Below, piece after piece: positions 1-64,000 of a stretch of 64,000 bases of DNA. Numbering within the stretch: the stretch's first letter is position 1; each line of letters starts with the position of its first letter. The DNA is taken from positions 1-64,000 of the IMG/VR virus record IMGVR_UViG_3300044630_001055. One strand, 5' to 3'. The position numbers and the translations under genes were made by a program. A model generated the notes under the pieces. It made no database searches, was not told where the DNA came from, and saw only the letters and a list, made by a program, of their open reading frames with translations. Source of the DNA: a virus.

Positions 1-272
1 ATTTTTTCGTTAGTCAAACTTTTTTGAAATAATTTTTTCAACCACATAAAAAATTTATCAGGTTGTATTTCGCTTATTTTCAAACATACTAATTTTTTAT
101 CGTATATTCCTGTTACAAAAACATAAGCTGTTTTTGGACCTGATAAAGATTTTGCTGTTCCGTCTGCATACTGATAATAAACTATTTTATAGATATTTTT
201 AGGTCTCAACAATATTTTTGATATTGGGTCTTCTTTTTCTATAAATGGTTTATATTGTAAGCTAAATGACAT
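1..272 (-). CDS. Hypothetical protein, 3' end beyond window
   Basis: An open frame starts at ATG 272-270, two bases after the stop of the upstream glycosyltransferase, and runs without a stop through position 1, so at least 90 residues are visible and the C-terminus is cut off. The protein starts MSFSLQYKPFIEKEDP and contains YQYADGTAKSLSGPKTAYVF. I see no catalytic motif, signal peptide or membrane segment. The tight spacing makes it the last visible member of the operon that begins at about 3718. I do not recognise the family. Confidence 0.7.
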   Translation of the reverse strand, partial: MSFSLQYKPFIEKEDPISKILLRPKNIYKIVYYQYADGTAKSLSGPKTAYVFVTGIYDKKLVCLKISEIQPDKFFMWLKKLFQKSLTNEK

Positions 273-273
273 T

Positions 274-1566
274 TTACAATTTGTTTAGTTTAGGTATCTG
301 CATTGGTGATTTATTCAATTTTGGAAGATTAAACGGTACAACCTTTGGAGCTGCTTTCACATTACCATCCATAATTTGTGTAAACTTTTCATGCATTTTA
401 TCCAATGTAAAGTTTTTAAGAGTATTATCTTTCAAACCTTTGGATTTCTCTATATAAGTATCATATTTGTTAAATACATCATAGATTTTATTTGCTGCCA
501 AACTATAATTTACACTAAACCATTGTGATTCTTTCATACAAAATTGGTCAGCTGCTGATTCATGCACCTGTGTCAATGAACCTTCTAATAGAACTGCATT
601 ATCTTTTGGTAAAAAATCCACTTGTCCACTCCAACCACTTGCTAATATTGGCTTCCCTGTCAAAGTAAATTCAGCCATAGGTCTACCATATCCCTCGCCT
701 TTAGCAAATGAAATCATTGCTTTAACTTTAGGGTGATGGTATAGATTTGCCATATCACTTTCTTCCATATCGCCATGTAATAGATACACAGATGGACACT
801 TATCACCCAATGGTTTTAATACCGCATCAATCTTTTCTCTTGTTGCTTCTCTATCGATAACAGAAAACCCAGCATGCGATGTTTTAACAATAAGGCCTGG
901 TCTTTTATCCTTTGGTAGATATTGAAACACTGTAGCGAATGTTTTAATTGCCATACCAATATCTTTTCTATCCTGTCCTAAATCTCCTTTTAACCAATGT
1001 CCTACAATTAGGAAGTTGAAATCCTCTTTTACATTTGCTAATACATCATTACCAGATGGATTTAAGAATACATCAACATCAACTCCTTCAAATAGAACTT
1101 CACAGGGTTTAGTTAATCTCGTCTCCCCAACAATCTGCTTTGTATTTTGGTCTTGATGCTGATAAACAGTACCAGCCATAACTTGCTTTGTAAACTCCGA
1201 TGGAACTAATATTAAATCCATCTTATTCATACCATCAATAAAATCTTTTGGTGCTATTGTAGTTTCAACACCAGCGGTTACACCAATGTTATAGTTACCC
1301 TTTGGCTCAAATTCATTTGCTACTGAAACTTGGAAGAACACATCGGGTTTATCACCAATTTCACCAATAACTCTTTCTAACATCCATCTTCCAAATTCAG
1401 TTGATGGGTCTACTTGGTTTTGCGGAGTGTTACCCCAACGTAATGGTATAATTTTAATATCGTATTTATCCATTTTTCGTAGTGATTTCATTAAATCTCT
1501 ACAATGGTCACCATATCCACTACGAGTGAATATAGGTCCTTGAAATACTAATGTAGGTTTGTTCAT
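274..1566 (-). CDS. GT-B glycosyltransferase (GT4-like)
   Basis: A 430-residue protein with the two-domain layout of GT-B glycosyltransferases. The N-terminus (LVFQGPIFTRSGYGDHCRDL) looks like an acceptor-side Rossmann half with its glycine-rich turn. The C-terminal half carries EGYGRPMAEF, the E-x7-E nucleotide-sugar motif of GT4 enzymes, followed by GKPILASGWSGQVDFL. It should transfer a sugar from a nucleotide sugar; the acceptor cannot be read from sequence (modified DNA base, virion protein or host surface glycan are options). It lies 3 nt downstream of a second glycosyltransferase, so the two may act in sequence. The extreme C-terminus is Pro/Lys/Asn rich. Confidence 0.85.
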   Translation of the reverse strand: MNKPTLVFQGPIFTRSGYGDHCRDLMKSLRKMDKYDIKIIPLRWGNTPQNQVDPSTEFGRWMLERVIGEIGDKPDVFFQVSVANEFEPKGNYNIGVTAGVETTIAPKDFIDGMNKMDLILVPSEFTKQVMAGTVYQHQDQNTKQIVGETRLTKPCEVLFEGVDVDVFLNPSGNDVLANVKEDFNFLIVGHWLKGDLGQDRKDIGMAIKTFATVFQYLPKDKRPGLIVKTSHAGFSVIDREATREKIDAVLKPLGDKCPSVYLLHGDMEESDMANLYHHPKVKAMISFAKGEGYGRPMAEFTLTGKPILASGWSGQVDFLPKDNAVLLEGSLTQVHESAADQFCMKESQWFSVNYSLAANKIYDVFNKYDTYIEKSKGLKDNTLKNFTLDKMHEKFTQIMDGNVKAAPKVVPFNLPKLNKSPMQIPKLNKL

Positions 1567-1569
1567 AAC

Positions 1570-2955
1570 TTATTTAATTTTAAATACTTCAAATCTTTCT
1601 CTTGGTTTCCAATTTTCAAAGGTAGTTTCTATACCTTCTACTAATGTATCACACATATTTGTATGAGATAATCCCATATTTCCTAAAAACTCTTCTCTAC
1701 CTCTTAAACCGGCAGCTTTTCTATCAGGTTTTGGTGTGTTATAAACTTTCTCAATTACTTCCGCAACTTCGTAGTTATCAACTCTATCATCCCAAATATA
1801 TGGAGTTGGTACTGAACCAGCTAATGCCAATGCTCTACTCCAAATTGGATATGCCCACTCACCATGCTCTAACTTACCTTCCCACTCTCTCCATTGGTGT
1901 AATGAACCAATCTTAATGTAATCTTCGTGCGTTAGGTATTTACCATCTAACTTAAATCCACATTGGTCTTGCAATCCACCAGTTACGTTTACAATGATTG
2001 GTGTTCCAGCTACTACCGATTCGGCAGTTGCTAATCCAAACCCTTCGTTGTTTGCTATGTTAATGGTGCAATCTGCAATGTTGTAAAGAAGATTGAGTTC
2101 TTCTACCGGCATTCTACTATCTGAAAATACTACATTATATTCAGATGCAATTGCATCAACTACTGCGGGTAAATCAGTTCCGTTTTCATCCACAGGTTGT
2201 GTATGCATTAATAAACAAACTTTATCAGCTTTTTCTTTACCAATCTTATCACAAAATACCTTAAATGCATGGATTACATCTGCTGGTTGTTTTCTTCTGA
2301 TGTTACGATTTGACCAATATAAGATAAAATCATATTCTTTGCCTTTTAAGATTTTGTTACGGAATTCATCAGATACATCCGCAGGTTTGTAGATGTTTGA
2401 GTTAATACCATGTGGTACATAACCCACTTGCCAATCTGCTTTAGGTTTCCAAGTTGGTTTATCATCTAATGCAGATAAACGTTTGATAATACCATAAGTT
2501 TGACGAGAGATACAACCAATCCAATCTGAACTTTCATAGAAGTTACGATTGTATAATGGGTCAGGTAAATCATCCCAAATTGCGTAGAATAAAAGTGGAA
2601 CGTTTTGTCTAATTTCATGCTCTATATCATACAACCAAGTCCAATAGCGAGGGTCAGTAAAGTGTAGGATAGCATCGGGTTGTTCGGTGTTAATCAGTTG
2701 GCGGATTAAATCTGCATTACCATAACCATTCCAAGGAAGAATCTTAACATTGGCATCTGCTACACCATAGTTTTTACGAATATCTTCACTTACATCTAAT
2801 ATTTTCCCAGCATCAGGGTGATTGATTGCGGCTCCTACCTGAAACCAATCGTATTTATCTACCGTTCCTAATACTAACTCCTTTGACATTGTAGCAATAC
2901 CACTTGCCATTCTCAAGTCATCTGATAGTAATAGAATTTTTTTCTTTTTTGCCAT
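1570..2955 (-). CDS. GT-B glycosyltransferase (group 1/GT4)
   Basis: A 461-residue GT-B protein. It opens with a lysine run and KILLLSDDLRMASGIATMS, a typical first beta-strand and glycine loop. The donor-binding half contains DFILYWSNRNIRRKQP and NEGFGLATAESVVAGTPIIV, with the E-x7-E motif of GT4 enzymes. It uses a nucleotide-sugar donor; the acceptor is unknown. It sits between the 2H phosphoesterase gene and another glycosyltransferase with 3-nt gaps, in an operon headed by a late-type promoter near 3742-3754, which favours virion or late host-surface glycosylation over early DNA glucosylation (inference). Confidence 0.88.
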   Translation of the reverse strand: MAKKKKILLLSDDLRMASGIATMSKELVLGTVDKYDWFQVGAAINHPDAGKILDVSEDIRKNYGVADANVKILPWNGYGNADLIRQLINTEQPDAILHFTDPRYWTWLYDIEHEIRQNVPLLFYAIWDDLPDPLYNRNFYESSDWIGCISRQTYGIIKRLSALDDKPTWKPKADWQVGYVPHGINSNIYKPADVSDEFRNKILKGKEYDFILYWSNRNIRRKQPADVIHAFKVFCDKIGKEKADKVCLLMHTQPVDENGTDLPAVVDAIASEYNVVFSDSRMPVEELNLLYNIADCTINIANNEGFGLATAESVVAGTPIIVNVTGGLQDQCGFKLDGKYLTHEDYIKIGSLHQWREWEGKLEHGEWAYPIWSRALALAGSVPTPYIWDDRVDNYEVAEVIEKVYNTPKPDRKAAGLRGREEFLGNMGLSHTNMCDTLVEGIETTFENWKPRERFEVFKIK

Positions 2956-2958
2956 AAC

Positions 2959-3510
2959 TTATTGTATTGTAATTTGTATTTTTGTTTTTGTCCCATCGGG
3001 TTGTGAATAAACTGCGTATTGAGGTACACATTTTAATTCGGTTTTTACTTTGTTTAACATATCTACATATTTTTTACCATAGCCAGGTTTTAGATATGCA
3101 ATAGTTAAATGTGGGTGGTAATCTGGATACGATGTTGTGTGTGGTAGTTTTTGCAATTCTGCATTTGTTTCGTGCAATGCAGGACCAGATACATCAAACT
3201 TTAGTACATCAAATTTTTCGTTTTCAAAAAGTGATGGATTGTATCCTTTGCATTCACCATATCCAAAATTACCCAATATACCCTTTACATCATCAACTGA
3301 TACATCGTTGTGTAATCCATATAAAAATGTAGTGTGAGGTTCATCTTCAATACCATATCCACCATTAGTATCTTCTTCGTAAAGATGCTGTGGATTTATA
3401 GCATCCTGAATTTTGAATACTTCTGGTACTGAAAAATACAACATAGCACACCCATAATCATATGTACCTTTTGATTCTTTGATTGAATTAAGTAACGTTT
3501 TTAATTTCAT
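2959..3510 (-). CDS. 2H phosphoesterase, Acb1/LigT-like
   Basis: This 183-residue protein has the two H-x-T signatures of the 2H phosphoesterase superfamily: PHTTFLYG (His59, Thr61) and HPHLTIAYL (His134, Thr136), 75 residues apart. In the fold the two histidines face each other and act on 2',3'- or cyclic nucleotide phosphodiester bonds. T4 encodes a member of this superfamily, Acb1 (gene 57B), that destroys CBASS signalling nucleotides, and length and motif layout here are compatible with that role. LigT-type RNA end processing or ADP-ribose 1'',2''-cyclic phosphate hydrolysis are alternatives. The superfamily is clear; the substrate is not. Confidence 0.75.
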   Translation of the reverse strand: MKLKTLLNSIKESKGTYDYGCAMLYFSVPEVFKIQDAINPQHLYEEDTNGGYGIEDEPHTTFLYGLHNDVSVDDVKGILGNFGYGECKGYNPSLFENEKFDVLKFDVSGPALHETNAELQKLPHTTSYPDYHPHLTIAYLKPGYGKKYVDMLNKVKTELKCVPQYAVYSQPDGTKTKIQITIQ

Positions 3511-3514
3511 AGTT

Positions 3515-3718
3515 TTAAAATTGTGAACCGCTTATTTGAAGTTGTAAGTACTCATTCATTTCGTTTCTGAAATCATCATCTCTAACATATCTTTCCACAG
3601 TTCTATTAACTAGCTTTTGTAGTGTTACATCGGAATCAAATGATACTTTTTTGAAACTTGAATACACATCTTTCAAAATTTTTACGGTTGTCAGTTTTGT
3701 GTTTTCATTTTGACCCAT
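3515..3718 (-). CDS. Small ribbon-helix-helix-like protein
   Basis: A 67-residue protein containing TKLTTVKILKDVYSSFKKV, then a helix-turn-helix-like stretch TLQKLVNRTVERYVRDD. A short basic strand followed by two amphipathic helices suggests an Arc/MetJ ribbon-helix-helix DNA-binding protein that works as a dimer. It is the first gene after the late-type promoter motif at about 3742-3754, so it could autoregulate this operon, which contains the 2H enzyme and two glycosyltransferases. The fold call is by eye. Confidence 0.6.
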   Translation of the reverse strand: MGQNENTKLTTVKILKDVYSSFKKVSFDSDVTLQKLVNRTVERYVRDDDFRNEMNEYLQLQISGSQF

Positions 3719-3741
3719 AGTTATTTCGTTTTATATATTTG

Positions 3742-3754
3742 TATATATAAATAT
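3742..3754 (-). promoter_or_regulatory. Late-type promoter box (ATATTTATATATA)
   Basis: On the minus strand this reads ATATTTATATATA and lies 24 nt before the ATG at 3718. It matches the box found before the tail and fibre units in this window. Confidence 0.5.
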
Positions 3755-3784
3755 AAACATTTTAAAAAAACGAAAAATTATGAA

Positions 3785-4651
3785 TTAAGGTTTACCATCA
3801 CACAATCCCCTAACAGAGAACTCACACCATTTGCAATTCTTTTTAGCGTTGCCTGGTACTTTTGGATATGGGATATCTCTAAAGTTACCCTCATCATCAA
3901 ACACAATATCAATGAAACTCATAAACTCATCATATACTTTGTTTACCGATGGAGAACCATTTGGTGGAATATGCTTTGAAATACGAGGAACAGGATATGG
4001 TGAATCTTCAGGAAGTTTCCTACGCATGATTTGGAACTCTACTCTGATTTTTGTTAATGGTATATCAAACAATTCAGAATAGTATTTCTTATATAATAGA
4101 ATTTGTGAGTTCTTTAATCTATCTTCCTTTTGATACTTATTCCACCCCATTGTAGAGGTCTTTAAGTCAATGATTATGATTGCGTTCTCCGCAATATCTT
4201 TTAATACAATATCAATATAACCAATGAAATGTACACCCTTCTTAATCTCTTTATTTAATGGAATCTCAATACCAACCAATTCATATCCTGATTTAGAATA
4301 AAACTTTCCGATATGTTTCATAAACCATTCTAAAATACGTCTACCATCACCAAAAAACTCTTCTAACTCATCCTGCGAACAAGGTGTACCCTCACTCATC
4401 TTCTCTACCTCTACTTTGTAGTTTTCTCTCATTCTCTCCAATAAGAGTTTATCCACATTGATTTCATCTGCTTGCTTTTTAGAAACACCATACATAACCG
4501 AAAGGTAGTGTTGGATTGTTTCGTGCATAGCCGAACCAAAGATTGTGTGGATGTTAGATGAACTCTCCCCTAACTTGTCTATGTAATTCAATTTGTATTG
4601 TTGTGGGCAAGAACTCCACATACCATATTGAGAAAAACTAACTCTAGCCAT
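3785..4651 (-). CDS. PD-(D/E)XK nuclease with Fe-S cysteines (Cas4/RecB-like)
   Basis: A 288-residue exonuclease of the RecB/Cas4 type. It begins SFSQYGMWSSCPQQYKL (Cys15), as these proteins usually do, has a conserved His in GSAMHETIQ (His43), the metal-binding pair GYIDIVL (Asp147) and IIIDLKTS (Asp162, Lys164), then QILLYKKYY. The C-terminus has NCKWCEFSVRGLC (Cys273, Cys276, Cys284), which with Cys15 gives the four-cysteine Fe-S set of Cas4/AddB enzymes. It probably resects DNA ends in phage recombination or degrades host DNA. It has its own Bacteroidota-type promoter at 4668-4698. Confidence 0.88.
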   Translation of the reverse strand: MARVSFSQYGMWSSCPQQYKLNYIDKLGESSSNIHTIFGSAMHETIQHYLSVMYGVSKKQADEINVDKLLLERMRENYKVEVEKMSEGTPCSQDELEEFFGDGRRILEWFMKHIGKFYSKSGYELVGIEIPLNKEIKKGVHFIGYIDIVLKDIAENAIIIIDLKTSTMGWNKYQKEDRLKNSQILLYKKYYSELFDIPLTKIRVEFQIMRRKLPEDSPYPVPRISKHIPPNGSPSVNKVYDEFMSFIDIVFDDEGNFRDIPYPKVPGNAKKNCKWCEFSVRGLCDGKP

Positions 4652-4667
4652 ATTTTTTATTTATATA

Positions 4668-4698
4668 CAAAGATATGTAAAAATGTTGATAATTCCTA
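4668..4698 (-). promoter_or_regulatory. Bacteroidota-type promoter for the Cas4-like gene
   Basis: Minus strand: TAGGAA (4693-4698), a 17-nt gap, then TATCTTTG (4668-4675). The expected start of transcription is only about 10 nt before the ATG at 4651. The upstream box abuts the stop codon of the gp62-like gene (4699). Confidence 0.75.
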
Positions 4699-5148
4699 CT
4701 AAATCCCCAATTTTAATTTTGTTATAATTTTAGGGTCAGTTCCATACATTTCTGCAATCTCTTTTATATGCTCTTTGCCTGTTTTGGTTGAATATAGTAT
4801 TTTAAGATACTCTTCCGCTTCCGTATCAGATACTTCGTACTTTCGCATTACTAACTTAACCAACCAATCCTCATACTTTTCAGATGAAGCTGCTTTCATA
4901 TATTTTAGGAAAGTTCTACTCTTTGGTAGTAATCCAATCAATGCTTTGTAAACTGCTTTTGGTGGTGCTTCCTGAAGATATGGCTGTACATCTGCTATCA
5001 ACTCTACCCATTGGGGATTCATTGTCATATAACGGATAATCATATAAGTACTCCATCCTTTTTTATCAGATTCATCTAATGTATCCCAAAAGTTAGGGTC
5101 TTGTTCATTAGTAATTGCCTTAATGTAATCAAACAATCCTTTTGCCAT
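4699..5148 (-). CDS. 62: Clamp-loader small subunit, gp62-like
   Basis: A 149-residue, all-helical-looking protein. The stretch LPKSRTFLKYMKAAS then LVKLVMRKYEVSDTEAEEYL parallels the T4 gp62 segment RGKRYGKWAKL through LAKRYQVNTNDAINYKSIL as I remember it. In T4, gp62 and gp44 form the 1:4 complex that loads the gp45 sliding clamp. The gene lies in the gp45-gp44-gp62 neighbourhood, in T4-like order, with two small zinc-ribbon genes inserted between it and gp44. It is shorter than T4 gp62 (187 residues). The family is divergent, so the call depends on synteny as well as sequence. Confidence 0.72.
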   Translation of the reverse strand: MAKGLFDYIKAITNEQDPNFWDTLDESDKKGWSTYMIIRYMTMNPQWVELIADVQPYLQEAPPKAVYKALIGLLPKSRTFLKYMKAASSEKYEDWLVKLVMRKYEVSDTEAEEYLKILYSTKTGKEHIKEIAEMYGTDPKIITKLKLGI

Positions 5149-5408
5149 TATTCTTCTACCTTTAATCCTTTTGGTAATAATTCATTTAATAACTCACCAC
5201 AATCTCCACATAAAAATACTTCGATTGGAATAACCTCATCTTCAGTACCACCTGTCAATAATTTAGATGTTTTACGAAATGAAAACCCTTGTACAAAAAC
5301 CTCACCACCACAACCTTTACATTCGATTGGGTTTGTTTTTGTTAAATCTAATGGTGCATCCTCTTGTGGTTTTAATGCTTTACCATCTGCTCCTATAATT
5401 CCTGCCAT
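5148..5408 (-). CDS. Zinc-ribbon protein (paralogue 1)
   Basis: An 86-residue protein with two Cys-x2-Cys knuckles, IECKGCGGEVF and FLCGDCGELL, joined by SKLLTGGTEDEVIPIEV. The knuckles are spaced like a zinc ribbon. It is clearly related to the next gene (5410-5691), whose linker reads SKLLFGGTEDGIIPFDI, so the pair arose by tandem duplication. The stop overlaps the start of the gp62-like gene by one base. Function is unknown; a role as a polymerase or clamp-loader accessory or a transcription factor would fit the location (inference). Confidence 0.75.
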   Translation of the reverse strand: MAGIIGADGKALKPQEDAPLDLTKTNPIECKGCGGEVFVQGFSFRKTSKLLTGGTEDEVIPIEVFLCGDCGELLNELLPKGLKVEE

Positions 5409-5409
5409 A

Positions 5410-5691
5410 TTATTTATCCTTTTCTATTTTATCTTTAGCTTCCAAATCTTTAAGTTCTTTTGGTTTCAAATCACTTTGGTCCGTTCCACATTTTGCACAT
5501 TCTAAAATATCAAATGGAATAATTCCATCTTCAGTACCCCCAAAAAGTAATTTAGATACTTTTCTAATTTTTATTGTTGACTTAAATTTATCATGCCCAC
5601 AATTTTCACAAACAACCGATGTTGATTGTGAAATATCTACTCTAGGATATCCCATAGATTCGTTGGATGTTCCTCCCATATTATTTACCAT
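5410..5691 (-). CDS. Zinc-ribbon protein (paralogue 2)
   Basis: A 93-residue protein with Cys-x2-Cys pairs in VVCENCGHDKF and ILECAKCGTDQ and the shared linker SKLLFGGTEDGIIPFDI. It has a short N-terminal extension (MVNNMGGTSNESMGYPRVD) and a charged Lys/Glu/Asp tail that its neighbour lacks. The genes are one base apart. This pair sits exactly between the two clamp-loader subunits, where T4 has none. Confidence 0.75.
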   Translation of the reverse strand: MVNNMGGTSNESMGYPRVDISQSTSVVCENCGHDKFKSTIKIRKVSKLLFGGTEDGIIPFDILECAKCGTDQSDLKPKELKDLEAKDKIEKDK

Positions 5692-5694
5692 AAT

Positions 5695-6639
5695 CTATAA
5701 TGCGTTTAATATTTGTATAAGTGTTGCTGCCGCAGTTATTTCTTTATCAATTACCAATGCTGATTTATAAGCACCATCCCCCAATAAAAGAATTACATTA
5801 GCGGTATTTTCTCCAGCATATTCTTCCACTTTATCGTATAGTAAAGTGTATAGTTCCGTAAAATCAGATACCTTTGAATCAATTAATGCCTGTCTCACAT
5901 TCATATATTTGTTTCTCTTATCATCATTAGATTTTAAGATATCCAATACTTTGATTTTGTAATCGTTTTCTAATAGATTCTGAACATCTACTTTCAACTT
6001 TCCTTTGTTAGAGTTAAGTTGACAAGTATTGATAACCTTACGGATATCAGGATATGCAGAATCTATGATAGGTACTAAATCCTTAATATCAAATTCAATC
6101 TCTTCAGCTTTTAAGATATTACTGATTTGAATTGCCACATCTTTCTTTGTAGGTGGGATGATTTGGAATGTTTGGCATCTACTTTGGATAGGTTCAATTA
6201 CCTTCTCTACATAGTTACACGTTAGAATGAATCGGCAGTGTGCGGAAAACGTTTCCATTAAGTTACGCAAGATTGCCTGTGCATTGTGAGTCATATAATC
6301 AAACTCATCCAAAATGATAATCTTAAATGGTTTGAATCCCATAGAAGATGCAAAGTTGGTTACTTTGTTACGGACTGTATCTACGTTGTTCTCCGATGAT
6401 GCATTGATAATCATATAATCACATTCGATTGAATTTACGATTAACTTTGCTAATGTAGTTTTACCAGTACCAGCTCTACCATACAATAACAAATGTGGTA
6501 CATCTCCACTTTCTAAATAACCCTCTACTTTGGCTTTTAGGTGGTCATTACCTACATACTCCGATAACTTAGAGGGTCTGTGTCGTTCCACCCATAAGCT
6601 ATTGTTTACTTTTTCTTTTGTTTGTTCTATAAAAGACAT
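5695..6639 (-). CDS. 44: Clamp-loader ATPase subunit, gp44-like
   Basis: A 314-residue AAA+ protein of the RFC/gp44 type. The start WVERHRPSKLSEYVGN is the family N-terminal box. Walker A is GRAGTGKT (54-61), Walker B is IILDEFD (Asp111-Asp114), and the arginine-finger SRC motif is QSRCQTF (153-155). The protein hydrolyses ATP to open and load the sliding clamp encoded at 8780-9475. Length matches T4 gp44 (319). It is followed by the zinc-ribbon pair and the gp62-like subunit in one operon. Confidence 0.95.
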   Translation of the reverse strand: MSFIEQTKEKVNNSLWVERHRPSKLSEYVGNDHLKAKVEGYLESGDVPHLLLYGRAGTGKTTLAKLIVNSIECDYMIINASSENNVDTVRNKVTNFASSMGFKPFKIIILDEFDYMTHNAQAILRNLMETFSAHCRFILTCNYVEKVIEPIQSRCQTFQIIPPTKKDVAIQISNILKAEEIEFDIKDLVPIIDSAYPDIRKVINTCQLNSNKGKLKVDVQNLLENDYKIKVLDILKSNDDKRNKYMNVRQALIDSKVSDFTELYTLLYDKVEEYAGENTANVILLLGDGAYKSALVIDKEITAAATLIQILNAL

Positions 6640-6645
6640 ATTATT

Positions 6646-7071
6646 TTATTTACCTGTACTACCAAATCCACCACTACCTCTCTTACTTTCACTTAATTCA
6701 TCTACCTCTACAATCTGAACAATTGGATGTGGTACGATTATTATTTGTGCAATTCTATCTCCCACATTATATGCAATAGAATCCAACCCATTCAACTTAT
6801 TAAAAGTTGCTTGTAATTCTCCCCTATATCCAGCATCAATAACGCCAACTGAATTACTTAATATCAATTCGGTGTTTCGTATAGATGAACGAGGAAAAAC
6901 TAATCCAACCATTCCATCAGGTATCTCCATTGCAATACCCAACCCATATGTTATTTGAAATGATGTATTTTCTATAACAGATGTTGCTACCAAATCCATC
7001 CCAGCATCACTTTCTTTTGCGTATTTTGGTTTTACCGCATCAGGATGTACTTTTTTAATTTTTACTTTCAT
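6646..7071 (-). CDS. dut: dUTP diphosphatase (dUTPase)
   Basis: A 141-residue trimeric-type dUTPase. All five motifs are visible: AKESDAGMDLVA (motif 1), PRSSIRN (motif 2), GVIDAGYRGE (motif 3, with the catalytic Asp), GDRIAQIIIVP (motif 4) and RGSGGFGSTGK (motif 5) at the very C-terminus. It converts dUTP to dUMP and pyrophosphate, keeping uracil out of DNA and supplying dTMP precursors. The start overlaps the end of the preceding 107-residue gene by 17 nt. Confidence 0.96.
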   Translation of the reverse strand: MKVKIKKVHPDAVKPKYAKESDAGMDLVATSVIENTSFQITYGLGIAMEIPDGMVGLVFPRSSIRNTELILSNSVGVIDAGYRGELQATFNKLNGLDSIAYNVGDRIAQIIIVPHPIVQIVEVDELSESKRGSGGFGSTGK

Positions 7072-7378
7072 GTGTAAATAATTTTTGTTTTTGTTGCATT
7101 TCTCTACCTTTCTCTGTCATCTCTCTTGCAAATATCTTAAACACCTTCCCATCATTATGGGTAAATGTTATATTTGAATGTTCATTATTAGATATAGTGA
7201 ATTGAACTTGTGGTTCATCATCACCCATATTTTCATCCGTCCATGCAAATACTTGTGGTTGGTTATCATCAAATTGAAAACACCACTCACACTCTTCGTA
7301 TTTATTTGGTTGTTTTATATTGATTGATTGTTTTGGAGAATATTCAATATCCTCAAATAACTCTAATTGTTTTCCCAT
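7055..7378 (-). CDS. Hypothetical protein (107 aa)
   Basis: A 107-residue acidic protein starting MGKQLELFEDIEYSP, with a Cys-x2-Cys (ECEWCF) and a predicted beta-rich middle (VQFTISNNEHSNITFTHNDG) followed by a charged C-terminal helix. I do not recognise it. It overlaps the dUTPase start by 17 nt and shares one base with the DruA-like stop, so it is translated within the gp45-gp44 operon. The N-terminal QLELF could be a clamp-binding peptide (inference, weak). Confidence 0.65.
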   Translation of the reverse strand: MGKQLELFEDIEYSPKQSINIKQPNKYEECEWCFQFDDNQPQVFAWTDENMGDDEPQVQFTISNNEHSNITFTHNDGKVFKIFAREMTEKGREMQQKQKLFTHESKN

Positions 7379-8592
7379 TATCGTCCTACTTCTTTTAAAT
7401 ATTTTGCTTTGAATTCATCCCAACCCATACCTATACCTTCAATATAGAATAGATGTTCGGGCTTAATTCTACCTTCATCATACAACTTAGAATATCTACT
7501 AATTGCATGTTTTTTCCACCATTTGTTAATGTAATCAATACCTTGCTCAAATTTAGGTTTCAATACCAACGCATCTTCTTCAATTTGCTTACATAAGAAC
7601 TCTCTTCCGTTTTCATACATCATAGCAAGATATACACCCCTCTTAAATCCGTGATGATATTCGTTTGCTTTGATACCACACTCTTTGAAGATTTGACCTA
7701 ATATCTTTTGTTTAATACCACTTACAGGTCCATTAGCTTCATAACCCATATTAGCACCATTACGAGCTCTTTCATCTGATATATTTTGCTTATACCATTC
7801 TGCTCTGTTTTCCTTTAACCATTGATGCCACGGGTCATAGAATTTATCATCCGGCTTTAAACTAATCTTACCAGCCGATTCTCCTAATGTTTTGAAAAGT
7901 GGAATACCATTATATTGTGAGTGAATACCATACAAAGATGTTGTACCAACTGCTACAAGAGTTTGACCATACTTTGTTTTCCAATGGTTTCTAACTTCAG
8001 GAACAGTAGTCATCATAGCAACTAACTTACCACCTAAGAAGTTATATCCTAATGGCTGTGTACATACAATAGTAGATGCTATTGTAGTATGATTTAACTT
8101 ACCATCAACAAACTTATTATCTTTACTCCAACCAATGAAATTATCTCTAACCCCCATTGAAGTAACATCAGATGCCAATGAAATTTGTCCCAACAACTTT
8201 CCACTCACTCTATCTTTCACATTAATCTTAACATTTCTACCAGGGTTTGCTGTAAAATCCATTGTGTGAATCATCCTACGGATTTGTGCCCATTTAGTAG
8301 ATTCTTTTGGATTATCATCTACAATCTCAACATAAGGGTCTAACGATTCAATTTCTTTTATCGTTAGCTCCTTATTGTTGATATCAGTTGGCTTCCATTG
8401 TAAATCATAATATGTAGCTATAAGGGATTTATCTTTAATCATTGTATCTCCCTGTAATTCTACCCATTTTTTGTATAGAGTTTGTTCCTCCACACTCATA
8501 GTAAGTAGGTAATCCATATTTTCTATTAGATTTGCCTTCTCTCTATCAAAGTCAAATACAGGTTTTTCCGGTTCACTATCCCAAAAGCTCAT
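7378..8592 (-). CDS. DruA-like (DUF4338) protein
   Basis: A 404-residue protein whose centre resembles DUF4338, the family of DruA from the Druantia defence system. Key matches are GKLLGQISLASD, then RDNFIGWS (149-156), a long helix-rich stretch, LGGKLVAMM, and VRNHWKTKYGQTLVAVGTT (200-218), which correspond to the DruA pattern RDRFIGWS ... HLLGRV ... W..RYG..PVLLETF. The N-terminal 100 residues and the C-terminal region (GIGMGWDEFKAKYLKEV) are not assigned. It is embedded in the replication operon between the 59-residue gene and the dUTPase block, which suggests a DNA-transaction role. The match is from memory of the family. Confidence 0.6.
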   Translation of the reverse strand: MSFWDSEPEKPVFDFDREKANLIENMDYLLTMSVEEQTLYKKWVELQGDTMIKDKSLIATYYDLQWKPTDINNKELTIKEIESLDPYVEIVDDNPKESTKWAQIRRMIHTMDFTANPGRNVKINVKDRVSGKLLGQISLASDVTSMGVRDNFIGWSKDNKFVDGKLNHTTIASTIVCTQPLGYNFLGGKLVAMMTTVPEVRNHWKTKYGQTLVAVGTTSLYGIHSQYNGIPLFKTLGESAGKISLKPDDKFYDPWHQWLKENRAEWYKQNISDERARNGANMGYEANGPVSGIKQKILGQIFKECGIKANEYHHGFKRGVYLAMMYENGREFLCKQIEEDALVLKPKFEQGIDYINKWWKKHAISRYSKLYDEGRIKPEHLFYIEGIGMGWDEFKAKYLKEVGR

Positions 8593-8598
8593 ATTATA

Positions 8599-8778
8599 TT
8601 ATTTTACGATTCCTCTAATTTGATTAGTTGTTATTGATGGTGCGTAGATATAAAGTTCCTTACCAGCATTTTCTACAAGAAACTTCTCTAAGTTCATATC
8701 CCATTCCTCACAAATATAAAGATAATCATCAATTAGTATTTGTGGTTCTTCAATTACAGTATAGTGCTGATTTGCCAT
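8599..8778 (-). CDS. Small hypothetical protein (59 aa)
   Basis: A 59-residue frame runs from ATG 8778-8776 to the TAA at 8601-8599, exactly filling the gap between the sliding clamp (stop at 8780) and the DruA-like gene (start 8592). It begins MANQHYTVIEEPQILIDDYL, is acidic, and contains ICEEWDMNLEKFLVENAGK. The one-base gap to the clamp stop and the 6-nt gap to the next ATG match the packing used throughout the window, which supports it as a real gene. Family unknown. Confidence 0.7.
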   Translation of the reverse strand: MANQHYTVIEEPQILIDDYLYICEEWDMNLEKFLVENAGKELYIYAPSITTNQIRGIVK

Positions 8779-8779
8779 C

Positions 8780-9475
8780 TTATTTAATCTCTACCAAATA
8801 ATAGTTCGATACATAATCTCCATCCGTAAATGATACGTGCGATAATCCTTTTGAAGAGATTTTCAATGAAGATGTTTTAGAACCTTTGTTAGCCATTAAG
8901 ATAGCTTTCAAATACTTTGCAGAAAATGCAATTGGTTCGATATCATTAGTTGCAGTTGAATCTACATCCAATGAAATTCGGTTGGAGTTAATTGAAGAAT
9001 ATCCTAAAATAATCTCACCCTTACCACCTTTGTGAATAAATGTAAATGTATCTGCATCCGATAATACACCTTTTGATTTGATGAACTTATTTACAAAGTC
9101 ATCATCCAAAGTGATTTCTGCATCAAACGGAGGAAGTGCTTTCAAATCAGGTACCGCAGGGATAACCGATGGTGCAGCTAACATATATTGTACTTTAGTT
9201 TTCTTATCGGAAAACTTTAATGCCCCAGTCACTTCTTCAATAGTGATAGCATCATCTAATACTGATAACAAACCTTTTAATTGTGATGTTGTGTAAATAC
9301 CAAACTCACCATTTGGGAAATCCGATTCGGCAACACTTACATCACCTAATAAAGTTTTATCATCTGAAATCATTCTTACCGATAAGTTATTCTCATCGGA
9401 TTTTACCATAACGGATTCAATCTCACCACCTAAGTTGTAACGACCAACGAAACCATCAAATTTGCTTCTGTTCAT
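8780..9475 (-). CDS. 45: DNA polymerase sliding clamp, gp45-like
   Basis: A 231-residue protein close in length to T4 gp45 (228). It has the alternating strand/helix pattern of clamp proteins: FGIYTTSQLKGLLSVLDDAITIEE in the first half corresponds to the gp45 segment VAIYDLNGFLGILSLVNDDAEI. It should form a trimeric ring that tethers the family B polymerase and also, in T4, activates late transcription. It is the first gene after the promoter at 9516-9547 and heads the clamp and clamp-loader operon. Confidence 0.9.
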   Translation of the reverse strand: MNRSKFDGFVGRYNLGGEIESVMVKSDENNLSVRMISDDKTLLGDVSVAESDFPNGEFGIYTTSQLKGLLSVLDDAITIEEVTGALKFSDKKTKVQYMLAAPSVIPAVPDLKALPPFDAEITLDDDFVNKFIKSKGVLSDADTFTFIHKGGKGEIILGYSSINSNRISLDVDSTATNDIEPIAFSAKYLKAILMANKGSKTSSLKISSKGLSHVSFTDGDYVSNYYLVEIK

Positions 9476-9515
9476 AATTAGTTATTTATTGTTTTATTTA
9501 TTTTATATTCGTTCA

Positions 9516-9547
9516 CAAAGATACAAATATTTTGTGAATATTCCAAC
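9516..9547 (-). promoter_or_regulatory. Bacteroidota-type promoter for the sliding-clamp operon
   Basis: Minus strand: TTGGAA (9541-9546), 17 nt, TATCTTTG (9516-9523). It gives a leader of about 35 nt before the gp45 ATG. The upstream box touches the stop codon of the DNA polymerase gene (9547-9549). Confidence 0.8.
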
Positions 9548-12069
9548 TAAAAAGAGAAAAACTTTTCAGCTGTTTTTTGTGAGGAAAGAACCTCACCCCA
9601 ACCCAATGCTCCATAGAAATCCTCTAACTTCTTTAGTAATTCCCTTTCAAAGATTTTATCATAATCGATGTAAGTTTTTACCAAATCCATAATTTGGTCT
9701 GAATCCTCATATCCCTTAAATCCCAACCCATCCAAACCATATGGATTTTGCTTTAGATATACCCACTTAATTTTATCACCATCTTTCATTGGTTCGCAGG
9801 TATTTTGTATATTAAAGTGAGCTATTAGTTGGTTATGTGCAATTGCTGCCTTAACGTGCGCCGGAGTTCCACTATTGAATTGAAACATTGCTCTATTATC
9901 CTTTTTCTTTGGTATGTATTTAGATAACTCTTTAACTGCTGAATTCTTAGCGATTGAAGTTACATCCATATTAACTAAATCCTTTTTGAAATCATGTATC
10001 TTATCAGTTAGTACATCTTCCGTTTCACCTTTTAGAATATCAATTAGGATACCACTCATAAACTTACGGAATTGTGCAGGATATGATGAACGAACCACAT
10101 CCAATCCTTTAACATCCAATCTATCGCATGGAATACCATTTTCCGCAATAATCCATTGTGCATATCGTTTCTTAGCAATCCAAATACCTGATTTAGATAC
10201 AAACTCTTTTTTGATTTGGAATCTATGTTTGGTTTTATCTACATTGAATACTCTTTCCGATAATACATCATAAAAGTTATTTAAGAAATCCTGCGTTTCA
10301 CCAGCAATTGTATCTACTTTCAATGCAATTTCAGTATCATTATCAGCTTTCCAATTCTCATATCTATGGTCTAATATAGGTACTGCTGAAAAGAATACCG
10401 AATCCGTATCAATGTATATGTTGAAATCCTGTCCGGTTGTTCCTAACTCTTTATTGTATTTAATATTAGCCATATCAGCCGTAGATTTAATTACAGTTTG
10501 ACCTGTTGTTGTTACAGCTTCTGCATTATCAACATCATAGAAACGGAACGCAGGTAATCCCAATACTCCATATAATGAGTTCAATAAAATCTTTTGTACT
10601 AACTGTCTTTTCTTATAGAATGCATATTTTTCTTTATCACCACTCTCACCAAATTGTTTTTCCAACTTACGGAACTCCACACGTTGAGAGAACCACAAAT
10701 CTAAAATATCAGGGATACAACCAGCTTTATCGGTTCTATACATTACACCATTAGATGATACCGAATACTTACTTTCTTCTAATAGTTTCTTTAAGTTTTC
10801 TTTTGATATCGTTCGGTTTCCAATAAAAAACTCATCAATTTCACCCTTCATATACTTTTGAGCATCCCAATTATCAATCTTAGCTACCTTTGTTTCAGGT
10901 GATATGTTAAGAGTCATAATGATGGATGGGTATAGTGATGTTAAGTCCAAGTCATATATCCAATCATACTTACCAACGATAGGTGCTTTTACATATGCCC
11001 CAATAAATTTCTCTTGGTCATTATCTCTTAATGCCTGCATCCTTTCTTGTCTATCCGCAGGTTTGTTAGGTGCTACAATGTTCTTTCTCTTTAAGTAAGT
11101 TAATAGTGCTCCCTCCAAATACTTTGATGAATAAACGAAATCTTCGTATGGAACGTGTCCAGCGTGGCAGATACCCCTAGCAGTATCAATGAATTGTAGT
11201 TTTGCATCCATATCTACAACTAACTGAACATCCACTAAGTTATACTCAATAAACTTTTCAATATCATCTCTGAATAGGATATCCAAATTACCTTTGTATT
11301 CAATCTTACCTCTACCCAACTCTCTCATTGCAATACTATCCAAACGATAGTTATCCAACTCCGTATATGTAAAGTTTTTGTACAATCCTAAATAATCCAA
11401 ATAGGATACCCCCGCCATAAAGAATCTCTTACGATATGGTGACCAGAAACATTCTCCAATAGGTGATAATCGATTAGCATGTTTTTGACCCAACACCCTC
11501 TTAATACGATTGTATAAATAAGGTGTATCAAAGTAATCAATGTTCCAACCTGTAACGATTGTGGGATTAATATACTCATATAAATCTAAGTATTTAAGTA
11601 TCATATCCCTCTCATCCACAAATGGAATTACAATTGCCGTATCGGTTTTCTTCTCCACCATCTTACCGCTCTTATCCATAATAAGGACATAGTATTGGTC
11701 AGCTGCTGAATCATGTAAACCAATTGCGGTTAATTCATTTTCAGCTTTTTCAGTATCCGGCAATCCCGTCTCCATCTCACACTCAATATCGTATGTTAAG
11801 ATAACGTGCCCCTCCGATGGAACATCTGAATCCGTATAAGTATCAACCAATACTCTAGTAGTTTCGGCAACATCTGATTCAAACAAATTAGGGTCATCTC
11901 CCTTAAATTTGTATATTTTTGTTAGTTTATCACCATATAAAGATGTGTAATCACCTCTTTCGGCTTTTTCATACGCATAACGAGTGTAAGGAAAACTTCT
12001 GTATCCCTGAACATCATCCCAAATGTGCACTAAATTCTTTTCTCTCTGATAATATACGTTCTGGTACAT
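9547..12069 (-). CDS. 43: Family B DNA polymerase, gp43-like
   Basis: An 840-residue replicative polymerase with proofreading. Exo I is LTYDIECEME (Asp94, Glu96), Exo II GWNIDYFDTP (176-181), Exo III YNLVDVQLV (about 276-284). Polymerase motif A is DLTSLYPSI (375-383), motif B KILLNSLYG (493-501) and motif C YIDTDSVF (Asp554, Asp556). It is somewhat shorter than T4 gp43 (898). It would replicate phage DNA with the gp45-like clamp encoded next to it. It is preceded within 14 nt by the glycosyltransferase gene and co-transcribed from the promoter near 15011-15042. Confidence 0.97.
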   Translation of the reverse strand: MYQNVYYQREKNLVHIWDDVQGYRSFPYTRYAYEKAERGDYTSLYGDKLTKIYKFKGDDPNLFESDVAETTRVLVDTYTDSDVPSEGHVILTYDIECEMETGLPDTEKAENELTAIGLHDSAADQYYVLIMDKSGKMVEKKTDTAIVIPFVDERDMILKYLDLYEYINPTIVTGWNIDYFDTPYLYNRIKRVLGQKHANRLSPIGECFWSPYRKRFFMAGVSYLDYLGLYKNFTYTELDNYRLDSIAMRELGRGKIEYKGNLDILFRDDIEKFIEYNLVDVQLVVDMDAKLQFIDTARGICHAGHVPYEDFVYSSKYLEGALLTYLKRKNIVAPNKPADRQERMQALRDNDQEKFIGAYVKAPIVGKYDWIYDLDLTSLYPSIIMTLNISPETKVAKIDNWDAQKYMKGEIDEFFIGNRTISKENLKKLLEESKYSVSSNGVMYRTDKAGCIPDILDLWFSQRVEFRKLEKQFGESGDKEKYAFYKKRQLVQKILLNSLYGVLGLPAFRFYDVDNAEAVTTTGQTVIKSTADMANIKYNKELGTTGQDFNIYIDTDSVFFSAVPILDHRYENWKADNDTEIALKVDTIAGETQDFLNNFYDVLSERVFNVDKTKHRFQIKKEFVSKSGIWIAKKRYAQWIIAENGIPCDRLDVKGLDVVRSSYPAQFRKFMSGILIDILKGETEDVLTDKIHDFKKDLVNMDVTSIAKNSAVKELSKYIPKKKDNRAMFQFNSGTPAHVKAAIAHNQLIAHFNIQNTCEPMKDGDKIKWVYLKQNPYGLDGLGFKGYEDSDQIMDLVKTYIDYDKIFERELLKKLEDFYGALGWGEVLSSQKTAEKFFSF

Positions 12070-12082
12070 CGTGTCTTTTTAA

Positions 12083-13195
12083 TTAATCTTCAAATATTCT
12101 AGCGGTTTTTTCAAAATTGTTTTCAATATCCCAACTTTTCAATGAGTTTTCCCATAATAGAGCTTTTGATATTGCACTTACATCGGGTCTTTCAATTATT
12201 CCATCTAATAACCCAACAACCACTTCTTTAAAATGCTCCTTCGAATTATATAGTAATGGATAATCATTGCCAACCATTTCAGGGTAACATAATCCGTTTG
12301 GTAGTACATATGGAACACCTCTACTCAATCCATCCGTTGTACTCATACTCCATGCTGAATATGTTTGGAAACAACCAACTCCAAAATGAGCTTGTGATAG
12401 TTGATTCATATACACATTTCTATCAGCATGTCCAATGTATTTTGTGTATGGTTTTTTCATATCTTTTAAACTAGTCCACACCTCAAAATCCTGTCTTTCT
12501 TTCCATAGATTATCCATAGTTTCAAAGAACCATTCGGAACCTGTATATACCCCTTCCCTATGATTGAATACAATGGTTTTTGGCTTGTATTCTTTTGGTT
12601 CTACGAATTCATCCGTACCCAAATACCAAGGCTGAATAATTCTATCTAATTTTTCAATGATATGTGGTTGAAAATCTTCAGATACTCTTTTAATTACCAA
12701 ATCCTTAACCCATTGAGAGTTTACACCACATACTTTCATATCCAACATACCCTTTACGTTTTTCCAAAAAGAGTTATCATCCCTAGCACCATTATCTTTA
12801 ATTTCCCACCAATGGCAGTATCCGATAATAGGTTGAGTTTTGTTGTAAATACGAGTAATTTTATATTCGTGAGTCCATTCAGGTAAATGTGACCAAATTA
12901 GATTAAAGTTTTCCTTATCAATCAATCGTTGGAAGAATTTGTATGGATAGTTTACCCTCATTTTTGGTGGGAAGCAATCTAATCCATCCATTCTACGAAG
13001 TGATACGTTTGGATATTCGAATGTATTGATAATACCAGGATGGTTATCCATGTCAGGATATGGGAGTACAAACTCCCACTCCTTACCTATTTTTGTGTTA
13101 TCTAAAAATGCTTTAAATACCAGCAAAAATGAATCTCTATTTATATCTTTGTTAGAGCCAAAGTTTGTATAATTTGGTATTACCAATACTTTCAT
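12083..13195 (-). CDS. Putative GT-B glycosyltransferase
   Basis: A 370-residue protein with a GT-B-like plan: KVLVIPNYTNFGSNKDINR at the start, HLPEWTHEYKITRIY in the acceptor half, a crossover at IIQPWYLGTDEFVEPKEYKPKTIVF, and in the donor half FGVGCFQTYSAWSMSTTDGL with SRGVPYVLPNGLCYPEMVG. The Asp-Gly-Leu-x-Arg-Gly-x-Pro segment replaces the usual E-x7-E motif, so it is a divergent member. Unlike the two GT4 enzymes at 274-2955, it lies directly upstream of the DNA polymerase in a Bacteroidota-type promoter unit, which makes a DNA-base or early host target more plausible (inference). Confidence 0.65.
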   Translation of the reverse strand: MKVLVIPNYTNFGSNKDINRDSFLLVFKAFLDNTKIGKEWEFVLPYPDMDNHPGIINTFEYPNVSLRRMDGLDCFPPKMRVNYPYKFFQRLIDKENFNLIWSHLPEWTHEYKITRIYNKTQPIIGYCHWWEIKDNGARDDNSFWKNVKGMLDMKVCGVNSQWVKDLVIKRVSEDFQPHIIEKLDRIIQPWYLGTDEFVEPKEYKPKTIVFNHREGVYTGSEWFFETMDNLWKERQDFEVWTSLKDMKKPYTKYIGHADRNVYMNQLSQAHFGVGCFQTYSAWSMSTTDGLSRGVPYVLPNGLCYPEMVGNDYPLLYNSKEHFKEVVVGLLDGIIERPDVSAISKALLWENSLKSWDIENNFEKTARIFED

Positions 13196-13196
13196 A

Positions 13197-14984
13197 TTAT
13201 GCGGATAAATCTAATGTGTCAACTATTTGATAAATTGTATTAATTGATTTCTCAACTACCTTTTTTTCAGAACCACTAAGTGTATCTAATATAGCTTCAT
13301 TTCGTTCAGCTATCATAATCCAATATTCATTTGGTGAGCAATTCCAATTTTTATTTTTCTGATTACCATCTAAGTTATCATCTATCATTCCTAAAAATCC
13401 ATCTTTAGCATCACCACCAGTACTATGCATTTGCTTATGTAACCAATGAAGTCCTTCTCCATTTGAAAAATTTACAATAGATATGTTATCTGTGGATAAT
13501 GGGAATAGTTTTAATCTAGCTACCATTGATTCACTTTCAATGAAAGATGCAGTTCTTTTCAATACATTTTCACGATATTCAGCTTGTAAATCTCTATCTT
13601 TTGAACGATTTTTAATGTCCGAATCTACATTTTGAAATACATATTGAAAGATTTTATCCCAACGAGAATTAGCACTTGTTGAATTATAAGTGGAAGCTTC
13701 TGTTCCAAAGTATTTCCAAACAGGAACTTTTTTATTATTATGGTTTACATCCGAATTCAAAAGTCTTGCATACTCATTGATAACTTTATTTACAACCTTA
13801 GAAATACCCATTTTTGGATTCTTTCTTTTAAAATAAAGTGCCAAACTAACCATCAATATACCGGTATGATATTTTTTAATATGAAGGTCTTCCATAGCTT
13901 GGATTTTAGAACCTCCTATTTTTTTCCAATCATTAACTAAGCTATTAATTGTTGTAGTAATTGTAGTCCACTCTTCTGATTCAAATACAAGTTTATATTC
14001 TTTTTCATAAAATGAAACAATATCTAAATAACTAGCATCTGTAATTGTTTTCTTAAACATATCTCTCCAATAATCAGTTTCTTTTCCATCATCTTTACCA
14101 TTTTCAAAACTAACTACCATATTATTAAACTTTTTAAACTCATCGATAGTATCACAATATCTAGAACCTATATATGCCTGAAGAATTGGAATCATTTTGG
14201 CTACTTTATGCTTATCAGCATAACTTTGATGACCAAACATTAATTTACCTTTATTAAAGTTATCAGTTCCAATTTTATTGGTAAAATATTCAAGTAGTTT
14301 ATCTCCACAATAATGAGTTTTATATTCATTTGTTCGTTTTAGTGGAGTCATATAATAGTTATAAGCCAACCAAGGGTTTGGTTGTCTATTACAATTCATC
14401 ATATCTTTTTCAAATTGACGGGTTGTTTGTAAACTAACTACAAATCCAATCTTAACATTATTATAAAACTCTTTAAACTCATCGGATGATTCTACCACAG
14501 ACTTCAAAGAGTAAGCGTAGTCTAATTGTTCTTCTTTTTTTGAATTAAAAAAATTGCGAATTAAATTTATCAAATACTTATCGTCTTCATTATTTATATC
14601 ATAATGCAATATGATATCATCGCACATATTCAACCATTCCTTTCCATTAAGAACTTCGTTGGTATAATATTTTCCAAATGTTAATGAAAACATAGTTCCA
14701 TTATCACGAATAAATCCAACTTTCGATGGATTATCTTTTAAAATACTTACCAGTAATTGACCTTTTTCTGAAATACCGGTCATATAACGAATTAAATGAT
14801 GAACTTTACCATAATACTTTATTTTTGTATCTAAATCTTCATCACGATTTCCTTCATTATCTAATTGTTTAGCTTCAATAAGATATTTACATTCATTGAA
14901 TGTAACTACTCCTATTTGTTTTACAAACATAGCAGGTTTTTGTTTGTTATTACCTACATACTTAATTGATTCTTTTAATTCCAT
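13197..14984 (-). CDS. Large hypothetical protein (595 aa)
   Basis: A 595-residue, mostly helical, Lys/Asn-rich protein I cannot place. It starts MELKESIKYVGNNKQKPAMF, has RQFEKDMMNCNRQPNPWLAY in the first half, and near the C-terminus GLHWLHKQMHSTGGDAKDGF followed by NWNCSPNEYW. The clustered His, Asp and Asn residues could be a nuclease-like metal site, in the way DUF262/GmrSD proteins end in an HNH domain, but the N-terminal DUF262 signature is not evident. It is the first gene after the promoter at 15011-15042 and precedes a glycosyltransferase and the DNA polymerase. The codon pattern looks AT-richer than its neighbours, suggesting acquisition. Confidence 0.7.
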   Translation of the reverse strand: MELKESIKYVGNNKQKPAMFVKQIGVVTFNECKYLIEAKQLDNEGNRDEDLDTKIKYYGKVHHLIRYMTGISEKGQLLVSILKDNPSKVGFIRDNGTMFSLTFGKYYTNEVLNGKEWLNMCDDIILHYDINNEDDKYLINLIRNFFNSKKEEQLDYAYSLKSVVESSDEFKEFYNNVKIGFVVSLQTTRQFEKDMMNCNRQPNPWLAYNYYMTPLKRTNEYKTHYCGDKLLEYFTNKIGTDNFNKGKLMFGHQSYADKHKVAKMIPILQAYIGSRYCDTIDEFKKFNNMVVSFENGKDDGKETDYWRDMFKKTITDASYLDIVSFYEKEYKLVFESEEWTTITTTINSLVNDWKKIGGSKIQAMEDLHIKKYHTGILMVSLALYFKRKNPKMGISKVVNKVINEYARLLNSDVNHNNKKVPVWKYFGTEASTYNSTSANSRWDKIFQYVFQNVDSDIKNRSKDRDLQAEYRENVLKRTASFIESESMVARLKLFPLSTDNISIVNFSNGEGLHWLHKQMHSTGGDAKDGFLGMIDDNLDGNQKNKNWNCSPNEYWIMIAERNEAILDTLSGSEKKVVEKSINTIYQIVDTLDLSA

Positions 14985-15010
14985 ATTTAAGGGGGTTATT
15001 GTTTATATAA

Positions 15011-15042
15011 TAAAGATAAGTAAAATAAATGATATTTCCAAA
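15011..15042 (-). promoter_or_regulatory. Bacteroidota-type promoter for the 595-aa/GT/polymerase operon
   Basis: Minus strand: TTTGGAA (15036-15042), 17 nt, TATCTTTA (15011-15018; final G replaced by A). The leader before ATG 14984 is about 20 nt. It lies just after the stop codon of the Mom-like gene (15047). Confidence 0.75.
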
Positions 15043-15046
15043 TATT

Positions 15047-15847
15047 TTACCAAAAATTTTCAGTACCTTCAGGTACTTCGTATGTTGTTAAATGATGTAC
15101 TACTTCTGTATTATAAGATGCAGTATCTTTGGGGTATGGCTTGATTTCATGCTTCAATCTACTCATCAAATCTTTCTTCTCCCGCTTATCTTGCGCAATT
15201 ATCTGAACGTACCTATGTTTTGGTGGTTCTTCTCTTCTCCAAAATTCTTTGTATCCTTCTTTACCAATTTCGTTTTGTAAATGTGCTAAATTACCACTAC
15301 CCCATAAAGAGAATACTGTCCTACTATGAATCCATTTGTAAGGGTCTTTACTTAATGAGATACCCCAATTTGGCATTAGTGCTATATCGGATGATAATCC
15401 TTGATAAATCCAATTTGTAGCTTGGTAGATACCACCTAAATGTGCTTGTCCATTGTCTGCATATGATAGGAGTACTTTGATTGCTTTATCGTTTTCTTTT
15501 AACCATTTGAATGTCTGTCCTAATGCAAATGATTCGATGTTAGAACCATAACCATCATCACAATATAGACGAGTTAGTTCTAAAATGTTATCTTTGGTTA
15601 ATCCTTCACAAATTGATGTTGATGCTTTTGCTCCCACTGGGAATCCATAAATTACACAACCTATTAATCTATCTCCATCAAATGTATTAGCATCATCGGA
15701 TTTGTAATAAATTCCTAATGCGTATCTACAAGCTGTCCAAGCGTGCGTATAGTGTTTCTTTACAATAATATCTTTTGCTATGTTTTTAGCTATTGGGTGA
15801 ACATACACCTTACTAACATCACAATAATCTTTTCCTTCTACTTTCAT
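15047..15847 (-). CDS. Mom-like DNA adenine-modification protein (copy A)
   Basis: A 266-residue protein with the Mom/GNAT-like pattern: early HYTHAWTACRYALGIYY (32-48), then LIGCVIYGFPVG (61-72), ELTRLYCDDGYGSN (90-103), and LLSYADNGQAHLGGIYQATNW (126-146). The last block fits the Mom signature of an Asp followed by G-H-x-G-x-I-Y-x-A. Mu Mom converts adenine to N6-methylcarbamoyl adenine and protects phage DNA from restriction. It is about 60% similar by eye to the gene at 16170-16943. The ATGA overlap (start 15847 against stop 15844) shows coupling to the lysine-rich protein upstream. Confidence 0.78.
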   Translation of the reverse strand: MKVEGKDYCDVSKVYVHPIAKNIAKDIIVKKHYTHAWTACRYALGIYYKSDDANTFDGDRLIGCVIYGFPVGAKASTSICEGLTKDNILELTRLYCDDGYGSNIESFALGQTFKWLKENDKAIKVLLSYADNGQAHLGGIYQATNWIYQGLSSDIALMPNWGISLSKDPYKWIHSRTVFSLWGSGNLAHLQNEIGKEGYKEFWRREEPPKHRYVQIIAQDKREKKDLMSRLKHEIKPYPKDTASYNTEVVHHLTTYEVPEGTENFW

Positions 15848-16152
15848 ATTTTACCAGAAGCCATCTTCTTCTTTATTGTCATTTTTTTTTTAGCTACCGG
15901 CTTTTTCTTTTTCTTCCGTTTAGCATCCAACTTAGCGAACGCATCATGTAACTCACCTAATTTACCTTCTGCTTTTGGTTTTTTTGGTGATTTGTTTTCT
16001 TTAAGATATTCAGCTGTCCATTTGATTTCAACCGATACAGGTCCATTTTGGAATTTGTTGGTATCATACTTCCAAACCATTGTACAATCCTCATCTTTAT
16101 AAACTCTTTCAAATTGTGTTGCGTTTGGTACTTCTATTAGTTTTTTAGCCAT
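15844..16152 (-). CDS. Small lysine-rich basic protein
   Basis: A 102-residue protein with an ordinary N-terminal half (FERVYKDEDCTMVWKYDTNK) and a very basic C-terminal half with KRKKKKKPVAKKKMTIKKK, resembling histone H1-like tails. It probably binds nucleic acid without sequence preference. It lies between two Mom-like genes and overlaps the downstream one by ATGA, so it may bring the modification enzyme to DNA (inference). The promoter at 16157-16188 places the start of transcription practically at its ATG. Confidence 0.7.
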   Translation of the reverse strand: MAKKLIEVPNATQFERVYKDEDCTMVWKYDTNKFQNGPVSVEIKWTAEYLKENKSPKKPKAEGKLGELHDAFAKLDAKRKKKKKPVAKKKMTIKKKMASGKI

Positions 16153-16156
16153 AGTA

Positions 16157-16188
16157 CAAAGTTACAAAATTAATTTGATATTTCCAAA
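16157..16188 (-). promoter_or_regulatory. Bacteroidota-type promoter inside the end of a Mom-like gene
   Basis: Minus strand: TTTGGAA (16182-16188), 17 nt, TAACTTTG (16157-16164). The upstream box is within the last codons of the gene ending at 16170. The predicted start lies at or within 2-3 nt of the ATG 16152-16150, giving a leaderless mRNA. Confidence 0.75.
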
Positions 16189-16943
16189 TTTACAGGTTCC
16201 ATTTTATGAACCTCATCAATGATATCTAACTCTACTTTTGGGTATGGGAATACCTCATGTTTAAGTGAGTTTATAAATGCTTTCTTTTCTTTCTTATCTT
16301 TGGTTAGAATATACACATATCTATGCTTGCGAGGTTCTCTCTTAATCCAAAATGGAGATGTTACCATTGTCTGAATTATCTTAGGGTCATTTGTTCCGTA
16401 TTTTACATAAGATGTTCTACTATGATGCCACTCATCATCTTCGTTCCATTTGAAACTCCAACTGTCACTCCATCTGATTTTGTTACCCTGATAAATCCAA
16501 TTGGTAGCTTGATATACTGTTCCTAAATGTCCAGCATTTGGGTCTGAATATGATATTAGTGCTTTGATTCTAGGTACATTCTTTCGTAACCATTCAAACG
16601 ATTGTCCAACAAACCAACTCTCAATGTTAGAACCATATCCATCAAATACAAATAATCGGGTCAATTCTAACACACCATCTCTTGGGAGTAACTCCGATAT
16701 CGATGCTCCCGCGTTTCTACCAACCGGGTCACCATAACATGCAACTCCAACTAATTGTTCGTTTACACCACTAAAGAAATTATGTTCATCTTCGGATATG
16801 TAAAACAAACCAATAGCATAGGATACCTTCGTCCATATCCCACTATAATGGTTATTTACAATGATATCCTTTGCTATGTTTTTGTTTATCTCTCTAATTG
16901 AAAATTTAGAGATATCGCAATATTGTTTACCTTCTATTTTCAT
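16170..16943 (-). CDS. Mom-like DNA adenine-modification protein (copy B)
   Basis: A 257-residue paralogue of copy A. It has HYSGIWTKVSYAIGLFY (32-48), LVGVACYGDPVG (64-75), LELTRLFVFDGYGSN (92-106) and ISYSDPNAGHLGTVYQATNW (130-149). The Asp134, Gly-His and Gly-x-x-Tyr elements fit the Mom family. Copy A keeps the same order but differs in the loops after the Gln-Ala-Thr-Asn-Trp segment, where target or substrate choice may lie. The start overlaps the HTH gene stop by ATGA (16943/16940). Two copies in one phage cassette suggest two different modifications or targets (inference). Confidence 0.78.
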   Translation of the reverse strand: MKIEGKQYCDISKFSIREINKNIAKDIIVNNHYSGIWTKVSYAIGLFYISEDEHNFFSGVNEQLVGVACYGDPVGRNAGASISELLPRDGVLELTRLFVFDGYGSNIESWFVGQSFEWLRKNVPRIKALISYSDPNAGHLGTVYQATNWIYQGNKIRWSDSWSFKWNEDDEWHHSRTSYVKYGTNDPKIIQTMVTSPFWIKREPRKHRYVYILTKDKKEKKAFINSLKHEVFPYPKVELDIIDEVHKMEPVNLEISN

Positions 16944-17143
16944 AAACTACCAGACCAAAATTCGTTTAGATGAGTCCAAGTTTTACGTTGGATAATTTTT
17001 AACACATTTGATGGTGATACCTTATTGTTTCGGGCAATCACTTTAATATTCCTATGACCCATTTGCCATAGTCTTCTAATTTGTAACACCTGCTCATCCG
17101 TAAGTTTGGCAGATGGGTGCGTTTGACCCCTTAATATTCCCAT
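16940..17143 (-). CDS. Small helix-turn-helix protein
   Basis: A 67-residue protein, GQTHPSAKLTDEQVLQIRRL then KVIARNNKVSPSNVLKII and RKTWTHL. This is the HTH domain found at the C-terminus of many phage HNH and GIY-YIG endonucleases, here standing alone. It probably binds DNA and may regulate or guide the Mom-like genes with which it overlaps (ATGA). Its promoter lies at 17148-17177, so close that the ATG would be at or near the first transcribed base. Confidence 0.78.
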   Translation of the reverse strand: MGILRGQTHPSAKLTDEQVLQIRRLWQMGHRNIKVIARNNKVSPSNVLKIIQRKTWTHLNEFWSGSL

Positions 17144-17147
17144 GTAA

Positions 17148-17177
17148 CAAATATAACACTTTTATTTGGATTTTCCT
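17148..17177 (-). promoter_or_regulatory. Bacteroidota-type promoter for the HTH/Mom cassette
   Basis: Minus strand: AGGAA (17173-17177), 17 nt, TATATTTG (17148-17155). The ATG at 17143-17141 is 5 nt after the TAnnTTTG box, predicting a leaderless transcript. Confidence 0.7.
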
Positions 17178-17183
17178 AATTTT

Positions 17184-17447
17184 TTATCCTAAATTTTCAT
17201 TTATGGCAGTTTCATATACCATTTTAGATTGAGCTCCCACAATTCTTTTTACTTCCTTACCATCTTTAACTAATAATACAGTTGGTACTGAACGGATTCC
17301 AAATTGAGATGCAACATCTGAACTATCATCAATATCGTATTCGTTGAAGGATACTCCACTAAATGAATTTTTTACCTCATTAAATGTTGGTGCCAATGTT
17401 TTGCATGGGCCGCACCAACTTGCCGAAAATTTCTTAACTTCTAACAT
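17184..17447 (-). CDS. Thioredoxin
   Basis: An 87-residue thioredoxin with the active site SASWCGPCKTLAP near residues 8-20 and the cis-proline loop RSVPTVLLVKDGKEV. It is shorter than E. coli thioredoxin (about 109) but keeps the core fold. It most likely reduces the C-terminal cysteines of the ribonucleotide reductase encoded immediately upstream (17468-20273) and is the last gene of that unit. Confidence 0.95.
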   Translation of the reverse strand: MLEVKKFSASWCGPCKTLAPTFNEVKNSFSGVSFNEYDIDDSSDVASQFGIRSVPTVLLVKDGKEVKRIVGAQSKMVYETAINENLG

Positions 17448-17467
17448 ATTTTTATTTGTTTATTTGT

Positions 17468-19249
17468 TTATCCCTCACAACTTACACAGTCCGGGTCAGT
17501 TGCTCTTGCTGCAATATCACCTCTTAATACTGATTCGGTTCTCATATAATATAGGGTTTTTACTCCCTGCTTCCAAGCTTCCATAGTTACTTGATTAATC
17601 CATTTCGGGTCAGCGATTGATGGAAATGCTAAGTTTAGAGATACCGCCTGGTCAATGTATTGTTGTCTTATACCTGCCTGCTTTACCAAATCTAATTGGT
17701 TAATCTCTTTGAATGTACGGAATACATCCTTAACTGAATTACATTTATTCTGATGCTCTTCCGTAGTCACTTCGTTACATTGTACTAACTTACTATCCAA
17801 GAAACACCACTCATCTAAAAATGCTAAATCTTGCACCGAACCACCATCTTCTAATATTCTATCCCAAGTTTCTTTTGTATTTTTTCCAATCTTTTTCAAA
17901 ACTCTTTCCAATTCAGGATTCTTACGGATAAACGTACCTTTAGAAGTTTGCTCCGTAAATACGTTAGCTGCCCAAGGTTCAATACCACTACTCACGTTAC
18001 CACTCAATTTAGAGTTTGATACCGTTGGTGCTACTGCTCTTAGGTGAGTATTTCTGAAACCTGTATCTCTACACCATAGGGGTTCTCCCAATTCAGCTGC
18101 CATATCTCTACTTGCTCTTTCCGATTCAATCTTAATTTGAGAGAATATTTTACGAGTTTCAAATTGTGCCTGCAATCCTTCAAATGGAACACCTTTTTGT
18201 TGTAGGTATGTATGCCATCCTAAAACTCCCAATCCCAATGCTCTTCCTTTTGCCGCTGAACGAACTGAATTCTCAAATCCAACCAATCCCTTAGCTCTTT
18301 GAATAAACTCCTCTAAAACACCATCTAAAAACATCGTAGACGTGTACACTAAATCAGTATCTTTCCACTCATCGTATTTGGCTAAGTTTAGTGATGAAAG
18401 GCAACATACAAATGAGTGAGATTCATCAGTATGTAGAACAATCTCCGAACAAATGTTAGTCATAAACACTTTTAATCCGTTCTTCTTATATGCTTCTGGA
18501 TTTTGTTTGTTCACATTACCTTTAAACATAATATAAGGTTCTCCAGTTGCTTTTCTCTTTTGTAATAGTTTACCCCACTTTCTTCTTGCTTCGGATTCCC
18601 CCTCCTGCAACTTTCTCATAAACTTATCACCCACTACCGCACATTGGTGCATATTAAGTGATTGGCGGTTTACATCACCCTTTGGTTCTCTAATCTCCAA
18701 CCAATCTTCAAAATCTTTGTGTTCAATGTTCATATTCACCGAAGCGGCTCCTCTACGAACTGAACCCTGATTTGTTGCTAATATAGTTGAATCGTAAATC
18801 TTACAAAATGGAACTACACCATCGGATGTTCCATTACCAGTAATCTTTGCACCTGCTGGTCTGATTTGATTAATACCAATACCTACACCACCACCATGCT
18901 TTGCCAATAACATCAACTCCAAATTCTTATATCCAATCTCATAGATACTATCACCAACATCGATTCCAAAACAAGAGATTGGTAATCCTCTATCAGTACC
19001 TGTATTTGATAATACCGGTGTTGCTAAACATAACCATCCTTTCCAAATGTAATCAAAGAACTTTGTAGCAAGTTGTGGTTTACCCAATCTTCTAGCTACT
19101 GCCGTTGCAACTCTCCAATAGGCATCTTTTGGTTTTTCACCATCTAATAGATAACCTTTTGAGATTGTTTTAACGTATATTTCCGTATTTCCCCACGATG
19201 GGTAATCAACATCGATTTCCCAACCGAATTCTTCTCCGTAATGCTTCAT
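17468..19249 (-). CDS. nrdA: Class I ribonucleotide reductase, large subunit, without ATP-cone
   Basis: A 593-residue NrdA that reduces ribonucleotides to deoxyribonucleotides with the NrdB subunit. Visible active-site residues are Cys93 in PISCFGIDVGDS, the triad Asn265/Cys267/Glu269 in MTNICSEIV, and Cys282 in VCCLSSLNL; the reducing tail ends DCVSCEG. The protein begins directly with the catalytic region (PSWGNTEIYVKTISKGY), so the N-terminal ATP-cone of E. coli NrdA (761 residues) is absent. The enzyme is therefore unlikely to be shut off by dATP through a cone. It is followed by thioredoxin. Confidence 0.95.
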   Translation of the reverse strand: MKHYGEEFGWEIDVDYPSWGNTEIYVKTISKGYLLDGEKPKDAYWRVATAVARRLGKPQLATKFFDYIWKGWLCLATPVLSNTGTDRGLPISCFGIDVGDSIYEIGYKNLELMLLAKHGGGVGIGINQIRPAGAKITGNGTSDGVVPFCKIYDSTILATNQGSVRRGAASVNMNIEHKDFEDWLEIREPKGDVNRQSLNMHQCAVVGDKFMRKLQEGESEARRKWGKLLQKRKATGEPYIMFKGNVNKQNPEAYKKNGLKVFMTNICSEIVLHTDESHSFVCCLSSLNLAKYDEWKDTDLVYTSTMFLDGVLEEFIQRAKGLVGFENSVRSAAKGRALGLGVLGWHTYLQQKGVPFEGLQAQFETRKIFSQIKIESERASRDMAAELGEPLWCRDTGFRNTHLRAVAPTVSNSKLSGNVSSGIEPWAANVFTEQTSKGTFIRKNPELERVLKKIGKNTKETWDRILEDGGSVQDLAFLDEWCFLDSKLVQCNEVTTEEHQNKCNSVKDVFRTFKEINQLDLVKQAGIRQQYIDQAVSLNLAFPSIADPKWINQVTMEAWKQGVKTLYYMRTESVLRGDIAARATDPDCVSCEG

Positions 19250-19259
19250 AAAATTTTAA

Positions 19260-20273
19260 TTAAAATATATCAGACCAATCTTCACCTTCGTTTGCTTTAC
19301 TGTAATCAGTAGGTCTCATTGCAAAGAAGTCGGTATGGGTTACTCCACCAGTTAAGTGATAGAACCAATCTAATTGAGATGCTGATTCTTCGTTGTATTC
19401 AAAGTAATCATCACCACCGGGTATTGGGTTATATCCCAACTCTCCTAATTTCTCATTAACTCTTTTTGTAATAAATTCTTTTAGGTCATCCGCTTTTAGA
19501 TTTTCTAAATCACCTTTTTCAAATATTCTATCAATGAATTTGTGCTCCAAATCTCTAATGATTAATGCTGCTTCATATATAGATGATTTTGCTTCTTCTA
19601 ACAATTCAGGAAACTCATCACACATATGTCTGAATAATTGACAACCCATCTTTGAATGTAGGGATTCATCTCTAACACTCCACTTCATTTGTTGTCCAAT
19701 TCCTTTTAATAGGTTTCTCATTTGGAATGAATATAGAACTGCAAATGATGAGTATAGTGCTACACCTTCAGCAAATGCCGAAAAAATAGCAAGTGAACGA
19801 GCAACCTCAACTCTAGCTTTGTGATTTGTTTGTAAATCAGTAGGAGTCCAATCTGCGGTTGTATTTGTTAATAATTCAAATCTCTCCTTCATAACATCAT
19901 CGTGCATAAAACCTGCAAAATCATCCAATCCTAAAGTTTCATTCAAATACGAATATGCAACCGAATGTATTGTTTCTTGCGAACCAAACGCCATTGCCAT
20001 TTGTTTAATTTCGTGTTTTGGAAACCATTTAGTTACCATCCCCGTCCAATAATCGGAAACCGCACATTCAGTTTGGGCAAAACCCAATAGAATATTTCCT
20101 ACTAAATGTTTTTCTTCTTTTGTTAAATTTTCATTCCAGTCTTTAACATCTCCTTGCATTGGGATTTCGGTATGTAACCAAAATGCCTGCATTTGCTTCA
20201 ACCACCCTTCGGTGTAATAGTCTGGATATTCAAATGGTTTGTACGCTATTCTTTCTGTAAATAAATTGCTCAT
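19260..20273 (-). CDS. nrdB: Class I ribonucleotide reductase, small subunit
   Basis: A 337-residue radical-generating subunit. The metal ligands can be aligned with E. coli NrdB by exact spacing: Glu69 (in AQTECAVSDYW), Glu100 and His103 (SQETIHSVAY), Glu169 (FAEGVALY), Glu203 and His206 (RDESLHSKMG). The radical tyrosine is Tyr107, seven residues after Glu100. Position 69 is Glu, where E. coli has Asp84. There is no ATP-cone. Ten bases separate it from nrdA. Confidence 0.95.
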   Translation of the reverse strand: MSNLFTERIAYKPFEYPDYYTEGWLKQMQAFWLHTEIPMQGDVKDWNENLTKEEKHLVGNILLGFAQTECAVSDYWTGMVTKWFPKHEIKQMAMAFGSQETIHSVAYSYLNETLGLDDFAGFMHDDVMKERFELLTNTTADWTPTDLQTNHKARVEVARSLAIFSAFAEGVALYSSFAVLYSFQMRNLLKGIGQQMKWSVRDESLHSKMGCQLFRHMCDEFPELLEEAKSSIYEAALIIRDLEHKFIDRIFEKGDLENLKADDLKEFITKRVNEKLGELGYNPIPGGDDYFEYNEESASQLDWFYHLTGGVTHTDFFAMRPTDYSKANEGEDWSDIF

Positions 20274-20385
20274 ATGTAATTATCTTTTTGTATGCTTTAG
20301 GTTTTAATAAATACAACCAATCTTAACTTCTCATACAAAAAATTGCATGTTTTTTTAACTTTTTATTTTTATATTTTTATATATC
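20274..20385. other. Intergenic region before nrdB (112 bp)
   Basis: An AT-rich spacer between the helicase stop and the nrdB start. On the minus strand it contains GTATTTATTAAAACC about 30 nt before the nrdB ATG, loosely like the late-type box, but no full copy of either promoter class and no clear terminator. Confidence 0.4.
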
Positions 20386-21783
20386 TTATCCTAGTCCAGA
20401 TACCGGCTTTACTGCCCCACCCAACGGCATAGTATCCATATATTTTTTGTGTAATAATTGCCTTTCTTCTTCAGCTCCACTATTACTTTCTTTCCGTGCT
20501 AATATCCCATCTGCTGAATTTGCATCAAATACTTCAATTATTCCTTTATTAGTATCCATTTTAGTTGGGAATGTGATACCATCCATACCAAAACGATTTT
20601 TCATAACGTGAACCCTAGCAGTATTGTTTAGTTTATCCTTTGATTTTCTACTAACACTCATAATAAAATCTGCATTCATTACTTTAGCGTATGAATCTGC
20701 AATCTTATCAGCTTCAATAACCTCTGAATCTATACCACTTCTATTTGTTTGTGATGCTGTCCAAATTGGAATACCTAACTCACCACCCATTCCTCTCAAT
20801 TCAATATACACACCACCTTGCTCCCCATATGTACTATCATTCTTATTTGAGTGTGATAGTAGTAAATCGGCATAATCTACAATGATTAAATCGGGTTTAT
20901 TACCAGCTGCTGTCATCTTTTCAATGTGAGCTTCAATCTTTTTGGATGATACACCCTTTGGTGGGAAATACTTAATCAATAACTTACCTGCTAATGATTT
21001 TATTTTTCTATGTACTAAATCTCTATTATCAACCAAATCCGCAGATGGGATACTAGTAAAGATTGTATCGTATCTCTCACCTACATAGTTTTCGGATAGT
21101 TCCAATGAGTAGTGAACAACACTCTTACCTGCTTTAACTGCAGCCGCTCCGATTGCTGCAAGAACCCAAGTCTTACCAACCCCAGAAGGTGCCACTACAA
21201 CCCCTAACTCACCCGGTCCTAAACCTCCGTTCATTAATTCGGTAATAACCTCCCACGGAGTAGCAATGGTATCTCTTTTCTCATCCTCAATACGAGCTAT
21301 GTAATCCAATAGATAATCATGTCCCAAATCGGTTTCAATACCAACTTTCATTGCCTTATCTACTAAATCCTTAATCCTATCGTAATTACCCGCTTTGAGT
21401 AAATCTACCGATTGTATAATTACCTCTTTTAGATTCTGATTGATACAAAATGATGAGAACTCCTTCTTTACATAATCCGTATCATCTTGTCCAACTTGGG
21501 TATAAACTACTTTAAGTTGCTCGATTATGGTTTTTTGTAAAGATGGATTATCTACTTTGGATATTTCTGATTTGAATACATCCAATGTAGGTTCTTTCTT
21601 AAACTCATCAAAATAATCTTTAATTGTTTCAACTATCCATTTATTAGCTTCCGATTCAAAAAACTTCTTATGTATAATATCACTTAACGAATCCAAAAGT
21701 TTAGCATCCGTCAATAATACAGATATTACTTTTGATTGAAACGATTGACCGTATTTAGATAATGTATCTAATGCTTCTGCCAT
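20386..21783 (-). CDS. 41: Replicative DNA helicase, gp41-like (DnaB family)
   Basis: A 465-residue helicase close to T4 gp41 (475). The N-terminal 150 residues are helical; the RecA-like core has Walker A APSGVGKT (198-205), Walker B LIIVDYADLL, and downstream motifs PIWTASQTNRSG and IMSVSRKSKD. It unwinds DNA ahead of the polymerase as a hexamer. No gp61-like primase is recognisable in this window. It follows the RNase H gene by 6 nt in the operon that starts with gp32. Confidence 0.93.
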   Translation of the reverse strand: MAEALDTLSKYGQSFQSKVISVLLTDAKLLDSLSDIIHKKFFESEANKWIVETIKDYFDEFKKEPTLDVFKSEISKVDNPSLQKTIIEQLKVVYTQVGQDDTDYVKKEFSSFCINQNLKEVIIQSVDLLKAGNYDRIKDLVDKAMKVGIETDLGHDYLLDYIARIEDEKRDTIATPWEVITELMNGGLGPGELGVVVAPSGVGKTWVLAAIGAAAVKAGKSVVHYSLELSENYVGERYDTIFTSIPSADLVDNRDLVHRKIKSLAGKLLIKYFPPKGVSSKKIEAHIEKMTAAGNKPDLIIVDYADLLLSHSNKNDSTYGEQGGVYIELRGMGGELGIPIWTASQTNRSGIDSEVIEADKIADSYAKVMNADFIMSVSRKSKDKLNNTARVHVMKNRFGMDGITFPTKMDTNKGIIEVFDANSADGILARKESNSGAEEERQLLHKKYMDTMPLGGAVKPVSGLG

Positions 21784-21789
21784 TTATTT

Positions 21790-22833
21790 TTATTTAACTA
21801 TAATGTTTGAAAATGTTGATTTTAACCAATCGTTAATATCACTCCAATTTTGTAGGATTTTGTATTTAGCGCCTACCTTAAAGAACTCCATCTTTTCAAA
21901 CTTCTTATTTGGTTCTCTAAACCTATCTAAAATTTTCATCTTTTCGTTAGTGGAAATTATAGGTTCGGCTAATTGCATTAATTGTTGATTTCTTAAAATA
22001 ACATCTTTATTAGCTACAATATCAGAATATAATTTAGATTCTTTGATTTTAGTTTCCGCAATATCAAAAAACTCATCAAATTCTATCTTTCTATCTTCAC
22101 TTAACTCTGGGAATCTTTTTAGTACTGTCTTTAATCCACACCCCTTTACACCCGGAATATTATCCGAATTATCCCCATCCAACGTTCTGAATAGAAGTAG
22201 ATTTTGTGGATATAAGCCATACTCTTCAAATACCGCTTTCCTATCATATTTTTTCTTTTTAGTTGGAGAATAGATTGTGACCTTATCATTTACCAATTGT
22301 AGGAAATCCTTATCAGTAGATACGATTACACACTCTTCATCCTCACCCAATAGTTGTGTAGTGATGTGTCCGATAACATCATCTGCTTCGATACCATCAT
22401 ACACCATTGTTGTAACAGGCAAACTATCTAATATATCCACTAACCAAACGAATTGGCGTTTCATAGATACCTGCTCATCTTCTTGGGTCATCATTTCGGG
22501 GTATTGTCTATTAACTCTGAAACGATTCTTACCTCTTTCAGATTTATACCCCTCATAAATCTTTTTTCTACCATTAGAACCACCCTTACCATCAAAAGTA
22601 AGGATAACTCTTGTAGGGTTAAATTGGCGAATGCCAAACCCTATTGATTTCAATGAACCAATAACTCCACCCGTATGGTCACCATCCTCATTCATTGTAG
22701 GATTGGTTGTCCAACTACGGATGAAGGTATTTAGTCCATCAATGATAAGAACTCTACTATTTCTCACTCTTTGAGAGTTTGAGTCGTGTTCCGTTTCTAC
22801 TTCATTGAGTAATTTTTTGTAAAGTTCTTTCAT
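21790..22833 (-). CDS. rnh: 5'-3' exonuclease/RNase H (FEN-like)
   Basis: A 347-residue member of the T4 RNase H/FEN family. Acidic metal-binding motifs are RVLIIDGLNTFIRSW, VILTFDGKGGSNGR with KIYEGYKSERG, DGIEADDVIGHI, and VIVSTDKDFLQLV, followed by the helix-hairpin-helix LDGDNSDNIPGVKGCGLKT. It would remove RNA primers and 5' flaps. It has about 26 extra residues (MKELYKKLLNEVETEHD) before the first motif compared with T4 RNase H (305). Confidence 0.94.
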   Translation of the reverse strand: MKELYKKLLNEVETEHDSNSQRVRNSRVLIIDGLNTFIRSWTTNPTMNEDGDHTGGVIGSLKSIGFGIRQFNPTRVILTFDGKGGSNGRKKIYEGYKSERGKNRFRVNRQYPEMMTQEDEQVSMKRQFVWLVDILDSLPVTTMVYDGIEADDVIGHITTQLLGEDEECVIVSTDKDFLQLVNDKVTIYSPTKKKKYDRKAVFEEYGLYPQNLLLFRTLDGDNSDNIPGVKGCGLKTVLKRFPELSEDRKIEFDEFFDIAETKIKESKLYSDIVANKDVILRNQQLMQLAEPIISTNEKMKILDRFREPNKKFEKMEFFKVGAKYKILQNWSDINDWLKSTFSNIIVK

Positions 22834-22856
22834 TTTGTTTGTAACATATTAGTTAA

Positions 22857-23978
22857 TTAATCTCCAATAACTTCCGAATCTACAAATAGTTCATCTGAAT
22901 CGATTGTACTACCCTTTTTGTATTGTAAGATGGTTGCCTCACAAATACGTTTGTAGATTTGGTCTTTAACTGATTGATTAGTTTCCAATAATTCAGGAAA
23001 ATCCTTTGATTGGAACTTAATTTCCTCACCGGTATCAGTGTCCACATAAGTGTACCAAGCACCAGATTGTTTAAGTAAGCTATTGTCTTTCATACTACCC
23101 AACCAAGCTCCGTAGTTATCAATACCTCTATCAAAGAAGATATCAAAATCCGCCGTTCGTAATGGTGGGCCCATACGATTCTTTACAACCTGACAACGAA
23201 CTTTAATTCCCACAATTTGGTCATTTCCATTCTTGTCTTTTGCTTTAATTGTACCCATACCCTTCAATCGTAAACGAACCGAAGCATGAAAAGCGATTGC
23301 TTTACCACCAGAAGTTGTCCACGGGTCAGAGAATGGCATAGCGTTCATCTTCTGTCTTAATTGATTTGTGAAAACCAAAGTGATTTTCTGTCTACCAATT
23401 AAGTTAGTGATTTTACGCATTGCTTTTGAGATAATGATTGCCTTATCGGTAGCGTATCCGTCTTTATCGTAATCAGCATCCATCTCCTTTTTAGTTGATG
23501 CTGCTGCTACTGAATCCACTACGATAGTTACATACTTATCCTTTGATGCAACTCTCACTTTTTCGATAATCGTTTCGGTGTACTCAAAACACTCTTCCAC
23601 AGTTTCAGCTGCTACATAAAGCATTTTAGATACATCTACTCCAATTGCGTTTAAGAACTCCGCACTTACTGCATTTTCAGTATCAATTAATACTGCCAAT
23701 CCACCTAACTTTTGCGTTTCGGCAAGAAGGTGGGCGGATAAGAGCGATTTACCACTCTGCTCCAACCCAGTAACTTCGGTAATTCTACCAACAGGCAATC
23801 CACCATAAGGGCGATTTGAGATAGCCACATCCAACAATGATGCTCCAGTTGATACCCAACCTTCTACATTTGTAGGTGCTTCATCCGAATCCAAAAAGAA
23901 TGCCACTTTCTGGTCTTTAGATTGTTTGTTTAGAGTTTCAGCAAGTATATCTGCTAACTCAATTTCCTTTTTTGCCAT
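22857..23978 (-). CDS. uvsX: UvsX-like RecA recombinase
   Basis: A 373-residue strand-exchange protein. Walker A is GLEQSGKS (71-78), Walker B is VTIVVDSVAAAS, and the following block MRKITNLIGRQKITLVFTNQ is the RecA/UvsX L1-proximal core. It should form filaments on ssDNA for recombination-dependent replication and repair, working with the gp32-like SSB encoded 12 nt upstream. Length is close to T4 UvsX (391). Confidence 0.93.
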   Translation of the reverse strand: MAKKEIELADILAETLNKQSKDQKVAFFLDSDEAPTNVEGWVSTGASLLDVAISNRPYGGLPVGRITEVTGLEQSGKSLLSAHLLAETQKLGGLAVLIDTENAVSAEFLNAIGVDVSKMLYVAAETVEECFEYTETIIEKVRVASKDKYVTIVVDSVAAASTKKEMDADYDKDGYATDKAIIISKAMRKITNLIGRQKITLVFTNQLRQKMNAMPFSDPWTTSGGKAIAFHASVRLRLKGMGTIKAKDKNGNDQIVGIKVRCQVVKNRMGPPLRTADFDIFFDRGIDNYGAWLGSMKDNSLLKQSGAWYTYVDTDTGEEIKFQSKDFPELLETNQSVKDQIYKRICEATILQYKKGSTIDSDELFVDSEVIGD

Positions 23979-23989
23979 AATAACTTATT

Positions 23990-24826
23990 TTAGTTGTTGA
24001 AAAGGTCATCAAATGCAGATGTTACATCATCTAATTTCTTAGTTGGTGCTGGTGCTTCCGTTACTGCCTCCACTTTCGGTGTTGGTGTTGGAATTACCGA
24101 TTCCGCAGGTGATGCCGTTGAAGATAATGTTTGAGCCGATACTGATGTTTCTAATTCATCATCACCGGTTGCAGATGGGTTTAACCATCCCTCTAACACA
24201 CTTTTCAACTCTGAATAAGTTAATTCTTGATAAAGGTCTGTGATTTCCATTTGGCTTGTAAGGAATTTCTTAGTTTCCTCCGCTGATTCTACCAATGGTG
24301 TTTCTTTTGGTTTTACTCTGATTGTTGTAACAGGGTATGATGTACCACTATCTTCAGCCGATACAATCTCAACAGTGATATCTCTACCAGTTGTTGGGTC
24401 AGTAATATCGCCGTAATCTGGGTCAGCCATATATCCTAAGATTTCTTGGTAAACAGTCTTACCAAATCCCCAAAAACGAACACCTTCTCCTTCTTCACCT
24501 CTTACCAATACAGGTACGAATGTACGAAGTTTTGGCTCCATCTTTTTCGCTGCTTTCCAATCTTCCTTATCACCCATACGCTTTAATTTGTCAGCGAACT
24601 CAACAATTGGGTCAGGTCTGCCAAATGACATTGGAGATAAATAAGATTTGTTGTTAATGTTGTAATGAAAATAAAGTTCGATAAAAGGATTTTCTTCGTT
24701 GAACTTATATGGGACTAATCGGATTTGATGTTTGCCCGGTGCTGGTTTCCACAATTCTACTTTCTTCGATGTGGTTGATTGCAGTTTGTTCAGTCTGCCT
24801 CTGATAGCATCTAAATTAATAGCCAT
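23990..24826 (-). CDS. 32: ssDNA-binding protein, gp32-like
   Basis: A 278-residue SSB with the gp32 layout. The basic N-terminus (RGRLNKLQSTTSKKVELW) is where gp32 has its cooperativity arm. The core has GKHQIRLVPYK and IELYFHYNI, and the acidic C-terminal tail KLDDVTSAFDDLFNN would contact replication proteins. The zinc-binding His/Cys cluster of T4 gp32 is not visible. It is the first gene of the recombination and replication operon (gp32, UvsX, RNase H, gp41) and has two tandem promoters upstream. Confidence 0.85.
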   Translation of the reverse strand: MAINLDAIRGRLNKLQSTTSKKVELWKPAPGKHQIRLVPYKFNEENPFIELYFHYNINNKSYLSPMSFGRPDPIVEFADKLKRMGDKEDWKAAKKMEPKLRTFVPVLVRGEEGEGVRFWGFGKTVYQEILGYMADPDYGDITDPTTGRDITVEIVSAEDSGTSYPVTTIRVKPKETPLVESAEETKKFLTSQMEITDLYQELTYSELKSVLEGWLNPSATGDDELETSVSAQTLSSTASPAESVIPTPTPKVEAVTEAPAPTKKLDDVTSAFDDLFNN

Positions 24827-24912
24827 TTTTTTGAGTTTTAAGAGTTTATGATTTATGGTTTTATTTTGGTGTCTGTCCTACACCGACGTCCTATATAAAT
24901 ATAACGTTCTTA

Positions 24913-24944
24913 CAAAGATACGAAGAATATTTGATAATACCAAA
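24913..24944 (-). promoter_or_regulatory. Bacteroidota-type promoter P1 of the gp32 operon
   Basis: Minus strand: TTTGGTA (24938-24944), 17 nt, TATCTTTG (24913-24920). It predicts an 80-nt leader on the gp32 mRNA. Confidence 0.78.
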
Positions 24945-24992
24945 TGTTTTTTTAAACTTTTTTTTATGCAGATATTTTTCATATAATTGTAA

Positions 24993-25024
24993 CAAAGATA
25001 CTAATAATTTGTTACAAATCCAAA
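24993..25024 (-). promoter_or_regulatory. Bacteroidota-type promoter P2 of the gp32 operon
   Basis: Minus strand: TTTGGAT (25018-25024), 17 nt, TATCTTTG (24993-25000). It is exactly 80 bp upstream of P1 and abuts the terminator of the previous unit. Confidence 0.75.
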
Positions 25025-25027
25025 CAA

Positions 25028-25055
25028 AAAAGGGAAAACTTTCGTTCTCCCTTTT
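25028..25055 (-). terminator. Rho-independent terminator after the 373-aa gene
   Basis: A 12-bp stem (25028-25039 with 25044-25055, one mismatch) closes a GAAA loop (minus strand), followed by a run of Ts. It lies directly after the stop codon at 25058 and separates the late-type unit from the gp32 operon. Confidence 0.85.
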
Positions 25056-25057
25056 GT

Positions 25058-26179
25058 TTATCGTATGATTGATTCTTTTACTAATTGTTGGAGTTGATTA
25101 ACTGCCAACCTAGCTTCGTTTTGTGTTATAGTATCACCTTTCTTTTCTGCATTATATTCTTCAACTGCTTTTGCTATTATTTCATTGGGTATATCCATTT
25201 TTTCTATATTATCGGCTATTACTGAAAGAAATTGCTCCATTGCCTTTTCTTCATCACTATCAGTATCACCAGCAAATAATGCTGCCTTACCAACCCCAGC
25301 TATAATAGTTTCTTCAACAACATGCGGAATGAATCCACTAACACACTTTGCGGCAAATGCACCAGCACCAGCTCCCAATCCACCTGTCACAACACCAAGT
25401 ACAACCCCTAATGCAAACTTTTTAGCAACACTTTTTACTGCTTTCTTTTGTGGTTCGGTCATATCAATACCATCTTTCCACATTGCAATTCCTGTTGCAG
25501 CATCTTTAAATGTATGAACTTCGTGTTTAAACCCTTTTTTAAGAGCATGGTAAGCACCGACTGCTTTATCTTTTAATGCCTTACCCCAACTTCTTCTTTC
25601 TGGTGTATCACCTTTATGTACTTTTTCTTTAAAAAATGCTTTTTCTTCTTCCGCCCAATCTTTGATACCATCTTTAATTGCTCTAACATACACTTTTGGT
25701 TTTGTTACTGCGGTTTTTACATTTTTTCTTAAACCAGCTTCATCATCACTACCTGATGAATGAGCTGCTATTTTAGCTTGTGTTTCTTTTTCTGTATCCA
25801 TTCTAGCTGCCATAGCAGGGTCTGCTGTAAATAATTGAGCTTTTACTTGTGGTGATGGTTCGTTTGAGGATGGTTTTTCAGATTGCGGTGTTTTTTCATC
25901 ACCACCTTTTTTAGTATTATTAATTGATGGTACTGATTTTCCATCTTTTTCACTACCCAATGATTTGTTTATTGCTTTTCTTTCTGGTGTCCCATCCTTT
26001 GGAAGTGTTTTTTCAGCAGCAATTCTACCTGCACTATCTTTGGGTAATCTTAACAAATTACCAACAATACCTTCGGTATCTTCACCTTTGGAGTTTTTGT
26101 ATTTTATCTTTTTATTTAACGCAGGATTACTAAAATTTTTATCATCTGCCTCCGTTACTAACTTTGATAATCTAATCAT
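25058..26179 (-). CDS. Putative virion or internal protein with glycine-rich hydrophobic segment
   Basis: A 373-residue protein I do not recognise. After a short N-terminus (MIRLSKLVTEADDKNF) there is a long polar, Lys/Pro/Ser-rich region, a charged helical middle (DGIKDWAEEEKAFFKEKVHK), then a Gly/Ala/Val-rich stretch ALGVVLGVVTGGLGAGAGAF of the glycine-zipper kind able to insert in membranes, and a charged C-terminal helix. The late-type promoter at 26197-26210 and its own terminator make it a single-gene late unit. A virion protein ejected with DNA or a membrane-active protein would fit; both are inference. Confidence 0.6.
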   Translation of the reverse strand: MIRLSKLVTEADDKNFSNPALNKKIKYKNSKGEDTEGIVGNLLRLPKDSAGRIAAEKTLPKDGTPERKAINKSLGSEKDGKSVPSINNTKKGGDEKTPQSEKPSSNEPSPQVKAQLFTADPAMAARMDTEKETQAKIAAHSSGSDDEAGLRKNVKTAVTKPKVYVRAIKDGIKDWAEEEKAFFKEKVHKGDTPERRSWGKALKDKAVGAYHALKKGFKHEVHTFKDAATGIAMWKDGIDMTEPQKKAVKSVAKKFALGVVLGVVTGGLGAGAGAFAAKCVSGFIPHVVEETIIAGVGKAALFAGDTDSDEEKAMEQFLSVIADNIEKMDIPNEIIAKAVEEYNAEKKGDTITQNEARLAVNQLQQLVKESIIR

Positions 26180-26196
26180 TGAAAATATATTTATTA

Positions 26197-26210
26197 TATA
26201 CTATAAATAT
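26197..26210 (-). promoter_or_regulatory. Late-type promoter box (ATATTTATAGTATA)
   Basis: Minus strand ATATTTATAGTATA, 18 nt before the ATG at 26179. The identical 14-mer occurs at 31244-31257 before the secreted nuclease gene. Confidence 0.7.
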
Positions 26211-26218
26211 TGTGAAAT

Positions 26219-26247
26219 AAAAAAGGAGGAATAAATCCTCCCTTTTT
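26219..26247 (-). terminator. Rho-independent terminator after endolysin
   Basis: Minus strand AAAAAAAGGGAGGA, loop TTTAT, TCCTCCTTTTTT: an 11-bp stem with one bulged base and a T tract. It begins immediately after the endolysin stop at 26248-26250. Confidence 0.82.
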
Positions 26248-27120
26248 TTATGCTAATAAGTGATAGTATTCTTTGAAGTGTTTGATTCTGTCTGCCAAAC
26301 CAATTGTACCTCCGTTTACTCTTTTAGTAATCTTTGTTACAACTGCATCCGAACTTCCTTCATCTGCCATCTTATGTAATCCATTTTTAGAAAAAAACCA
26401 AGCTGCTGATAATAATGCATATGGACCAGCTACTTTATCCTGATTAACTGTCATATCTTCACCAATTGATTTACCAAATGCAGTATAATTTTCTTTTCCA
26501 GTCAATTGGATATATCCTCTTCCTCTGAATTTGTATCCCTCTCCACTACTTTCAGGTCCGTTACCCATTCTACCACCATATACTCTATTTGCAATCTTTT
26601 CCGGCTTTCTTTCGTAAGCTGCTGCTAATGCTGAAGTTGGGAAGTACTTTTTGAATATACCCATCAAACCTTTTGCAGAATAGTTTAGGTTTTCTTGCGT
26701 TGCACGGAATCCTCCACTTTCGTGTCCACATTGTGCTAAGAAGTGTGCTAATCTTAACGGTGTATTGATACCGAACTTTGCAGCAGTATCAGGAATCATT
26801 GCAATTACATTATCAGGAATATGACCTTTTAATTTTGCCAAATTCAATCCAGCTACACTTACCACCGGTGTAGATGAAACAGGTTGTGGTGCAGGTACAG
26901 TAGCGGTTGGTTGTGCTACTGGTTTTGGAATTTGGGTAACTCCCATAATTTTGTTCCAAGTATTAGGTCCAACAATACCATCGGCAGTTAAACCATTCTT
27001 TGCTTGCCATGCTTTTACAGCATCTTCCGTTTTAGGACCGAAGTTACCAATTGGTTCTAAACCCAATTTGGCTTGTAACTTCTTAACATCTTCGTTATTA
27101 TCGCCTCTTTTTAATAACAT
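26248..27120 (-). CDS. Endolysin: peptidoglycan-binding domain plus GH19 lysozyme
   Basis: A 290-residue lysis enzyme. Residues 1-60 are a PG_binding_1 domain (RGDNNEDVKKLQAKLG, FGPKTEDAVKAWQAKNGL, DGIVGPNTWNKIMG). A Pro/Thr/Ala/Val linker follows (about 62-90). The C-terminal domain is a glycoside hydrolase 19 (chitinase-like muramidase), with the catalytic Glu134 in QCGHESGGF and the GH19 segments GRMGNGPESSGEGYKFRGRG and YIQLTGKENY. It cleaves cell-wall glycan for release. No signal peptide is present, so a holin or other export is needed; none was recognised here. Confidence 0.93.
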   Translation of the reverse strand: MLLKRGDNNEDVKKLQAKLGLEPIGNFGPKTEDAVKAWQAKNGLTADGIVGPNTWNKIMGVTQIPKPVAQPTATVPAPQPVSSTPVVSVAGLNLAKLKGHIPDNVIAMIPDTAAKFGINTPLRLAHFLAQCGHESGGFRATQENLNYSAKGLMGIFKKYFPTSALAAAYERKPEKIANRVYGGRMGNGPESSGEGYKFRGRGYIQLTGKENYTAFGKSIGEDMTVNQDKVAGPYALLSAAWFFSKNGLHKMADEGSSDAVVTKITKRVNGGTIGLADRIKHFKEYYHLLA

Positions 27121-27134
27121 TTCTTAAATATTGT

Positions 27135-27560
27135 TTAATTAGTGGTTGTAACTTCTTCTTTTTCCTCACCAAATGATATTACCTCAAAAACACGAGTTTG
27201 TATCTTTTTAGTTCCGGTTGCGTTTGTTAATATGATTGAATTCTTAAACTTAGGCCAATCAATTACAAAATTGGAGTTCAATACCCCACCATTCTCCTCT
27301 TTAACTAATTCGTTAAGAGCATTAATTGTGTATAAGGTATTAGATTCCTTTTTTCTATGTATTAATATAGTGTTTTCTAACGGAGTTGCCGGTTGAAAAG
27401 CTGTATCTATGTTGTATGTAATAAACAATTCCTCTAAATTGGATTTGTTTTGTAGAATATAAATATAGTTGTAAACTATATGATATATTTCTCTAATTTG
27501 TTGTAGAGTGTTTTGTAACTCTTCTTTTGTTGTAAACGTGCAAAGTAACTGTGTCTTCAT
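27135..27560 (-). CDS. Hypothetical protein (141 aa)
   Basis: A 141-residue protein beginning MKTQLLCTFTTKEELQNTLQ, with IYHIVYNYIYILQNKSNLEE and a beta-rich second half (IQTRVFEVISFGEE). No catalytic motif or membrane helix is clear. It is the first gene after the late-type box at 27585-27597 and lies 14 nt before the endolysin, so the two are probably expressed together late. The function is unknown. Confidence 0.65.
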   Translation of the reverse strand: MKTQLLCTFTTKEELQNTLQQIREIYHIVYNYIYILQNKSNLEELFITYNIDTAFQPATPLENTILIHRKKESNTLYTINALNELVKEENGGVLNSNFVIDWPKFKNSIILTNATGTKKIQTRVFEVISFGEEKEEVTTTN

Positions 27561-27584
27561 CTATCCTTCTTTGTAATTCTTATT

Positions 27585-27597
27585 CATAAATAAATAT
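27585..27597 (-). promoter_or_regulatory. Late-type promoter box (ATATTTATTTATG)
   Basis: Minus strand ATATTTATTTATG, 25 nt before the ATG at 27560; a weaker match to the late box. Confidence 0.45.
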
Positions 27598-27626
27598 TAA
27601 ATTACAAATGAAACATAGTTTTGGAG

Positions 27627-29858
27627 TTATTTTTTAGCTTTACTCTGCAAACAATCTCTGATATCTTTACCAAAATAACTTGCTACTTTTTGAGTAGTAC
27701 CTGCGGTTCTCCACTGGTCATTAAATAATTCAACCTCCTTACCCTCATTCATTACACTTACCTTTTCACCACCAGGTGTTACTCTTGATTTTTTCAAAAG
27801 ATGTTCTTTAAGTCCATTTTTACCTTCAGATGTACTTAAATCACCATTGTATCCACTTTGTTCAGCTATACAATTTCTAATCATAGATGGTTTTACGCCA
27901 TTAAAACCCATTTGTATTAACATTGCATCATCATCCGCATCATCTAAATCTATGTAAGTTCCCAAATGCATTGCATCCATTACACCAGAAATATAAGCTT
28001 GGGTATGCTTCCCATTATCTGCATTTGGCTTTGTATCAGGATGATACCCATCAGGCTCATCATCTTTAAACAATTGATTAGTTACTTCGGTATGAACGGC
28101 GGTTACAATATCTTTTTCAGTTTGCTTTATAGCTTTAGTTTCATCATTTACACCAAATTCTCCTAATTTAATTGCTATTTTTCCAAATGGTTCATATGGT
28201 AATCCTATTTGACCTAATGATTTAATAGGACCAACTTCGTTTCCATTATCATCTTTATAAAAAGTTCCCTCATCTTTTTCTACAATACGTGAATTTCCTT
28301 GCTCATCATATAATCTACTATTAGAATATTCGTTCATTAATTCTAATTTTTTGGAAGTGGGTAAATTTTTCCAATCTTTTACTTTAGATTGGATGTATTT
28401 TGAAAATCTATGTTTACCATCGGTGGCAATGCCATCCAATACATTCATATAGTTTTTCATTTTTGGAGATTCACACGCACTAACTACCAAATCATCAATT
28501 TTAATTTTAGCTTGACTTTTTACAGTAGCTGCTGCAGCATTTGATACTTTTTGAATTCCCTCTTCAATTGTATTAGAAACCCCAACTGATACATCATCCC
28601 CAAATTTAATTTGCATTAATCTTAATCTTTGTGCTGGAGTTGTGTTGTTTTGTGGGTCTTTAACTTCTGAATCTTTTTTATTTGAAATACTAACTATTGC
28701 GGTTCTTCCATTTTTATCCTTTCCTATTGCAAATGTATCGTGATAACTTTTAAATTTTTTAAATAATTTTAATTGATGTGCATAATATTGCTTATCATCA
28801 CCTTCGGATTTTACAACCATATCTTCTAAGTGAGCTTGAACTGCATCATTTAATTCTGTCGTTGATTGTACAACTTTATGTGGTTGTGAAGTATCTAATT
28901 TAGATTCATTTAATCTGTTAATGGTTGATAACCCACCGGCATATGCAGCTCGCATCCATTCCATATACGCTTTTTCATTATTATCAAAACCTGTTTTTCC
29001 TGGTTTACTAAATACACTATCCGAATCCGATTGTGCTTTTTGTAAATTAACTTCCGCAAATACTTCTCTTTCGGCTAATATTGTTAAAAATTCATCACTA
29101 TCTGATTTTAATCCCAATGATATAGCAAATTTTTTCTCTTCAACATTTAATTTTTTTCCTATTAATTCTTTTGTTTTTGTTTGTATTTTTTCTGAATTTT
29201 CTTTTTTAAATTCATCTAAATTATTAATTGAATTGCAGTATTTAGATTCACCCTCACTAGCCACAGGACCACCAGCCCCAGCTATACCTTTTTCTCTATT
29301 TAATTCAACCTCATTTTGGTATTTAGTTATTGTATCAAAATTACCTTCATTTAAGTCATTAACAATTTCTTGTTGAGTAGGTCCATTAGGTGCATCTTTA
29401 TAATTTTTATTTTTGGTATCAAATCCACTTCTATCAACATTTGTAGCTTCTTCTTTTGATTTGGGTTGCTCTTTTGATTGAGGTTCTGCTTTTGGTTTTG
29501 GTGTTTGCTCCTCACCACCTCTTTGTGATTGGTAATCACCACCAAACAAATCCGAACCTGCTACTTTTTTAGGTTTATCTTCATCATCGGCTTTCATTGT
29601 GTGAGTTCCATCTTTTACAGCCGCATCTCTTGCTTCCTTTGATTTAAATACGGAAGTTTTACCTGTATCTTTTTTGGTTGCGGTAAATGTATCATCCGCT
29701 TCCATTAAATTTTTTAATAGTTCGTGTTTTATTTCACCCAACCCCATTTCGGTTAATACTAAAGATAGTTCGGTTAAATGTTTTGAGTTCTTTGGATTTG
29801 GCATACCATTATCCACTCTATAAGCCCACTCTTCTAATATATTGTTAATTAAAGACAT
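27627..29858 (-). CDS. Large hypothetical protein (743 aa), possible virion protein
   Basis: A 743-residue polar protein. The N-terminus MSLINNILEEWAYRVDNGMP and LVLTEMGLGEIKHELLKNLM looks like a compact helical domain; residues about 60-160 are low-complexity Lys/Asp/Gln/Pro. Later segments include EYSNSRLYDEQGNSRIVEKD, AIKLGEFGVNDETKAIKQTE and, near the end, VASYFGKDIRDCLQSKAKK. No enzyme motif is apparent. It follows the PAP2 gene by 7 nt. Size, low-complexity linker and position among lysis and tail genes suggest a virion-associated or ejected protein, but I cannot name it. Confidence 0.6.
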   Translation of the reverse strand: MSLINNILEEWAYRVDNGMPNPKNSKHLTELSLVLTEMGLGEIKHELLKNLMEADDTFTATKKDTGKTSVFKSKEARDAAVKDGTHTMKADDEDKPKKVAGSDLFGGDYQSQRGGEEQTPKPKAEPQSKEQPKSKEEATNVDRSGFDTKNKNYKDAPNGPTQQEIVNDLNEGNFDTITKYQNEVELNREKGIAGAGGPVASEGESKYCNSINNLDEFKKENSEKIQTKTKELIGKKLNVEEKKFAISLGLKSDSDEFLTILAEREVFAEVNLQKAQSDSDSVFSKPGKTGFDNNEKAYMEWMRAAYAGGLSTINRLNESKLDTSQPHKVVQSTTELNDAVQAHLEDMVVKSEGDDKQYYAHQLKLFKKFKSYHDTFAIGKDKNGRTAIVSISNKKDSEVKDPQNNTTPAQRLRLMQIKFGDDVSVGVSNTIEEGIQKVSNAAAATVKSQAKIKIDDLVVSACESPKMKNYMNVLDGIATDGKHRFSKYIQSKVKDWKNLPTSKKLELMNEYSNSRLYDEQGNSRIVEKDEGTFYKDDNGNEVGPIKSLGQIGLPYEPFGKIAIKLGEFGVNDETKAIKQTEKDIVTAVHTEVTNQLFKDDEPDGYHPDTKPNADNGKHTQAYISGVMDAMHLGTYIDLDDADDDAMLIQMGFNGVKPSMIRNCIAEQSGYNGDLSTSEGKNGLKEHLLKKSRVTPGGEKVSVMNEGKEVELFNDQWRTAGTTQKVASYFGKDIRDCLQSKAKK

Positions 29859-29865
29859 TATTTTT

Positions 29866-30510
29866 CTATTTTATTAGGTTATGCTTAACCAATTGTTTGA
29901 ATAAGTATTCTGATATCTTCCTATCCGATGGAAAATGTACACCACTTAATTCTCTTACTCTTTTTATTTTGTGATAAAATTTATCTATTTCTTCTGCCGC
30001 TTCGGGTTTTATTTTTCCAAAGTGATATAATGTTACTAAAAAATCTAATGAATGTCCTGATGGGTATGATGCCGAATTTGCATCGGTTGTTACTATTGCA
30101 TACAATTCCAATCCCAATTCTCTTGCCAATTGATATGGTCTTGGGCGGTTGAATTTATCTTTAAGATAAAACAATACCGGGTCTATATCAAAACACCAAT
30201 TCTTTACCTGTTCGGTAGTGACATTTAATCCCAATTTTCTACCAGCTAATGCTAAAAAATCGTGATGATTATGCTCTAATAATTTACAAAATTTAAAGTC
30301 ATCAGCATCAGCTTTTTTTGTAATTTCAACCAAATATTCTAATTCCTTTTTGGTTTCATCTGATGAATTGGTTGGAAATGGATGATTTTCTAATATATCC
30401 TTTACTATACCCTTATTAATACAATCCTGTAAGATACCAGCTCTATCAGCTTTTACCTTATCATCTTGCTCTTTGGGTGGATTACCAAATTTTATATCAT
30501 CCAAATTCAT
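29866..30510 (-). CDS. PAP2-family phosphatase
   Basis: A 214-residue phosphatase with the complete PAP2 signature: K-x6-R-P as Lys117 to Arg124-Pro125 (KDKFNRPRP), PSGH at 150-153 (SYPSGHS), and R-x5-H-x3-D as Arg186, His192, Asp196 (RELSGVHFPSD). His192 would form the phosphohistidine intermediate. There is no signal peptide and no transmembrane helix, unlike lipid phosphatases, so it is a soluble class-A acid-phosphatase-like enzyme acting in the cytoplasm or in the particle. The substrate could be a nucleotide, a sugar phosphate or pyrophosphate. Confidence 0.88.
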   Translation of the reverse strand: MNLDDIKFGNPPKEQDDKVKADRAGILQDCINKGIVKDILENHPFPTNSSDETKKELEYLVEITKKADADDFKFCKLLEHNHHDFLALAGRKLGLNVTTEQVKNWCFDIDPVLFYLKDKFNRPRPYQLARELGLELYAIVTTDANSASYPSGHSLDFLVTLYHFGKIKPEAAEEIDKFYHKIKRVRELSGVHFPSDRKISEYLFKQLVKHNLIK

Positions 30511-30592
30511 ATATATAAGTATTAATTGAAAAGAAACTCATTTCTAATCAAACATTTTGTTGTTGGTATGCTGCGGTTTAAATAACCTATAT

Positions 30593-31222
30593 TTATTTAA
30601 ATTTAAATCCGGTCAATTTTTCTATTTGTGTAATCGGTACTTCGTTATTTTGGAATCCATCGGCCGGTGATAAATCATTGTTGAATAGATATGCGTGCCA
30701 TTTTCCTGCTACCTGAACTACTTTCCAGCATTGTGTAGGAACTGATACTAACCCTATTTTCTTTGCTTCACCAACTGAACCACTCCATACTCTTACTTTT
30801 GAACTAATCATTGCCCAATTTCGGGTTGCAGTTTCTAATGATTTCCAATCCCCTGCATTTAATCTATGAGTTTGTGCTACCATATTACTAAAATAGAAAC
30901 ATTCATCCTGCACCGCTTGAGTTTGACAAAGGTTGTCCGCCGCCGGCATTACATGTCCTCTATCGTATCCACTTTTTAGGTAATAAAATGCAATATTAGT
31001 TTCATCTACCAATTGTGGGTCAGGTTTAAAGTTATCTTTTCTTTTTAGGGGTGTTGGACAACCTACCATTGCTTTTGTTGTTTCCCATTCCACTAATACT
31101 GGGTATCTTTTTGATTTACTGAAGTGTGTTGTGTAGTTTGTGTGTTTGATTACTACGATGTCTTGTGCTCTTACAACAATTAATGTAAAAAAGAACAATA
31201 GAGATAAACCTAATTTTTTCAT
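30593..31222 (-). CDS. Secreted DNA/RNA non-specific endonuclease
   Basis: A 209-residue NucA/Serratia-type nuclease. Residues 1-19 are a signal peptide (MKKLGLSLLFFFTLIVVRA) with likely cleavage before Gln20, a site pattern common in Bacteroidota. The catalytic block is YDRGHVMPAADN (87-97, with the general-base His90), and YFSNMVAQTHRLNAGDW supplies the metal-binding Asn. It cleaves single- and double-stranded DNA and RNA after export to the periplasm or outside. It has its own late-type promoter (31244-31257). Confidence 0.93.
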   Translation of the reverse strand: MKKLGLSLLFFFTLIVVRAQDIVVIKHTNYTTHFSKSKRYPVLVEWETTKAMVGCPTPLKRKDNFKPDPQLVDETNIAFYYLKSGYDRGHVMPAADNLCQTQAVQDECFYFSNMVAQTHRLNAGDWKSLETATRNWAMISSKVRVWSGSVGEAKKIGLVSVPTQCWKVVQVAGKWHAYLFNNDLSPADGFQNNEVPITQIEKLTGFKFK

Positions 31223-31243
31223 ATGTTATAGTATTGTTTTGTA

Positions 31244-31257
31244 TATACTATAAATAT
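31244..31257 (-). promoter_or_regulatory. Late-type promoter box (ATATTTATAGTATA)
   Basis: Minus strand ATATTTATAGTATA, 22 nt before the ATG at 31222, identical over 14 bases to the box at 26197-26210. Confidence 0.7.
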
Positions 31258-31263
31258 GGTTTT

Positions 31264-32550
31264 CTACACTTTTCCATAATCCAAACCCCAACTTGCTTTG
31301 ATTGGAAACCCACCCTCTTCAATGATTTCTTTCAAATCCTTAATCTTATTCTTATCCACATTCGTAGGAACATCAAATAGAAACGAGTCATAAGTATATA
31401 AACTAAATCCGATTCCACTATTTCTAATGTAATCTAATATCTTTTTCATCTTATCAATGTTCATTTCAGTCTCTAAGGCTTGTAGAAGATAGTTAAACAC
31501 CTTTTGTGGATTTGAACCCTCTATCCAACTTAGGGGTATTCTACGATATTTGGTTTGTAGGTATCCGTTTTGTTGTGTTTCAATCCATAATCCATCTATG
31601 TAATCAGCTACTGCGTTTAGATATGGAATTTGACGGAATGTATCATCGATTCCCCCATATAGTAATTGGAATGTAATACCCTTACCCTCATTTACATCAC
31701 ATCCATATTGTTCGGCTAACCACTCATGCACATTACCATCCGGCATATCAAACTTAATCAACTTACCAATAAGACGGGGGTGGTATGCATTATAATCCAT
31801 TTGTAGGAATATCCCATCGGAAACGAAACACTCCCTACTACCATCCGATTTATTGAGAGCGGCATAGTTCACACCACCATGTCGATTTGAAGGTCTACCC
31901 GTTACCGTAAATGGATTGTATTCCGTAAACACTTTACTATCATCTGTCAAATGTCTAATAGCTTGATTCCATCTATCAGTAAATTTTTTCCTATCGACCC
32001 GAATCCCATATCCCTCCATTTCTGAAAGTGTGGGTATGAATGTTTGGTTATACCATCGATATGTGTTAGAATCTGAATTATTGGAATAGTATTTAATGAA
32101 TTGTGGTTCTATTACTTCCACAATCTTCATTAAAGGAATGGATTGAATTAAGTCATCTCTATACCCTTTATGAGTTAGCGTTGATAATAAAGGATTTAAA
32201 GGTGCCTCATAATCAATAACCTCACCTGTCCTTACAAAGTATTCCGAATCTACATCATATAGATTTACCGAAACATAAAGAGAGTGTAATATTTTTTTCT
32301 TTTGGAATACCCACTTCTTACCATTGGTATTTAGTATCGATTTAACGTCCGATACTTTGATTGTAAGAGCATCTGCGTGTTGAATTGGTAAAACATACAA
32401 CTCATCCAAACATCGTACCAGTATGAGAGAAAGATTAGTATGAAGAGGATGCTTTGAGTTATCAACCCATAGTGGATACCATATAGATACTTCGGTTTCC
32501 AGCTTATCTTTCAACCAATTTACTTCCTCTATGGATTCTATAACTTTCAT
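31264..32550 (-). CDS. Compact family A DNA polymerase homologue, thumb missing
   Basis: A 428-residue protein from the ATG at 32550. An upstream in-frame ATG (32577) lies inside the promoter, so I reject it. Family A hallmarks in order: FIPTLSEMEGYGIRVD (171-186, entry to the polymerase domain), TGRPSN (217-222), motif A MDYNAYHPRL (Asp252), VHEWLAE (274-280), motif B KGITFQLLYGG (Lys290, Phe294, Tyr298), YRRIPL, and motif C YTYDSFLFDV (Asp388). Both catalytic aspartates remain, but Glu710 of Pol I is His257 and His-Asp-Glu of motif C is Tyr-Asp-Ser. Only about 30 residues separate the entry motif from TGR, so the thumb is absent. The N-terminal 150 residues look like a degenerate exonuclease domain. 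Confidence 0.8.
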   Translation of the reverse strand: MKVIESIEEVNWLKDKLETEVSIWYPLWVDNSKHPLHTNLSLILVRCLDELYVLPIQHADALTIKVSDVKSILNTNGKKWVFQKKKILHSLYVSVNLYDVDSEYFVRTGEVIDYEAPLNPLLSTLTHKGYRDDLIQSIPLMKIVEVIEPQFIKYYSNNSDSNTYRWYNQTFIPTLSEMEGYGIRVDRKKFTDRWNQAIRHLTDDSKVFTEYNPFTVTGRPSNRHGGVNYAALNKSDGSRECFVSDGIFLQMDYNAYHPRLIGKLIKFDMPDGNVHEWLAEQYGCDVNEGKGITFQLLYGGIDDTFRQIPYLNAVADYIDGLWIETQQNGYLQTKYRRIPLSWIEGSNPQKVFNYLLQALETEMNIDKMKKILDYIRNSGIGFSLYTYDSFLFDVPTNVDKNKIKDLKEIIEEGGFPIKASWGLDYGKV

Positions 32551-32554
32551 TTTA

Positions 32555-32586
32555 CAAAGATACAAAAAAAATCCCACAATTCCAAA
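32555..32586 (-). promoter_or_regulatory. Bacteroidota-type promoter for the family A polymerase gene
   Basis: Minus strand: TTTGGAA (32580-32586), 17 nt, TATCTTTG (32555-32562). The ATG at 32550-32548 is 5 nt after the TAnnTTTG box, so the transcript would be leaderless. The promoter decides the start codon of that gene. Confidence 0.8.
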
Positions 32587-32600
32587 TGGAAAAGTGGGAG

Positions 32601-32980
32601 TGGTGGAGATGGCGGGATTCGAACCCGCGTCCAGATAAGTTTCTAATGTAAATCGTTCACAAGTTTAGGATAGTGTTTTATCTTACTAACACTCCAAAAG
32701 AATTGGGGCCGAATGGTTAATTCAGCAGATTCCACCAATCCATTTTAAGTTTGGATAAACTTAAATGTTCACTTCTTTTTAAATCCCATGAGTGATACGG
32801 GAACGATTAGGCAGCTACTGCGTAATCGAAAGACTCCATCCATGCCATAGCATCTCCGAAAGTCATTGTAGATAATTCTACGTCTGCACTTATTGTTTGA
32901 TAGGTCTTCAAAGGTTTCCATCTAACCTTACTTGCATCAATACAACCAGTCTTCATACCTGTCAAAAGCCGGTCATCCCC
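32601..32980 (-). ncRNA. ssrA: tmRNA (transfer-messenger RNA)
   Basis: A 380-nt one-piece tmRNA. The 5' end GGGGATGACC pairs with the 3' CATCTCC (seven acceptor pairs, one G-U). The T arm GGGTTCGAATCCC is canonical and the 3' end is encoded as A plus CCA (32601-32604). The tag frame ends in GAT TAC GCA GTA GCT GCC TAA (stop 32807-32809), encoding ...FDYAVAA. The likely resume codon is GGA at 32857-32855, giving a 16-residue encoded tag GDAMAWMESFDYAVAA, longer than the usual nine or so of Bacteroidota. It has a dedicated promoter at 33000-33031. It should rescue stalled ribosomes and tag incomplete proteins for proteolysis. Confidence 0.93.
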
Positions 32981-32999
32981 ATATTTTAAAGAACTCTTA

Positions 33000-33031
33000 C
33001 AAATATACGATAAATATTTGTAATTTCCAAA
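33000..33031 (-). promoter_or_regulatory. Bacteroidota-type promoter for tmRNA
   Basis: Minus strand: TTTGGAA (33025-33031), 17 nt, TATATTTG (33000-33007). Transcription would begin about 13 nt upstream of the mature tmRNA 5' end, leaving a short RNase P-removed leader. The upstream box abuts the stop codon at 33032. Confidence 0.8.
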
Positions 33032-33385
33032 TTAATACTTATAAAATTGTAAATAGTTTAAAAGATATATTAATATTCCCTTCATTTTGTGTGAGGCTAG
33101 TTTAACTGATTTAAAATTTGATTCTTTTATTTGTTCAATAGTTCCATTTAATCTCCAATCTAATGTAATAGTTGTGTAGAAGGAATTATTGTTTAAATTA
33201 GAATATGTATTTAAATTAATTTCATATATGACAGAATTTGTATCATTTGTTTTTTGAGCAAAATATCTAGTTATGTACCCTCTCTTATAATCAGTTTCCG
33301 AAATTATAGGAATGTGTGTATTAATTTTTTTTAAATTATAATCATCTGGTAATTGTACTATTTTTTTATATCTAGTTATATCCAT
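33032..33385 (-). CDS. Hypothetical protein at end of baseplate operon (117 aa)
   Basis: A 117-residue protein starting MDITRYKKIVQLPDDYNLKK, with TTITLDWRLNGTIEQIKESN and a C-terminal helix GILIYLLNYLQFYKY. I do not recognise it. It is 14 nt after the baseplate hub gene and is the last gene of the tail operon that starts at 41685, so a tail role is likely by position only. Confidence 0.6.
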   Translation of the reverse strand: MDITRYKKIVQLPDDYNLKKINTHIPIISETDYKRGYITRYFAQKTNDTNSVIYEINLNTYSNLNNNSFYTTITLDWRLNGTIEQIKESNFKSVKLASHKMKGILIYLLNYLQFYKY

Positions 33386-33399
33386 TTTATTTAGGTTTT

Positions 33400-35679
33400 T
33401 TATGCTGAAGGTAACTGTCTAAAACCACCACTTATTTCAGTTTTCCAAGTCATATCCGTAATTGTATGTTTTACAGATAATACTTGAAAAAACCCACCAG
33501 TTTCATATTGTTCAGGTATTCCTTTAATTCTAAATTTATCTCCCCGCTTTATTCCACTAATACCATGTATTGTAAATGTGAAATTTATTGGAAATAGTAT
33601 TGATACACTTGTTTTATTTAATTTTTCATCCGAACCAACTTTTATTGATTCAAATAAAGCTAAATCATCCAATGATGCTATGTATGATTGGTCTGAAATA
33701 TTATCCGAAACCGTATCTTTTGTTATCATAACTTTGGGAAATATACCAACTTTACTTAAAAATAATTGTAAGTTTTTTTCTTTTAATTTTTCCTCATCTT
33801 CATCACCTGCAACCGTTGATGGTGTTTTTTTTGGAAATGGTGATGCTTCAGCTCTTTTTATTTCAGTTAGTATTTTATCTTTTAAATTTTTTGCAAAAAG
33901 CTTACCAGTAACAGGTGGTTGTGATGAATTTACATTATTTGATAATCGTTGACCTATAATTTGATTCATTTTAGCTCCTGATATATTTAAATCCAAAGAT
34001 GCATCCATAAATATTGATTTATTACCATATACATCAAATGCAATTGGTAATTCGGGAACTGCATTATTTTTTAAATTTAAATCTACTACAACTAATTCTG
34101 TTACTTCTGGATTTTTGGGGTCTGTTGTCTCTATTATTTGATAATCCCAAATTCCACCGGCCGCAGATGCCATTCCATTTAAGATTTGATATAAAGCATC
34201 TTTAACATAAAAATTTTTTGTTTCTAATATACCTTTTACAAAATCAAAATTAACATACAAATCATCTAAAAATCCCCAATGTTCACCAGGAACATTAAGT
34301 GATTCAATTGTAGAATCTTTATATGATAGAATACCTTTATATGTTTGATTATCAGTTATAGCACCTTTTGATGGGAAATGTATATCCAATGCCTTTCCAC
34401 CACTTGTCCCAATAACACTATTATTTAAAATTTCTTTATATTTTTTTTGTGGCGTTTTGGATTTTATAGCTGCCAATAAATCAAATTTTGGTGTTTTTGG
34501 ATTTGGAATGAATAATTTTGATTTATTACAACTAAATATTTTAGGAAATGCACTTACAACAGTTCGTTCGGTATTCACTTGCATTTTTACTTTCTTTCCT
34601 CCAATAACATAGTGGTCTATACCTATTGCATTTATTATTTTCATTAATGTACCAAATCTAATAAATTTATCAGGTCCAATTATTTCAGTACCAGATGGAA
34701 AACTTACAGATTCACTACCAACTGTTGCCGAATTTTCAAATATTCCCCATGCCCAACCATCCGTTTGATTGTTCATTTCTTCTCTAACCGATTCATCAAA
34801 ATTTATAAAATTGACTACATGTGCAACTTCCTTCGTATCTTTTATTAAACCATATACAGCATCCGTTCTTCTATTTGATGGTAGTTGATTATACATCATC
34901 ATAAAACGTTTTAAACCTAAATCTGTTTGAGCTGATATTTCAGCAGGGTCAAACTCATTTGCTGCTTCTTCTAACTCTTCTGGTGTTTGGTCTGGTTTTG
35001 TATTATCTGCGGCTAAAAAGTATGCAGGTAATTCCGTAAATCCAGTACATTCTACACTTATTTCCCAAAATTGTCCACTTATAGCTATACTACCGCCTGT
35101 TATAAATCCCAAATAATTATCATATAAACCACCAGTTTCCTCTCTTCGTTGATTTACATTTTTAAAAGATTGATTTTTTGCAACATAAGGAACACTTATT
35201 GCCTCAAACCCATTCATTGCTCTTCTTTCATTCCACCCCCATTCTAAAAATATAGTAAATCCAGGCTCTAAAAAAAATTTACATAATTCATTTAATTGAC
35301 CCGGTGTGTATGCAGTTATTGTAAATTTTGCTTTTCTAGAAAGATTACCAGCTCCCTCATCTATTTCTATTGAGGTTACATTTGGCTTTGGTCTAAATGC
35401 TAAATCATTATAATCTATATAAGGTCTACCATCCCATGTTACTCCAATAGTTCCACTTGATGATTGATTACCATATATAGTACCAATAGACCTATCTCCA
35501 GCAGCTTCAAATATTGTAAAATTAGGATTTGAATATAGTATTAATCCAGAATCAACACCAGAAGCAATTCTAACCCAAGCGTTTAAACCACTAATAGTTT
35601 CAATTGGGTTTGCAATTCTTCTATCCAATTCCGCTCTAGCGTATGGAGCAACATTTGAAAAATTAGGAAATCCTGACAT
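33400..35679 (-). CDS. Baseplate hub protein (gp27/gpD-like)
   Basis: A 759-residue tail protein. The N-terminal part has FTITAYTPGQLNELCKFFLE and GFTIFLEWGWN, and the C-terminus has INFTFTIHGISGIKRGDKFR with FFQVLSVKHTITDMTWKTEI, the final beta-strands typical of hub proteins (T4 gp27, P2 gpD). These trimers join the tail tube to the spike and baseplate. A central region (about 560-660) is polar and probably flexible. It sits after the LysM/gp53-like gene in a baseplate operon. A separate lysozyme or spike (gp5) is not recognised in the window. Confidence 0.7.
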   Translation of the reverse strand: MSGFPNFSNVAPYARAELDRRIANPIETISGLNAWVRIASGVDSGLILYSNPNFTIFEAAGDRSIGTIYGNQSSSGTIGVTWDGRPYIDYNDLAFRPKPNVTSIEIDEGAGNLSRKAKFTITAYTPGQLNELCKFFLEPGFTIFLEWGWNERRAMNGFEAISVPYVAKNQSFKNVNQRREETGGLYDNYLGFITGGSIAISGQFWEISVECTGFTELPAYFLAADNTKPDQTPEELEEAANEFDPAEISAQTDLGLKRFMMMYNQLPSNRRTDAVYGLIKDTKEVAHVVNFINFDESVREEMNNQTDGWAWGIFENSATVGSESVSFPSGTEIIGPDKFIRFGTLMKIINAIGIDHYVIGGKKVKMQVNTERTVVSAFPKIFSCNKSKLFIPNPKTPKFDLLAAIKSKTPQKKYKEILNNSVIGTSGGKALDIHFPSKGAITDNQTYKGILSYKDSTIESLNVPGEHWGFLDDLYVNFDFVKGILETKNFYVKDALYQILNGMASAAGGIWDYQIIETTDPKNPEVTELVVVDLNLKNNAVPELPIAFDVYGNKSIFMDASLDLNISGAKMNQIIGQRLSNNVNSSQPPVTGKLFAKNLKDKILTEIKRAEASPFPKKTPSTVAGDEDEEKLKEKNLQLFLSKVGIFPKVMITKDTVSDNISDQSYIASLDDLALFESIKVGSDEKLNKTSVSILFPINFTFTIHGISGIKRGDKFRIKGIPEQYETGGFFQVLSVKHTITDMTWKTEISGGFRQLPSA

Positions 35680-35685
35680 AACTTT

Positions 35686-35982
35686 TTAATTTATTTTAGT
35701 TTGATTTGATACTATTTCTATATAATTTAATGGTATCCTTAATATTGTACCATCTTCAAATCCAAATACCGCATTATGTATGTTATTAGCCGATGCTATT
35801 ATCCAACCTAATGTAGAATCTCTATAATAATCGTATGCTAATGTATCCAACCTATCACCGGTTTCAGTAGCAACATACAAATCATCATCTCTCAATGGTA
35901 TGTTTGGATATATTTTTGGTTTATATACAGTTCTCCCATCAACAGTCTTTTTAGTTTCGTTATTTGAATATCTACTTATCAT
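35686..35982 (-). CDS. 53: LysM-like baseplate protein (gp53/gpX-like)
   Basis: A 98-residue protein whose second half is a LysM-like motif: ATETGDRLDTLAYDYYRDST then GWIIASANNIHNAVFGFEDG and TILRIPLNYIEIV. T4 gp53 (baseplate wedge) and P2 gpX (tail) contain this fold. Only 6 nt lie between it and the hub gene. It probably binds tail proteins, not peptidoglycan. Confidence 0.72.
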   Translation of the reverse strand: MISRYSNNETKKTVDGRTVYKPKIYPNIPLRDDDLYVATETGDRLDTLAYDYYRDSTLGWIIASANNIHNAVFGFEDGTILRIPLNYIEIVSNQTKIN

Positions 35983-35995
35983 TTTAATTATTTAT

Positions 35996-38638
35996 TTAGA
36001 GACCCGCTCCACCAAGTAATGAACCACGTCCTTTATTTAAAAATTTATTAAATGGATTATCTTTATCTATTTTTTGTTGTATTTCTGTTTGACGTTTATT
36101 AAAATTTTCGTTACTTAATATCGCTGATGGTGTTTTGCTTGTTACGGATGCTGCCTTTTTTTGTGGATTTACCTCTTGGAGTTTTTTAGCAATATCATTT
36201 TGAGGAAGTGTACTATTCCATCCATAAAAATTATTTACAGTATTATTTCTACTTTCTATAAATTTAAGACTTATATTTACACTAACTACCATTGGAAGTT
36301 TATATCCGTTTAATGGTTTTGTTACTTCGGCAGTATTACCATCAGTTTCAATATTTACTTTACCACCATTACCACCATATGATTTATTATCACCAATTTC
36401 CCAACCAGCAGTATCATCTACCGTATACGATAGACTATCTATAATACATTCTTTATCTTTATATAAATTACCAATTGTTACTTTTGTAAATGGTGAAATT
36501 ATATAAGTTTCATTATGATATCCAGCAGGATATGCTAATGATGTTAAGAAGTTTATTCGTTCCCACATTGCTACGTGCTCTTGTGAATTTGTAGAATATA
36601 ATGTAAGTGTAAAACTAACACTTCGTTCTATACCCGAATATGTATAATAATTAAAAGGAGAACCTAAAAATTTAGCAGAATCCCAACTAGGTGATACATT
36701 TTCACTAATACCAGTAATTGTAGCTGTAAAATTAACTGATTTTTTGTTTGGTACGGATGTAAACTTCACAGTTATAAAATCCAAATCCCCAAATACATCA
36801 TTTCCAGTATCAGTATAATGATTTTTTGTATTTAAAAAATTTACAGCATTTCCTAATGATTTTTTAGATTCAATACTACGAGCAAATTCTTCTGAACTAT
36901 ACTTTAACTTATCGGTTTTTTGTGGTATTCCATTATTACCAATTCCGGTTATATTTAATTCATTACCAGTAGATTTTGTTTCAGCTACAGTTTGAATTTT
37001 AGTTAATAAAGTAGATAAATCATTTCTACTTTTTTCATCATCATTTGTTTCATCAACCGTATTTGAATAAGCAGTTGCAGATAATCTAGGGTCATATTTT
37101 AATAAATCGTTTCCTTTTGATTCTTGAACTTTTCTACCTAATTCTTGCTGTCCTTCTTTTCTAGCAGTTAATAAATCTTCTGCTTTTGCGGGTGGGGGTA
37201 TTATTATACCGTTTGGTAATGATAACCCATTTTCACCAGCCAACGCTTTAAATAAACTTTTTTCTTGTTGAGTTTTTTTATTTAAACCAGCAAATTGAGA
37301 ACCTATTGATGTTGTACTTTGTTTATCCTTTGTAGTTGCATTTATTAATGCAAGACTTGCAGGGTCTACACCTCCAATTTGTTGTAATCTTGTAGATAAA
37401 TCGTTTCGTTGTTCAATTACCAGTGATTCTTCATCAACTGTATTTGAGTATTTTGTTATTGTATTATCAGCATTGTATTTTAATATACCTTCACCAGTTC
37501 CTACTTTTAATAATTCCTTACCTATTACTTGCTGTCCTTCCTTTCTACCCGTAATTAAATTATTTGCATTTGCTTTTGGAATTGTAAATACGTTTGATTG
37601 ATTTGCTCCCTTAACTGGTATATTAAATACGTTTGAAGTTCCCGATTTACTAGGTAAACTAAATACGTTTGATACACCGCCTCCGCCTATACTAAATGGA
37701 TTTGATACACCACCACCACCTATACTAAATGGATTTGATACACCACCACCTACAATTGAACTAAATAAATTATTTGGTTTATTTTCTTTTGATAATCGTA
37801 AATATTCACCACTTAAATTAGCAGGTCCATCTTTTTTTATTGTTGATAATTCATTTTTTATTGTTGATAAATCATTTCTTAATTTTAAATCTGTACCTGT
37901 ATAATCTACGGTATCTTTATATGGCATTGCGCTTGAATACAAACGTGATGTAGGGTCATTTTTTGCCAATAATTGTTGTCCACTTTTTCTTGCACCAAAT
38001 AGATAAGTTTGAACTTTATCTTTTGCTAATTGAATACCAGAACCCAACACTGCGTTTCCAATTTGTCTAGGAGTTCCTGTTACGTTTTGTGCTAAAAACT
38101 TACCAACCAATGTCCCACCTGCATCTTTTTTAATTTTAGCAAGTGTTTGCATTGTATTTGGTTCAAGTCCATTTTTAAAATCATTTTTTAATATTACTCT
38201 AGATGGAATTATCTCTTCTGGAAATGCTACACCTATTTTTGATGCTAATTCTAATCCTTTTCCTTTTACTTTGTTTAATAAGTTTCCAATTATACCATTA
38301 TTACCCGCATTTCCATTTACACCAGCTTTCATATCATCCAACATATTGGTGGATAATCTATTTAAGCGGATAATATCCGTACCATATATGATTGGCTGTG
38401 ATAAAAAACGTAATTGTCTTAATCCTAATAATTCTTCTTCGATGACAGTTTCTCTCGTTCTATCACTTATTCTACTTCTACGCAATTTATTTACTAACGG
38501 AAATGAAGTTGCGTTTAGAGCACCATTTGGAGTTGATATTGATATATCTTTACTATTACGGGTTTCGTATTTTTGTTCAGCAGTTTGTGTGTTGCTTAAT
38601 TTTTTAGTTTGAAAAAGTTCTAATATAGTTTTTCCCAT
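35996..38638 (-). CDS. Baseplate/tail-tube junction protein (gp48/54-like) with internal repeats
   Basis: An 880-residue protein. The C-terminal 230 residues (DLDFITVKFTSVPNKKSVNF, ITGISENVSPSWDSAKFLGS, CIIDSLSYTVDDTAGWEI, LPMVVSVNISLKFIE) resemble the strand pattern of T4 gp48/gp54, which cap the baseplate and nucleate the tail tube. The middle carries three diverged copies of a module with ARKxGQQ, a Tyr-Ser-Asn-Thr-Val-Asp block and RNDLSTxL, plus short VSNPFSIGGGG-type repeats. It is much longer than T4 gp48 (364). Its ATG overlaps the tape-measure stop (TAATG). Confidence 0.6.
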   Translation of the reverse strand: MGKTILELFQTKKLSNTQTAEQKYETRNSKDISISTPNGALNATSFPLVNKLRRSRISDRTRETVIEEELLGLRQLRFLSQPIIYGTDIIRLNRLSTNMLDDMKAGVNGNAGNNGIIGNLLNKVKGKGLELASKIGVAFPEEIIPSRVILKNDFKNGLEPNTMQTLAKIKKDAGGTLVGKFLAQNVTGTPRQIGNAVLGSGIQLAKDKVQTYLFGARKSGQQLLAKNDPTSRLYSSAMPYKDTVDYTGTDLKLRNDLSTIKNELSTIKKDGPANLSGEYLRLSKENKPNNLFSSIVGGGVSNPFSIGGGGVSNPFSIGGGGVSNVFSLPSKSGTSNVFNIPVKGANQSNVFTIPKANANNLITGRKEGQQVIGKELLKVGTGEGILKYNADNTITKYSNTVDEESLVIEQRNDLSTRLQQIGGVDPASLALINATTKDKQSTTSIGSQFAGLNKKTQQEKSLFKALAGENGLSLPNGIIIPPPAKAEDLLTARKEGQQELGRKVQESKGNDLLKYDPRLSATAYSNTVDETNDDEKSRNDLSTLLTKIQTVAETKSTGNELNITGIGNNGIPQKTDKLKYSSEEFARSIESKKSLGNAVNFLNTKNHYTDTGNDVFGDLDFITVKFTSVPNKKSVNFTATITGISENVSPSWDSAKFLGSPFNYYTYSGIERSVSFTLTLYSTNSQEHVAMWERINFLTSLAYPAGYHNETYIISPFTKVTIGNLYKDKECIIDSLSYTVDDTAGWEIGDNKSYGGNGGKVNIETDGNTAEVTKPLNGYKLPMVVSVNISLKFIESRNNTVNNFYGWNSTLPQNDIAKKLQEVNPQKKAASVTSKTPSAILSNENFNKRQTEIQQKIDKDNPFNKFLNKGRGSLLGGAGL

Positions 38639-41490
38639 TATTTAAGTGCGTATGAATTTGAAGTTACAGTAGATACTACTTTTGAAACGCCAGATGTTAC
38701 TTTTTTACCATCCATATGTACTGATATTTTACCAGAATTTAAATCTGTTCGTAATGCTTTTATTTCGTTTATTAATTCATCCATTTTAGCATTTTTATCT
38801 TCAGCTTCTTTACCACCACCTTCTCCACCACCACTTAGTGCCTCTATAACAGAACCACCACCTATTTCTAAAAATGTACCAACTGCTAACATTGCAGGTA
38901 TTGCTAATAATCCAGCTACTGCAAACGATGCCATTGCAGCAGATAATGCAATAAATCCACCTGCCATAGAAAATAAAGCGGCTGCTGCATCCATAGATAA
39001 CAATGGTAATATTTTAACCATTAAATCACCTATACTACCCACCACCGATGCAATTCCCTTTCCAATTGATTCTACTACACTACCAATTGATTTACCAATG
39101 GATTCAATTAATGGTGCTAACAAACTCAATGCATATGTTAATGGTATTAATGATGCACCAAATAATGCCAATAATCCAATTCCAATTAATGCAGCCGGTG
39201 CACTAACACCAAATGCGGACAATCCTCCAGCTAATGCAACTAATCCAATTGCTGCGGCTTCTCCACCCAATGCAATTGCAGCTAAACCTAATGAACCTAC
39301 TGTCATAATTGCAAATGCCAAACCAGCTACTACTAATACACCAGCACCAGCTAATACTTTACCATCACCAAATGCGGATAATCCTTTAGCTAATGATTTT
39401 AATCCAGTACCAACCGTACTTATATCAATTTTTGATAAAACAAATAATGTTGGTAAACCTACCGACATTAATGCAAAACCAATTCCAGTTGGTATTAAAT
39501 TAAAAGCACCAAATAATACTTTTGGATTTCCCATTGCTTTTAATCCTGAAGCTAAATCTTTAAGTTTATCACCCATTGATTTATCTTTATTCATAGATTC
39601 GGTTGCTTGTTCTACACCTTCAGGTGATGTTACGGAATCTATTTTATTATCTACTAAATCTTCTACTTTACCACTTGCTTTATCTTGTATAGTTTCTTTT
39701 GCTTTATCCGCTAAACTACCTCCAGCTACATCTGCTATTGATTGAGTTGCCGTTGATACCGCTCCACCACCCATAAATTTTTGCAGTACATTAGATGCCA
39801 TATTTTTTATAAATTCAGCTGATGTTTTTACCCAACCACCCATAGTACTACCAATTGATTTTGCGTACTCACCCAATTTTGTAAATTTAACACCCATTTG
39901 ACCTAATGCACCTCCAAATTGAACTCCTGTCATTATTCCACCACCTAACAATTGTATAAATGAACCCAATCCTGTATTCATACCAGCTTGTATAGTTTCA
40001 TTTATCATACTAAATTGTGAATTCATTTGTCCAGTTAATGTAGTTGCATTCTCCTGATTAGCAGCCATTTTACCAAGTTCAGCTACGGATATACCTAATA
40101 AATCTGCAGTTGCTTTCTTTTGGAAATAATCCATTTTATTAAAAGCATCCACACCACCTAATGCATTTAAAGTTTCTTGTGTAGCTTCTTCAATTTTACC
40201 TTCAAATGCTAATGCTCTAGCTCTATCTAAATTGATATTCTTACCCATTAAAGCACCCAATTCCAATTCTTTAGTTATTGATGTTTCAAAATCTAAAAGG
40301 TTATCAGCAATACCGGTCATAGTTTTTAAACTAACACCCATTTTGGCTGCTGCTGCTGCTGCTTTTATTATATTCTCACCGCCATCTTTACCAAATAAAG
40401 CAAATTCTTCAGCAGAACCGGCTAAATCTGCCATTAAAGCTGCAGGTATTATTCCATTTTGTTTTGCAAACTCTTGTGTTGATTTTGTTAAATTTAGGGC
40501 AGCTTCTTCACTATTTCCGTTTAATCTACTAAAAGAACCCAATAATCCGGCTGCTTCAGTTCCACTAATACCCATATTTTTGGATATTAATGATGTTGAT
40601 GCTTGTAATTCCCCACTAACATTATTCATACCTCCGAATTCGGAAGCTAATGCTTTAGCGTTTTCAACTGCATTATCATCAAAGAAAGCCAAACCAGTTG
40701 TTGCAAATTCTGTTAATCCTCCCAATTGAGAACGAACTTCACCTAATTTATTAACAAATGTACCAACTCCCATAACCATCAAACCAATTGCTACTTGTGG
40801 TTTTTTTAATGCAGTTGTTATTTGGTTAGCAACTGCATTAAACCTAGCTTGCATTCTATTTGCCTCTTCGGTAAGTTCTTTATAAGCATCTAACTCATCT
40901 TCAGTAAGACCTATCGTTGCCTGCATTGCTTTATTTACTTTACTTTGTGCCGCACCAAAATCCTGAACTGCTCTTGCTATATCTTTATTATTACTAAAAA
41001 CAGAATCGCTAGATTTTATTAAATCTACATACATTTTTTTTGCAATATCTAAATTTTCAGTAGCCGCTTTCATTGCATCGGAATCACCACTAGCAGATGC
41101 ATGCATTAACTCATTTTGGGCTTGTGTTAGCATATCAGCACCTGCCATAAAATCTTTTACAAAATTAGCAGCATCAACATCACCAACATCAATACTTATA
41201 CTACCTATTTTATTAACTTGCTTAGCCATAAGAGTAAGTTCTTTACCCATATCGGATGTAACATTACCAGCTAATGACATTTGAGTTGTTAAGTCTTTAA
41301 AATTAGAAATCGATTCTCTAATTCCTTTTGTTCTACCAATAAAATCATTTATTTTTTTAATTTTTTTATCTAAAGCACTTATTTGAGCAGAATCTTGCGC
41401 AGCAGTTGCTTCTGCAAGTTTTTCTTGCAAATTGGCTAAATTTTGTATAGCTTTAGCTTCGGCATCAATTAATTTTGATTTATCTGCCAT
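38638..41490 (-). CDS. Tail tape-measure protein
   Basis: A 950-residue protein with a long helical N-terminus (LQEKLAEATAAQDSAQISAL), several hydrophobic Gly/Ala/Leu-rich segments (IPTGIGFALMSVGLPTLFVL; GLAAIALGGEAAAIGLVALA; GIGLLALFGASLIPLTYALS) and a polar end. This is typical of tape measures, which set tail length and help DNA cross the membrane. It lies just after the probable tail-chaperone pair, the standard arrangement. It is longer than T4 gp29 (590), suggesting a longer tail. Confidence 0.82.
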   Translation of the reverse strand: MADKSKLIDAEAKAIQNLANLQEKLAEATAAQDSAQISALDKKIKKINDFIGRTKGIRESISNFKDLTTQMSLAGNVTSDMGKELTLMAKQVNKIGSISIDVGDVDAANFVKDFMAGADMLTQAQNELMHASASGDSDAMKAATENLDIAKKMYVDLIKSSDSVFSNNKDIARAVQDFGAAQSKVNKAMQATIGLTEDELDAYKELTEEANRMQARFNAVANQITTALKKPQVAIGLMVMGVGTFVNKLGEVRSQLGGLTEFATTGLAFFDDNAVENAKALASEFGGMNNVSGELQASTSLISKNMGISGTEAAGLLGSFSRLNGNSEEAALNLTKSTQEFAKQNGIIPAALMADLAGSAEEFALFGKDGGENIIKAAAAAAKMGVSLKTMTGIADNLLDFETSITKELELGALMGKNINLDRARALAFEGKIEEATQETLNALGGVDAFNKMDYFQKKATADLLGISVAELGKMAANQENATTLTGQMNSQFSMINETIQAGMNTGLGSFIQLLGGGIMTGVQFGGALGQMGVKFTKLGEYAKSIGSTMGGWVKTSAEFIKNMASNVLQKFMGGGAVSTATQSIADVAGGSLADKAKETIQDKASGKVEDLVDNKIDSVTSPEGVEQATESMNKDKSMGDKLKDLASGLKAMGNPKVLFGAFNLIPTGIGFALMSVGLPTLFVLSKIDISTVGTGLKSLAKGLSAFGDGKVLAGAGVLVVAGLAFAIMTVGSLGLAAIALGGEAAAIGLVALAGGLSAFGVSAPAALIGIGLLALFGASLIPLTYALSLLAPLIESIGKSIGSVVESIGKGIASVVGSIGDLMVKILPLLSMDAAAALFSMAGGFIALSAAMASFAVAGLLAIPAMLAVGTFLEIGGGSVIEALSGGGEGGGKEAEDKNAKMDELINEIKALRTDLNSGKISVHMDGKKVTSGVSKVVSTVTSNSYALK

Positions 41491-41493
41491 TTA

Positions 41494-41685
41494 TTATTTT
41501 GCGTATTTATCTAAATATTTTACTAAATCATCCAAATCATTTGTTATATTTGCTAATTTTTTAGATACTTCTGGATGCTTTTCTGCCGATTTATTTATAA
41601 AAGTTTGGTCCAATCCTTTTTTATAAGAATCAAAAAAAGCATCTACAAATTTATTGAGAATTCCTTCGTTTAATTTTTTTGCCAT
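41494..41685 (-). CDS. Small helical protein before the tape measure (63 aa)
   Basis: A 63-residue helical protein, MAKKLNEGILNKFVDAFFDS then NKSAEKHPEVSKKLANITND and DLVKYLDKYAK. It starts the operon that contains the tape measure and baseplate genes, 16 nt after a late-type box, and ends 3 nt before the tape-measure ATG. A chaperone or tail-initiator role is possible from position only. Confidence 0.65.
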   Translation of the reverse strand: MAKKLNEGILNKFVDAFFDSYKKGLDQTFINKSAEKHPEVSKKLANITNDLDDLVKYLDKYAK

Positions 41686-41700
41686 TTGTACAGTTGGTTA

Positions 41701-41714
41701 TATATAATAAATAT
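41701..41714 (-). promoter_or_regulatory. Late-type promoter box for the tape-measure/baseplate operon
   Basis: Minus strand ATATTTATTATATA, 16 nt before ATG 41685 and just after the terminator of the preceding unit. Confidence 0.65.
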
Positions 41715-41724
41715 TGAATAAAAA

Positions 41725-41754
41725 AAAAGTGAGGATTATCTCATCCTCACTTTT
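41725..41754 (-). terminator. Terminator overlapping the end of a coding region
   Basis: An 11-bp perfect stem (41725-41735 with 41744-41754) is followed by T8 on the minus strand. The stop codon TAA of the upstream gene (41736-41738) lies in the loop, so the last codons form the 5' arm of the hairpin. Confidence 0.85.
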
Positions 41755-41966
41755 CCTGCTTTTGATTTACTTTGTGCAGCTTTCATTTCATCTGCTTCTT
41801 TCTTTTTGATATCAACTAATTTTTTAAAATAAAATTTTCTAAGATGTATTGGCATCGTATAAACTTCTGTCCAATTGAATCCATTACCAAAATGAACCAT
41901 TTCCCAAATTTGATTATGAAGTGTTGTTTTATAATCAATTGGCAGGGTAAAAAAAGCTAACCCCAA
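41736..41966 (-). CDS. Tail-assembly chaperone, downstream (frameshift) part
   Basis: A 76-residue open frame with HNQIWEMVHFGNGFNWTEVY and a basic Lys-rich end. It has no ATG: the frame opens at TTG, 32 nt inside the preceding gene. It is read in the +1 frame relative to that gene, and both frames share a run of seven Ts (plus-strand A7, 41949-41955). A ribosome slipping +1 (or -2) there would fuse it to the upstream protein just four codons before that protein's stop. This arrangement just before the tape measure mirrors the G/GT tail chaperones of lambda and Mu. Independent initiation at TTG is the alternative. Confidence 0.65.
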   Translation of the reverse strand: MGLAFFTLPIDYKTTLHNQIWEMVHFGNGFNWTEVYTMPIHLRKFYFKKLVDIKKKEADEMKAAQSKSKAGKVRMR

Positions 41967-42726
41967 ATGGGATATCTAACGCCTCCGTTTCGCCTGTTAT
42001 ATCTGATGTAAATTCGAATTTTAAGTCTAAATCTGGACTAATTTCTCTAACATATTTTCTAAATGCTTTTGTATCTAATGCTAAAAATCCATTTTGAATC
42101 CATTTGTTAATAAATCCACCATCCTTATTACCATCTACTGATAAAATCATATATCTAAACCGAGTAGTTACATCAAAAGATGTTGTGTTTTTTGTTTTAT
42201 TTACTCTTTCCAATGCTTGATTATCTTTATTAATATCCTGCTCATCACCATGCGTTAATAACTTAAATTCAATTACCTTTTTACTTTGTGGTAATGTAAA
42301 TTTGTACACATTTTCGGCGTTTAATACAGATTCATCAACATCTTTTGTTTGTACTTTTGATAAATCAATTGTAACTTCTTGCTTTTCGGATGTAAATGGG
42401 TCAGTAATTTCAACCGTATAATCAGCCCCATATCCTAAAATACGAGTAGCCAATAGAATTGCGTTTTTATCACCAATGAAAATATCATTTATATTTACAC
42501 CAGGTTCAACAACAACCGATTCAAATAACTTATCTAACACAATACCTTTTTTAATTAAATTTTGAGATGCTAAGATATCTTCTTCTCTTGCTGTCATATA
42601 TTTTATTTCAACCGTTCCTTTACTCAAAGGGTTATCTTTTGAATATACCAATCCTCTTGATGGTAATTCTATAATTTCGGTTGGAAATTCAAATTTACTT
42701 GTAGTTGCATTTGCACTTTCTGCCAT
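41935..42726 (-). CDS. Tail-assembly chaperone/T4 baseplate-hub-assembly-like protein
   Basis: A 263-residue protein: FPTEIIELPSRGLVYSKDNP, GTVEIKYMTAREEDILASQN, IGDKNAILLATRILGYGADY. This N-terminal pattern is that of the T4 gp26/gp51-type family (T4 base plate protein), found before the tape measure in many T4-like phages. It ends GVSFFYPAN, and its SFF codons are the T7 slippery run shared with the downstream frame. Transcribed from the late-type box at 42750-42762. It probably chaperones the tape measure during tube assembly. Confidence 0.72.
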   Translation of the reverse strand: MAESANATTSKFEFPTEIIELPSRGLVYSKDNPLSKGTVEIKYMTAREEDILASQNLIKKGIVLDKLFESVVVEPGVNINDIFIGDKNAILLATRILGYGADYTVEITDPFTSEKQEVTIDLSKVQTKDVDESVLNAENVYKFTLPQSKKVIEFKLLTHGDEQDINKDNQALERVNKTKNTTSFDVTTRFRYMILSVDGNKDGGFINKWIQNGFLALDTKAFRKYVREISPDLDLKFEFTSDITGETEALDIPFGVSFFYPAN

Positions 42727-42749
42727 AACTTTAATAATTTAGTTTTATA

Positions 42750-42762
42750 TATATATAAATAC
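42750..42762 (-). promoter_or_regulatory. Late-type promoter box (GTATTTATATATA)
   Basis: Minus strand GTATTTATATATA, 24 nt before the ATG at 42726. Confidence 0.55.
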
Positions 42763-42786
42763 ATCAAAATAAAAAAATTAGAAATA

Positions 42787-42818
42787 AAAAAGGGATAACC
42801 TTTCGGAAATCCCTTTTT
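42787..42818 (-). terminator. Rho-independent terminator after tail tube
   Basis: A 14-bp stem with two internal mismatches (42787-42800 with 42805-42818) and a GAAA tetraloop on the minus strand, followed by T-rich sequence; 19 nt after the tail-tube stop. Confidence 0.85.
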
Positions 42819-42837
42819 AATATTGTAGTAGATATTA

Positions 42838-43329
42838 TTAATATTCCAAAATAGCGTAATCGTAAGCTATTTCTAATGTAATATCGGCAGGGTCAGTAGC
42901 GTTTGACCAATCCAAGTCTCCAAAATTTGCATTTACTATAAATGCTCCTTTAAGAGTCCATTGTTCAATTACATCACCAACAGGTCCTAACATTTTACAA
43001 GTTATATCTTTTTTGTAAAAATCAGCATAACCTCTTCTACCAGTGATTGATTCGTGTCCTAAACGTACCCACTCCATTACAGCTTGAGCCGCAGATGGAA
43101 CAATAGGGTCAATAAGTGTAAATGTTACGTTAGACCACTCACCCTTTCCTTGCAACTTTCTTTTTATATTAATATGGTCTAATGTTACCGTTTCAAATGC
43201 AATAGTCGGTCTTTGCGCCACTTTAATAGTATATGCTTGAAGCCCGTCTACATCAATTGTAAAACGATGCTTCATTTTAGGTTCGAAGTTCGTATAGAAC
43301 ATCTTGTCAAACTCTAGTATCTCTGCCAT
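42838..43329 (-). CDS. 19: Tail tube protein, gp19-like
   Basis: A 163-residue protein, the same length as T4 gp19. It contains KMKHRFTIDVDGLQAYTIKV, FETVTLDHINIKRKLQGKGE, ADFYKKDITCKMLGPVGDVI and WTLKGAFIVNANFGDLDWS, the tube fold shared with Hcp proteins. It polymerises as hexameric rings inside the sheath. It is a single-gene unit with its own late-type box and terminator, matching the need for very high expression. Confidence 0.93.
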   Translation of the reverse strand: MAEILEFDKMFYTNFEPKMKHRFTIDVDGLQAYTIKVAQRPTIAFETVTLDHINIKRKLQGKGEWSNVTFTLIDPIVPSAAQAVMEWVRLGHESITGRRGYADFYKKDITCKMLGPVGDVIEQWTLKGAFIVNANFGDLDWSNATDPADITLEIAYDYAILEY

Positions 43330-43351
43330 TTTTTTTTAATTTCTATTTTGT

Positions 43352-43364
43352 TATTAATAAATAT
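43352..43364 (-). promoter_or_regulatory. Late-type promoter box for tail tube
   Basis: Minus strand ATATTTATTAATA, 23 nt before ATG 43329. Confidence 0.6.
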
Positions 43365-43386
43365 TGGTTTTTCGTTTTTTTCTTAA

Positions 43387-45705
43387 TTAAGCGTTAAACG
43401 ATGCTCCAGTTGGTAAGATGTTGAAATCAATTACGATGAATTCAGCTGTCTTAGCCGGTTGTAAAAATATTTGTCCTGCTAATACATTTCTATCTATTAC
43501 ATCAGGAGTATTGTTAGTTTCATCCATCACTACTTTGAATGCGTATAAACCTTGTCTTTGTTGAATTGCTTCGAAATAAGGGTTTACAGTGTTTAAGAAT
43601 CTATTTCTAGTCGTTGTAGTGTTTTGTTCAAACAATAGGTAACGAGACGTAGATGCGATGAATTTCTTAACAGTGATTAATAATCTTCTTACGTTGATTC
43701 TATCCAATGCTGATGCTTTATCTTGCAATGTCTTCTGTCCGAATGCTACAATACCTTGTCCAGGGAATGAAGCGATTGGATTAACTTTGTTTTCGTATAA
43801 AGTATCTCTTTCAGAATGTGTTAATCTATTCAATACACTAATTGCTCCAGTGATACCACCTCTATTTAAACCAGCAGGTGCGAACCATTCTGCTGCCAAT
43901 CTATCATTAGCTGCAAACACTCCAGGTAATAATACTGAAGGTGGAACACTCATTATTTTATTATTATTATTGTCAATTGTCTTAACCCAAGGGTAGTAAG
44001 TTGCTACATAGTTTGAATCTACTGAATTAGATTGTAAAGTAGTATCTGCTATATCGGAATCAGCTTCACTAAAGTCAGCTATGTAGAATGTATCTTGTCT
44101 ATCTTCAACCATATCAATAACCTTAGTAGTTACCGATGGGTGTAGAGAACGAATGATACCAGGAGTTACAACTAAGTTAATATCATACTCATCCGGATTA
44201 GATACAGCGTTTATTGCTTTGAAATATGCAGTTGTACCAGATGATGCTCCATTTGAACAATCAAATCCTTGCGTATTTTGTTGAGTGATATCAGTTCCAA
44301 GTGCTTTAGCTACCGTTGGGTTCATACCATCGTATCCACCTTGCAATGCTAATACAAACTGTCTTTTAACCATATCTGCCGAATTTGAGCCCGTCATTTG
44401 ATAATTTAATTGAGAATCAAACGCAAATGTTACGTTAGAACCAGTTTGTGCATTTGCAGGAAGTGGTTTTAAATATTGTTTGTTATCAATTGCCACACCA
44501 ACAGTTTCAAAATCAAATCCAGAATAATATAATGGAGATGATGATGTATTTCCAGTTGAGCTTGTTTGTAATGTTATAGCAGGTACTAATAACGATTCTG
44601 CAGCATTTGTTGCTGTAATTGGGTTTGTATATGCCCCATGTCCAAAAGGTGCTGCTGATATAGGGAATGAACCCTGAGCTGCTACTTCAACTCTAATATA
44701 TTTTGAACGATTTTGGTAATCACCATTTTCAGTAATTTTACCATCTTGATTTAATGTAATAAATCTATCACCAATTCTTCTTGCAATATAATTTGTAGAA
44801 GCAGGGTCTAAGTTTACATTATTAAATGTTTCAAAAACTACTTTTCTTTTATCAGTATCAGAGTATGAACGAACAGTTACAGTAAATGTTGAATAATCCG
44901 TTGCTCCATCTTCGCCAGCTGCCTTAACATTAGAGATACCAATTTTAAATTTAGTATTATAAACATTACCATGTCCTAATGTGTGGAAACTGAATAGAGG
45001 ATATCTAACACCACTAATATCTTGAGATACTACAAATGGTGTTGATGCTACACTTGCCTCATATGCATAATCTTGAGTTGGTAATACAACTCTAGTTATT
45101 ACAATGTTATTTCCAGCAGAACCTGTGTAGAATGATGCCAAATTCTCAAAATAAGAATGTACATATGCTGCTTTACTTCCAAATGGTGATTCACCAAATA
45201 CATCAGCTAAATCGTTTGTTGCGGTTGGTAATATTGATGCGGATACGTTTGTACCAGCAACCAATGCATTGATTACAAAAGAACCATCTAATGCATCATT
45301 ACTAACTATACTTGCTCCAGTAAATCCAACACCCTCATCACCAGCTGCAGTTGAGTGTAATACACCAATTAGTTTAGTTCCTACTGATTGTGCCGATGAA
45401 CCAGAAGCAAATATTGCTAAAGGTGCTACTTGAGAATATCCAGCAGTACCAGCTACCCTTACAATAGTTGCTGAACCAGCTTCTCTAAGGTAGTTTTGTA
45501 CTGCATATTCAGTATAATATGTCCCATCAGGTGTACCGAAGATATCTTCAAATTCTGATTGAGTTCTTACAATCGTTGGTACGAATGCCGGTCCTTGCTT
45601 AAAAGGTCCTATAAATGCTGCTCCGATTTCACCGATTCCTTGCGCTAAGAAGGATAAATCGTTTTCTCTTGTGAATACACCGGGTGATACAATTCTTTCT
45701 GCCAT
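43387..45705 (-). CDS. 18: Contractile tail sheath protein, gp18-like
   Basis: A 772-residue sheath protein. The N-terminus SPGVFTRENDLSFLAQGIGE then AAFIGPFKQGPAFVPTIVRT and FEDIFGTPDGTYYTEYAVQN is the classic sheath start. The C-terminal conserved domain has AWFAPAGLNRGGITGAISVL, NRLTHSERDTLYENKVNPIA, and VRRLLITVKKFIASTSRYLL. It forms hexameric rings around the tube and contracts at infection. The middle (about 100-480) is the variable insertion typical of phage sheaths. It is slightly longer than T4 gp18 (659). Confidence 0.96.
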   Translation of the reverse strand: MAERIVSPGVFTRENDLSFLAQGIGEIGAAFIGPFKQGPAFVPTIVRTQSEFEDIFGTPDGTYYTEYAVQNYLREAGSATIVRVAGTAGYSQVAPLAIFASGSSAQSVGTKLIGVLHSTAAGDEGVGFTGASIVSNDALDGSFVINALVAGTNVSASILPTATNDLADVFGESPFGSKAAYVHSYFENLASFYTGSAGNNIVITRVVLPTQDYAYEASVASTPFVVSQDISGVRYPLFSFHTLGHGNVYNTKFKIGISNVKAAGEDGATDYSTFTVTVRSYSDTDKRKVVFETFNNVNLDPASTNYIARRIGDRFITLNQDGKITENGDYQNRSKYIRVEVAAQGSFPISAAPFGHGAYTNPITATNAAESLLVPAITLQTSSTGNTSSSPLYYSGFDFETVGVAIDNKQYLKPLPANAQTGSNVTFAFDSQLNYQMTGSNSADMVKRQFVLALQGGYDGMNPTVAKALGTDITQQNTQGFDCSNGASSGTTAYFKAINAVSNPDEYDINLVVTPGIIRSLHPSVTTKVIDMVEDRQDTFYIADFSEADSDIADTTLQSNSVDSNYVATYYPWVKTIDNNNNKIMSVPPSVLLPGVFAANDRLAAEWFAPAGLNRGGITGAISVLNRLTHSERDTLYENKVNPIASFPGQGIVAFGQKTLQDKASALDRINVRRLLITVKKFIASTSRYLLFEQNTTTTRNRFLNTVNPYFEAIQQRQGLYAFKVVMDETNNTPDVIDRNVLAGQIFLQPAKTAEFIVIDFNILPTGASFNA

Positions 45706-45760
45706 TTTTTTATCTCTAAAATTCTATGTTTGTTATTTTGTAAAAAGTATTCCAATTTAC

Positions 45761-45772
45761 ACATATAAATAT
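45761..45772 (-). promoter_or_regulatory. Late-type promoter box for the sheath gene
   Basis: Minus strand ATATTTATATGT. It is farther from the ATG (45705) than the others, giving a leader of about 50 nt. The remaining spacer to 45858 is AT-rich and has only a weak 7-bp CCCAAAA/TTTTGGG hairpin. Confidence 0.45.
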
Positions 45773-45858
45773 AAACAAAATACCCAAAACATAAATTTTA
45801 TATTAAAAATATATTTTGGGATGTTTTACTATTGTTTTATTGTTTTAAATGATACCTA

Positions 45859-46290
45859 TTATGGATTAGATATACTTACAAACTCCCATCTATCACAAAA
45901 TATTTCGGAAGATATACTTGCTCTCCCTGGCCAACCACCATTGCTAGGACTCTGAAACCAAAGGTCGGCTTGTCTAAATGATGTACTCCAACCCCTATCT
46001 ATATTTGCACCACTTGTCCAACTTCCAGCATTGAAACCATAAGTGTTTCCACCAGTATCAACCCATAACGCATTCCATATTGTCAATGCTGAATTAAAAT
46101 CAGAAGAACCATTTGTTTGAACAAATGACATATAAGTTTTAACAATAATGTGTAGATGCGGATTTCCTCCAGAAATATTAAATCGAAGGTAAGGACCAAC
46201 ATTATTTTTACCGCGTGAATATACTCTCATATAAGAGTTATTATTCGATTGATTCATAATTAATCCCTGATTCCCTGTTATTCTTGCCAT
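45859..46290 (-). CDS. Small fibre-associated protein (143 aa)
   Basis: A 143-residue beta-rich, Ser/Gly/Asn/Trp-rich protein (LRFNISGGNPHLHIIVKTYM; DLWFQSPSNGGWPGRASIS). It resembles the two genes upstream in size, N-terminal layout and the Ser-Gly-Gly-Asn-Pro motif. No enzyme motif is present. The position between the fibre genes and the sheath, at the end of the operon from 47986, suggests a fibre tip, adhesin or other virion surface protein. Confidence 0.6.
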   Translation of the reverse strand: MARITGNQGLIMNQSNNNSYMRVYSRGKNNVGPYLRFNISGGNPHLHIIVKTYMSFVQTNGSSDFNSALTIWNALWVDTGGNTYGFNAGSWTSGANIDRGWSTSFRQADLWFQSPSNGGWPGRASISSEIFCDRWEFVSISNP

Positions 46291-46296
46291 AATTAT

Positions 46297-46758
46297 TTAA
46301 TCACTAAAAACGTTTACTACTAAATTTGAAAATGACATAGTACATATATTTATCCAAACCGAACCAATTACTCCCGTAGCCATACCACTATTTGCCCCTA
46401 TAAATATAGATGCACCACCTTTTCCTACATATGGGAATAATATCCCATTACCTCCCCAACTATGCCAATCTAATCCAGAACGCATTTCAACTTCACCATA
46501 TGTTTGCATAGAAAATCTTGCAGATGCGTAAAGAATAGGTAATTCTGTTTTTGAACCTTCCGTTCTTATTGCTGCCCATCTTAATTGTACTGATACTTCT
46601 TCTCTTGTGCCTGTTCCACCACTTTGATACATTTGTATCATATTAATATTAGACTGATACGGTGCCCAAGTTCTAGTTGAGGTATATACTCTAGACCCCC
46701 ATTGGTTGTTGTTACTACTATCTATTCTTATACCTTCGAGTGAACGTAAAACTGCCAT
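46297..46758 (-). CDS. Small fibre-associated protein (153 aa)
   Basis: A 153-residue beta-rich protein: RSLEGIRIDSSNNNQWGSRV, VSVQLRWAAIRTEGSKTELP, LDWHSWGGNGILFPYVGKGG. It shares length and overall pattern (variable loops, aromatic strands) with its neighbours on both sides and is 6 nt from the next gene. Probably a surface-exposed tail or adhesin protein (inference). Confidence 0.6.
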   Translation of the reverse strand: MAVLRSLEGIRIDSSNNNQWGSRVYTSTRTWAPYQSNINMIQMYQSGGTGTREEVSVQLRWAAIRTEGSKTELPILYASARFSMQTYGEVEMRSGLDWHSWGGNGILFPYVGKGGASIFIGANSGMATGVIGSVWINICTMSFSNLVVNVFSD

Positions 46759-46759
46759 A

Positions 46760-47221
46760 TTATACGCAATATAATGTTATTAAATCTATCCTTTCACTAT
46801 ATACCATCACACGATGTATAGTAGTTGATACTCCAGCTGCACTTGACGCTCTCCACGTTATTGTTCTATTTCCTACATCCCAATAAGACCAATCTGTACT
46901 ACCAGCATTAAATTCTAGTTGATATGCAACAAAATTTGCAGCACCATTACCTGTTGGGTTATCAATATTACCATTTGATTGAACTCTCCATCCATGCGCA
47001 AAAGCTATCCATCGTATATCAGCCCCATTATTATGGGTAACAGTTTCCTCTTGTAGTGTTGAAAAATAAAATTCAGGATTTCCACCGGATACTTCTAATC
47101 TTAAACTACCAACAGTTTGATATGAACCTCCATTACTTTTTCCACAAACACATTCTTTCCATCCGCGTGTTGCAGATTGGGTACGTGTAATACCGTGTAA
47201 TTGTCTGTTTAATAATCTCAT
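46760..47221 (-). CDS. Small fibre-associated protein (153 aa)
   Basis: A 153-residue protein with RLLNRQLHGITRTQSATRGW, LRLEVSGGNPEFYFSTLQEE and DWSYWDVGNRTITWRASSA. The SGGNP motif is also in the 143-residue neighbour at 45859-46290, supporting distant paralogy. It is one base from the next gene. No known family is recognised. Confidence 0.6.
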   Translation of the reverse strand: MRLLNRQLHGITRTQSATRGWKECVCGKSNGGSYQTVGSLRLEVSGGNPEFYFSTLQEETVTHNNGADIRWIAFAHGWRVQSNGNIDNPTGNGAANFVAYQLEFNAGSTDWSYWDVGNRTITWRASSAAGVSTTIHRVMVYSERIDLITLYCV

Positions 47222-47224
47222 AGT

Positions 47225-47581
47225 TTATGGTATAATTGGGTCTTGCGTTTCCATTAAGGTAGGCAAACCATTCCATGCTACATATTCTCTATTAGTAAAT
47301 TGTTCATTAATAGCTCTTCTTAAACTAGCCTTTACATTAGCCATAGGTTCGCAGTTTTCTACCCAACTTATAATTTCTTCTTCGGTTAGTTCATCGTAGG
47401 GTTTAAAGTTTTCAACATTTGGTGTATCAACCGGCACATCTGCTAATGCCCAATCAAACTTTGGTAATCCTGCAATTTCCGCACTAACAATAAAATCAGC
47501 ACTTACTACAATATCCTCCAATCCATCAAATGATTTTACTTTCTTGATTCCAACAAGTGTGTATGAATAATTTATTTGCAT
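47225..47581 (-). CDS. Tail-fibre-linked protein, GIKK paralogue A (118 aa)
   Basis: A 118-residue protein: NYSYTLVGIKKVKSFDGLED at the N-terminus and a helical C-terminal part (LTEEEIISWVENCEPMANVK, LRRAINEQF). It shares the Tyr-x5-Gly-Ile-Lys-Lys start and the LTE-x2-(I/V)-x2-W(V/I) helix with the next gene upstream, so the two are paralogues. Such proteins are common next to phage fibre genes, possibly as assembly factors. Confidence 0.65.
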   Translation of the reverse strand: MQINYSYTLVGIKKVKSFDGLEDIVVSADFIVSAEIAGLPKFDWALADVPVDTPNVENFKPYDELTEEEIISWVENCEPMANVKASLRRAINEQFTNREYVAWNGLPTLMETQDPIIP

Positions 47582-47587
47582 ATTTTA

Positions 47588-47986
47588 TTAATTAGTTGGT
47601 GTTAGTGGTTGTGGTGTTACACTAGAACCGCTTGTTGGTGACCATGGTAAATTAACATCACTAACTTCCGCAATAGACAATTTACTTCTATTGATTTGTT
47701 TATCCATTTGTCCTTGAATATGGTCCCAATAATTTGTTACAGCCGAACTACTTACCGTATGTTTAATCCACCCTAATACTTGAGTTTCAGTTAAATTAGC
47801 ATATTCAATGAAACTACCCGTATCAATTGTTTTTAAATCAAATGGAGTTGCTCCACTAAATTCACCAGTATTTCCATCCATATCGGTACAAATCACTTTC
47901 CATCTAGTTCCAATAACAGCATCATTGATACTATCGGAAGTTGCTTTTTTAATACCTGTTACAGACCATTCGTAGGTATATCCCAT
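47588..47986 (-). CDS. Tail-fibre-linked protein, GIKK paralogue B (132 aa)
   Basis: A 132-residue protein: YTYEWSVTGIKKATSDSIND, EYANLTETQVLGWIKHTVSS and a Thr/Pro/Ser-rich tail (SGSSVTPQPLTPTN). It is the paralogue of the 118-residue gene and first in an operon of five small genes, 19 nt after a late-type box. Confidence 0.65.
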   Translation of the reverse strand: MGYTYEWSVTGIKKATSDSINDAVIGTRWKVICTDMDGNTGEFSGATPFDLKTIDTGSFIEYANLTETQVLGWIKHTVSSSAVTNYWDHIQGQMDKQINRSKLSIAEVSDVNLPWSPTSGSSVTPQPLTPTN

Positions 47987-48004
47987 AATTTTATTCGTTT
48001 ATTA

Positions 48005-48018
48005 TATATTATAAATAT
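48005..48018 (-). promoter_or_regulatory. Late-type promoter box (ATATTTATAATATA)
   Basis: Minus strand ATATTTATAATATA, 19 nt before ATG 47986; heads the operon of five small fibre-associated genes. Confidence 0.68.
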
Positions 48019-48045
48019 AGTTATTTTTTATTTTTATTGTAAACA

Positions 48046-51000
48046 TTACTTACCCAATAATGCCTTTAATTCATTTATTTGTTGTTGTTGTTCTTTTATT
48101 GCCTCAATTAGTAATGCCGTTATTCTTCCATAAGATACCGAATCTGCTTCTCCAGATTTTGTAAAGTTAATAATTTCAGGAACAATATCTGCAACTTCTT
48201 CCGCAATTACACCAATTTCAGTATCATCCGAACCTTTTCTATTGTAAGTTACACCTCTTAATAATAATACTTTATCCAATGATTTATTTAAACTAACTAC
48301 ATTTTCTTTATATCTAATAGATGATGTTTCTGTCAATGATATACAATTCAGTACATTTAAGTTTGTTGTACCATCCGGGTCACAATAATACCCACTATTA
48401 TTTGAATCATAAATTATAGTTGACCAGAATACACCTGAACTTTCGTTCAAGCCATACATTGCTATTTTATACCAAGCACGTTTTGTATTCCAATAAGATG
48501 TATGCCATAAACCTTGAATAGGTCCACCAACTATTTGGATACCATATCCGTTATTATACCCAGCTACATAGTGATGGGCCTGAACACCTACATAGTGAGA
48601 TGTATCACCAGGAGAGTTTGGAATACCACCCCAAGTATCAATAAATCCAGACCCCCAACCAAATGCAGAAATAAAATCGGTTGTACCCCAACCCATTGTA
48701 CCTACCCAATAGTTAGAATCTCCAGTATAATCGTTTCTTCTAAAGTTACCTTTGGCTGTCAAACCAATTCTCATTTTAGAGTAATCATCAGTTCCTTGCC
48801 ATCTAGTAGTACCATTTCCATCAAAATAGAATCCGGTATCACTTCTGTCATAAAATATAGCTGAGCGAATATCTCCCGTATTAATGTATGAACCATCGTT
48901 TACGGTTAATGGTACGTTAAAGTAAAAATTAGGTCTATCAGTGTACATGTGTGCATGTCCACTATTCGCAGGTCCAAACCAAATATATCCATCATTTGTT
49001 CTAAATCTAACTCCCCATGTACTTTCCCCATCAAATCTACCAGTATTAGTTGATGTACCAAATCTTAGTTGATTAAATATAGATGTAGATAACGGGTCTG
49101 CGTAATATCCAGTATTATCTCTATCATAAAATATTGGTGCTCTCATCGAATCTCTAGCAAACATATTACCAGAAGTATCTATACCACCAACCGTTTGACC
49201 TGCAGCTTCCGAATAAAAATGGAAAGATTCAGTTCCCACTAATTGCGATGTTACTCTTTTACCAACATACCAACCACTACCACTACCACCATTATAACGA
49301 ACCATAGCTTCGTATCCATTTCCTGGATTGATATAAAGGTATTTGTTTGATGCACCGGTAATAGTTAAATCCCAAAGAACAGATGTTGAACGAGGGTCTG
49401 TATAATAACCGGTATCGTTACTATCGTAGAATATTGGTGCTCTTAATGAGTTACCACCCGTTGCGTAATTGTTAAATAATACAGTATTGTTTGGATACAA
49501 CTCCATATTAGTAACTCTAGTACCAGATGTGTTAGTATTGTAGAAATATATATCCCCAGATGAAGCGAATCTCATATAACCTTGTCCAAACGAAGTATTT
49601 AGTCTACCAAATCCAGAAGGAGAACCACCATCGTTTGTTACGTTATATCCAAATCCAGCTCCTTCCCAACTTACATTAGGTTCAGAACACCACATTTGCA
49701 GTTGTACAATACCAGTACCATTTCCATTATTTGCAGCAGGTAATCTATTAATTATTTGAGAAGTAGCATGTGCTCCACTATTTCTTATACCACCAAATAA
49801 TTCGGTAAATGTTGCAGGGTCTACATAATAAGCAGTATTTGCCGAATCATAAAACGCAGTTGCATATAATCCAGTAGCGTTCCAATATCCTAATTCAGCT
49901 CTATTATAACGATAGAAATGTAATGCTCCTCCAGCTGCACCAGCTTCAGTTTTTCTGCCACCAATACCAGCATATTCTCTAATTGTTCCACCACTATCTT
50001 TTAGTTGGAAATGTAAATTAGAACCTACTGATGTTGCTGAGTTATTGTGATTTGTTCTTGTTAAATGTAATGTACCATATGTACCATCATCACTAAATGA
50101 AGTTCCACCTTTTCTCATATCAAACGCAACAGGTGTCGAATTTGATGTGTGCTCTAATATTACTTCATTTGCATTACTAAAGTTTATTGCATTACCAGCG
50201 TTTGTTAAATTTAATGTAGCAAATGTTGGAGAATCGGTTGTTTGAATATTTTGATTCATTAAATGAACTTCAGTTGCACCAGGACCTGTGTTAATATTAC
50301 CAGCTATTGTTAGTGTAGTACCATCAAATGTAAGATTACTTTCAACTGTTGCGTTTGGTGCAGTTCCGTTTAATGTAATTACACCATTATCGGTTGTACC
50401 GGTTAAAGCAAGTACTCCAGACGTACCAGATGTACCAGCGCCAGATGTTCCAGACGTACCAGATGTACCAGCACCAGATGTACCACTACTTCCAGATGAA
50501 CCAGATGCGCCGGATGAACCAGATGCGCCGGATGCACCAGAAGTACCACTACTTCCACTACTTCCAGAAGAACCAGATGCGCCGGATGCACCACTACTAC
50601 CACTTGTACCACGTGTACCAGACGTACCTGATGTGCCTGAAGTACCACTTGTACCAGAAGTTCCGGATGAACCAGAAGTTCCGGATGAACCAGAAGTACC
50701 ACCAGAACCAGAAGTACCAGCTGCGGCTAACCAAGCTGAACCATTATATCGATATATGTTTGTATCTGAAGTATTGTAATATATTTGTCCAGCTTTTGTA
50801 CCAACAGGATTTGTTGCGAATGCTGGAATTCTCAATGAACCACTTATATCCACCGAACCAGTAAATTCTTGTGTATCATTTGTTGCATCACCAAATTTAT
50901 TTGAACCAGATGAGTAAATTAAAGATGATGAAATAAATTGTACTAATATTTGTTGTGCTCGGATTGTACCACCAACAGTTAAGTTACCACTAAGGGTTTC

Positions 51001-54000
51001 GTTTCCAGTAATAGTAGAATTACCCACTAAAGTTTGAGTTCCAATAACATTTAAGTTTTGAACTCTAGTACTACCACTTACATCTAATGCAAATGTTGTT
51101 GATGGGTTTTGATTTATACCTAAACTACCAGTAATTATTGTATGTGCGGTTGATATTACAGTATTTCTACCACCAATAATATCAACTTTCTTTAAATTAG
51201 TATTATTTAATAAAGATGTTGGTTGGGTTGCTTGTGCAGTTAGTGTTGTAACTGAACTACCTCTTGTCAAATATACATTAAAAGTTCCGGCAGCACTAGT
51301 ACAAGCCTGCACAAACACCCATATTTCAGGATTAGTTGCACTTGCAGTATCACCTACTATAAAACTATTTATAGTTGTATTATTTAATCTACTATATGGA
51401 TGTACAATTATATCAGTTCCCTGATTATATGCCCCCACTATAAAAGTCACTTCACCACCATATCCATTATTATCCCAACTACTTTCAATATAAGTTGATA
51501 ATGTTTGTTGACCATAAGTTGTGTATGAATTATGTATTCTTATATAAGCAGCGGGGTCTCCGGGATTTCTAACTAATGTTAATTTTGTATTATAAACATT
51601 ACCACCTCTAATGTACTCACCAGTTATACCTCTGATTATTGTTACATCATTTCGTAATCTAGTAGAACCACTAACATCTAATGTAAATCCACCATTTACA
51701 GTTGAACCAACGGTTAAGTTACCACTAATGGTTTCGTTTCCAGTTACCGCAAGAGTTGTACCATTAAATGTTAAGTTTGCCTCAACACTTGCGTTTGGAG
51801 CAGTTCCGTTTAATGTAATTACACCATTATCAGTTGTACCTGTCAATGAAAGTAAACCAGAAGAACCAGAAGAACCAGATGTACCGCTTGTACCGCTTGT
51901 TCCAGATGAACCACTACTTCCAGAAGAACCACTACTACCGCTTGTTCCGGAAGTACCTCGTGTCCCAGATGTTCCGGATGTTCCAGAAGTACCGCTTGTT
52001 CCAGAAGTTCCAGAAGTACCGCTTGTTCCACTAGCACCAGTTGCTCCAGAAGAACCACTACTTCCAGAAGAACCACTACTTCCAGATGAACCACTACTAC
52101 CGCTTGTTCCAGAAGTACCTCGTGTCCCAGATGTTCCAGAAGTTCCAGATGTACCGCTTGTACCACCAGTACCAGCAGTTCCCATTGTACCACTTGAACC
52201 AGATGTTCCAGAAGTACCAGATGTTCCACTTGTGCCGGAAGTACCACTACTACCGCTTGTTCCAGAAGTACCACTTGTACCCCCACTACCAGATGTTCCG
52301 GCTGCTGCTAACCAAGTTGTACCATTGTATCGATATATGTTTGTATCAGCTGTGTTATAATATATTTGTCCAGCTTTTGTTCCCGTTGGGTTTGATGGAT
52401 ATGCTGGAATTCTTAATGAACCACTAATATCTACCGAACCAGTGAATTCTTGTGTATCATTTGTTGCATCACCAAATTTGTTACTCCCACTTGCGTATAT
52501 TAATGATGATGAAATATATTGTACTAATATTTGTTGTGCTCTGATTGTACCACCAACCGTTAAGTTGCCACTAAGGGTTTCATTTCCAGTTACCGTTAAA
52601 GTAGTACCATCGAATCTAAGATTAGCCTCCGCAGTTACGTTTGGAGATGCACCATTAAGAGTAATTACACCATTATCGGTTGTACCACTTATAGATAATG
52701 CTCCAGAAGTACCAGATGTTCCGCTTGTACCGCTAGTACCAGATGTACCACTTGTACCCGAAGAACCTCCACTACCAGCAGTTCCGTTTGTTCCACTTGA
52801 ACCCGATGAACCACTACTTCCGCTTGAACCACTACTACCAGATGTTCCGCTTGAACCAGATGTTCCAGATGAACCTCCACTTCCTGCAGTTCCGTTTGTT
52901 CCAGAAGAACCAGAAGAACCAGATGAACCAGATGTTCCGCTTGTTCCACTTGTTCCGCGTGTACCAGATGTACCACTTGTTCCAGATGTTCCAGAAGAAC
53001 CCCCACTACCAGCAGTTCCACTACCACCACCAGCTCCAGTTACACCACTACTACCACTCGTTCCAGATGTTCCAGATGTTCCACTTGAACCAGTAGTTCC
53101 AGAAGAACCACTACTACCTGATGAACCCGAAGTACCTACAGTTCCAGAAGAACCAGAAGTACCTGATGTACCCGAAGTACCAGCAGTTCCCGAAGAACCA
53201 CTACTACCAGATGAACCACTACTACCAGATGAACCACCAGCTCCAGTTATACCACTTGTACCGGAAGTACCAGATGTTCCACTTGTACCAGATGTTCCAG
53301 AAGTTGCGGATGTACCACTCGTTCCAGAAGAGCCAGTTGTACCAGATGAACCAGTTGTTCCACCACTACCAGATGTACCAGATGAACCAGTAGTACCACT
53401 ACTACCACTTGAACCAGAAGTTCCAGAAGTACCTCCACTACCAGATGTACCAGAAGAACCAGATGAACCAGATGAACCAGATGAACCAGATGTACCACCA
53501 CTACCAGCAGTTCCTCTTGTACCACTACTACCGCTTGTTCCAGAAGTACCAGAAGTACCAGAAGTTCCGCTTGTTCCAGAAGAACCCCCACTACCAGATG
53601 TACCACCACTACCAGACGAACCATCCGTACCAGATGAACCAGATGAACCAGATGAACCACCACTACCGCTTGTACCACCACTACCGCTTGTACCAGATGA
53701 ACCACCACTACCGCTTGTTCCAGATGTTCCAGAAGTACCAGAAGTACCAGATGATGCAGCTGCAGTTCTTCTACCAACCACACCAGTAGTTGTATTAAGT
53801 ACTAAGAATTCTTGCGTTGTATTATCGGTAGTTACATTGGTATTATCAAATCTAACACTACCAGAAACTGCTAAACTACCACTTATACCTAACGAACCTG
53901 TTATTTCTTGTTTATCGTTACTTGCATCACCAAATTTGTTTGAACCAGATGAAAAAATAATTGATGATGATATATAAGTTACTTTTAATTCAGTTGCGTT

Positions 54001-54774
54001 TATTGTACCACCAACACTTAAATTTCCAGTTATTGTTTCATTACCAGTGATGGTTTGATTTCCAATCACACTTGAATTACCCACTAAAGTTTGAGAACCA
54101 GTTATTCTTAGTGCACCAGATATAAAAGTTGAACCACTTATATCAAATTGAGTTGTTGGTGTTTTTCTTATACCAACATTTCCACCACCATTTGCTAAAA
54201 TTACATTAGATGTTGATGCCCTATTAAGATATAAATCTACATTTGTTGAATCTATTCTACCATTAGATGGTGTAATTGCAATTGTTCTACCATTAGTAGT
54301 TGCGGTTATTGAAATTGAAGTATCGGGTGCGTTTACATTAATACCACCACTAACTATGTTTAAATTTCCACCATTTATGTTTTCACTACCACTAATATTT
54401 AATGAACCACTTATCGTTGTATTTGTATTTACAACTAATCCTAAATTTGGTGAAATTACTGCTTGTGCTGAACCTGATTTAATTCTATCCAAATCACCAA
54501 TTGAAGATGCATTGATATTCGTTAAACCACTACCATTTCCTGTAAATAATGATGCCGATACTGAACCACTAAATTGTGAATTTGCATTTATTTGTAATGT
54601 TGCTCCGTTTGGAGTCCCAATTTGATAAGTTTGTACGGCCGAACCACTTAGTTTACCAACAACACTTACCGATTCTGAAGTAGCAGTTAAAATAGATGAA
54701 CCACTTACAAAAAGTGATACACTATTTACACTATTTTGATTTAACCCATTGGGACTTTTACCGTTGAACTCCAT
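48046..54774 (-). CDS. Long tail fibre with collagen-like repeats and S74 chaperone
   Basis: A 2242-residue fibre. Residues 1-340 are ISGS/TGNET-type beta repeats. Three Gly-x-y collagen-like blocks of Gly-Thr-Ser and Gly-Ser-Ser triplets are encoded at about 52690-53760, 51850-52310 and 50410-50715, separated by modules with [12 protein letters not shown] and [18 protein letters not shown]. The C-terminal third has repeated [13 protein letters not shown]-type units (six or so variants). The last 95 residues ([40 protein letters not shown]) are a peptidase S74 intramolecular chaperone, expected to help trimerisation and cleave itself off at the serine before RYKENV. It should bind the host surface. 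Confidence 0.92.
50410..50715 (-). repeat. Collagen-like GTS/GSS triplet block 3
   Basis: About 100 residues of uninterrupted Gly-x-y triplets with mostly Thr-Ser or Ser-Ser, including two GAGTSG breaks. Degenerate 9-bp DNA repeat. Confidence 0.85.
50718..51005 (-). repeat. Direct repeat copy 1 (fibre module)
   Basis: About 290 bp coding the [17 protein letters not shown] to AAAGTSG module; by eye roughly 85% identical to 52308-52575 in the same orientation. Confidence 0.8.
51850..52310 (-). repeat. Collagen-like GTS/GSS triplet block 2
   Basis: About 150 residues of Gly-x-y triplets; includes GTRGTSG and GATGASG variants. Confidence 0.85.
52308..52575 (-). repeat. Direct repeat copy 2 (fibre module)
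   Basis: Matches 50718-51005; a third, more diverged copy ([16 protein letters not shown]) occurs near 53870-54040. Confidence 0.8.
52690..53760 (-). repeat. Collagen-like GTS/GSS triplet block 1
   Basis: About 355 residues of Gly-x-y triplets, the longest block of this fibre, with occasional GTNGTAG, GVTGAGG and GTVGTSG units. Confidence 0.85.
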
Positions 54775-54793
54775 TCAATTATGTTTTTTTATT

Positions 54794-55126
54794 TTATGTC
54801 AATTCTAATATTGAAACAATCACATCTGCTGAATTAGCTAATGAGGATGTTACCGAAAGTAAATCATTTGCTTCCATTACCACTTTTTGTTCTCCACCAA
54901 CTAATACCGTTGAACCACCCTGTACAATTAAAGCATCTTTTACTAAAAATACTGCTTTATTTGCCGAAGTATCTCTCAACATTACACTAACCGATATGTT
55001 TTGTGAAGCTACATTAGCCACATTTACACCAATTACCGTTGTTGTAGTTGCAGATGGTACAGTGTACACCCCAACTCCCGTTGAACCAATTGAACCAGTT
55101 ATACTATTTTTAAATATATTTGCCAT
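54794..55126 (-). CDS. Small beta-rich virion/fibre protein (110 aa)
   Basis: A 110-residue protein: MANIFKNSITGSIGSTGVGV, TTTTVIGVNVANVASQNISV, MEANDLLSVTSSLANSADV. It is a beta-sandwich-like protein of the type found with phage head or tail fibres. It lies in one operon with the 109-residue protein and the 2242-residue fibre (7- and 20-nt gaps). Confidence 0.65.
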   Translation of the reverse strand: MANIFKNSITGSIGSTGVGVYTVPSATTTTVIGVNVANVASQNISVSVMLRDTSANKAVFLVKDALIVQGGSTVLVGGEQKVVMEANDLLSVTSSLANSADVIVSILELT

Positions 55127-55132
55127 CTTTTT

Positions 55133-55462
55133 TTATCCTAATGCAATAGCAAAAGCTAATGCGGTATCTAATACGTTTACACCATCTACTTGAAATTGTC
55201 CTCCATCAATTACATTTATACTACCTTGAACTTGCTCCGAACCACTTATAAACACAGAACCAGTAATTCTTTGTCTATCCGTTGATAATGTACCAACAGT
55301 TATTGTTCTTGTAACTGTTAAGTTTTCAAAAGTAGCAGTATTTACTTCAATTTGACCTTTAAATGAACCAGTAAAAGACCCAGTGAATGAACCACTTAAA
55401 TTTGCATAGGCATTTGCCGATTGAATTATCGAACCCGAAAATATGGGACTTTGTATTTTCAT
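55133..55462 (-). CDS. Short fibre-like protein (109 aa)
   Basis: A 109-residue protein made of the same elements as the giant fibres: NLSGSFTGSFTGSFKGQIEV, LSTDRQRITGSVFISGSEQV. It looks like a single fibre repeat with an N-terminal anchor. It is first in the operon after the late-type box at 55482-55494. Confidence 0.65.
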   Translation of the reverse strand: MKIQSPIFSGSIIQSANAYANLSGSFTGSFTGSFKGQIEVNTATFENLTVTRTITVGTLSTDRQRITGSVFISGSEQVQGSINVIDGGQFQVDGVNVLDTALAFAIALG

Positions 55463-55481
55463 TTAATAGTTTGTAATGTTA

Positions 55482-55494
55482 TAGATATAAATAT
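55482..55494 (-). promoter_or_regulatory. Late-type promoter box (ATATTTATATCTA)
   Basis: Minus strand ATATTTATATCTA, 20 nt before ATG 55462. Confidence 0.62.
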
Positions 55495-55508
55495 AAGTTA
55501 TCTATCTT

Positions 55509-55952
55509 TTATGGTTTCTCCGGCCAAACTATACTGAAAGGGTCTGATTGATTTGTAATATCTCTCAAATCTTGTCTATATGATTGGTAGGAAGTTTTAA
55601 TACTTTCAGAAACATCCGATAATTGTGTCCAATCACACTCTGATAATAACTGATTTCTTAATTCTCTAATTTCACTCCATTTTATTGCTAATCTTAATTC
55701 TTTTTCAGAATTAGAAGCATCTATTTGTACCCAATTTTGATAATATATACCATCCGTTAAAGTTGGAGTACCTTCGGATATGTTTTTAGTATAATCGTTT
55801 GGTTTTTGGGTTTGAGTTACTTCAAATACACCAAAATCACTTAATATTTCAGTTGGTATGTTTAACGGAAATGTATAAGTTTTATTATCCACTCTAAATT
55901 GTTTTAAAGAGTATGGGTATGTTATTTCATTATCTATTATTCTTAAATACAT
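55509..55952 (-). CDS. Tail-fibre assembly chaperone-like protein
   Basis: A 147-residue protein from ATG 55952, chosen over an ATG at 55982 that would overlap the previous gene by 29 nt; the chosen start lies 1 nt after the stop at 55954, the spacing used elsewhere here. The C-terminal part RELRNQLLSECDWTQLSDVS, YRQDLRDITNQSDPF and VWPEKP matches the phage tail assembly chaperone-like family (WTQ...YRQxLRDI...WPxxP). Such proteins follow fibre genes and help fibres fold or attach. Confidence 0.8.
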   Translation of the reverse strand: MYLRIIDNEITYPYSLKQFRVDNKTYTFPLNIPTEILSDFGVFEVTQTQKPNDYTKNISEGTPTLTDGIYYQNWVQIDASNSEKELRLAIKWSEIRELRNQLLSECDWTQLSDVSESIKTSYQSYRQDLRDITNQSDPFSIVWPEKP

Positions 55953-55953
55953 A

Positions 55954-56856
55954 TTATTTGAAAGTTGATGGTATTGATGCAAAGTTAGTTAATCCAGTAC
56001 AATTTCTAAATGCACCAGTTCCAAAAGGTGTTGGCGTTCTTAACCAAATTGTAGGAGCAGTTCCACTAATACTATTTGTTGTAGATGTCATATAATACAC
56101 ATTTTGAAAAGTTGAAACCGCTGTATTAAAGGTAAATTGAATTACACCAGATGTTATTGCTGCACATTGTCTAAATGTTTGTGAAAAGTTTACTACATCA
56201 GGACATAAATCAAATAAAGTCAAAGGTACGGTTGTTAATGATACACATCCGTAAAATGTAGATGTAAAATCAGTTGCTAAAGGTACATTATTAAACAATC
56301 CAGAAGGAACTGAAGTTATTTGGGTAAATGAAAATGCACTACTAAATATTTGTGCATTAGGTGAAAAATTAAACATATCAGATGGAATTGATGTTAATCC
56401 AGTTCTTGACATAAATCCCGTCCAATCAATCATTTCATCTAAACCATCATATCCACCAACTGCAGATAAAGATGCGGAGGATGGAATTGATGTTAAAAGA
56501 TTACATCCTTGAAAGTTTAATCTTCTTAATCCATTTATACCAAATTGTACAATGGAAGTGTATAAACCACGATTAGATACACTATTATTCACAGTAAATG
56601 CGGGCATAAACCCACTTATACTTATTGTATATGAACCTATGGATACATAATTATGTGTTAATGCTATATCCGATGATGATGTTATTACATCACTACTACC
56701 ATCTCCCCAATCGACAACAAAATTTGGAGTCAATCCCTCATAATCAAAAATAGGTAATCTAAATGCTCTGTTGGCAGTTGTAGTTGTTATTGTAACCTTA
56801 AATGGAAACAATTCACTACCTTCACCCGATGATGTTAATCTTCTAAATATTCCCAT
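55954..56856 (-). CDS. PKD-like plus BspA-type leucine-rich repeat protein
   Basis: A 300-residue protein. The N-terminal part has FVVDWGDGSSDVITSSSDIA and HNYVSIGSYTISISGFMP, a PKD-like beta-sandwich signature (DWGDGS ... H.Y...G.YT). From about residue 100 it has BspA/DUF285-type leucine-rich repeats: LTSIPSDMFNFSPNAQIFSS, ITSVPSGLFNNVPLATDFTS, LTTVPLTLFDLCPDVVNFSQ and FRNCTGLTNFASIPSTFK. It lies between the giant fibre and its chaperone, so it is probably an adhesin tip. BspA repeats are frequent in surface proteins of gut Bacteroidota and protists. Confidence 0.8.
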   Translation of the reverse strand: MGIFRRLTSSGEGSELFPFKVTITTTTANRAFRLPIFDYEGLTPNFVVDWGDGSSDVITSSSDIALTHNYVSIGSYTISISGFMPAFTVNNSVSNRGLYTSIVQFGINGLRRLNFQGCNLLTSIPSSASLSAVGGYDGLDEMIDWTGFMSRTGLTSIPSDMFNFSPNAQIFSSAFSFTQITSVPSGLFNNVPLATDFTSTFYGCVSLTTVPLTLFDLCPDVVNFSQTFRQCAAITSGVIQFTFNTAVSTFQNVYYMTSTTNSISGTAPTIWLRTPTPFGTGAFRNCTGLTNFASIPSTFK

Positions 56857-56861
56857 AACTT

Positions 56862-59800
56862 TTAATTCATGTTTAATCCGGTCACAAATCCATAATAAGA
56901 TGAGCCCCCATCAAATGTGTAAAATACTAATATATCCTCACCAGATGAAGTTAAAATTGGAGGTGTACCACCTACCCAATTTACACCACTCCAAGCTAAT
57001 GAATGTGCTCCTGCGTTTACTGCTAATAATGTAAATCCAAATGCTTTTCCAGCAGGTGCATTTGAGAATGATATTGAACCATTTCCAGTAAAAGTTCTCT
57101 TAAAGTTGTTAGCAGTTGATAAATCAATTGATGCACCACTACCACTTCCTAAATCAGAGAAAGTTTCTCTGAAAGTTGTTGATGTTGTAAATCCAGTTGT
57201 AGATAAACTAGTTGATAGATTTACACCATTTGTTGCAATTATGTTTAAAGATGTGGGTGAAGTCAAATTAGGAGTTCCACCGGTATAAATGTTAAATGCT
57301 GATGCGGATACGGGTCCAGTTGCTTGAATTGTACCAGTTACAGTTAATGTACTACCATCAAAAGTTAAATTACTTTCAACCCGTCCATTTGGTGCAGTAC
57401 CATCTAATGTGATAACACCATTATCAGTAGTTCCTGTCAATGCTAAGAAACCACTTAAACCAGACGAACCAGATGTTCCAGCTCCAGATGTACCCGATGT
57501 TCCAGAAGTTCCAGATGAACCAAAATTTGTTCCATCTAATCCAGATGAACCAGAAGTTCCAGATGTACCATTTGTACCTTCACCAGATGTTCCAGACGTT
57601 CCAGACGTTCCTGATGTACCACTACTACCAAATAAAGTTCCATCTAAACCAGATGTACCAGACGTTCCCGATGTACCATCTGTTCCAGTTGAACCAGATG
57701 TACCAGACGTTCCTGATGTACCACTTGTACCAGACGAACCAAAGAATGTTCCATCTAAACCAGAAGTCCCAGAAGTTCCAGAAGTTCCAGATGTGCCATC
57801 TGTCCCAGATGTACCCGAAGTACCACTTGTTCCAGATGTTCCAGACGAACCAAAATATGTACCATCTAAACCAGATGTGCCAGAAGTTCCAGATGTGCCA
57901 GAAGTTCCATCAGTAGCATCAATTCCAGATGTTCCAGATGTACCACTTGTTCCAGAAGTTCCAAAGAAAGTTCCGTCTTGTCCACTTGTACCAGATGTAC
58001 CCGATGTACCAGAAGTTCCATTGGTAGCATCTAAACCAGATGTTCCAGATGTACCAGATGTACCATTTGTTCCAAAAAAAGTTCCATCTTGTCCACTTGT
58101 ACCAGATGTACCACTCGTTCCGCTTGTACCATCGGTCCCAACACCAGATGAACCAGAAGTTCCGCTTGTACCAGATGAACCAAAGAATGTACCATCTACA
58201 CCACTTGTACCAGATGTACCACTTTCGCCACTTGTACCAGATGAACCGCTTTCTCCACTTGTACCAGATGAACCGCTTTCTCCACTTGTACCAGATGAGC
58301 CAAAGAATGTTCCATTTAAACCAGAAGTACCGCTTGTACCAGATATACCATCAGTACCACTAACACCAGATGAACCAGAAGTACCGCTTTCTCCACTTGT
58401 ACCAGATGAACCAAAGAATGTTCCATCTAAACCAGAAGTACCGCTTGTACCCGATGTACCAGAAGTTCCATCAGTCCCAGAAATACCGTTTGTACCACTT
58501 TCTCCACTTGTCCCACTTGTTCCAGATGAGCCAAACAATGTTCCATCTAAACCAGAAGTACCAGAAGTCCCAGAAGTTCCAGATGTACCATCGGTCCCAG
58601 ATGTACCAGAAGTTCCATCAGTACCAGAAGTTCCATCAGTACCGCTAGTACCAGATGTACCACTTTCACCACTTGTTCCGCTTGTTCCAGATGTACCACT
58701 TGTGCCTGAAGTACCAGATGTACCACTTGTGCCTGAAGTACCAGATGAACCAAATAAAGTTCCATCTAATCCACTTGTTCCAGATGTACCAGATGTTCCA
58801 TCGGTACCCGAAGTACCAGAAGTTCCATCAATACCGCTTGTACCAGATGTACCTGATATACCTGAAGTACCGCTTGTACCCGAAGTACCAGATGTTCCAT
58901 CAGTTCCAGAAGTTCCGCTTGTTCCAGAACTACCATCACTACCACTTGTACCAGATGTTCCGCTTGTACCAGATGAACCTTCAGCCGATGTACCACTACT
59001 ACCACTTGTACCAGATGTTCCATCACTACCACTTGTACCATTTGTACCACTTGTCCCACTTGTACCATCACTTCCAGAAGTTCCGCTTGTTCCGCTTGTT
59101 CCAGAAGTACCACTTGTACCTGATGTACCATCAGTTCCGCTTGTACCCGATGTACCATCAGTTCCGCTTGTACCCGATGTACCATCGATTCCCGAAGTTC
59201 CAGAAGTTCCGCTTGTACCAGATGAACCGCTTGTACCAGATGTACCATCAGTTCCGCTTGTACCAGATGTACCATCCGTACCGCTTGTACCAGATGTACC
59301 GCTTGTACCAGATGTACCATCAGTCCCAACACCAGAAGTTCCAGATGAACCGGAAGTACCATCAGTTCCAGAAGTTCCACTTGTCCCATCTGTTCCAGAA
59401 GTACCGCTTGTACCAGATGTACCATCCGAACCAGTTGTACCACTACTTCCGCTTGTACCAGATGTACCATCAGTTCCGCTTGTACCAGAAGTACCGCTTG
59501 TACCAGATGTACCGCTTGTACCAGATGTACCATCCGAACCAGTTGTACCACTACTACCAGAAGTACCGCTTGTTCCATCGGTTCCTGAAGTACCAGAAGT
59601 ACCGCTTGTACCGCTTGTACCAGATGTACCGCTTGTACCAGATGTACCGCTTGTACCAGAAGTACCGCTTGTACCAGAAGTACCATTTAACCCAGAAGTT
59701 CCCGATGTACCACTTGTTCCGCTTGTTCCACTTATACCACTTGTTCCAGAAGTACCAGAAGTTCCAGAAGTACCATTTGTACCAGAAGTACCAGAAGTAC

Positions 59801-62800
59801 CAGAAGTACCAGATAAACCACCGGAACCAGATGTGCCCGATGTACCAGATGTGCCAGAAGTTCCATCAGAACCATCAGCTCCATCACTACCAGATGTTCC
59901 ACTTGTACCAGAAGTACCCCCACTACCTGCACTACCATCTATTCCATCCGAACCTTTTGCTCCAGATGTTCCGCTTGTTCCTGATGAACCAGACGTACCA
60001 GATGTTCCCGATGTACCATTTAATCCGTTTACACCAGAAGTACCCGAAGTACCAGAAGAACCAGATGTTCCACCACTACCAGCAGTACCAGCAGTTCCAT
60101 TTGTACCACTTGTACCGCTTGTTCCACTTGTACCACGTGTGCCACTACTTCCACTTGTTCCAGATGTTGCGGATGTACCTGATGTTCCACTAGTACCAGA
60201 TGTTCCGCTTGTACCAGCAGTTCCAGATGTTCCAGATGTTCCCCCACTTCCAGATGTACCAGAAGTTCCAGAAGTTCCAGATGTTCCAGATGTTCCATCC
60301 GAACCAGTTGTACCACTACTACCGCTTGTTCCAGAAGTACCGTCCGAACCAGTTGTACCACTACTACCGCTTGTTCCAGAAGTTCCAGAAGTTCCGCTTG
60401 TACCAGATGAACCACTTGAACCGCTACTACCAGATGAACCTGATGAACCACTTGTTCCAGATGTTCCAGATGTTCCAGATGTTCCCGAAGTACCATCAAT
60501 TCCACTTGTTCCCGAAGTACCGCTTGTACCAGATGTTCCGCTTGTTCCAGAAGTACCATCCGTACCATTTGTACCAGAAGTACCAGAAGTACCAGAAGTA
60601 CCAGAAGTACCGGCTGCCTGCTGAACATCTCTTGTTTCTAATTTTTTAGTAGTAGGGTCCCAAGTTACAACCAATTGAGAGGCTGATGATGTATAAAATT
60701 GTTGTATATATACACTACCAGTAATATCTAAACTACCAGTTATTACCAAACTACCACTAAATCTTTGATTACCTGAATTTAGTAAGAATGATGATGTATC
60801 TATACTTTGTGCATTTAATGCAAATTGTGCAATACTTGCAAATGATGAACTAAATACTGTCATCGATGCAGTTTGTGCATTTGTAATAAATCCTTCCGCA
60901 GATAATACCCCACCTAATACATGAGATGCGGTTAGTGCGTAAGATGCGGAAACTGCTAATGAAGCAGTACCAACCAACATTGATGCGGTTTGTGCATTTT
61001 GTACAAAGTTAGCAGTATCAACATTTGATGCGTTTTGTGCAAATAATGCGTAAGAAGCAGTTCTAGCAAACGATGCACTTAATACTGTCATCGATGCGGT
61101 TTGTGAATTTAACACAAATTCACCAGCATTTACCGATGCTGATATTAATGCTTCTAAAGATGCCGTATTTAATCCTATTACACTGCCAGCTATGGTTGCA
61201 AAATTAGCGTTTACCGCATGTGATGAGGAAAGTACCGTTCCAATTACTCTATCCGCCTGAATTGTACCATTTATTAACGAACCACCACTACCAATTACGA
61301 TATGTCCACTTGTCAATCCACTAAATGTTACTTGAACAGTGTTATTATCGATTGCTAAAATAGATGCAGGAAGAATCATTTCATCTTGCGAACCAGTTCC
61401 ATACACCTGTACCATTGGGTATCTAATATCCAAATTATGTACAATCGTTACCGAACTTGCGTTACTAAATGGTACAGTCTCCGTTAATGAAGTTTCGGGT
61501 TGAGGAATATAGTATCCCCTATTCTCATCATATCTTAAAGTATTGTATTCCGCAGATGCTTCGATACCAGCTCCATTAAATGTATATGTACCATTAAATG
61601 AACCACTAAAGAATGGAGAATATGCAAAACTTGCGGTTAATTCAGGCGTTGTTATAAAATCAGAATAAGTTCTACCATAGATACTTGCCGATGTATTAAC
61701 AACAAAACCATTATCAGGTGAAATCGATGCCGTAAATGAGCCCGATTTCATTATAAATGTTTCAAATGATAGATTTGCAATGTTGATATTATTCAAACCA
61801 CTACCATCTCCAACAAATCTACTACCACTTTGAACAATAATTGAACCACTTTGAACAATAATTGAACCAGTTACATGCAACGAACCACTTTCAATTGAAG
61901 TATCGGTATTTATTTCCAATCCTCTGTTTGGAGATATGACAGCTTCAACAGAACCCGATTGAATTCTATCTAATTGAAGGTCTTGTAATGATTCAGCAGG
62001 AATGTTAAATAACCCACCACCATCTCCAGCAAAAAATGATGCAGTTACCGTTACGTTTACATTTAATTTTTGTGGGTCTAATATAGCTAAAGCAGAGCCG
62101 GAAACTAGTCTATCCAATTCTAGATTTGTCAATGCTTCAGCTGGAATGTTAAATAGTCCACCACCATCTCCTCTATAAAATGATGCCGATATCGAACCAC
62201 TTAATAATGTACTACCACTAACAACTAAACTAGAACTAAAGTTTGCATTTCTTTGAATTGTTAAAGGTACATTTGATATCAGTCCATTATTTGGTGATAT
62301 TGATGCGGTTGCACTACCACTAGCAATACGAGGTGCATCTCCGGAAATTTCAGCAATTACACCGGTCAATTGAGAACCATCTCCAAAATAAGTTGTTGCT
62401 CTTACTGAACCACTTACTACAACACTTCCACTAAATGTAGAACCACTTGCTACTGAAGTTACTAAAAATCCAGTATTAGGTGAAACCGAAGCAGTTACCG
62501 AACCACTTTGAATTCTTGGTGATGCCGCTGCTACTACATTTTGTAATTGAGAACCATCTCCAATAAATGTAAATGCAGCTACCGAACCACTTACAACAGT
62601 ACTTCCACTAAGAATTATACCATAACCACTAACTTCCGAACCACTATAATCATTTGATATTACTTTGAATCCATATGCAGGGTCTACTGAAGCAGTTACC
62701 GAACCTGATGCTATTAATGTTGCTACCAATGCATCAGGTGTTAAAGCTGAACGAGGGATATCAAATAAACCAGCACCACTACCACTAAATACCGATGCAG

Positions 62801-64000
62801 TTACTACACCAACAACTTTAGTATCACCAACTAATTTTATTTCCGATGGGATATAGATGGCATCTACTACATTAATAGTACCAGCCATTGCAACATTATT
62901 CTCATTATTGTAATAAAGAGTATCAGGTGCACTACTTGAAACTAAGAACGATATAGTTCCGTTATCTTCACCATTATTAGTTACCCAACTATCATATCCG
63001 TTTTGATTACCAATTGCACTAGCACTATTAATCCAAAATGAATATCCTACCGCATCTACGTTAAAAATATAAGAATTACCTCTTACTAATGTTAAATTTA
63101 CATTTGAACCACTAGCTGCTCCACTAAACCAATATGCAGAACTTCCATCGTTTACTACATCAAATGTATTTGGTAATTCATCCAATGGAGTAGGTCTAGC
63201 CGATGATGAAACTACAAAACTACCACTAATGGTAGTAAATGTGTTTACAACCAATCCTTTATTTGGTGAAATCGATGCCGTAGCTGAACCACTTGTTATT
63301 TTATTAGAAATTAGTGCATCAATAGTTAAAGCAGAACGAGGAATATCTGATAATCCGGCCCCACTACCACTAAAAAATCCACTACCGCTTGGTATTGTTA
63401 TCGAACCACTTACCGAAATACTACCACTAAAAATTGAACCACTTACTATTGAAGTTACTAATAAACCAGTATTGGGTGCTACTGAAGCAGTTACACTACC
63501 ACTAGCAATACGGAATACTTCACTTGCTAATGCTGATTGAGGTATATCAAATAATCCTCTACCACTACCACTAAACATTGATGCGGAAACAGGAAATTCG
63601 AATGTTGAAAATGTATTAACTACAAATCCATCAACAGGTGAAATAGATGCAGTTGCCGTACCACTAAATATCTTTGTTGAATCAATTGCTAAGTTGGCAA
63701 GAGTAATATTAGAAAGATATCTACCATCTCCAATAAAATATGAAGAACTAGGTACATATAAATTACCACTTACAATAGTATCCCCTATAAATTTAATAGT
63801 AGGGTCAATTTGATATTTTTCTTTTATAATAATTGTACCTGCCATTGAACTATGGAATTGACAATTATAATATAAAATATTAGGAGAACCAGTTGGTGGT
63901 GTAAATGTTATTGTGGCATTTGAAGCTCCATTATTTACTACACCAATATCATATGTATCTAAAGTTCCAGTTGTTTTAGTGGTCTTTATCCAAAAAGGGT
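56862..64000 (-). CDS. Giant collagen-like tail fibre, 5' end beyond window
   Basis: The frame stays open to position 64000, so at least 2378 residues are encoded; the ATG at 63845 is internal. Upstream of it the frame reads through [14 protein letters not shown], a cupredoxin-like motif with Cys-x2-His-x2-Met. A diverged second copy occurs near 62870-63190 ([29 protein letters not shown]). Next come about nine fibre modules with ASVSPNxGL, SGSxFSGS and GDGSQL, then about 1050 residues of Gly-Thr-Ser triplets (57440-60615) interrupted by about ten [11 protein letters not shown] units. A C-terminal domain includes [12 protein letters not shown], shared with the fibre at 48046-54774. It is probably a trimeric long tail fibre. 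Confidence 0.9.
57440..60615 (-). repeat. Giant Gly-Thr-Ser triplet repeat
   Basis: About 3.2 kb of degenerate 9-bp repeats encoding Gly-x-y triplets with Thr-Ser most common, punctuated by GTDGTSG and (D)GTFFGSSG units. The reverse frame reads as Pro-Val-Pro repeats, a by-product. Confidence 0.9.

Follow-up and report, generated by a model that had tools for sequence, protein, structure and literature searches.

We analyzed a 64,000-nucleotide stretch of DNA (the window; positions 1 to 64,000 of IMG/VR virus record IMGVR_UViG_3300044630_001055), part of an 80.7-kb virus record from a freshwater phage. All genes named below by product lie on its minus strand, as do the promoter and codons of the gene on which this work centers. 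That gene, at 31264-32550, encodes 428 amino acids, with an ATG start codon at 32550, coding sequence at 31267-32550 and a stop codon at 31264-31266, and the open reading frame given by an earlier sequence-only reading was thereby borne out. We refer to its product as the short (thumbless) family A polymerase, or short PolA. Directly upstream sits a tmRNA gene of separate function (32601-32980; Rfam RF00023, 99.6 bits), with its own promoter at 33000-33031 and a 26-residue tag, ADVELSTMTFGDAMAWMESFDYAVAA; most members of the closest clade have it ahead of short PolA, and it was absent from the other clades scanned. Farther upstream is a conserved, probably tail-related gene (33032-33385), the product of which has 117 amino acids here and mostly 190 to 230 in other clades. 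Directly downstream of short PolA, a gene at 30593-31222 encodes a nonspecific DNA/RNA endonuclease with a signal-peptide-like N terminus, and a related gene is present in about 23 of the 53 loci of the closest clade.

A leaderless Bacteroidetes-type promoter, TTTGG-N19-TATCTTTG (32555-32586), ends four bases before the short PolA ATG. Exact TTTG-N20-TANNTTTG sites, which we take to be the Bacteroidetes promoter form, occur five times in the window, always on the coding strand and always between genes; they precede the tmRNA gene, short PolA, the single-strand DNA-binding protein gene (twice) and a gene at 15844-16152. A looser version of the pattern was enriched, with 20 occurrences versus 5.8 in shuffled sequence. 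This enrichment, together with the promoter type common to the two genes, supports early, leaderless expression of short PolA alongside the single-strand DNA-binding protein. The early-type expression proposed from the sequence alone is supported within the closest clade, most members of which keep the promoter, but it does not extend to the whole family: the clade of Microcystis phage Mel-JY01 lacks the promoter, and its short PolA gene usually abuts or overlaps the upstream gene. Elsewhere in the window, two near-tandem genes for Mom-like DNA modification proteins (15047-16943) flank a small gene that has its own leaderless promoter.

The gene neighborhood is conserved across clades

The conserved gene order runs from a gp25-like gene and a hub-like gene through the upstream gene, with a product of 117 to 220 amino acids, and short PolA to a 137-amino-acid protein that we call c3, a single-strand DNA-binding protein (SSB), a RecA/UvsX recombinase, a 5' nuclease and DnaB, and the block from the hub gene to DnaB, short PolA included, was found in all clades. 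In the window, c3 is a 141-amino-acid protein (27135-27560), followed by a gp32-like SSB (23990-24826), the promoter of which is of the same type as that of short PolA, a UvsX/RecA-like recombinase (22857-23978), a stand-alone Pol I-type 5'-3' nuclease (FEN; 21790-22833) and a DnaB-like replicative helicase (20386-21783). FEN matches Pfam 5_3_exonuc_N (E = 3.7e-33) and is a homologue of the N-terminal Pol I domain; it lies downstream of short PolA on the same strand in 22 of 23 records, the exception being a contig (G006) that ends ~8.6 kb downstream. It also occurs in very many phages without short PolA, so that the pairing is one-sided. A DnaG-like primase is encoded by many relatives, across all clades.

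The linkage of c3 is equally tight: none of the 75 loci with enough flanking sequence lacked it (28/28, 29/29 and 18/18 had the gene), and it was found in the same six phage records as short PolA. Its predicted structure (pLDDT, 89.6) had no fold match in the PDB. The protein carries the motif HRKKxSNTxYTINALN.

The same genomes encode a separate replicase

As the sequence-only reading had noted, the phage has a complete family B system, comprising a replicative DNA polymerase (PolB; 9547-12069), a sliding clamp that serves as its processivity factor (8780-9475) and a clamp loader encoded by two genes (4699-5148 and 5695-6639, together spanning 4699-6639). Between the clamp and clamp-loader genes lies a gene for a DruA-like protein (7378-8592; Pfam Druantia DruA, E = 1.5e-20), and a protein encoded at 2959-3510 bears a weak likeness to the anti-CBASS protein Acb1 (24.6 bits, against a cutoff of 27) and to 2'-5' RNA ligases.

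Of 26 records, 15 contained PolB, and six from the clade of Flavobacterium phage vB_FspM_immuto contained a separate long PolA (frames of 778 to 791 amino acids). PolB was absent from records G006 and G009 to G011, which means little because these contigs end ~8 to 18 kb downstream of short PolA and PolB lies 9 to 28 kb downstream of it elsewhere. Phage immuto itself (MW353176.1), which is grown in the laboratory on Flavobacterium sp. LMO8, carries a separate 777-amino-acid PolA (gene 71) in place of PolB, a natural replicase swap in which short PolA and its whole neighborhood have been kept. In a 484-kb uncultured phage (LR756508.1), short PolA is accompanied by pieces of PolB and a PolIII-alpha-like gene. 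The presence of PolB or a long PolA in the same genomes rules out short PolA as the sole replicase, and the fact that it accompanies either one indicates that it is accessory.

Short PolA belongs to family A

The 428-amino-acid protein matched the PHROG family phrog_17, "DNA polymerase" (E = 5e-13), and a profile built from 113 relatives matched Klenow fragment among PDB sequences (E = 6e-7). A search with the Pfam DNA_pol_A profile, which had been proposed as a check, gave a divided answer: 56 of the 113 relatives matched it individually (E ≤ 0.01), whereas the protein from the window had no significant match to any Pfam family when searched alone. Its below-cutoff matches to a Pfam SAM-like integrase family and to filamin in the PDB were set aside as chance. 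The similarity to family A polymerases, seen with phrog_17, with the Klenow profile match and with half of the relatives in Pfam, is not a chance one, and the short PolA group is a variant within family A rather than a separate kind of enzyme.

In IMG/VR, we collected 75 close loci of short PolA, 574 found by profile, 312 of the immuto clade and 109 of the Mel-JY01 clade (the sets overlap), yet only six annotated phage records carry the gene. Hundreds of related phages keep short PolA beside repair and recombination genes. The reading frame was open in all 273 full-length relatives, and the ratio dN/dS was ~0.17 (0.14 in the polymerase part and 0.19 in the N-terminal part). With an invariant active site as well, these values rule out a decayed PolA pseudogene. 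A recent duplication of the phage's own long PolA could be ruled out for immuto, where the short PolA profile matches the long PolA far more weakly than it matches E. coli Pol I. No close bacterial relatives turned up in the close-relative scan, and a profile scan gave nine matches, all on metagenome-assembled contigs of 4 to 105 kb from unrelated taxa; these are likely viral contigs, and we rejected a bacterial origin.

The predicted fold has a palm and no thumb

An AlphaFold model made with the family alignment (pLDDT, 94.9; pTM, 0.92) had Klenow fragments as its best Foldseek matches among solved structures (1kfd, E = 4.5e-18), with TM scores of 0.74 to 0.79 normalized by query length (1d8y, 0.79), and normal PolA proteins stood in the top rows of a BFVD fold search, among the matches listed. 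Superposition on Klenow had been suggested as a check on the family A reading, which stood to fall with a fold lacking the palm or with freely varying aspartates; a palm-bearing Klenow fold was what we found, and both catalytic aspartates proved invariant. The predicted order of domains is an exonuclease-like domain, the palm entry helix, a minimal insertion at the site of the thumb, and then palm and fingers.

The thumb is a standard part of right-hand polymerases. In short PolA its remnant spans residues 187 to 216 (31903-31992), with two short helices (187-193 and 195-200), and exactly 30 residues separate Asp186 of GIRVD from Thr217 of TGRPSN, where about 30 had been counted before. Measured from Glu179 to Arg219, the spacing is 39 residues here and 22 to 42 across the family, compared with ~127 in E. 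coli Pol I, so that the description of the enzyme as thumbless agrees with both the predicted structure and the family-wide lengths. The fingers are also shorter, with 37 to 44 residues between Asp252 and Lys290 across the family versus 52 in Pol I.

Residues ~1 to 160 (32071-32550) form a 3'-5' exonuclease-like domain. When positions were assigned with the guidance of secondary structure, none of the Pol I carboxylates Asp355, Glu357, Asp424 and Asp501 appeared to be retained; the conserved DxE of strand 1 was absent by this mapping, and Lys84/Lys85 would occupy the position of Asp424. The proofreading domain thus appears to be degenerate. It keeps an invariant His34, His58 and Asp99.

The active site is invariant and carries specific replacements

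Alignment to the actual E. coli Pol I sequence upheld all of the earlier residue assignments. Arg668, Asp705, His734, Lys758, Phe762, Tyr766, Asn845, Gln849 and Asp882 of Pol I correspond to Arg219, Asp252, His275, Lys290, Phe294, Tyr298, Asn353, Gln357 and Asp388, respectively, so that both catalytic aspartates and the O-helix triad are in place. The replacements were likewise as described: Glu710 by His257, Arg754 (which in Pol I contacts the triphosphate) by Val286, His881 by Tyr387 and Glu883 by Ser389, the motif C sequence HDE having become YDS.

Eleven positions were 100% invariant in the 273 full-length relatives, among which identities fall to ~25%. They include the motif A aspartate, Asp252 (31795-31797); His257, which replaces the Glu710 sugar gate (31780-31782); the O-helix residues Lys290, Phe294 and Tyr298 (31657-31683), with Gly299; Arg219 (31894-31896); Gln357 and Glu360; and Tyr387 with the motif C aspartate, Asp388 (31387-31389), in a YD[SA] context. 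The nine relatives on metagenome-assembled contigs agree at every one of these positions that their sequence includes. Invariance at such low identities, together with the dN/dS ratio, indicates that His257 and Tyr387 are specific features of a functional subfamily that is conserved and probably catalytic, not signs of decay. The invariant histidine at the sugar gate suggests an altered discrimination between sugars, so that, for example, modified deoxynucleoside triphosphates or a primer ending in a ribonucleotide might be accepted.

Discussion

Short PolA forms a subfamily of family A that is conserved among phages. Its palm active site is complete, its fingers are reduced, its thumb is missing and its proofreading domain is degenerate. 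Purifying selection maintains the gene beside those for SSB, RecA, DnaB and a 5' nuclease of the Pol I type, and the phages that carry it copy their genomes with another polymerase. The proposal that it is a live nucleotidyltransferase is well supported, since the aspartates and O-helix residues are invariant in the 273 relatives, selection is purifying and the predicted Klenow fold includes a palm; we infer that it is likely a catalytically live, distributive DNA polymerase. With the duplex-holding part missing, it would dissociate after adding only a few nucleotides, unless held in place by a partner.

We consider it most probable, at roughly 0.5, that short PolA is a distributive gap-filling or recombination polymerase that pairs with the separately encoded 5' nuclease to make up a "split Pol I." The stand-alone nuclease would remove RNA primers or flaps, and short PolA would fill the short gaps left at Okazaki junctions and the gaps in recombination intermediates coated with SSB and UvsX. 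This is the simplest role for an enzyme expected to bind duplex weakly without a thumb while a nearby gene supplies the 5' nuclease of Pol I. The Klenow fold, the invariant catalytic set, the dN/dS values of 0.14 to 0.19, the missing thumb and the separate replicase all speak for it, as do the linkage to FEN, the block order common to all clades, the promoter type common with SSB and the presence of a primase elsewhere in relatives. The proposal assumes that catalysis would survive the loss of the thumb, and Arg754 is lost as well. The gene neighborhood indicates a shared pathway at best, and tail genes adjoin short PolA too. The pairing with FEN is one-sided, and c3, whose linkage to short PolA is just as close, may be the true partner instead.

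Several other roles can be weighed against the same evidence. The loss of the proofreading carboxylates, the thumb and part of the fingers would also suit a mutagenic enzyme for translesion synthesis or mismatch extension, analogous to the Y family, with an open, permissive site able to bypass lesions or modified bases; Klenow enzymes with the thumb deleted bind DNA less tightly and make more frameshifts, and the phage carries the two Mom-like modification genes. Against this, the O helix and nucleotide pocket are conserved more strictly than a merely permissive enzyme would need, and the gene is kept in every member seen with the block, although bypass polymerases tend to be optional. We regard this role as unlikely, if the strongest of the competitors. 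Less probable still is a template-independent transferase or primer maker, akin to terminal transferase or primase. A weak grip on duplex and a histidine sugar gate would suit single-stranded DNA ends, and SSB and UvsX are neighbors, but the residues that contact template and primer in Pol I (Arg219, Asn353 and Gln357) are conserved, no dedicated element for single-strand binding or de novo initiation is visible, and a separate DnaG-like primase is available in relatives from every clade. Among the jobs put forward in the sequence-only reading, primer synthesis is disfavored by that primase, and end or gap repair best fits the SSB-RecA-FEN-DnaB neighborhood.

The histidine gate, together with a YD[SA] motif C whose xDS/xDA form recalls T7-type RNA polymerases, could instead mark an enzyme that incorporates ribonucleotides or copies RNA, for RNA patching or RNA end repair. 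Histidine is still bulky, and it could bond with Tyr298 as glutamate does and so keep the gate shut; moreover, short PolA resembles DNA polymerases more than RNA polymerases in both sequence and fold, and the neighbors are DNA recombination genes. We give this reading the same low weight as the transferase. The loss of Arg754 might even point to a catalytically dead structural factor, such as a scaffold or a loader acting on recombination intermediates, but a scaffold would not need metal ligands and O-helix residues that stay invariant in 273 proteins with identities down to ~25%, and we think this very improbable.

A bolder form of the gap-filling proposal can be offered tentatively, at lower odds than the proposal itself. 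Short PolA would represent a widespread thumbless, His-gated class of family A, its grip on DNA provided in trans by c3 or the 5' nuclease, in a split, multisubunit Pol I that repairs Okazaki and recombination gaps in aquatic phages. A conserved thumbless family that has every catalytic residue and a changed sugar gate makes two questions directly testable: how minimal a Pol I can be and still synthesize DNA, and by what other means the duplex is gripped and the sugar selected. A small enzyme of use in biotechnology could also come of it. That the replicase is PolB in most of these phages and PolA in immuto, with short PolA kept throughout, points to an accessory polymerase in its own right, important to phages that abound in fresh and marine waters and with a role that the T4 paradigm does not describe.

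Among known enzymes, the Klenow fragment of E. coli Pol I and the large fragments of Taq and Bst polymerases are like short PolA in fold, with an exonuclease-like domain, palm and fingers, and Klenow has in common with it the pair of aspartates, Arg668, Lys758, Phe762, Tyr766, Asn845 and Gln849. Short PolA differs in having 428 residues rather than 605, no thumb, shorter fingers and no fused 5' nuclease, in the changes of Glu710 to His, His881 to Tyr and Glu883 to Ser or Ala, and in the loss of Arg754 and the exonuclease carboxylates. T4 gp43 and the other family B replicases, a type found in the same phage, belong to an unrelated family and carry out the main replication. We found no published description of thumbless family A enzymes in the open-access literature. 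The PolA proteins of virioplankton and phrog_17 are, like short PolA, phage family A polymerases and have Phe at position 762; those of virioplankton are full-length replicative enzymes classified by residue 762, in a study that mentions neither the thumb nor residue 710 (Nasko et al. 2018, PMC6302109). The closest annotated counterparts are two full-length homologues. Gene 1 of Flavobacterium phage vB_FspM_immuto (441 amino acids, 27% identity) has all of the signature residues and the same gene neighborhood and is annotated only as "DNA polymerase family A," with no mention of the thumbless form. WWT39333.1 of Microcystis phage Mel-JY01 (408 amino acids, "hypothetical protein") also has the signature residues and adjoins SSB, RecA, a 5' nuclease annotated as "DNA polymerase I" and a helicase; it differs in that its thumb remnant is shorter still (22 residues in its clade) and that its gene overlaps the upstream gene and has no promoter of its own.
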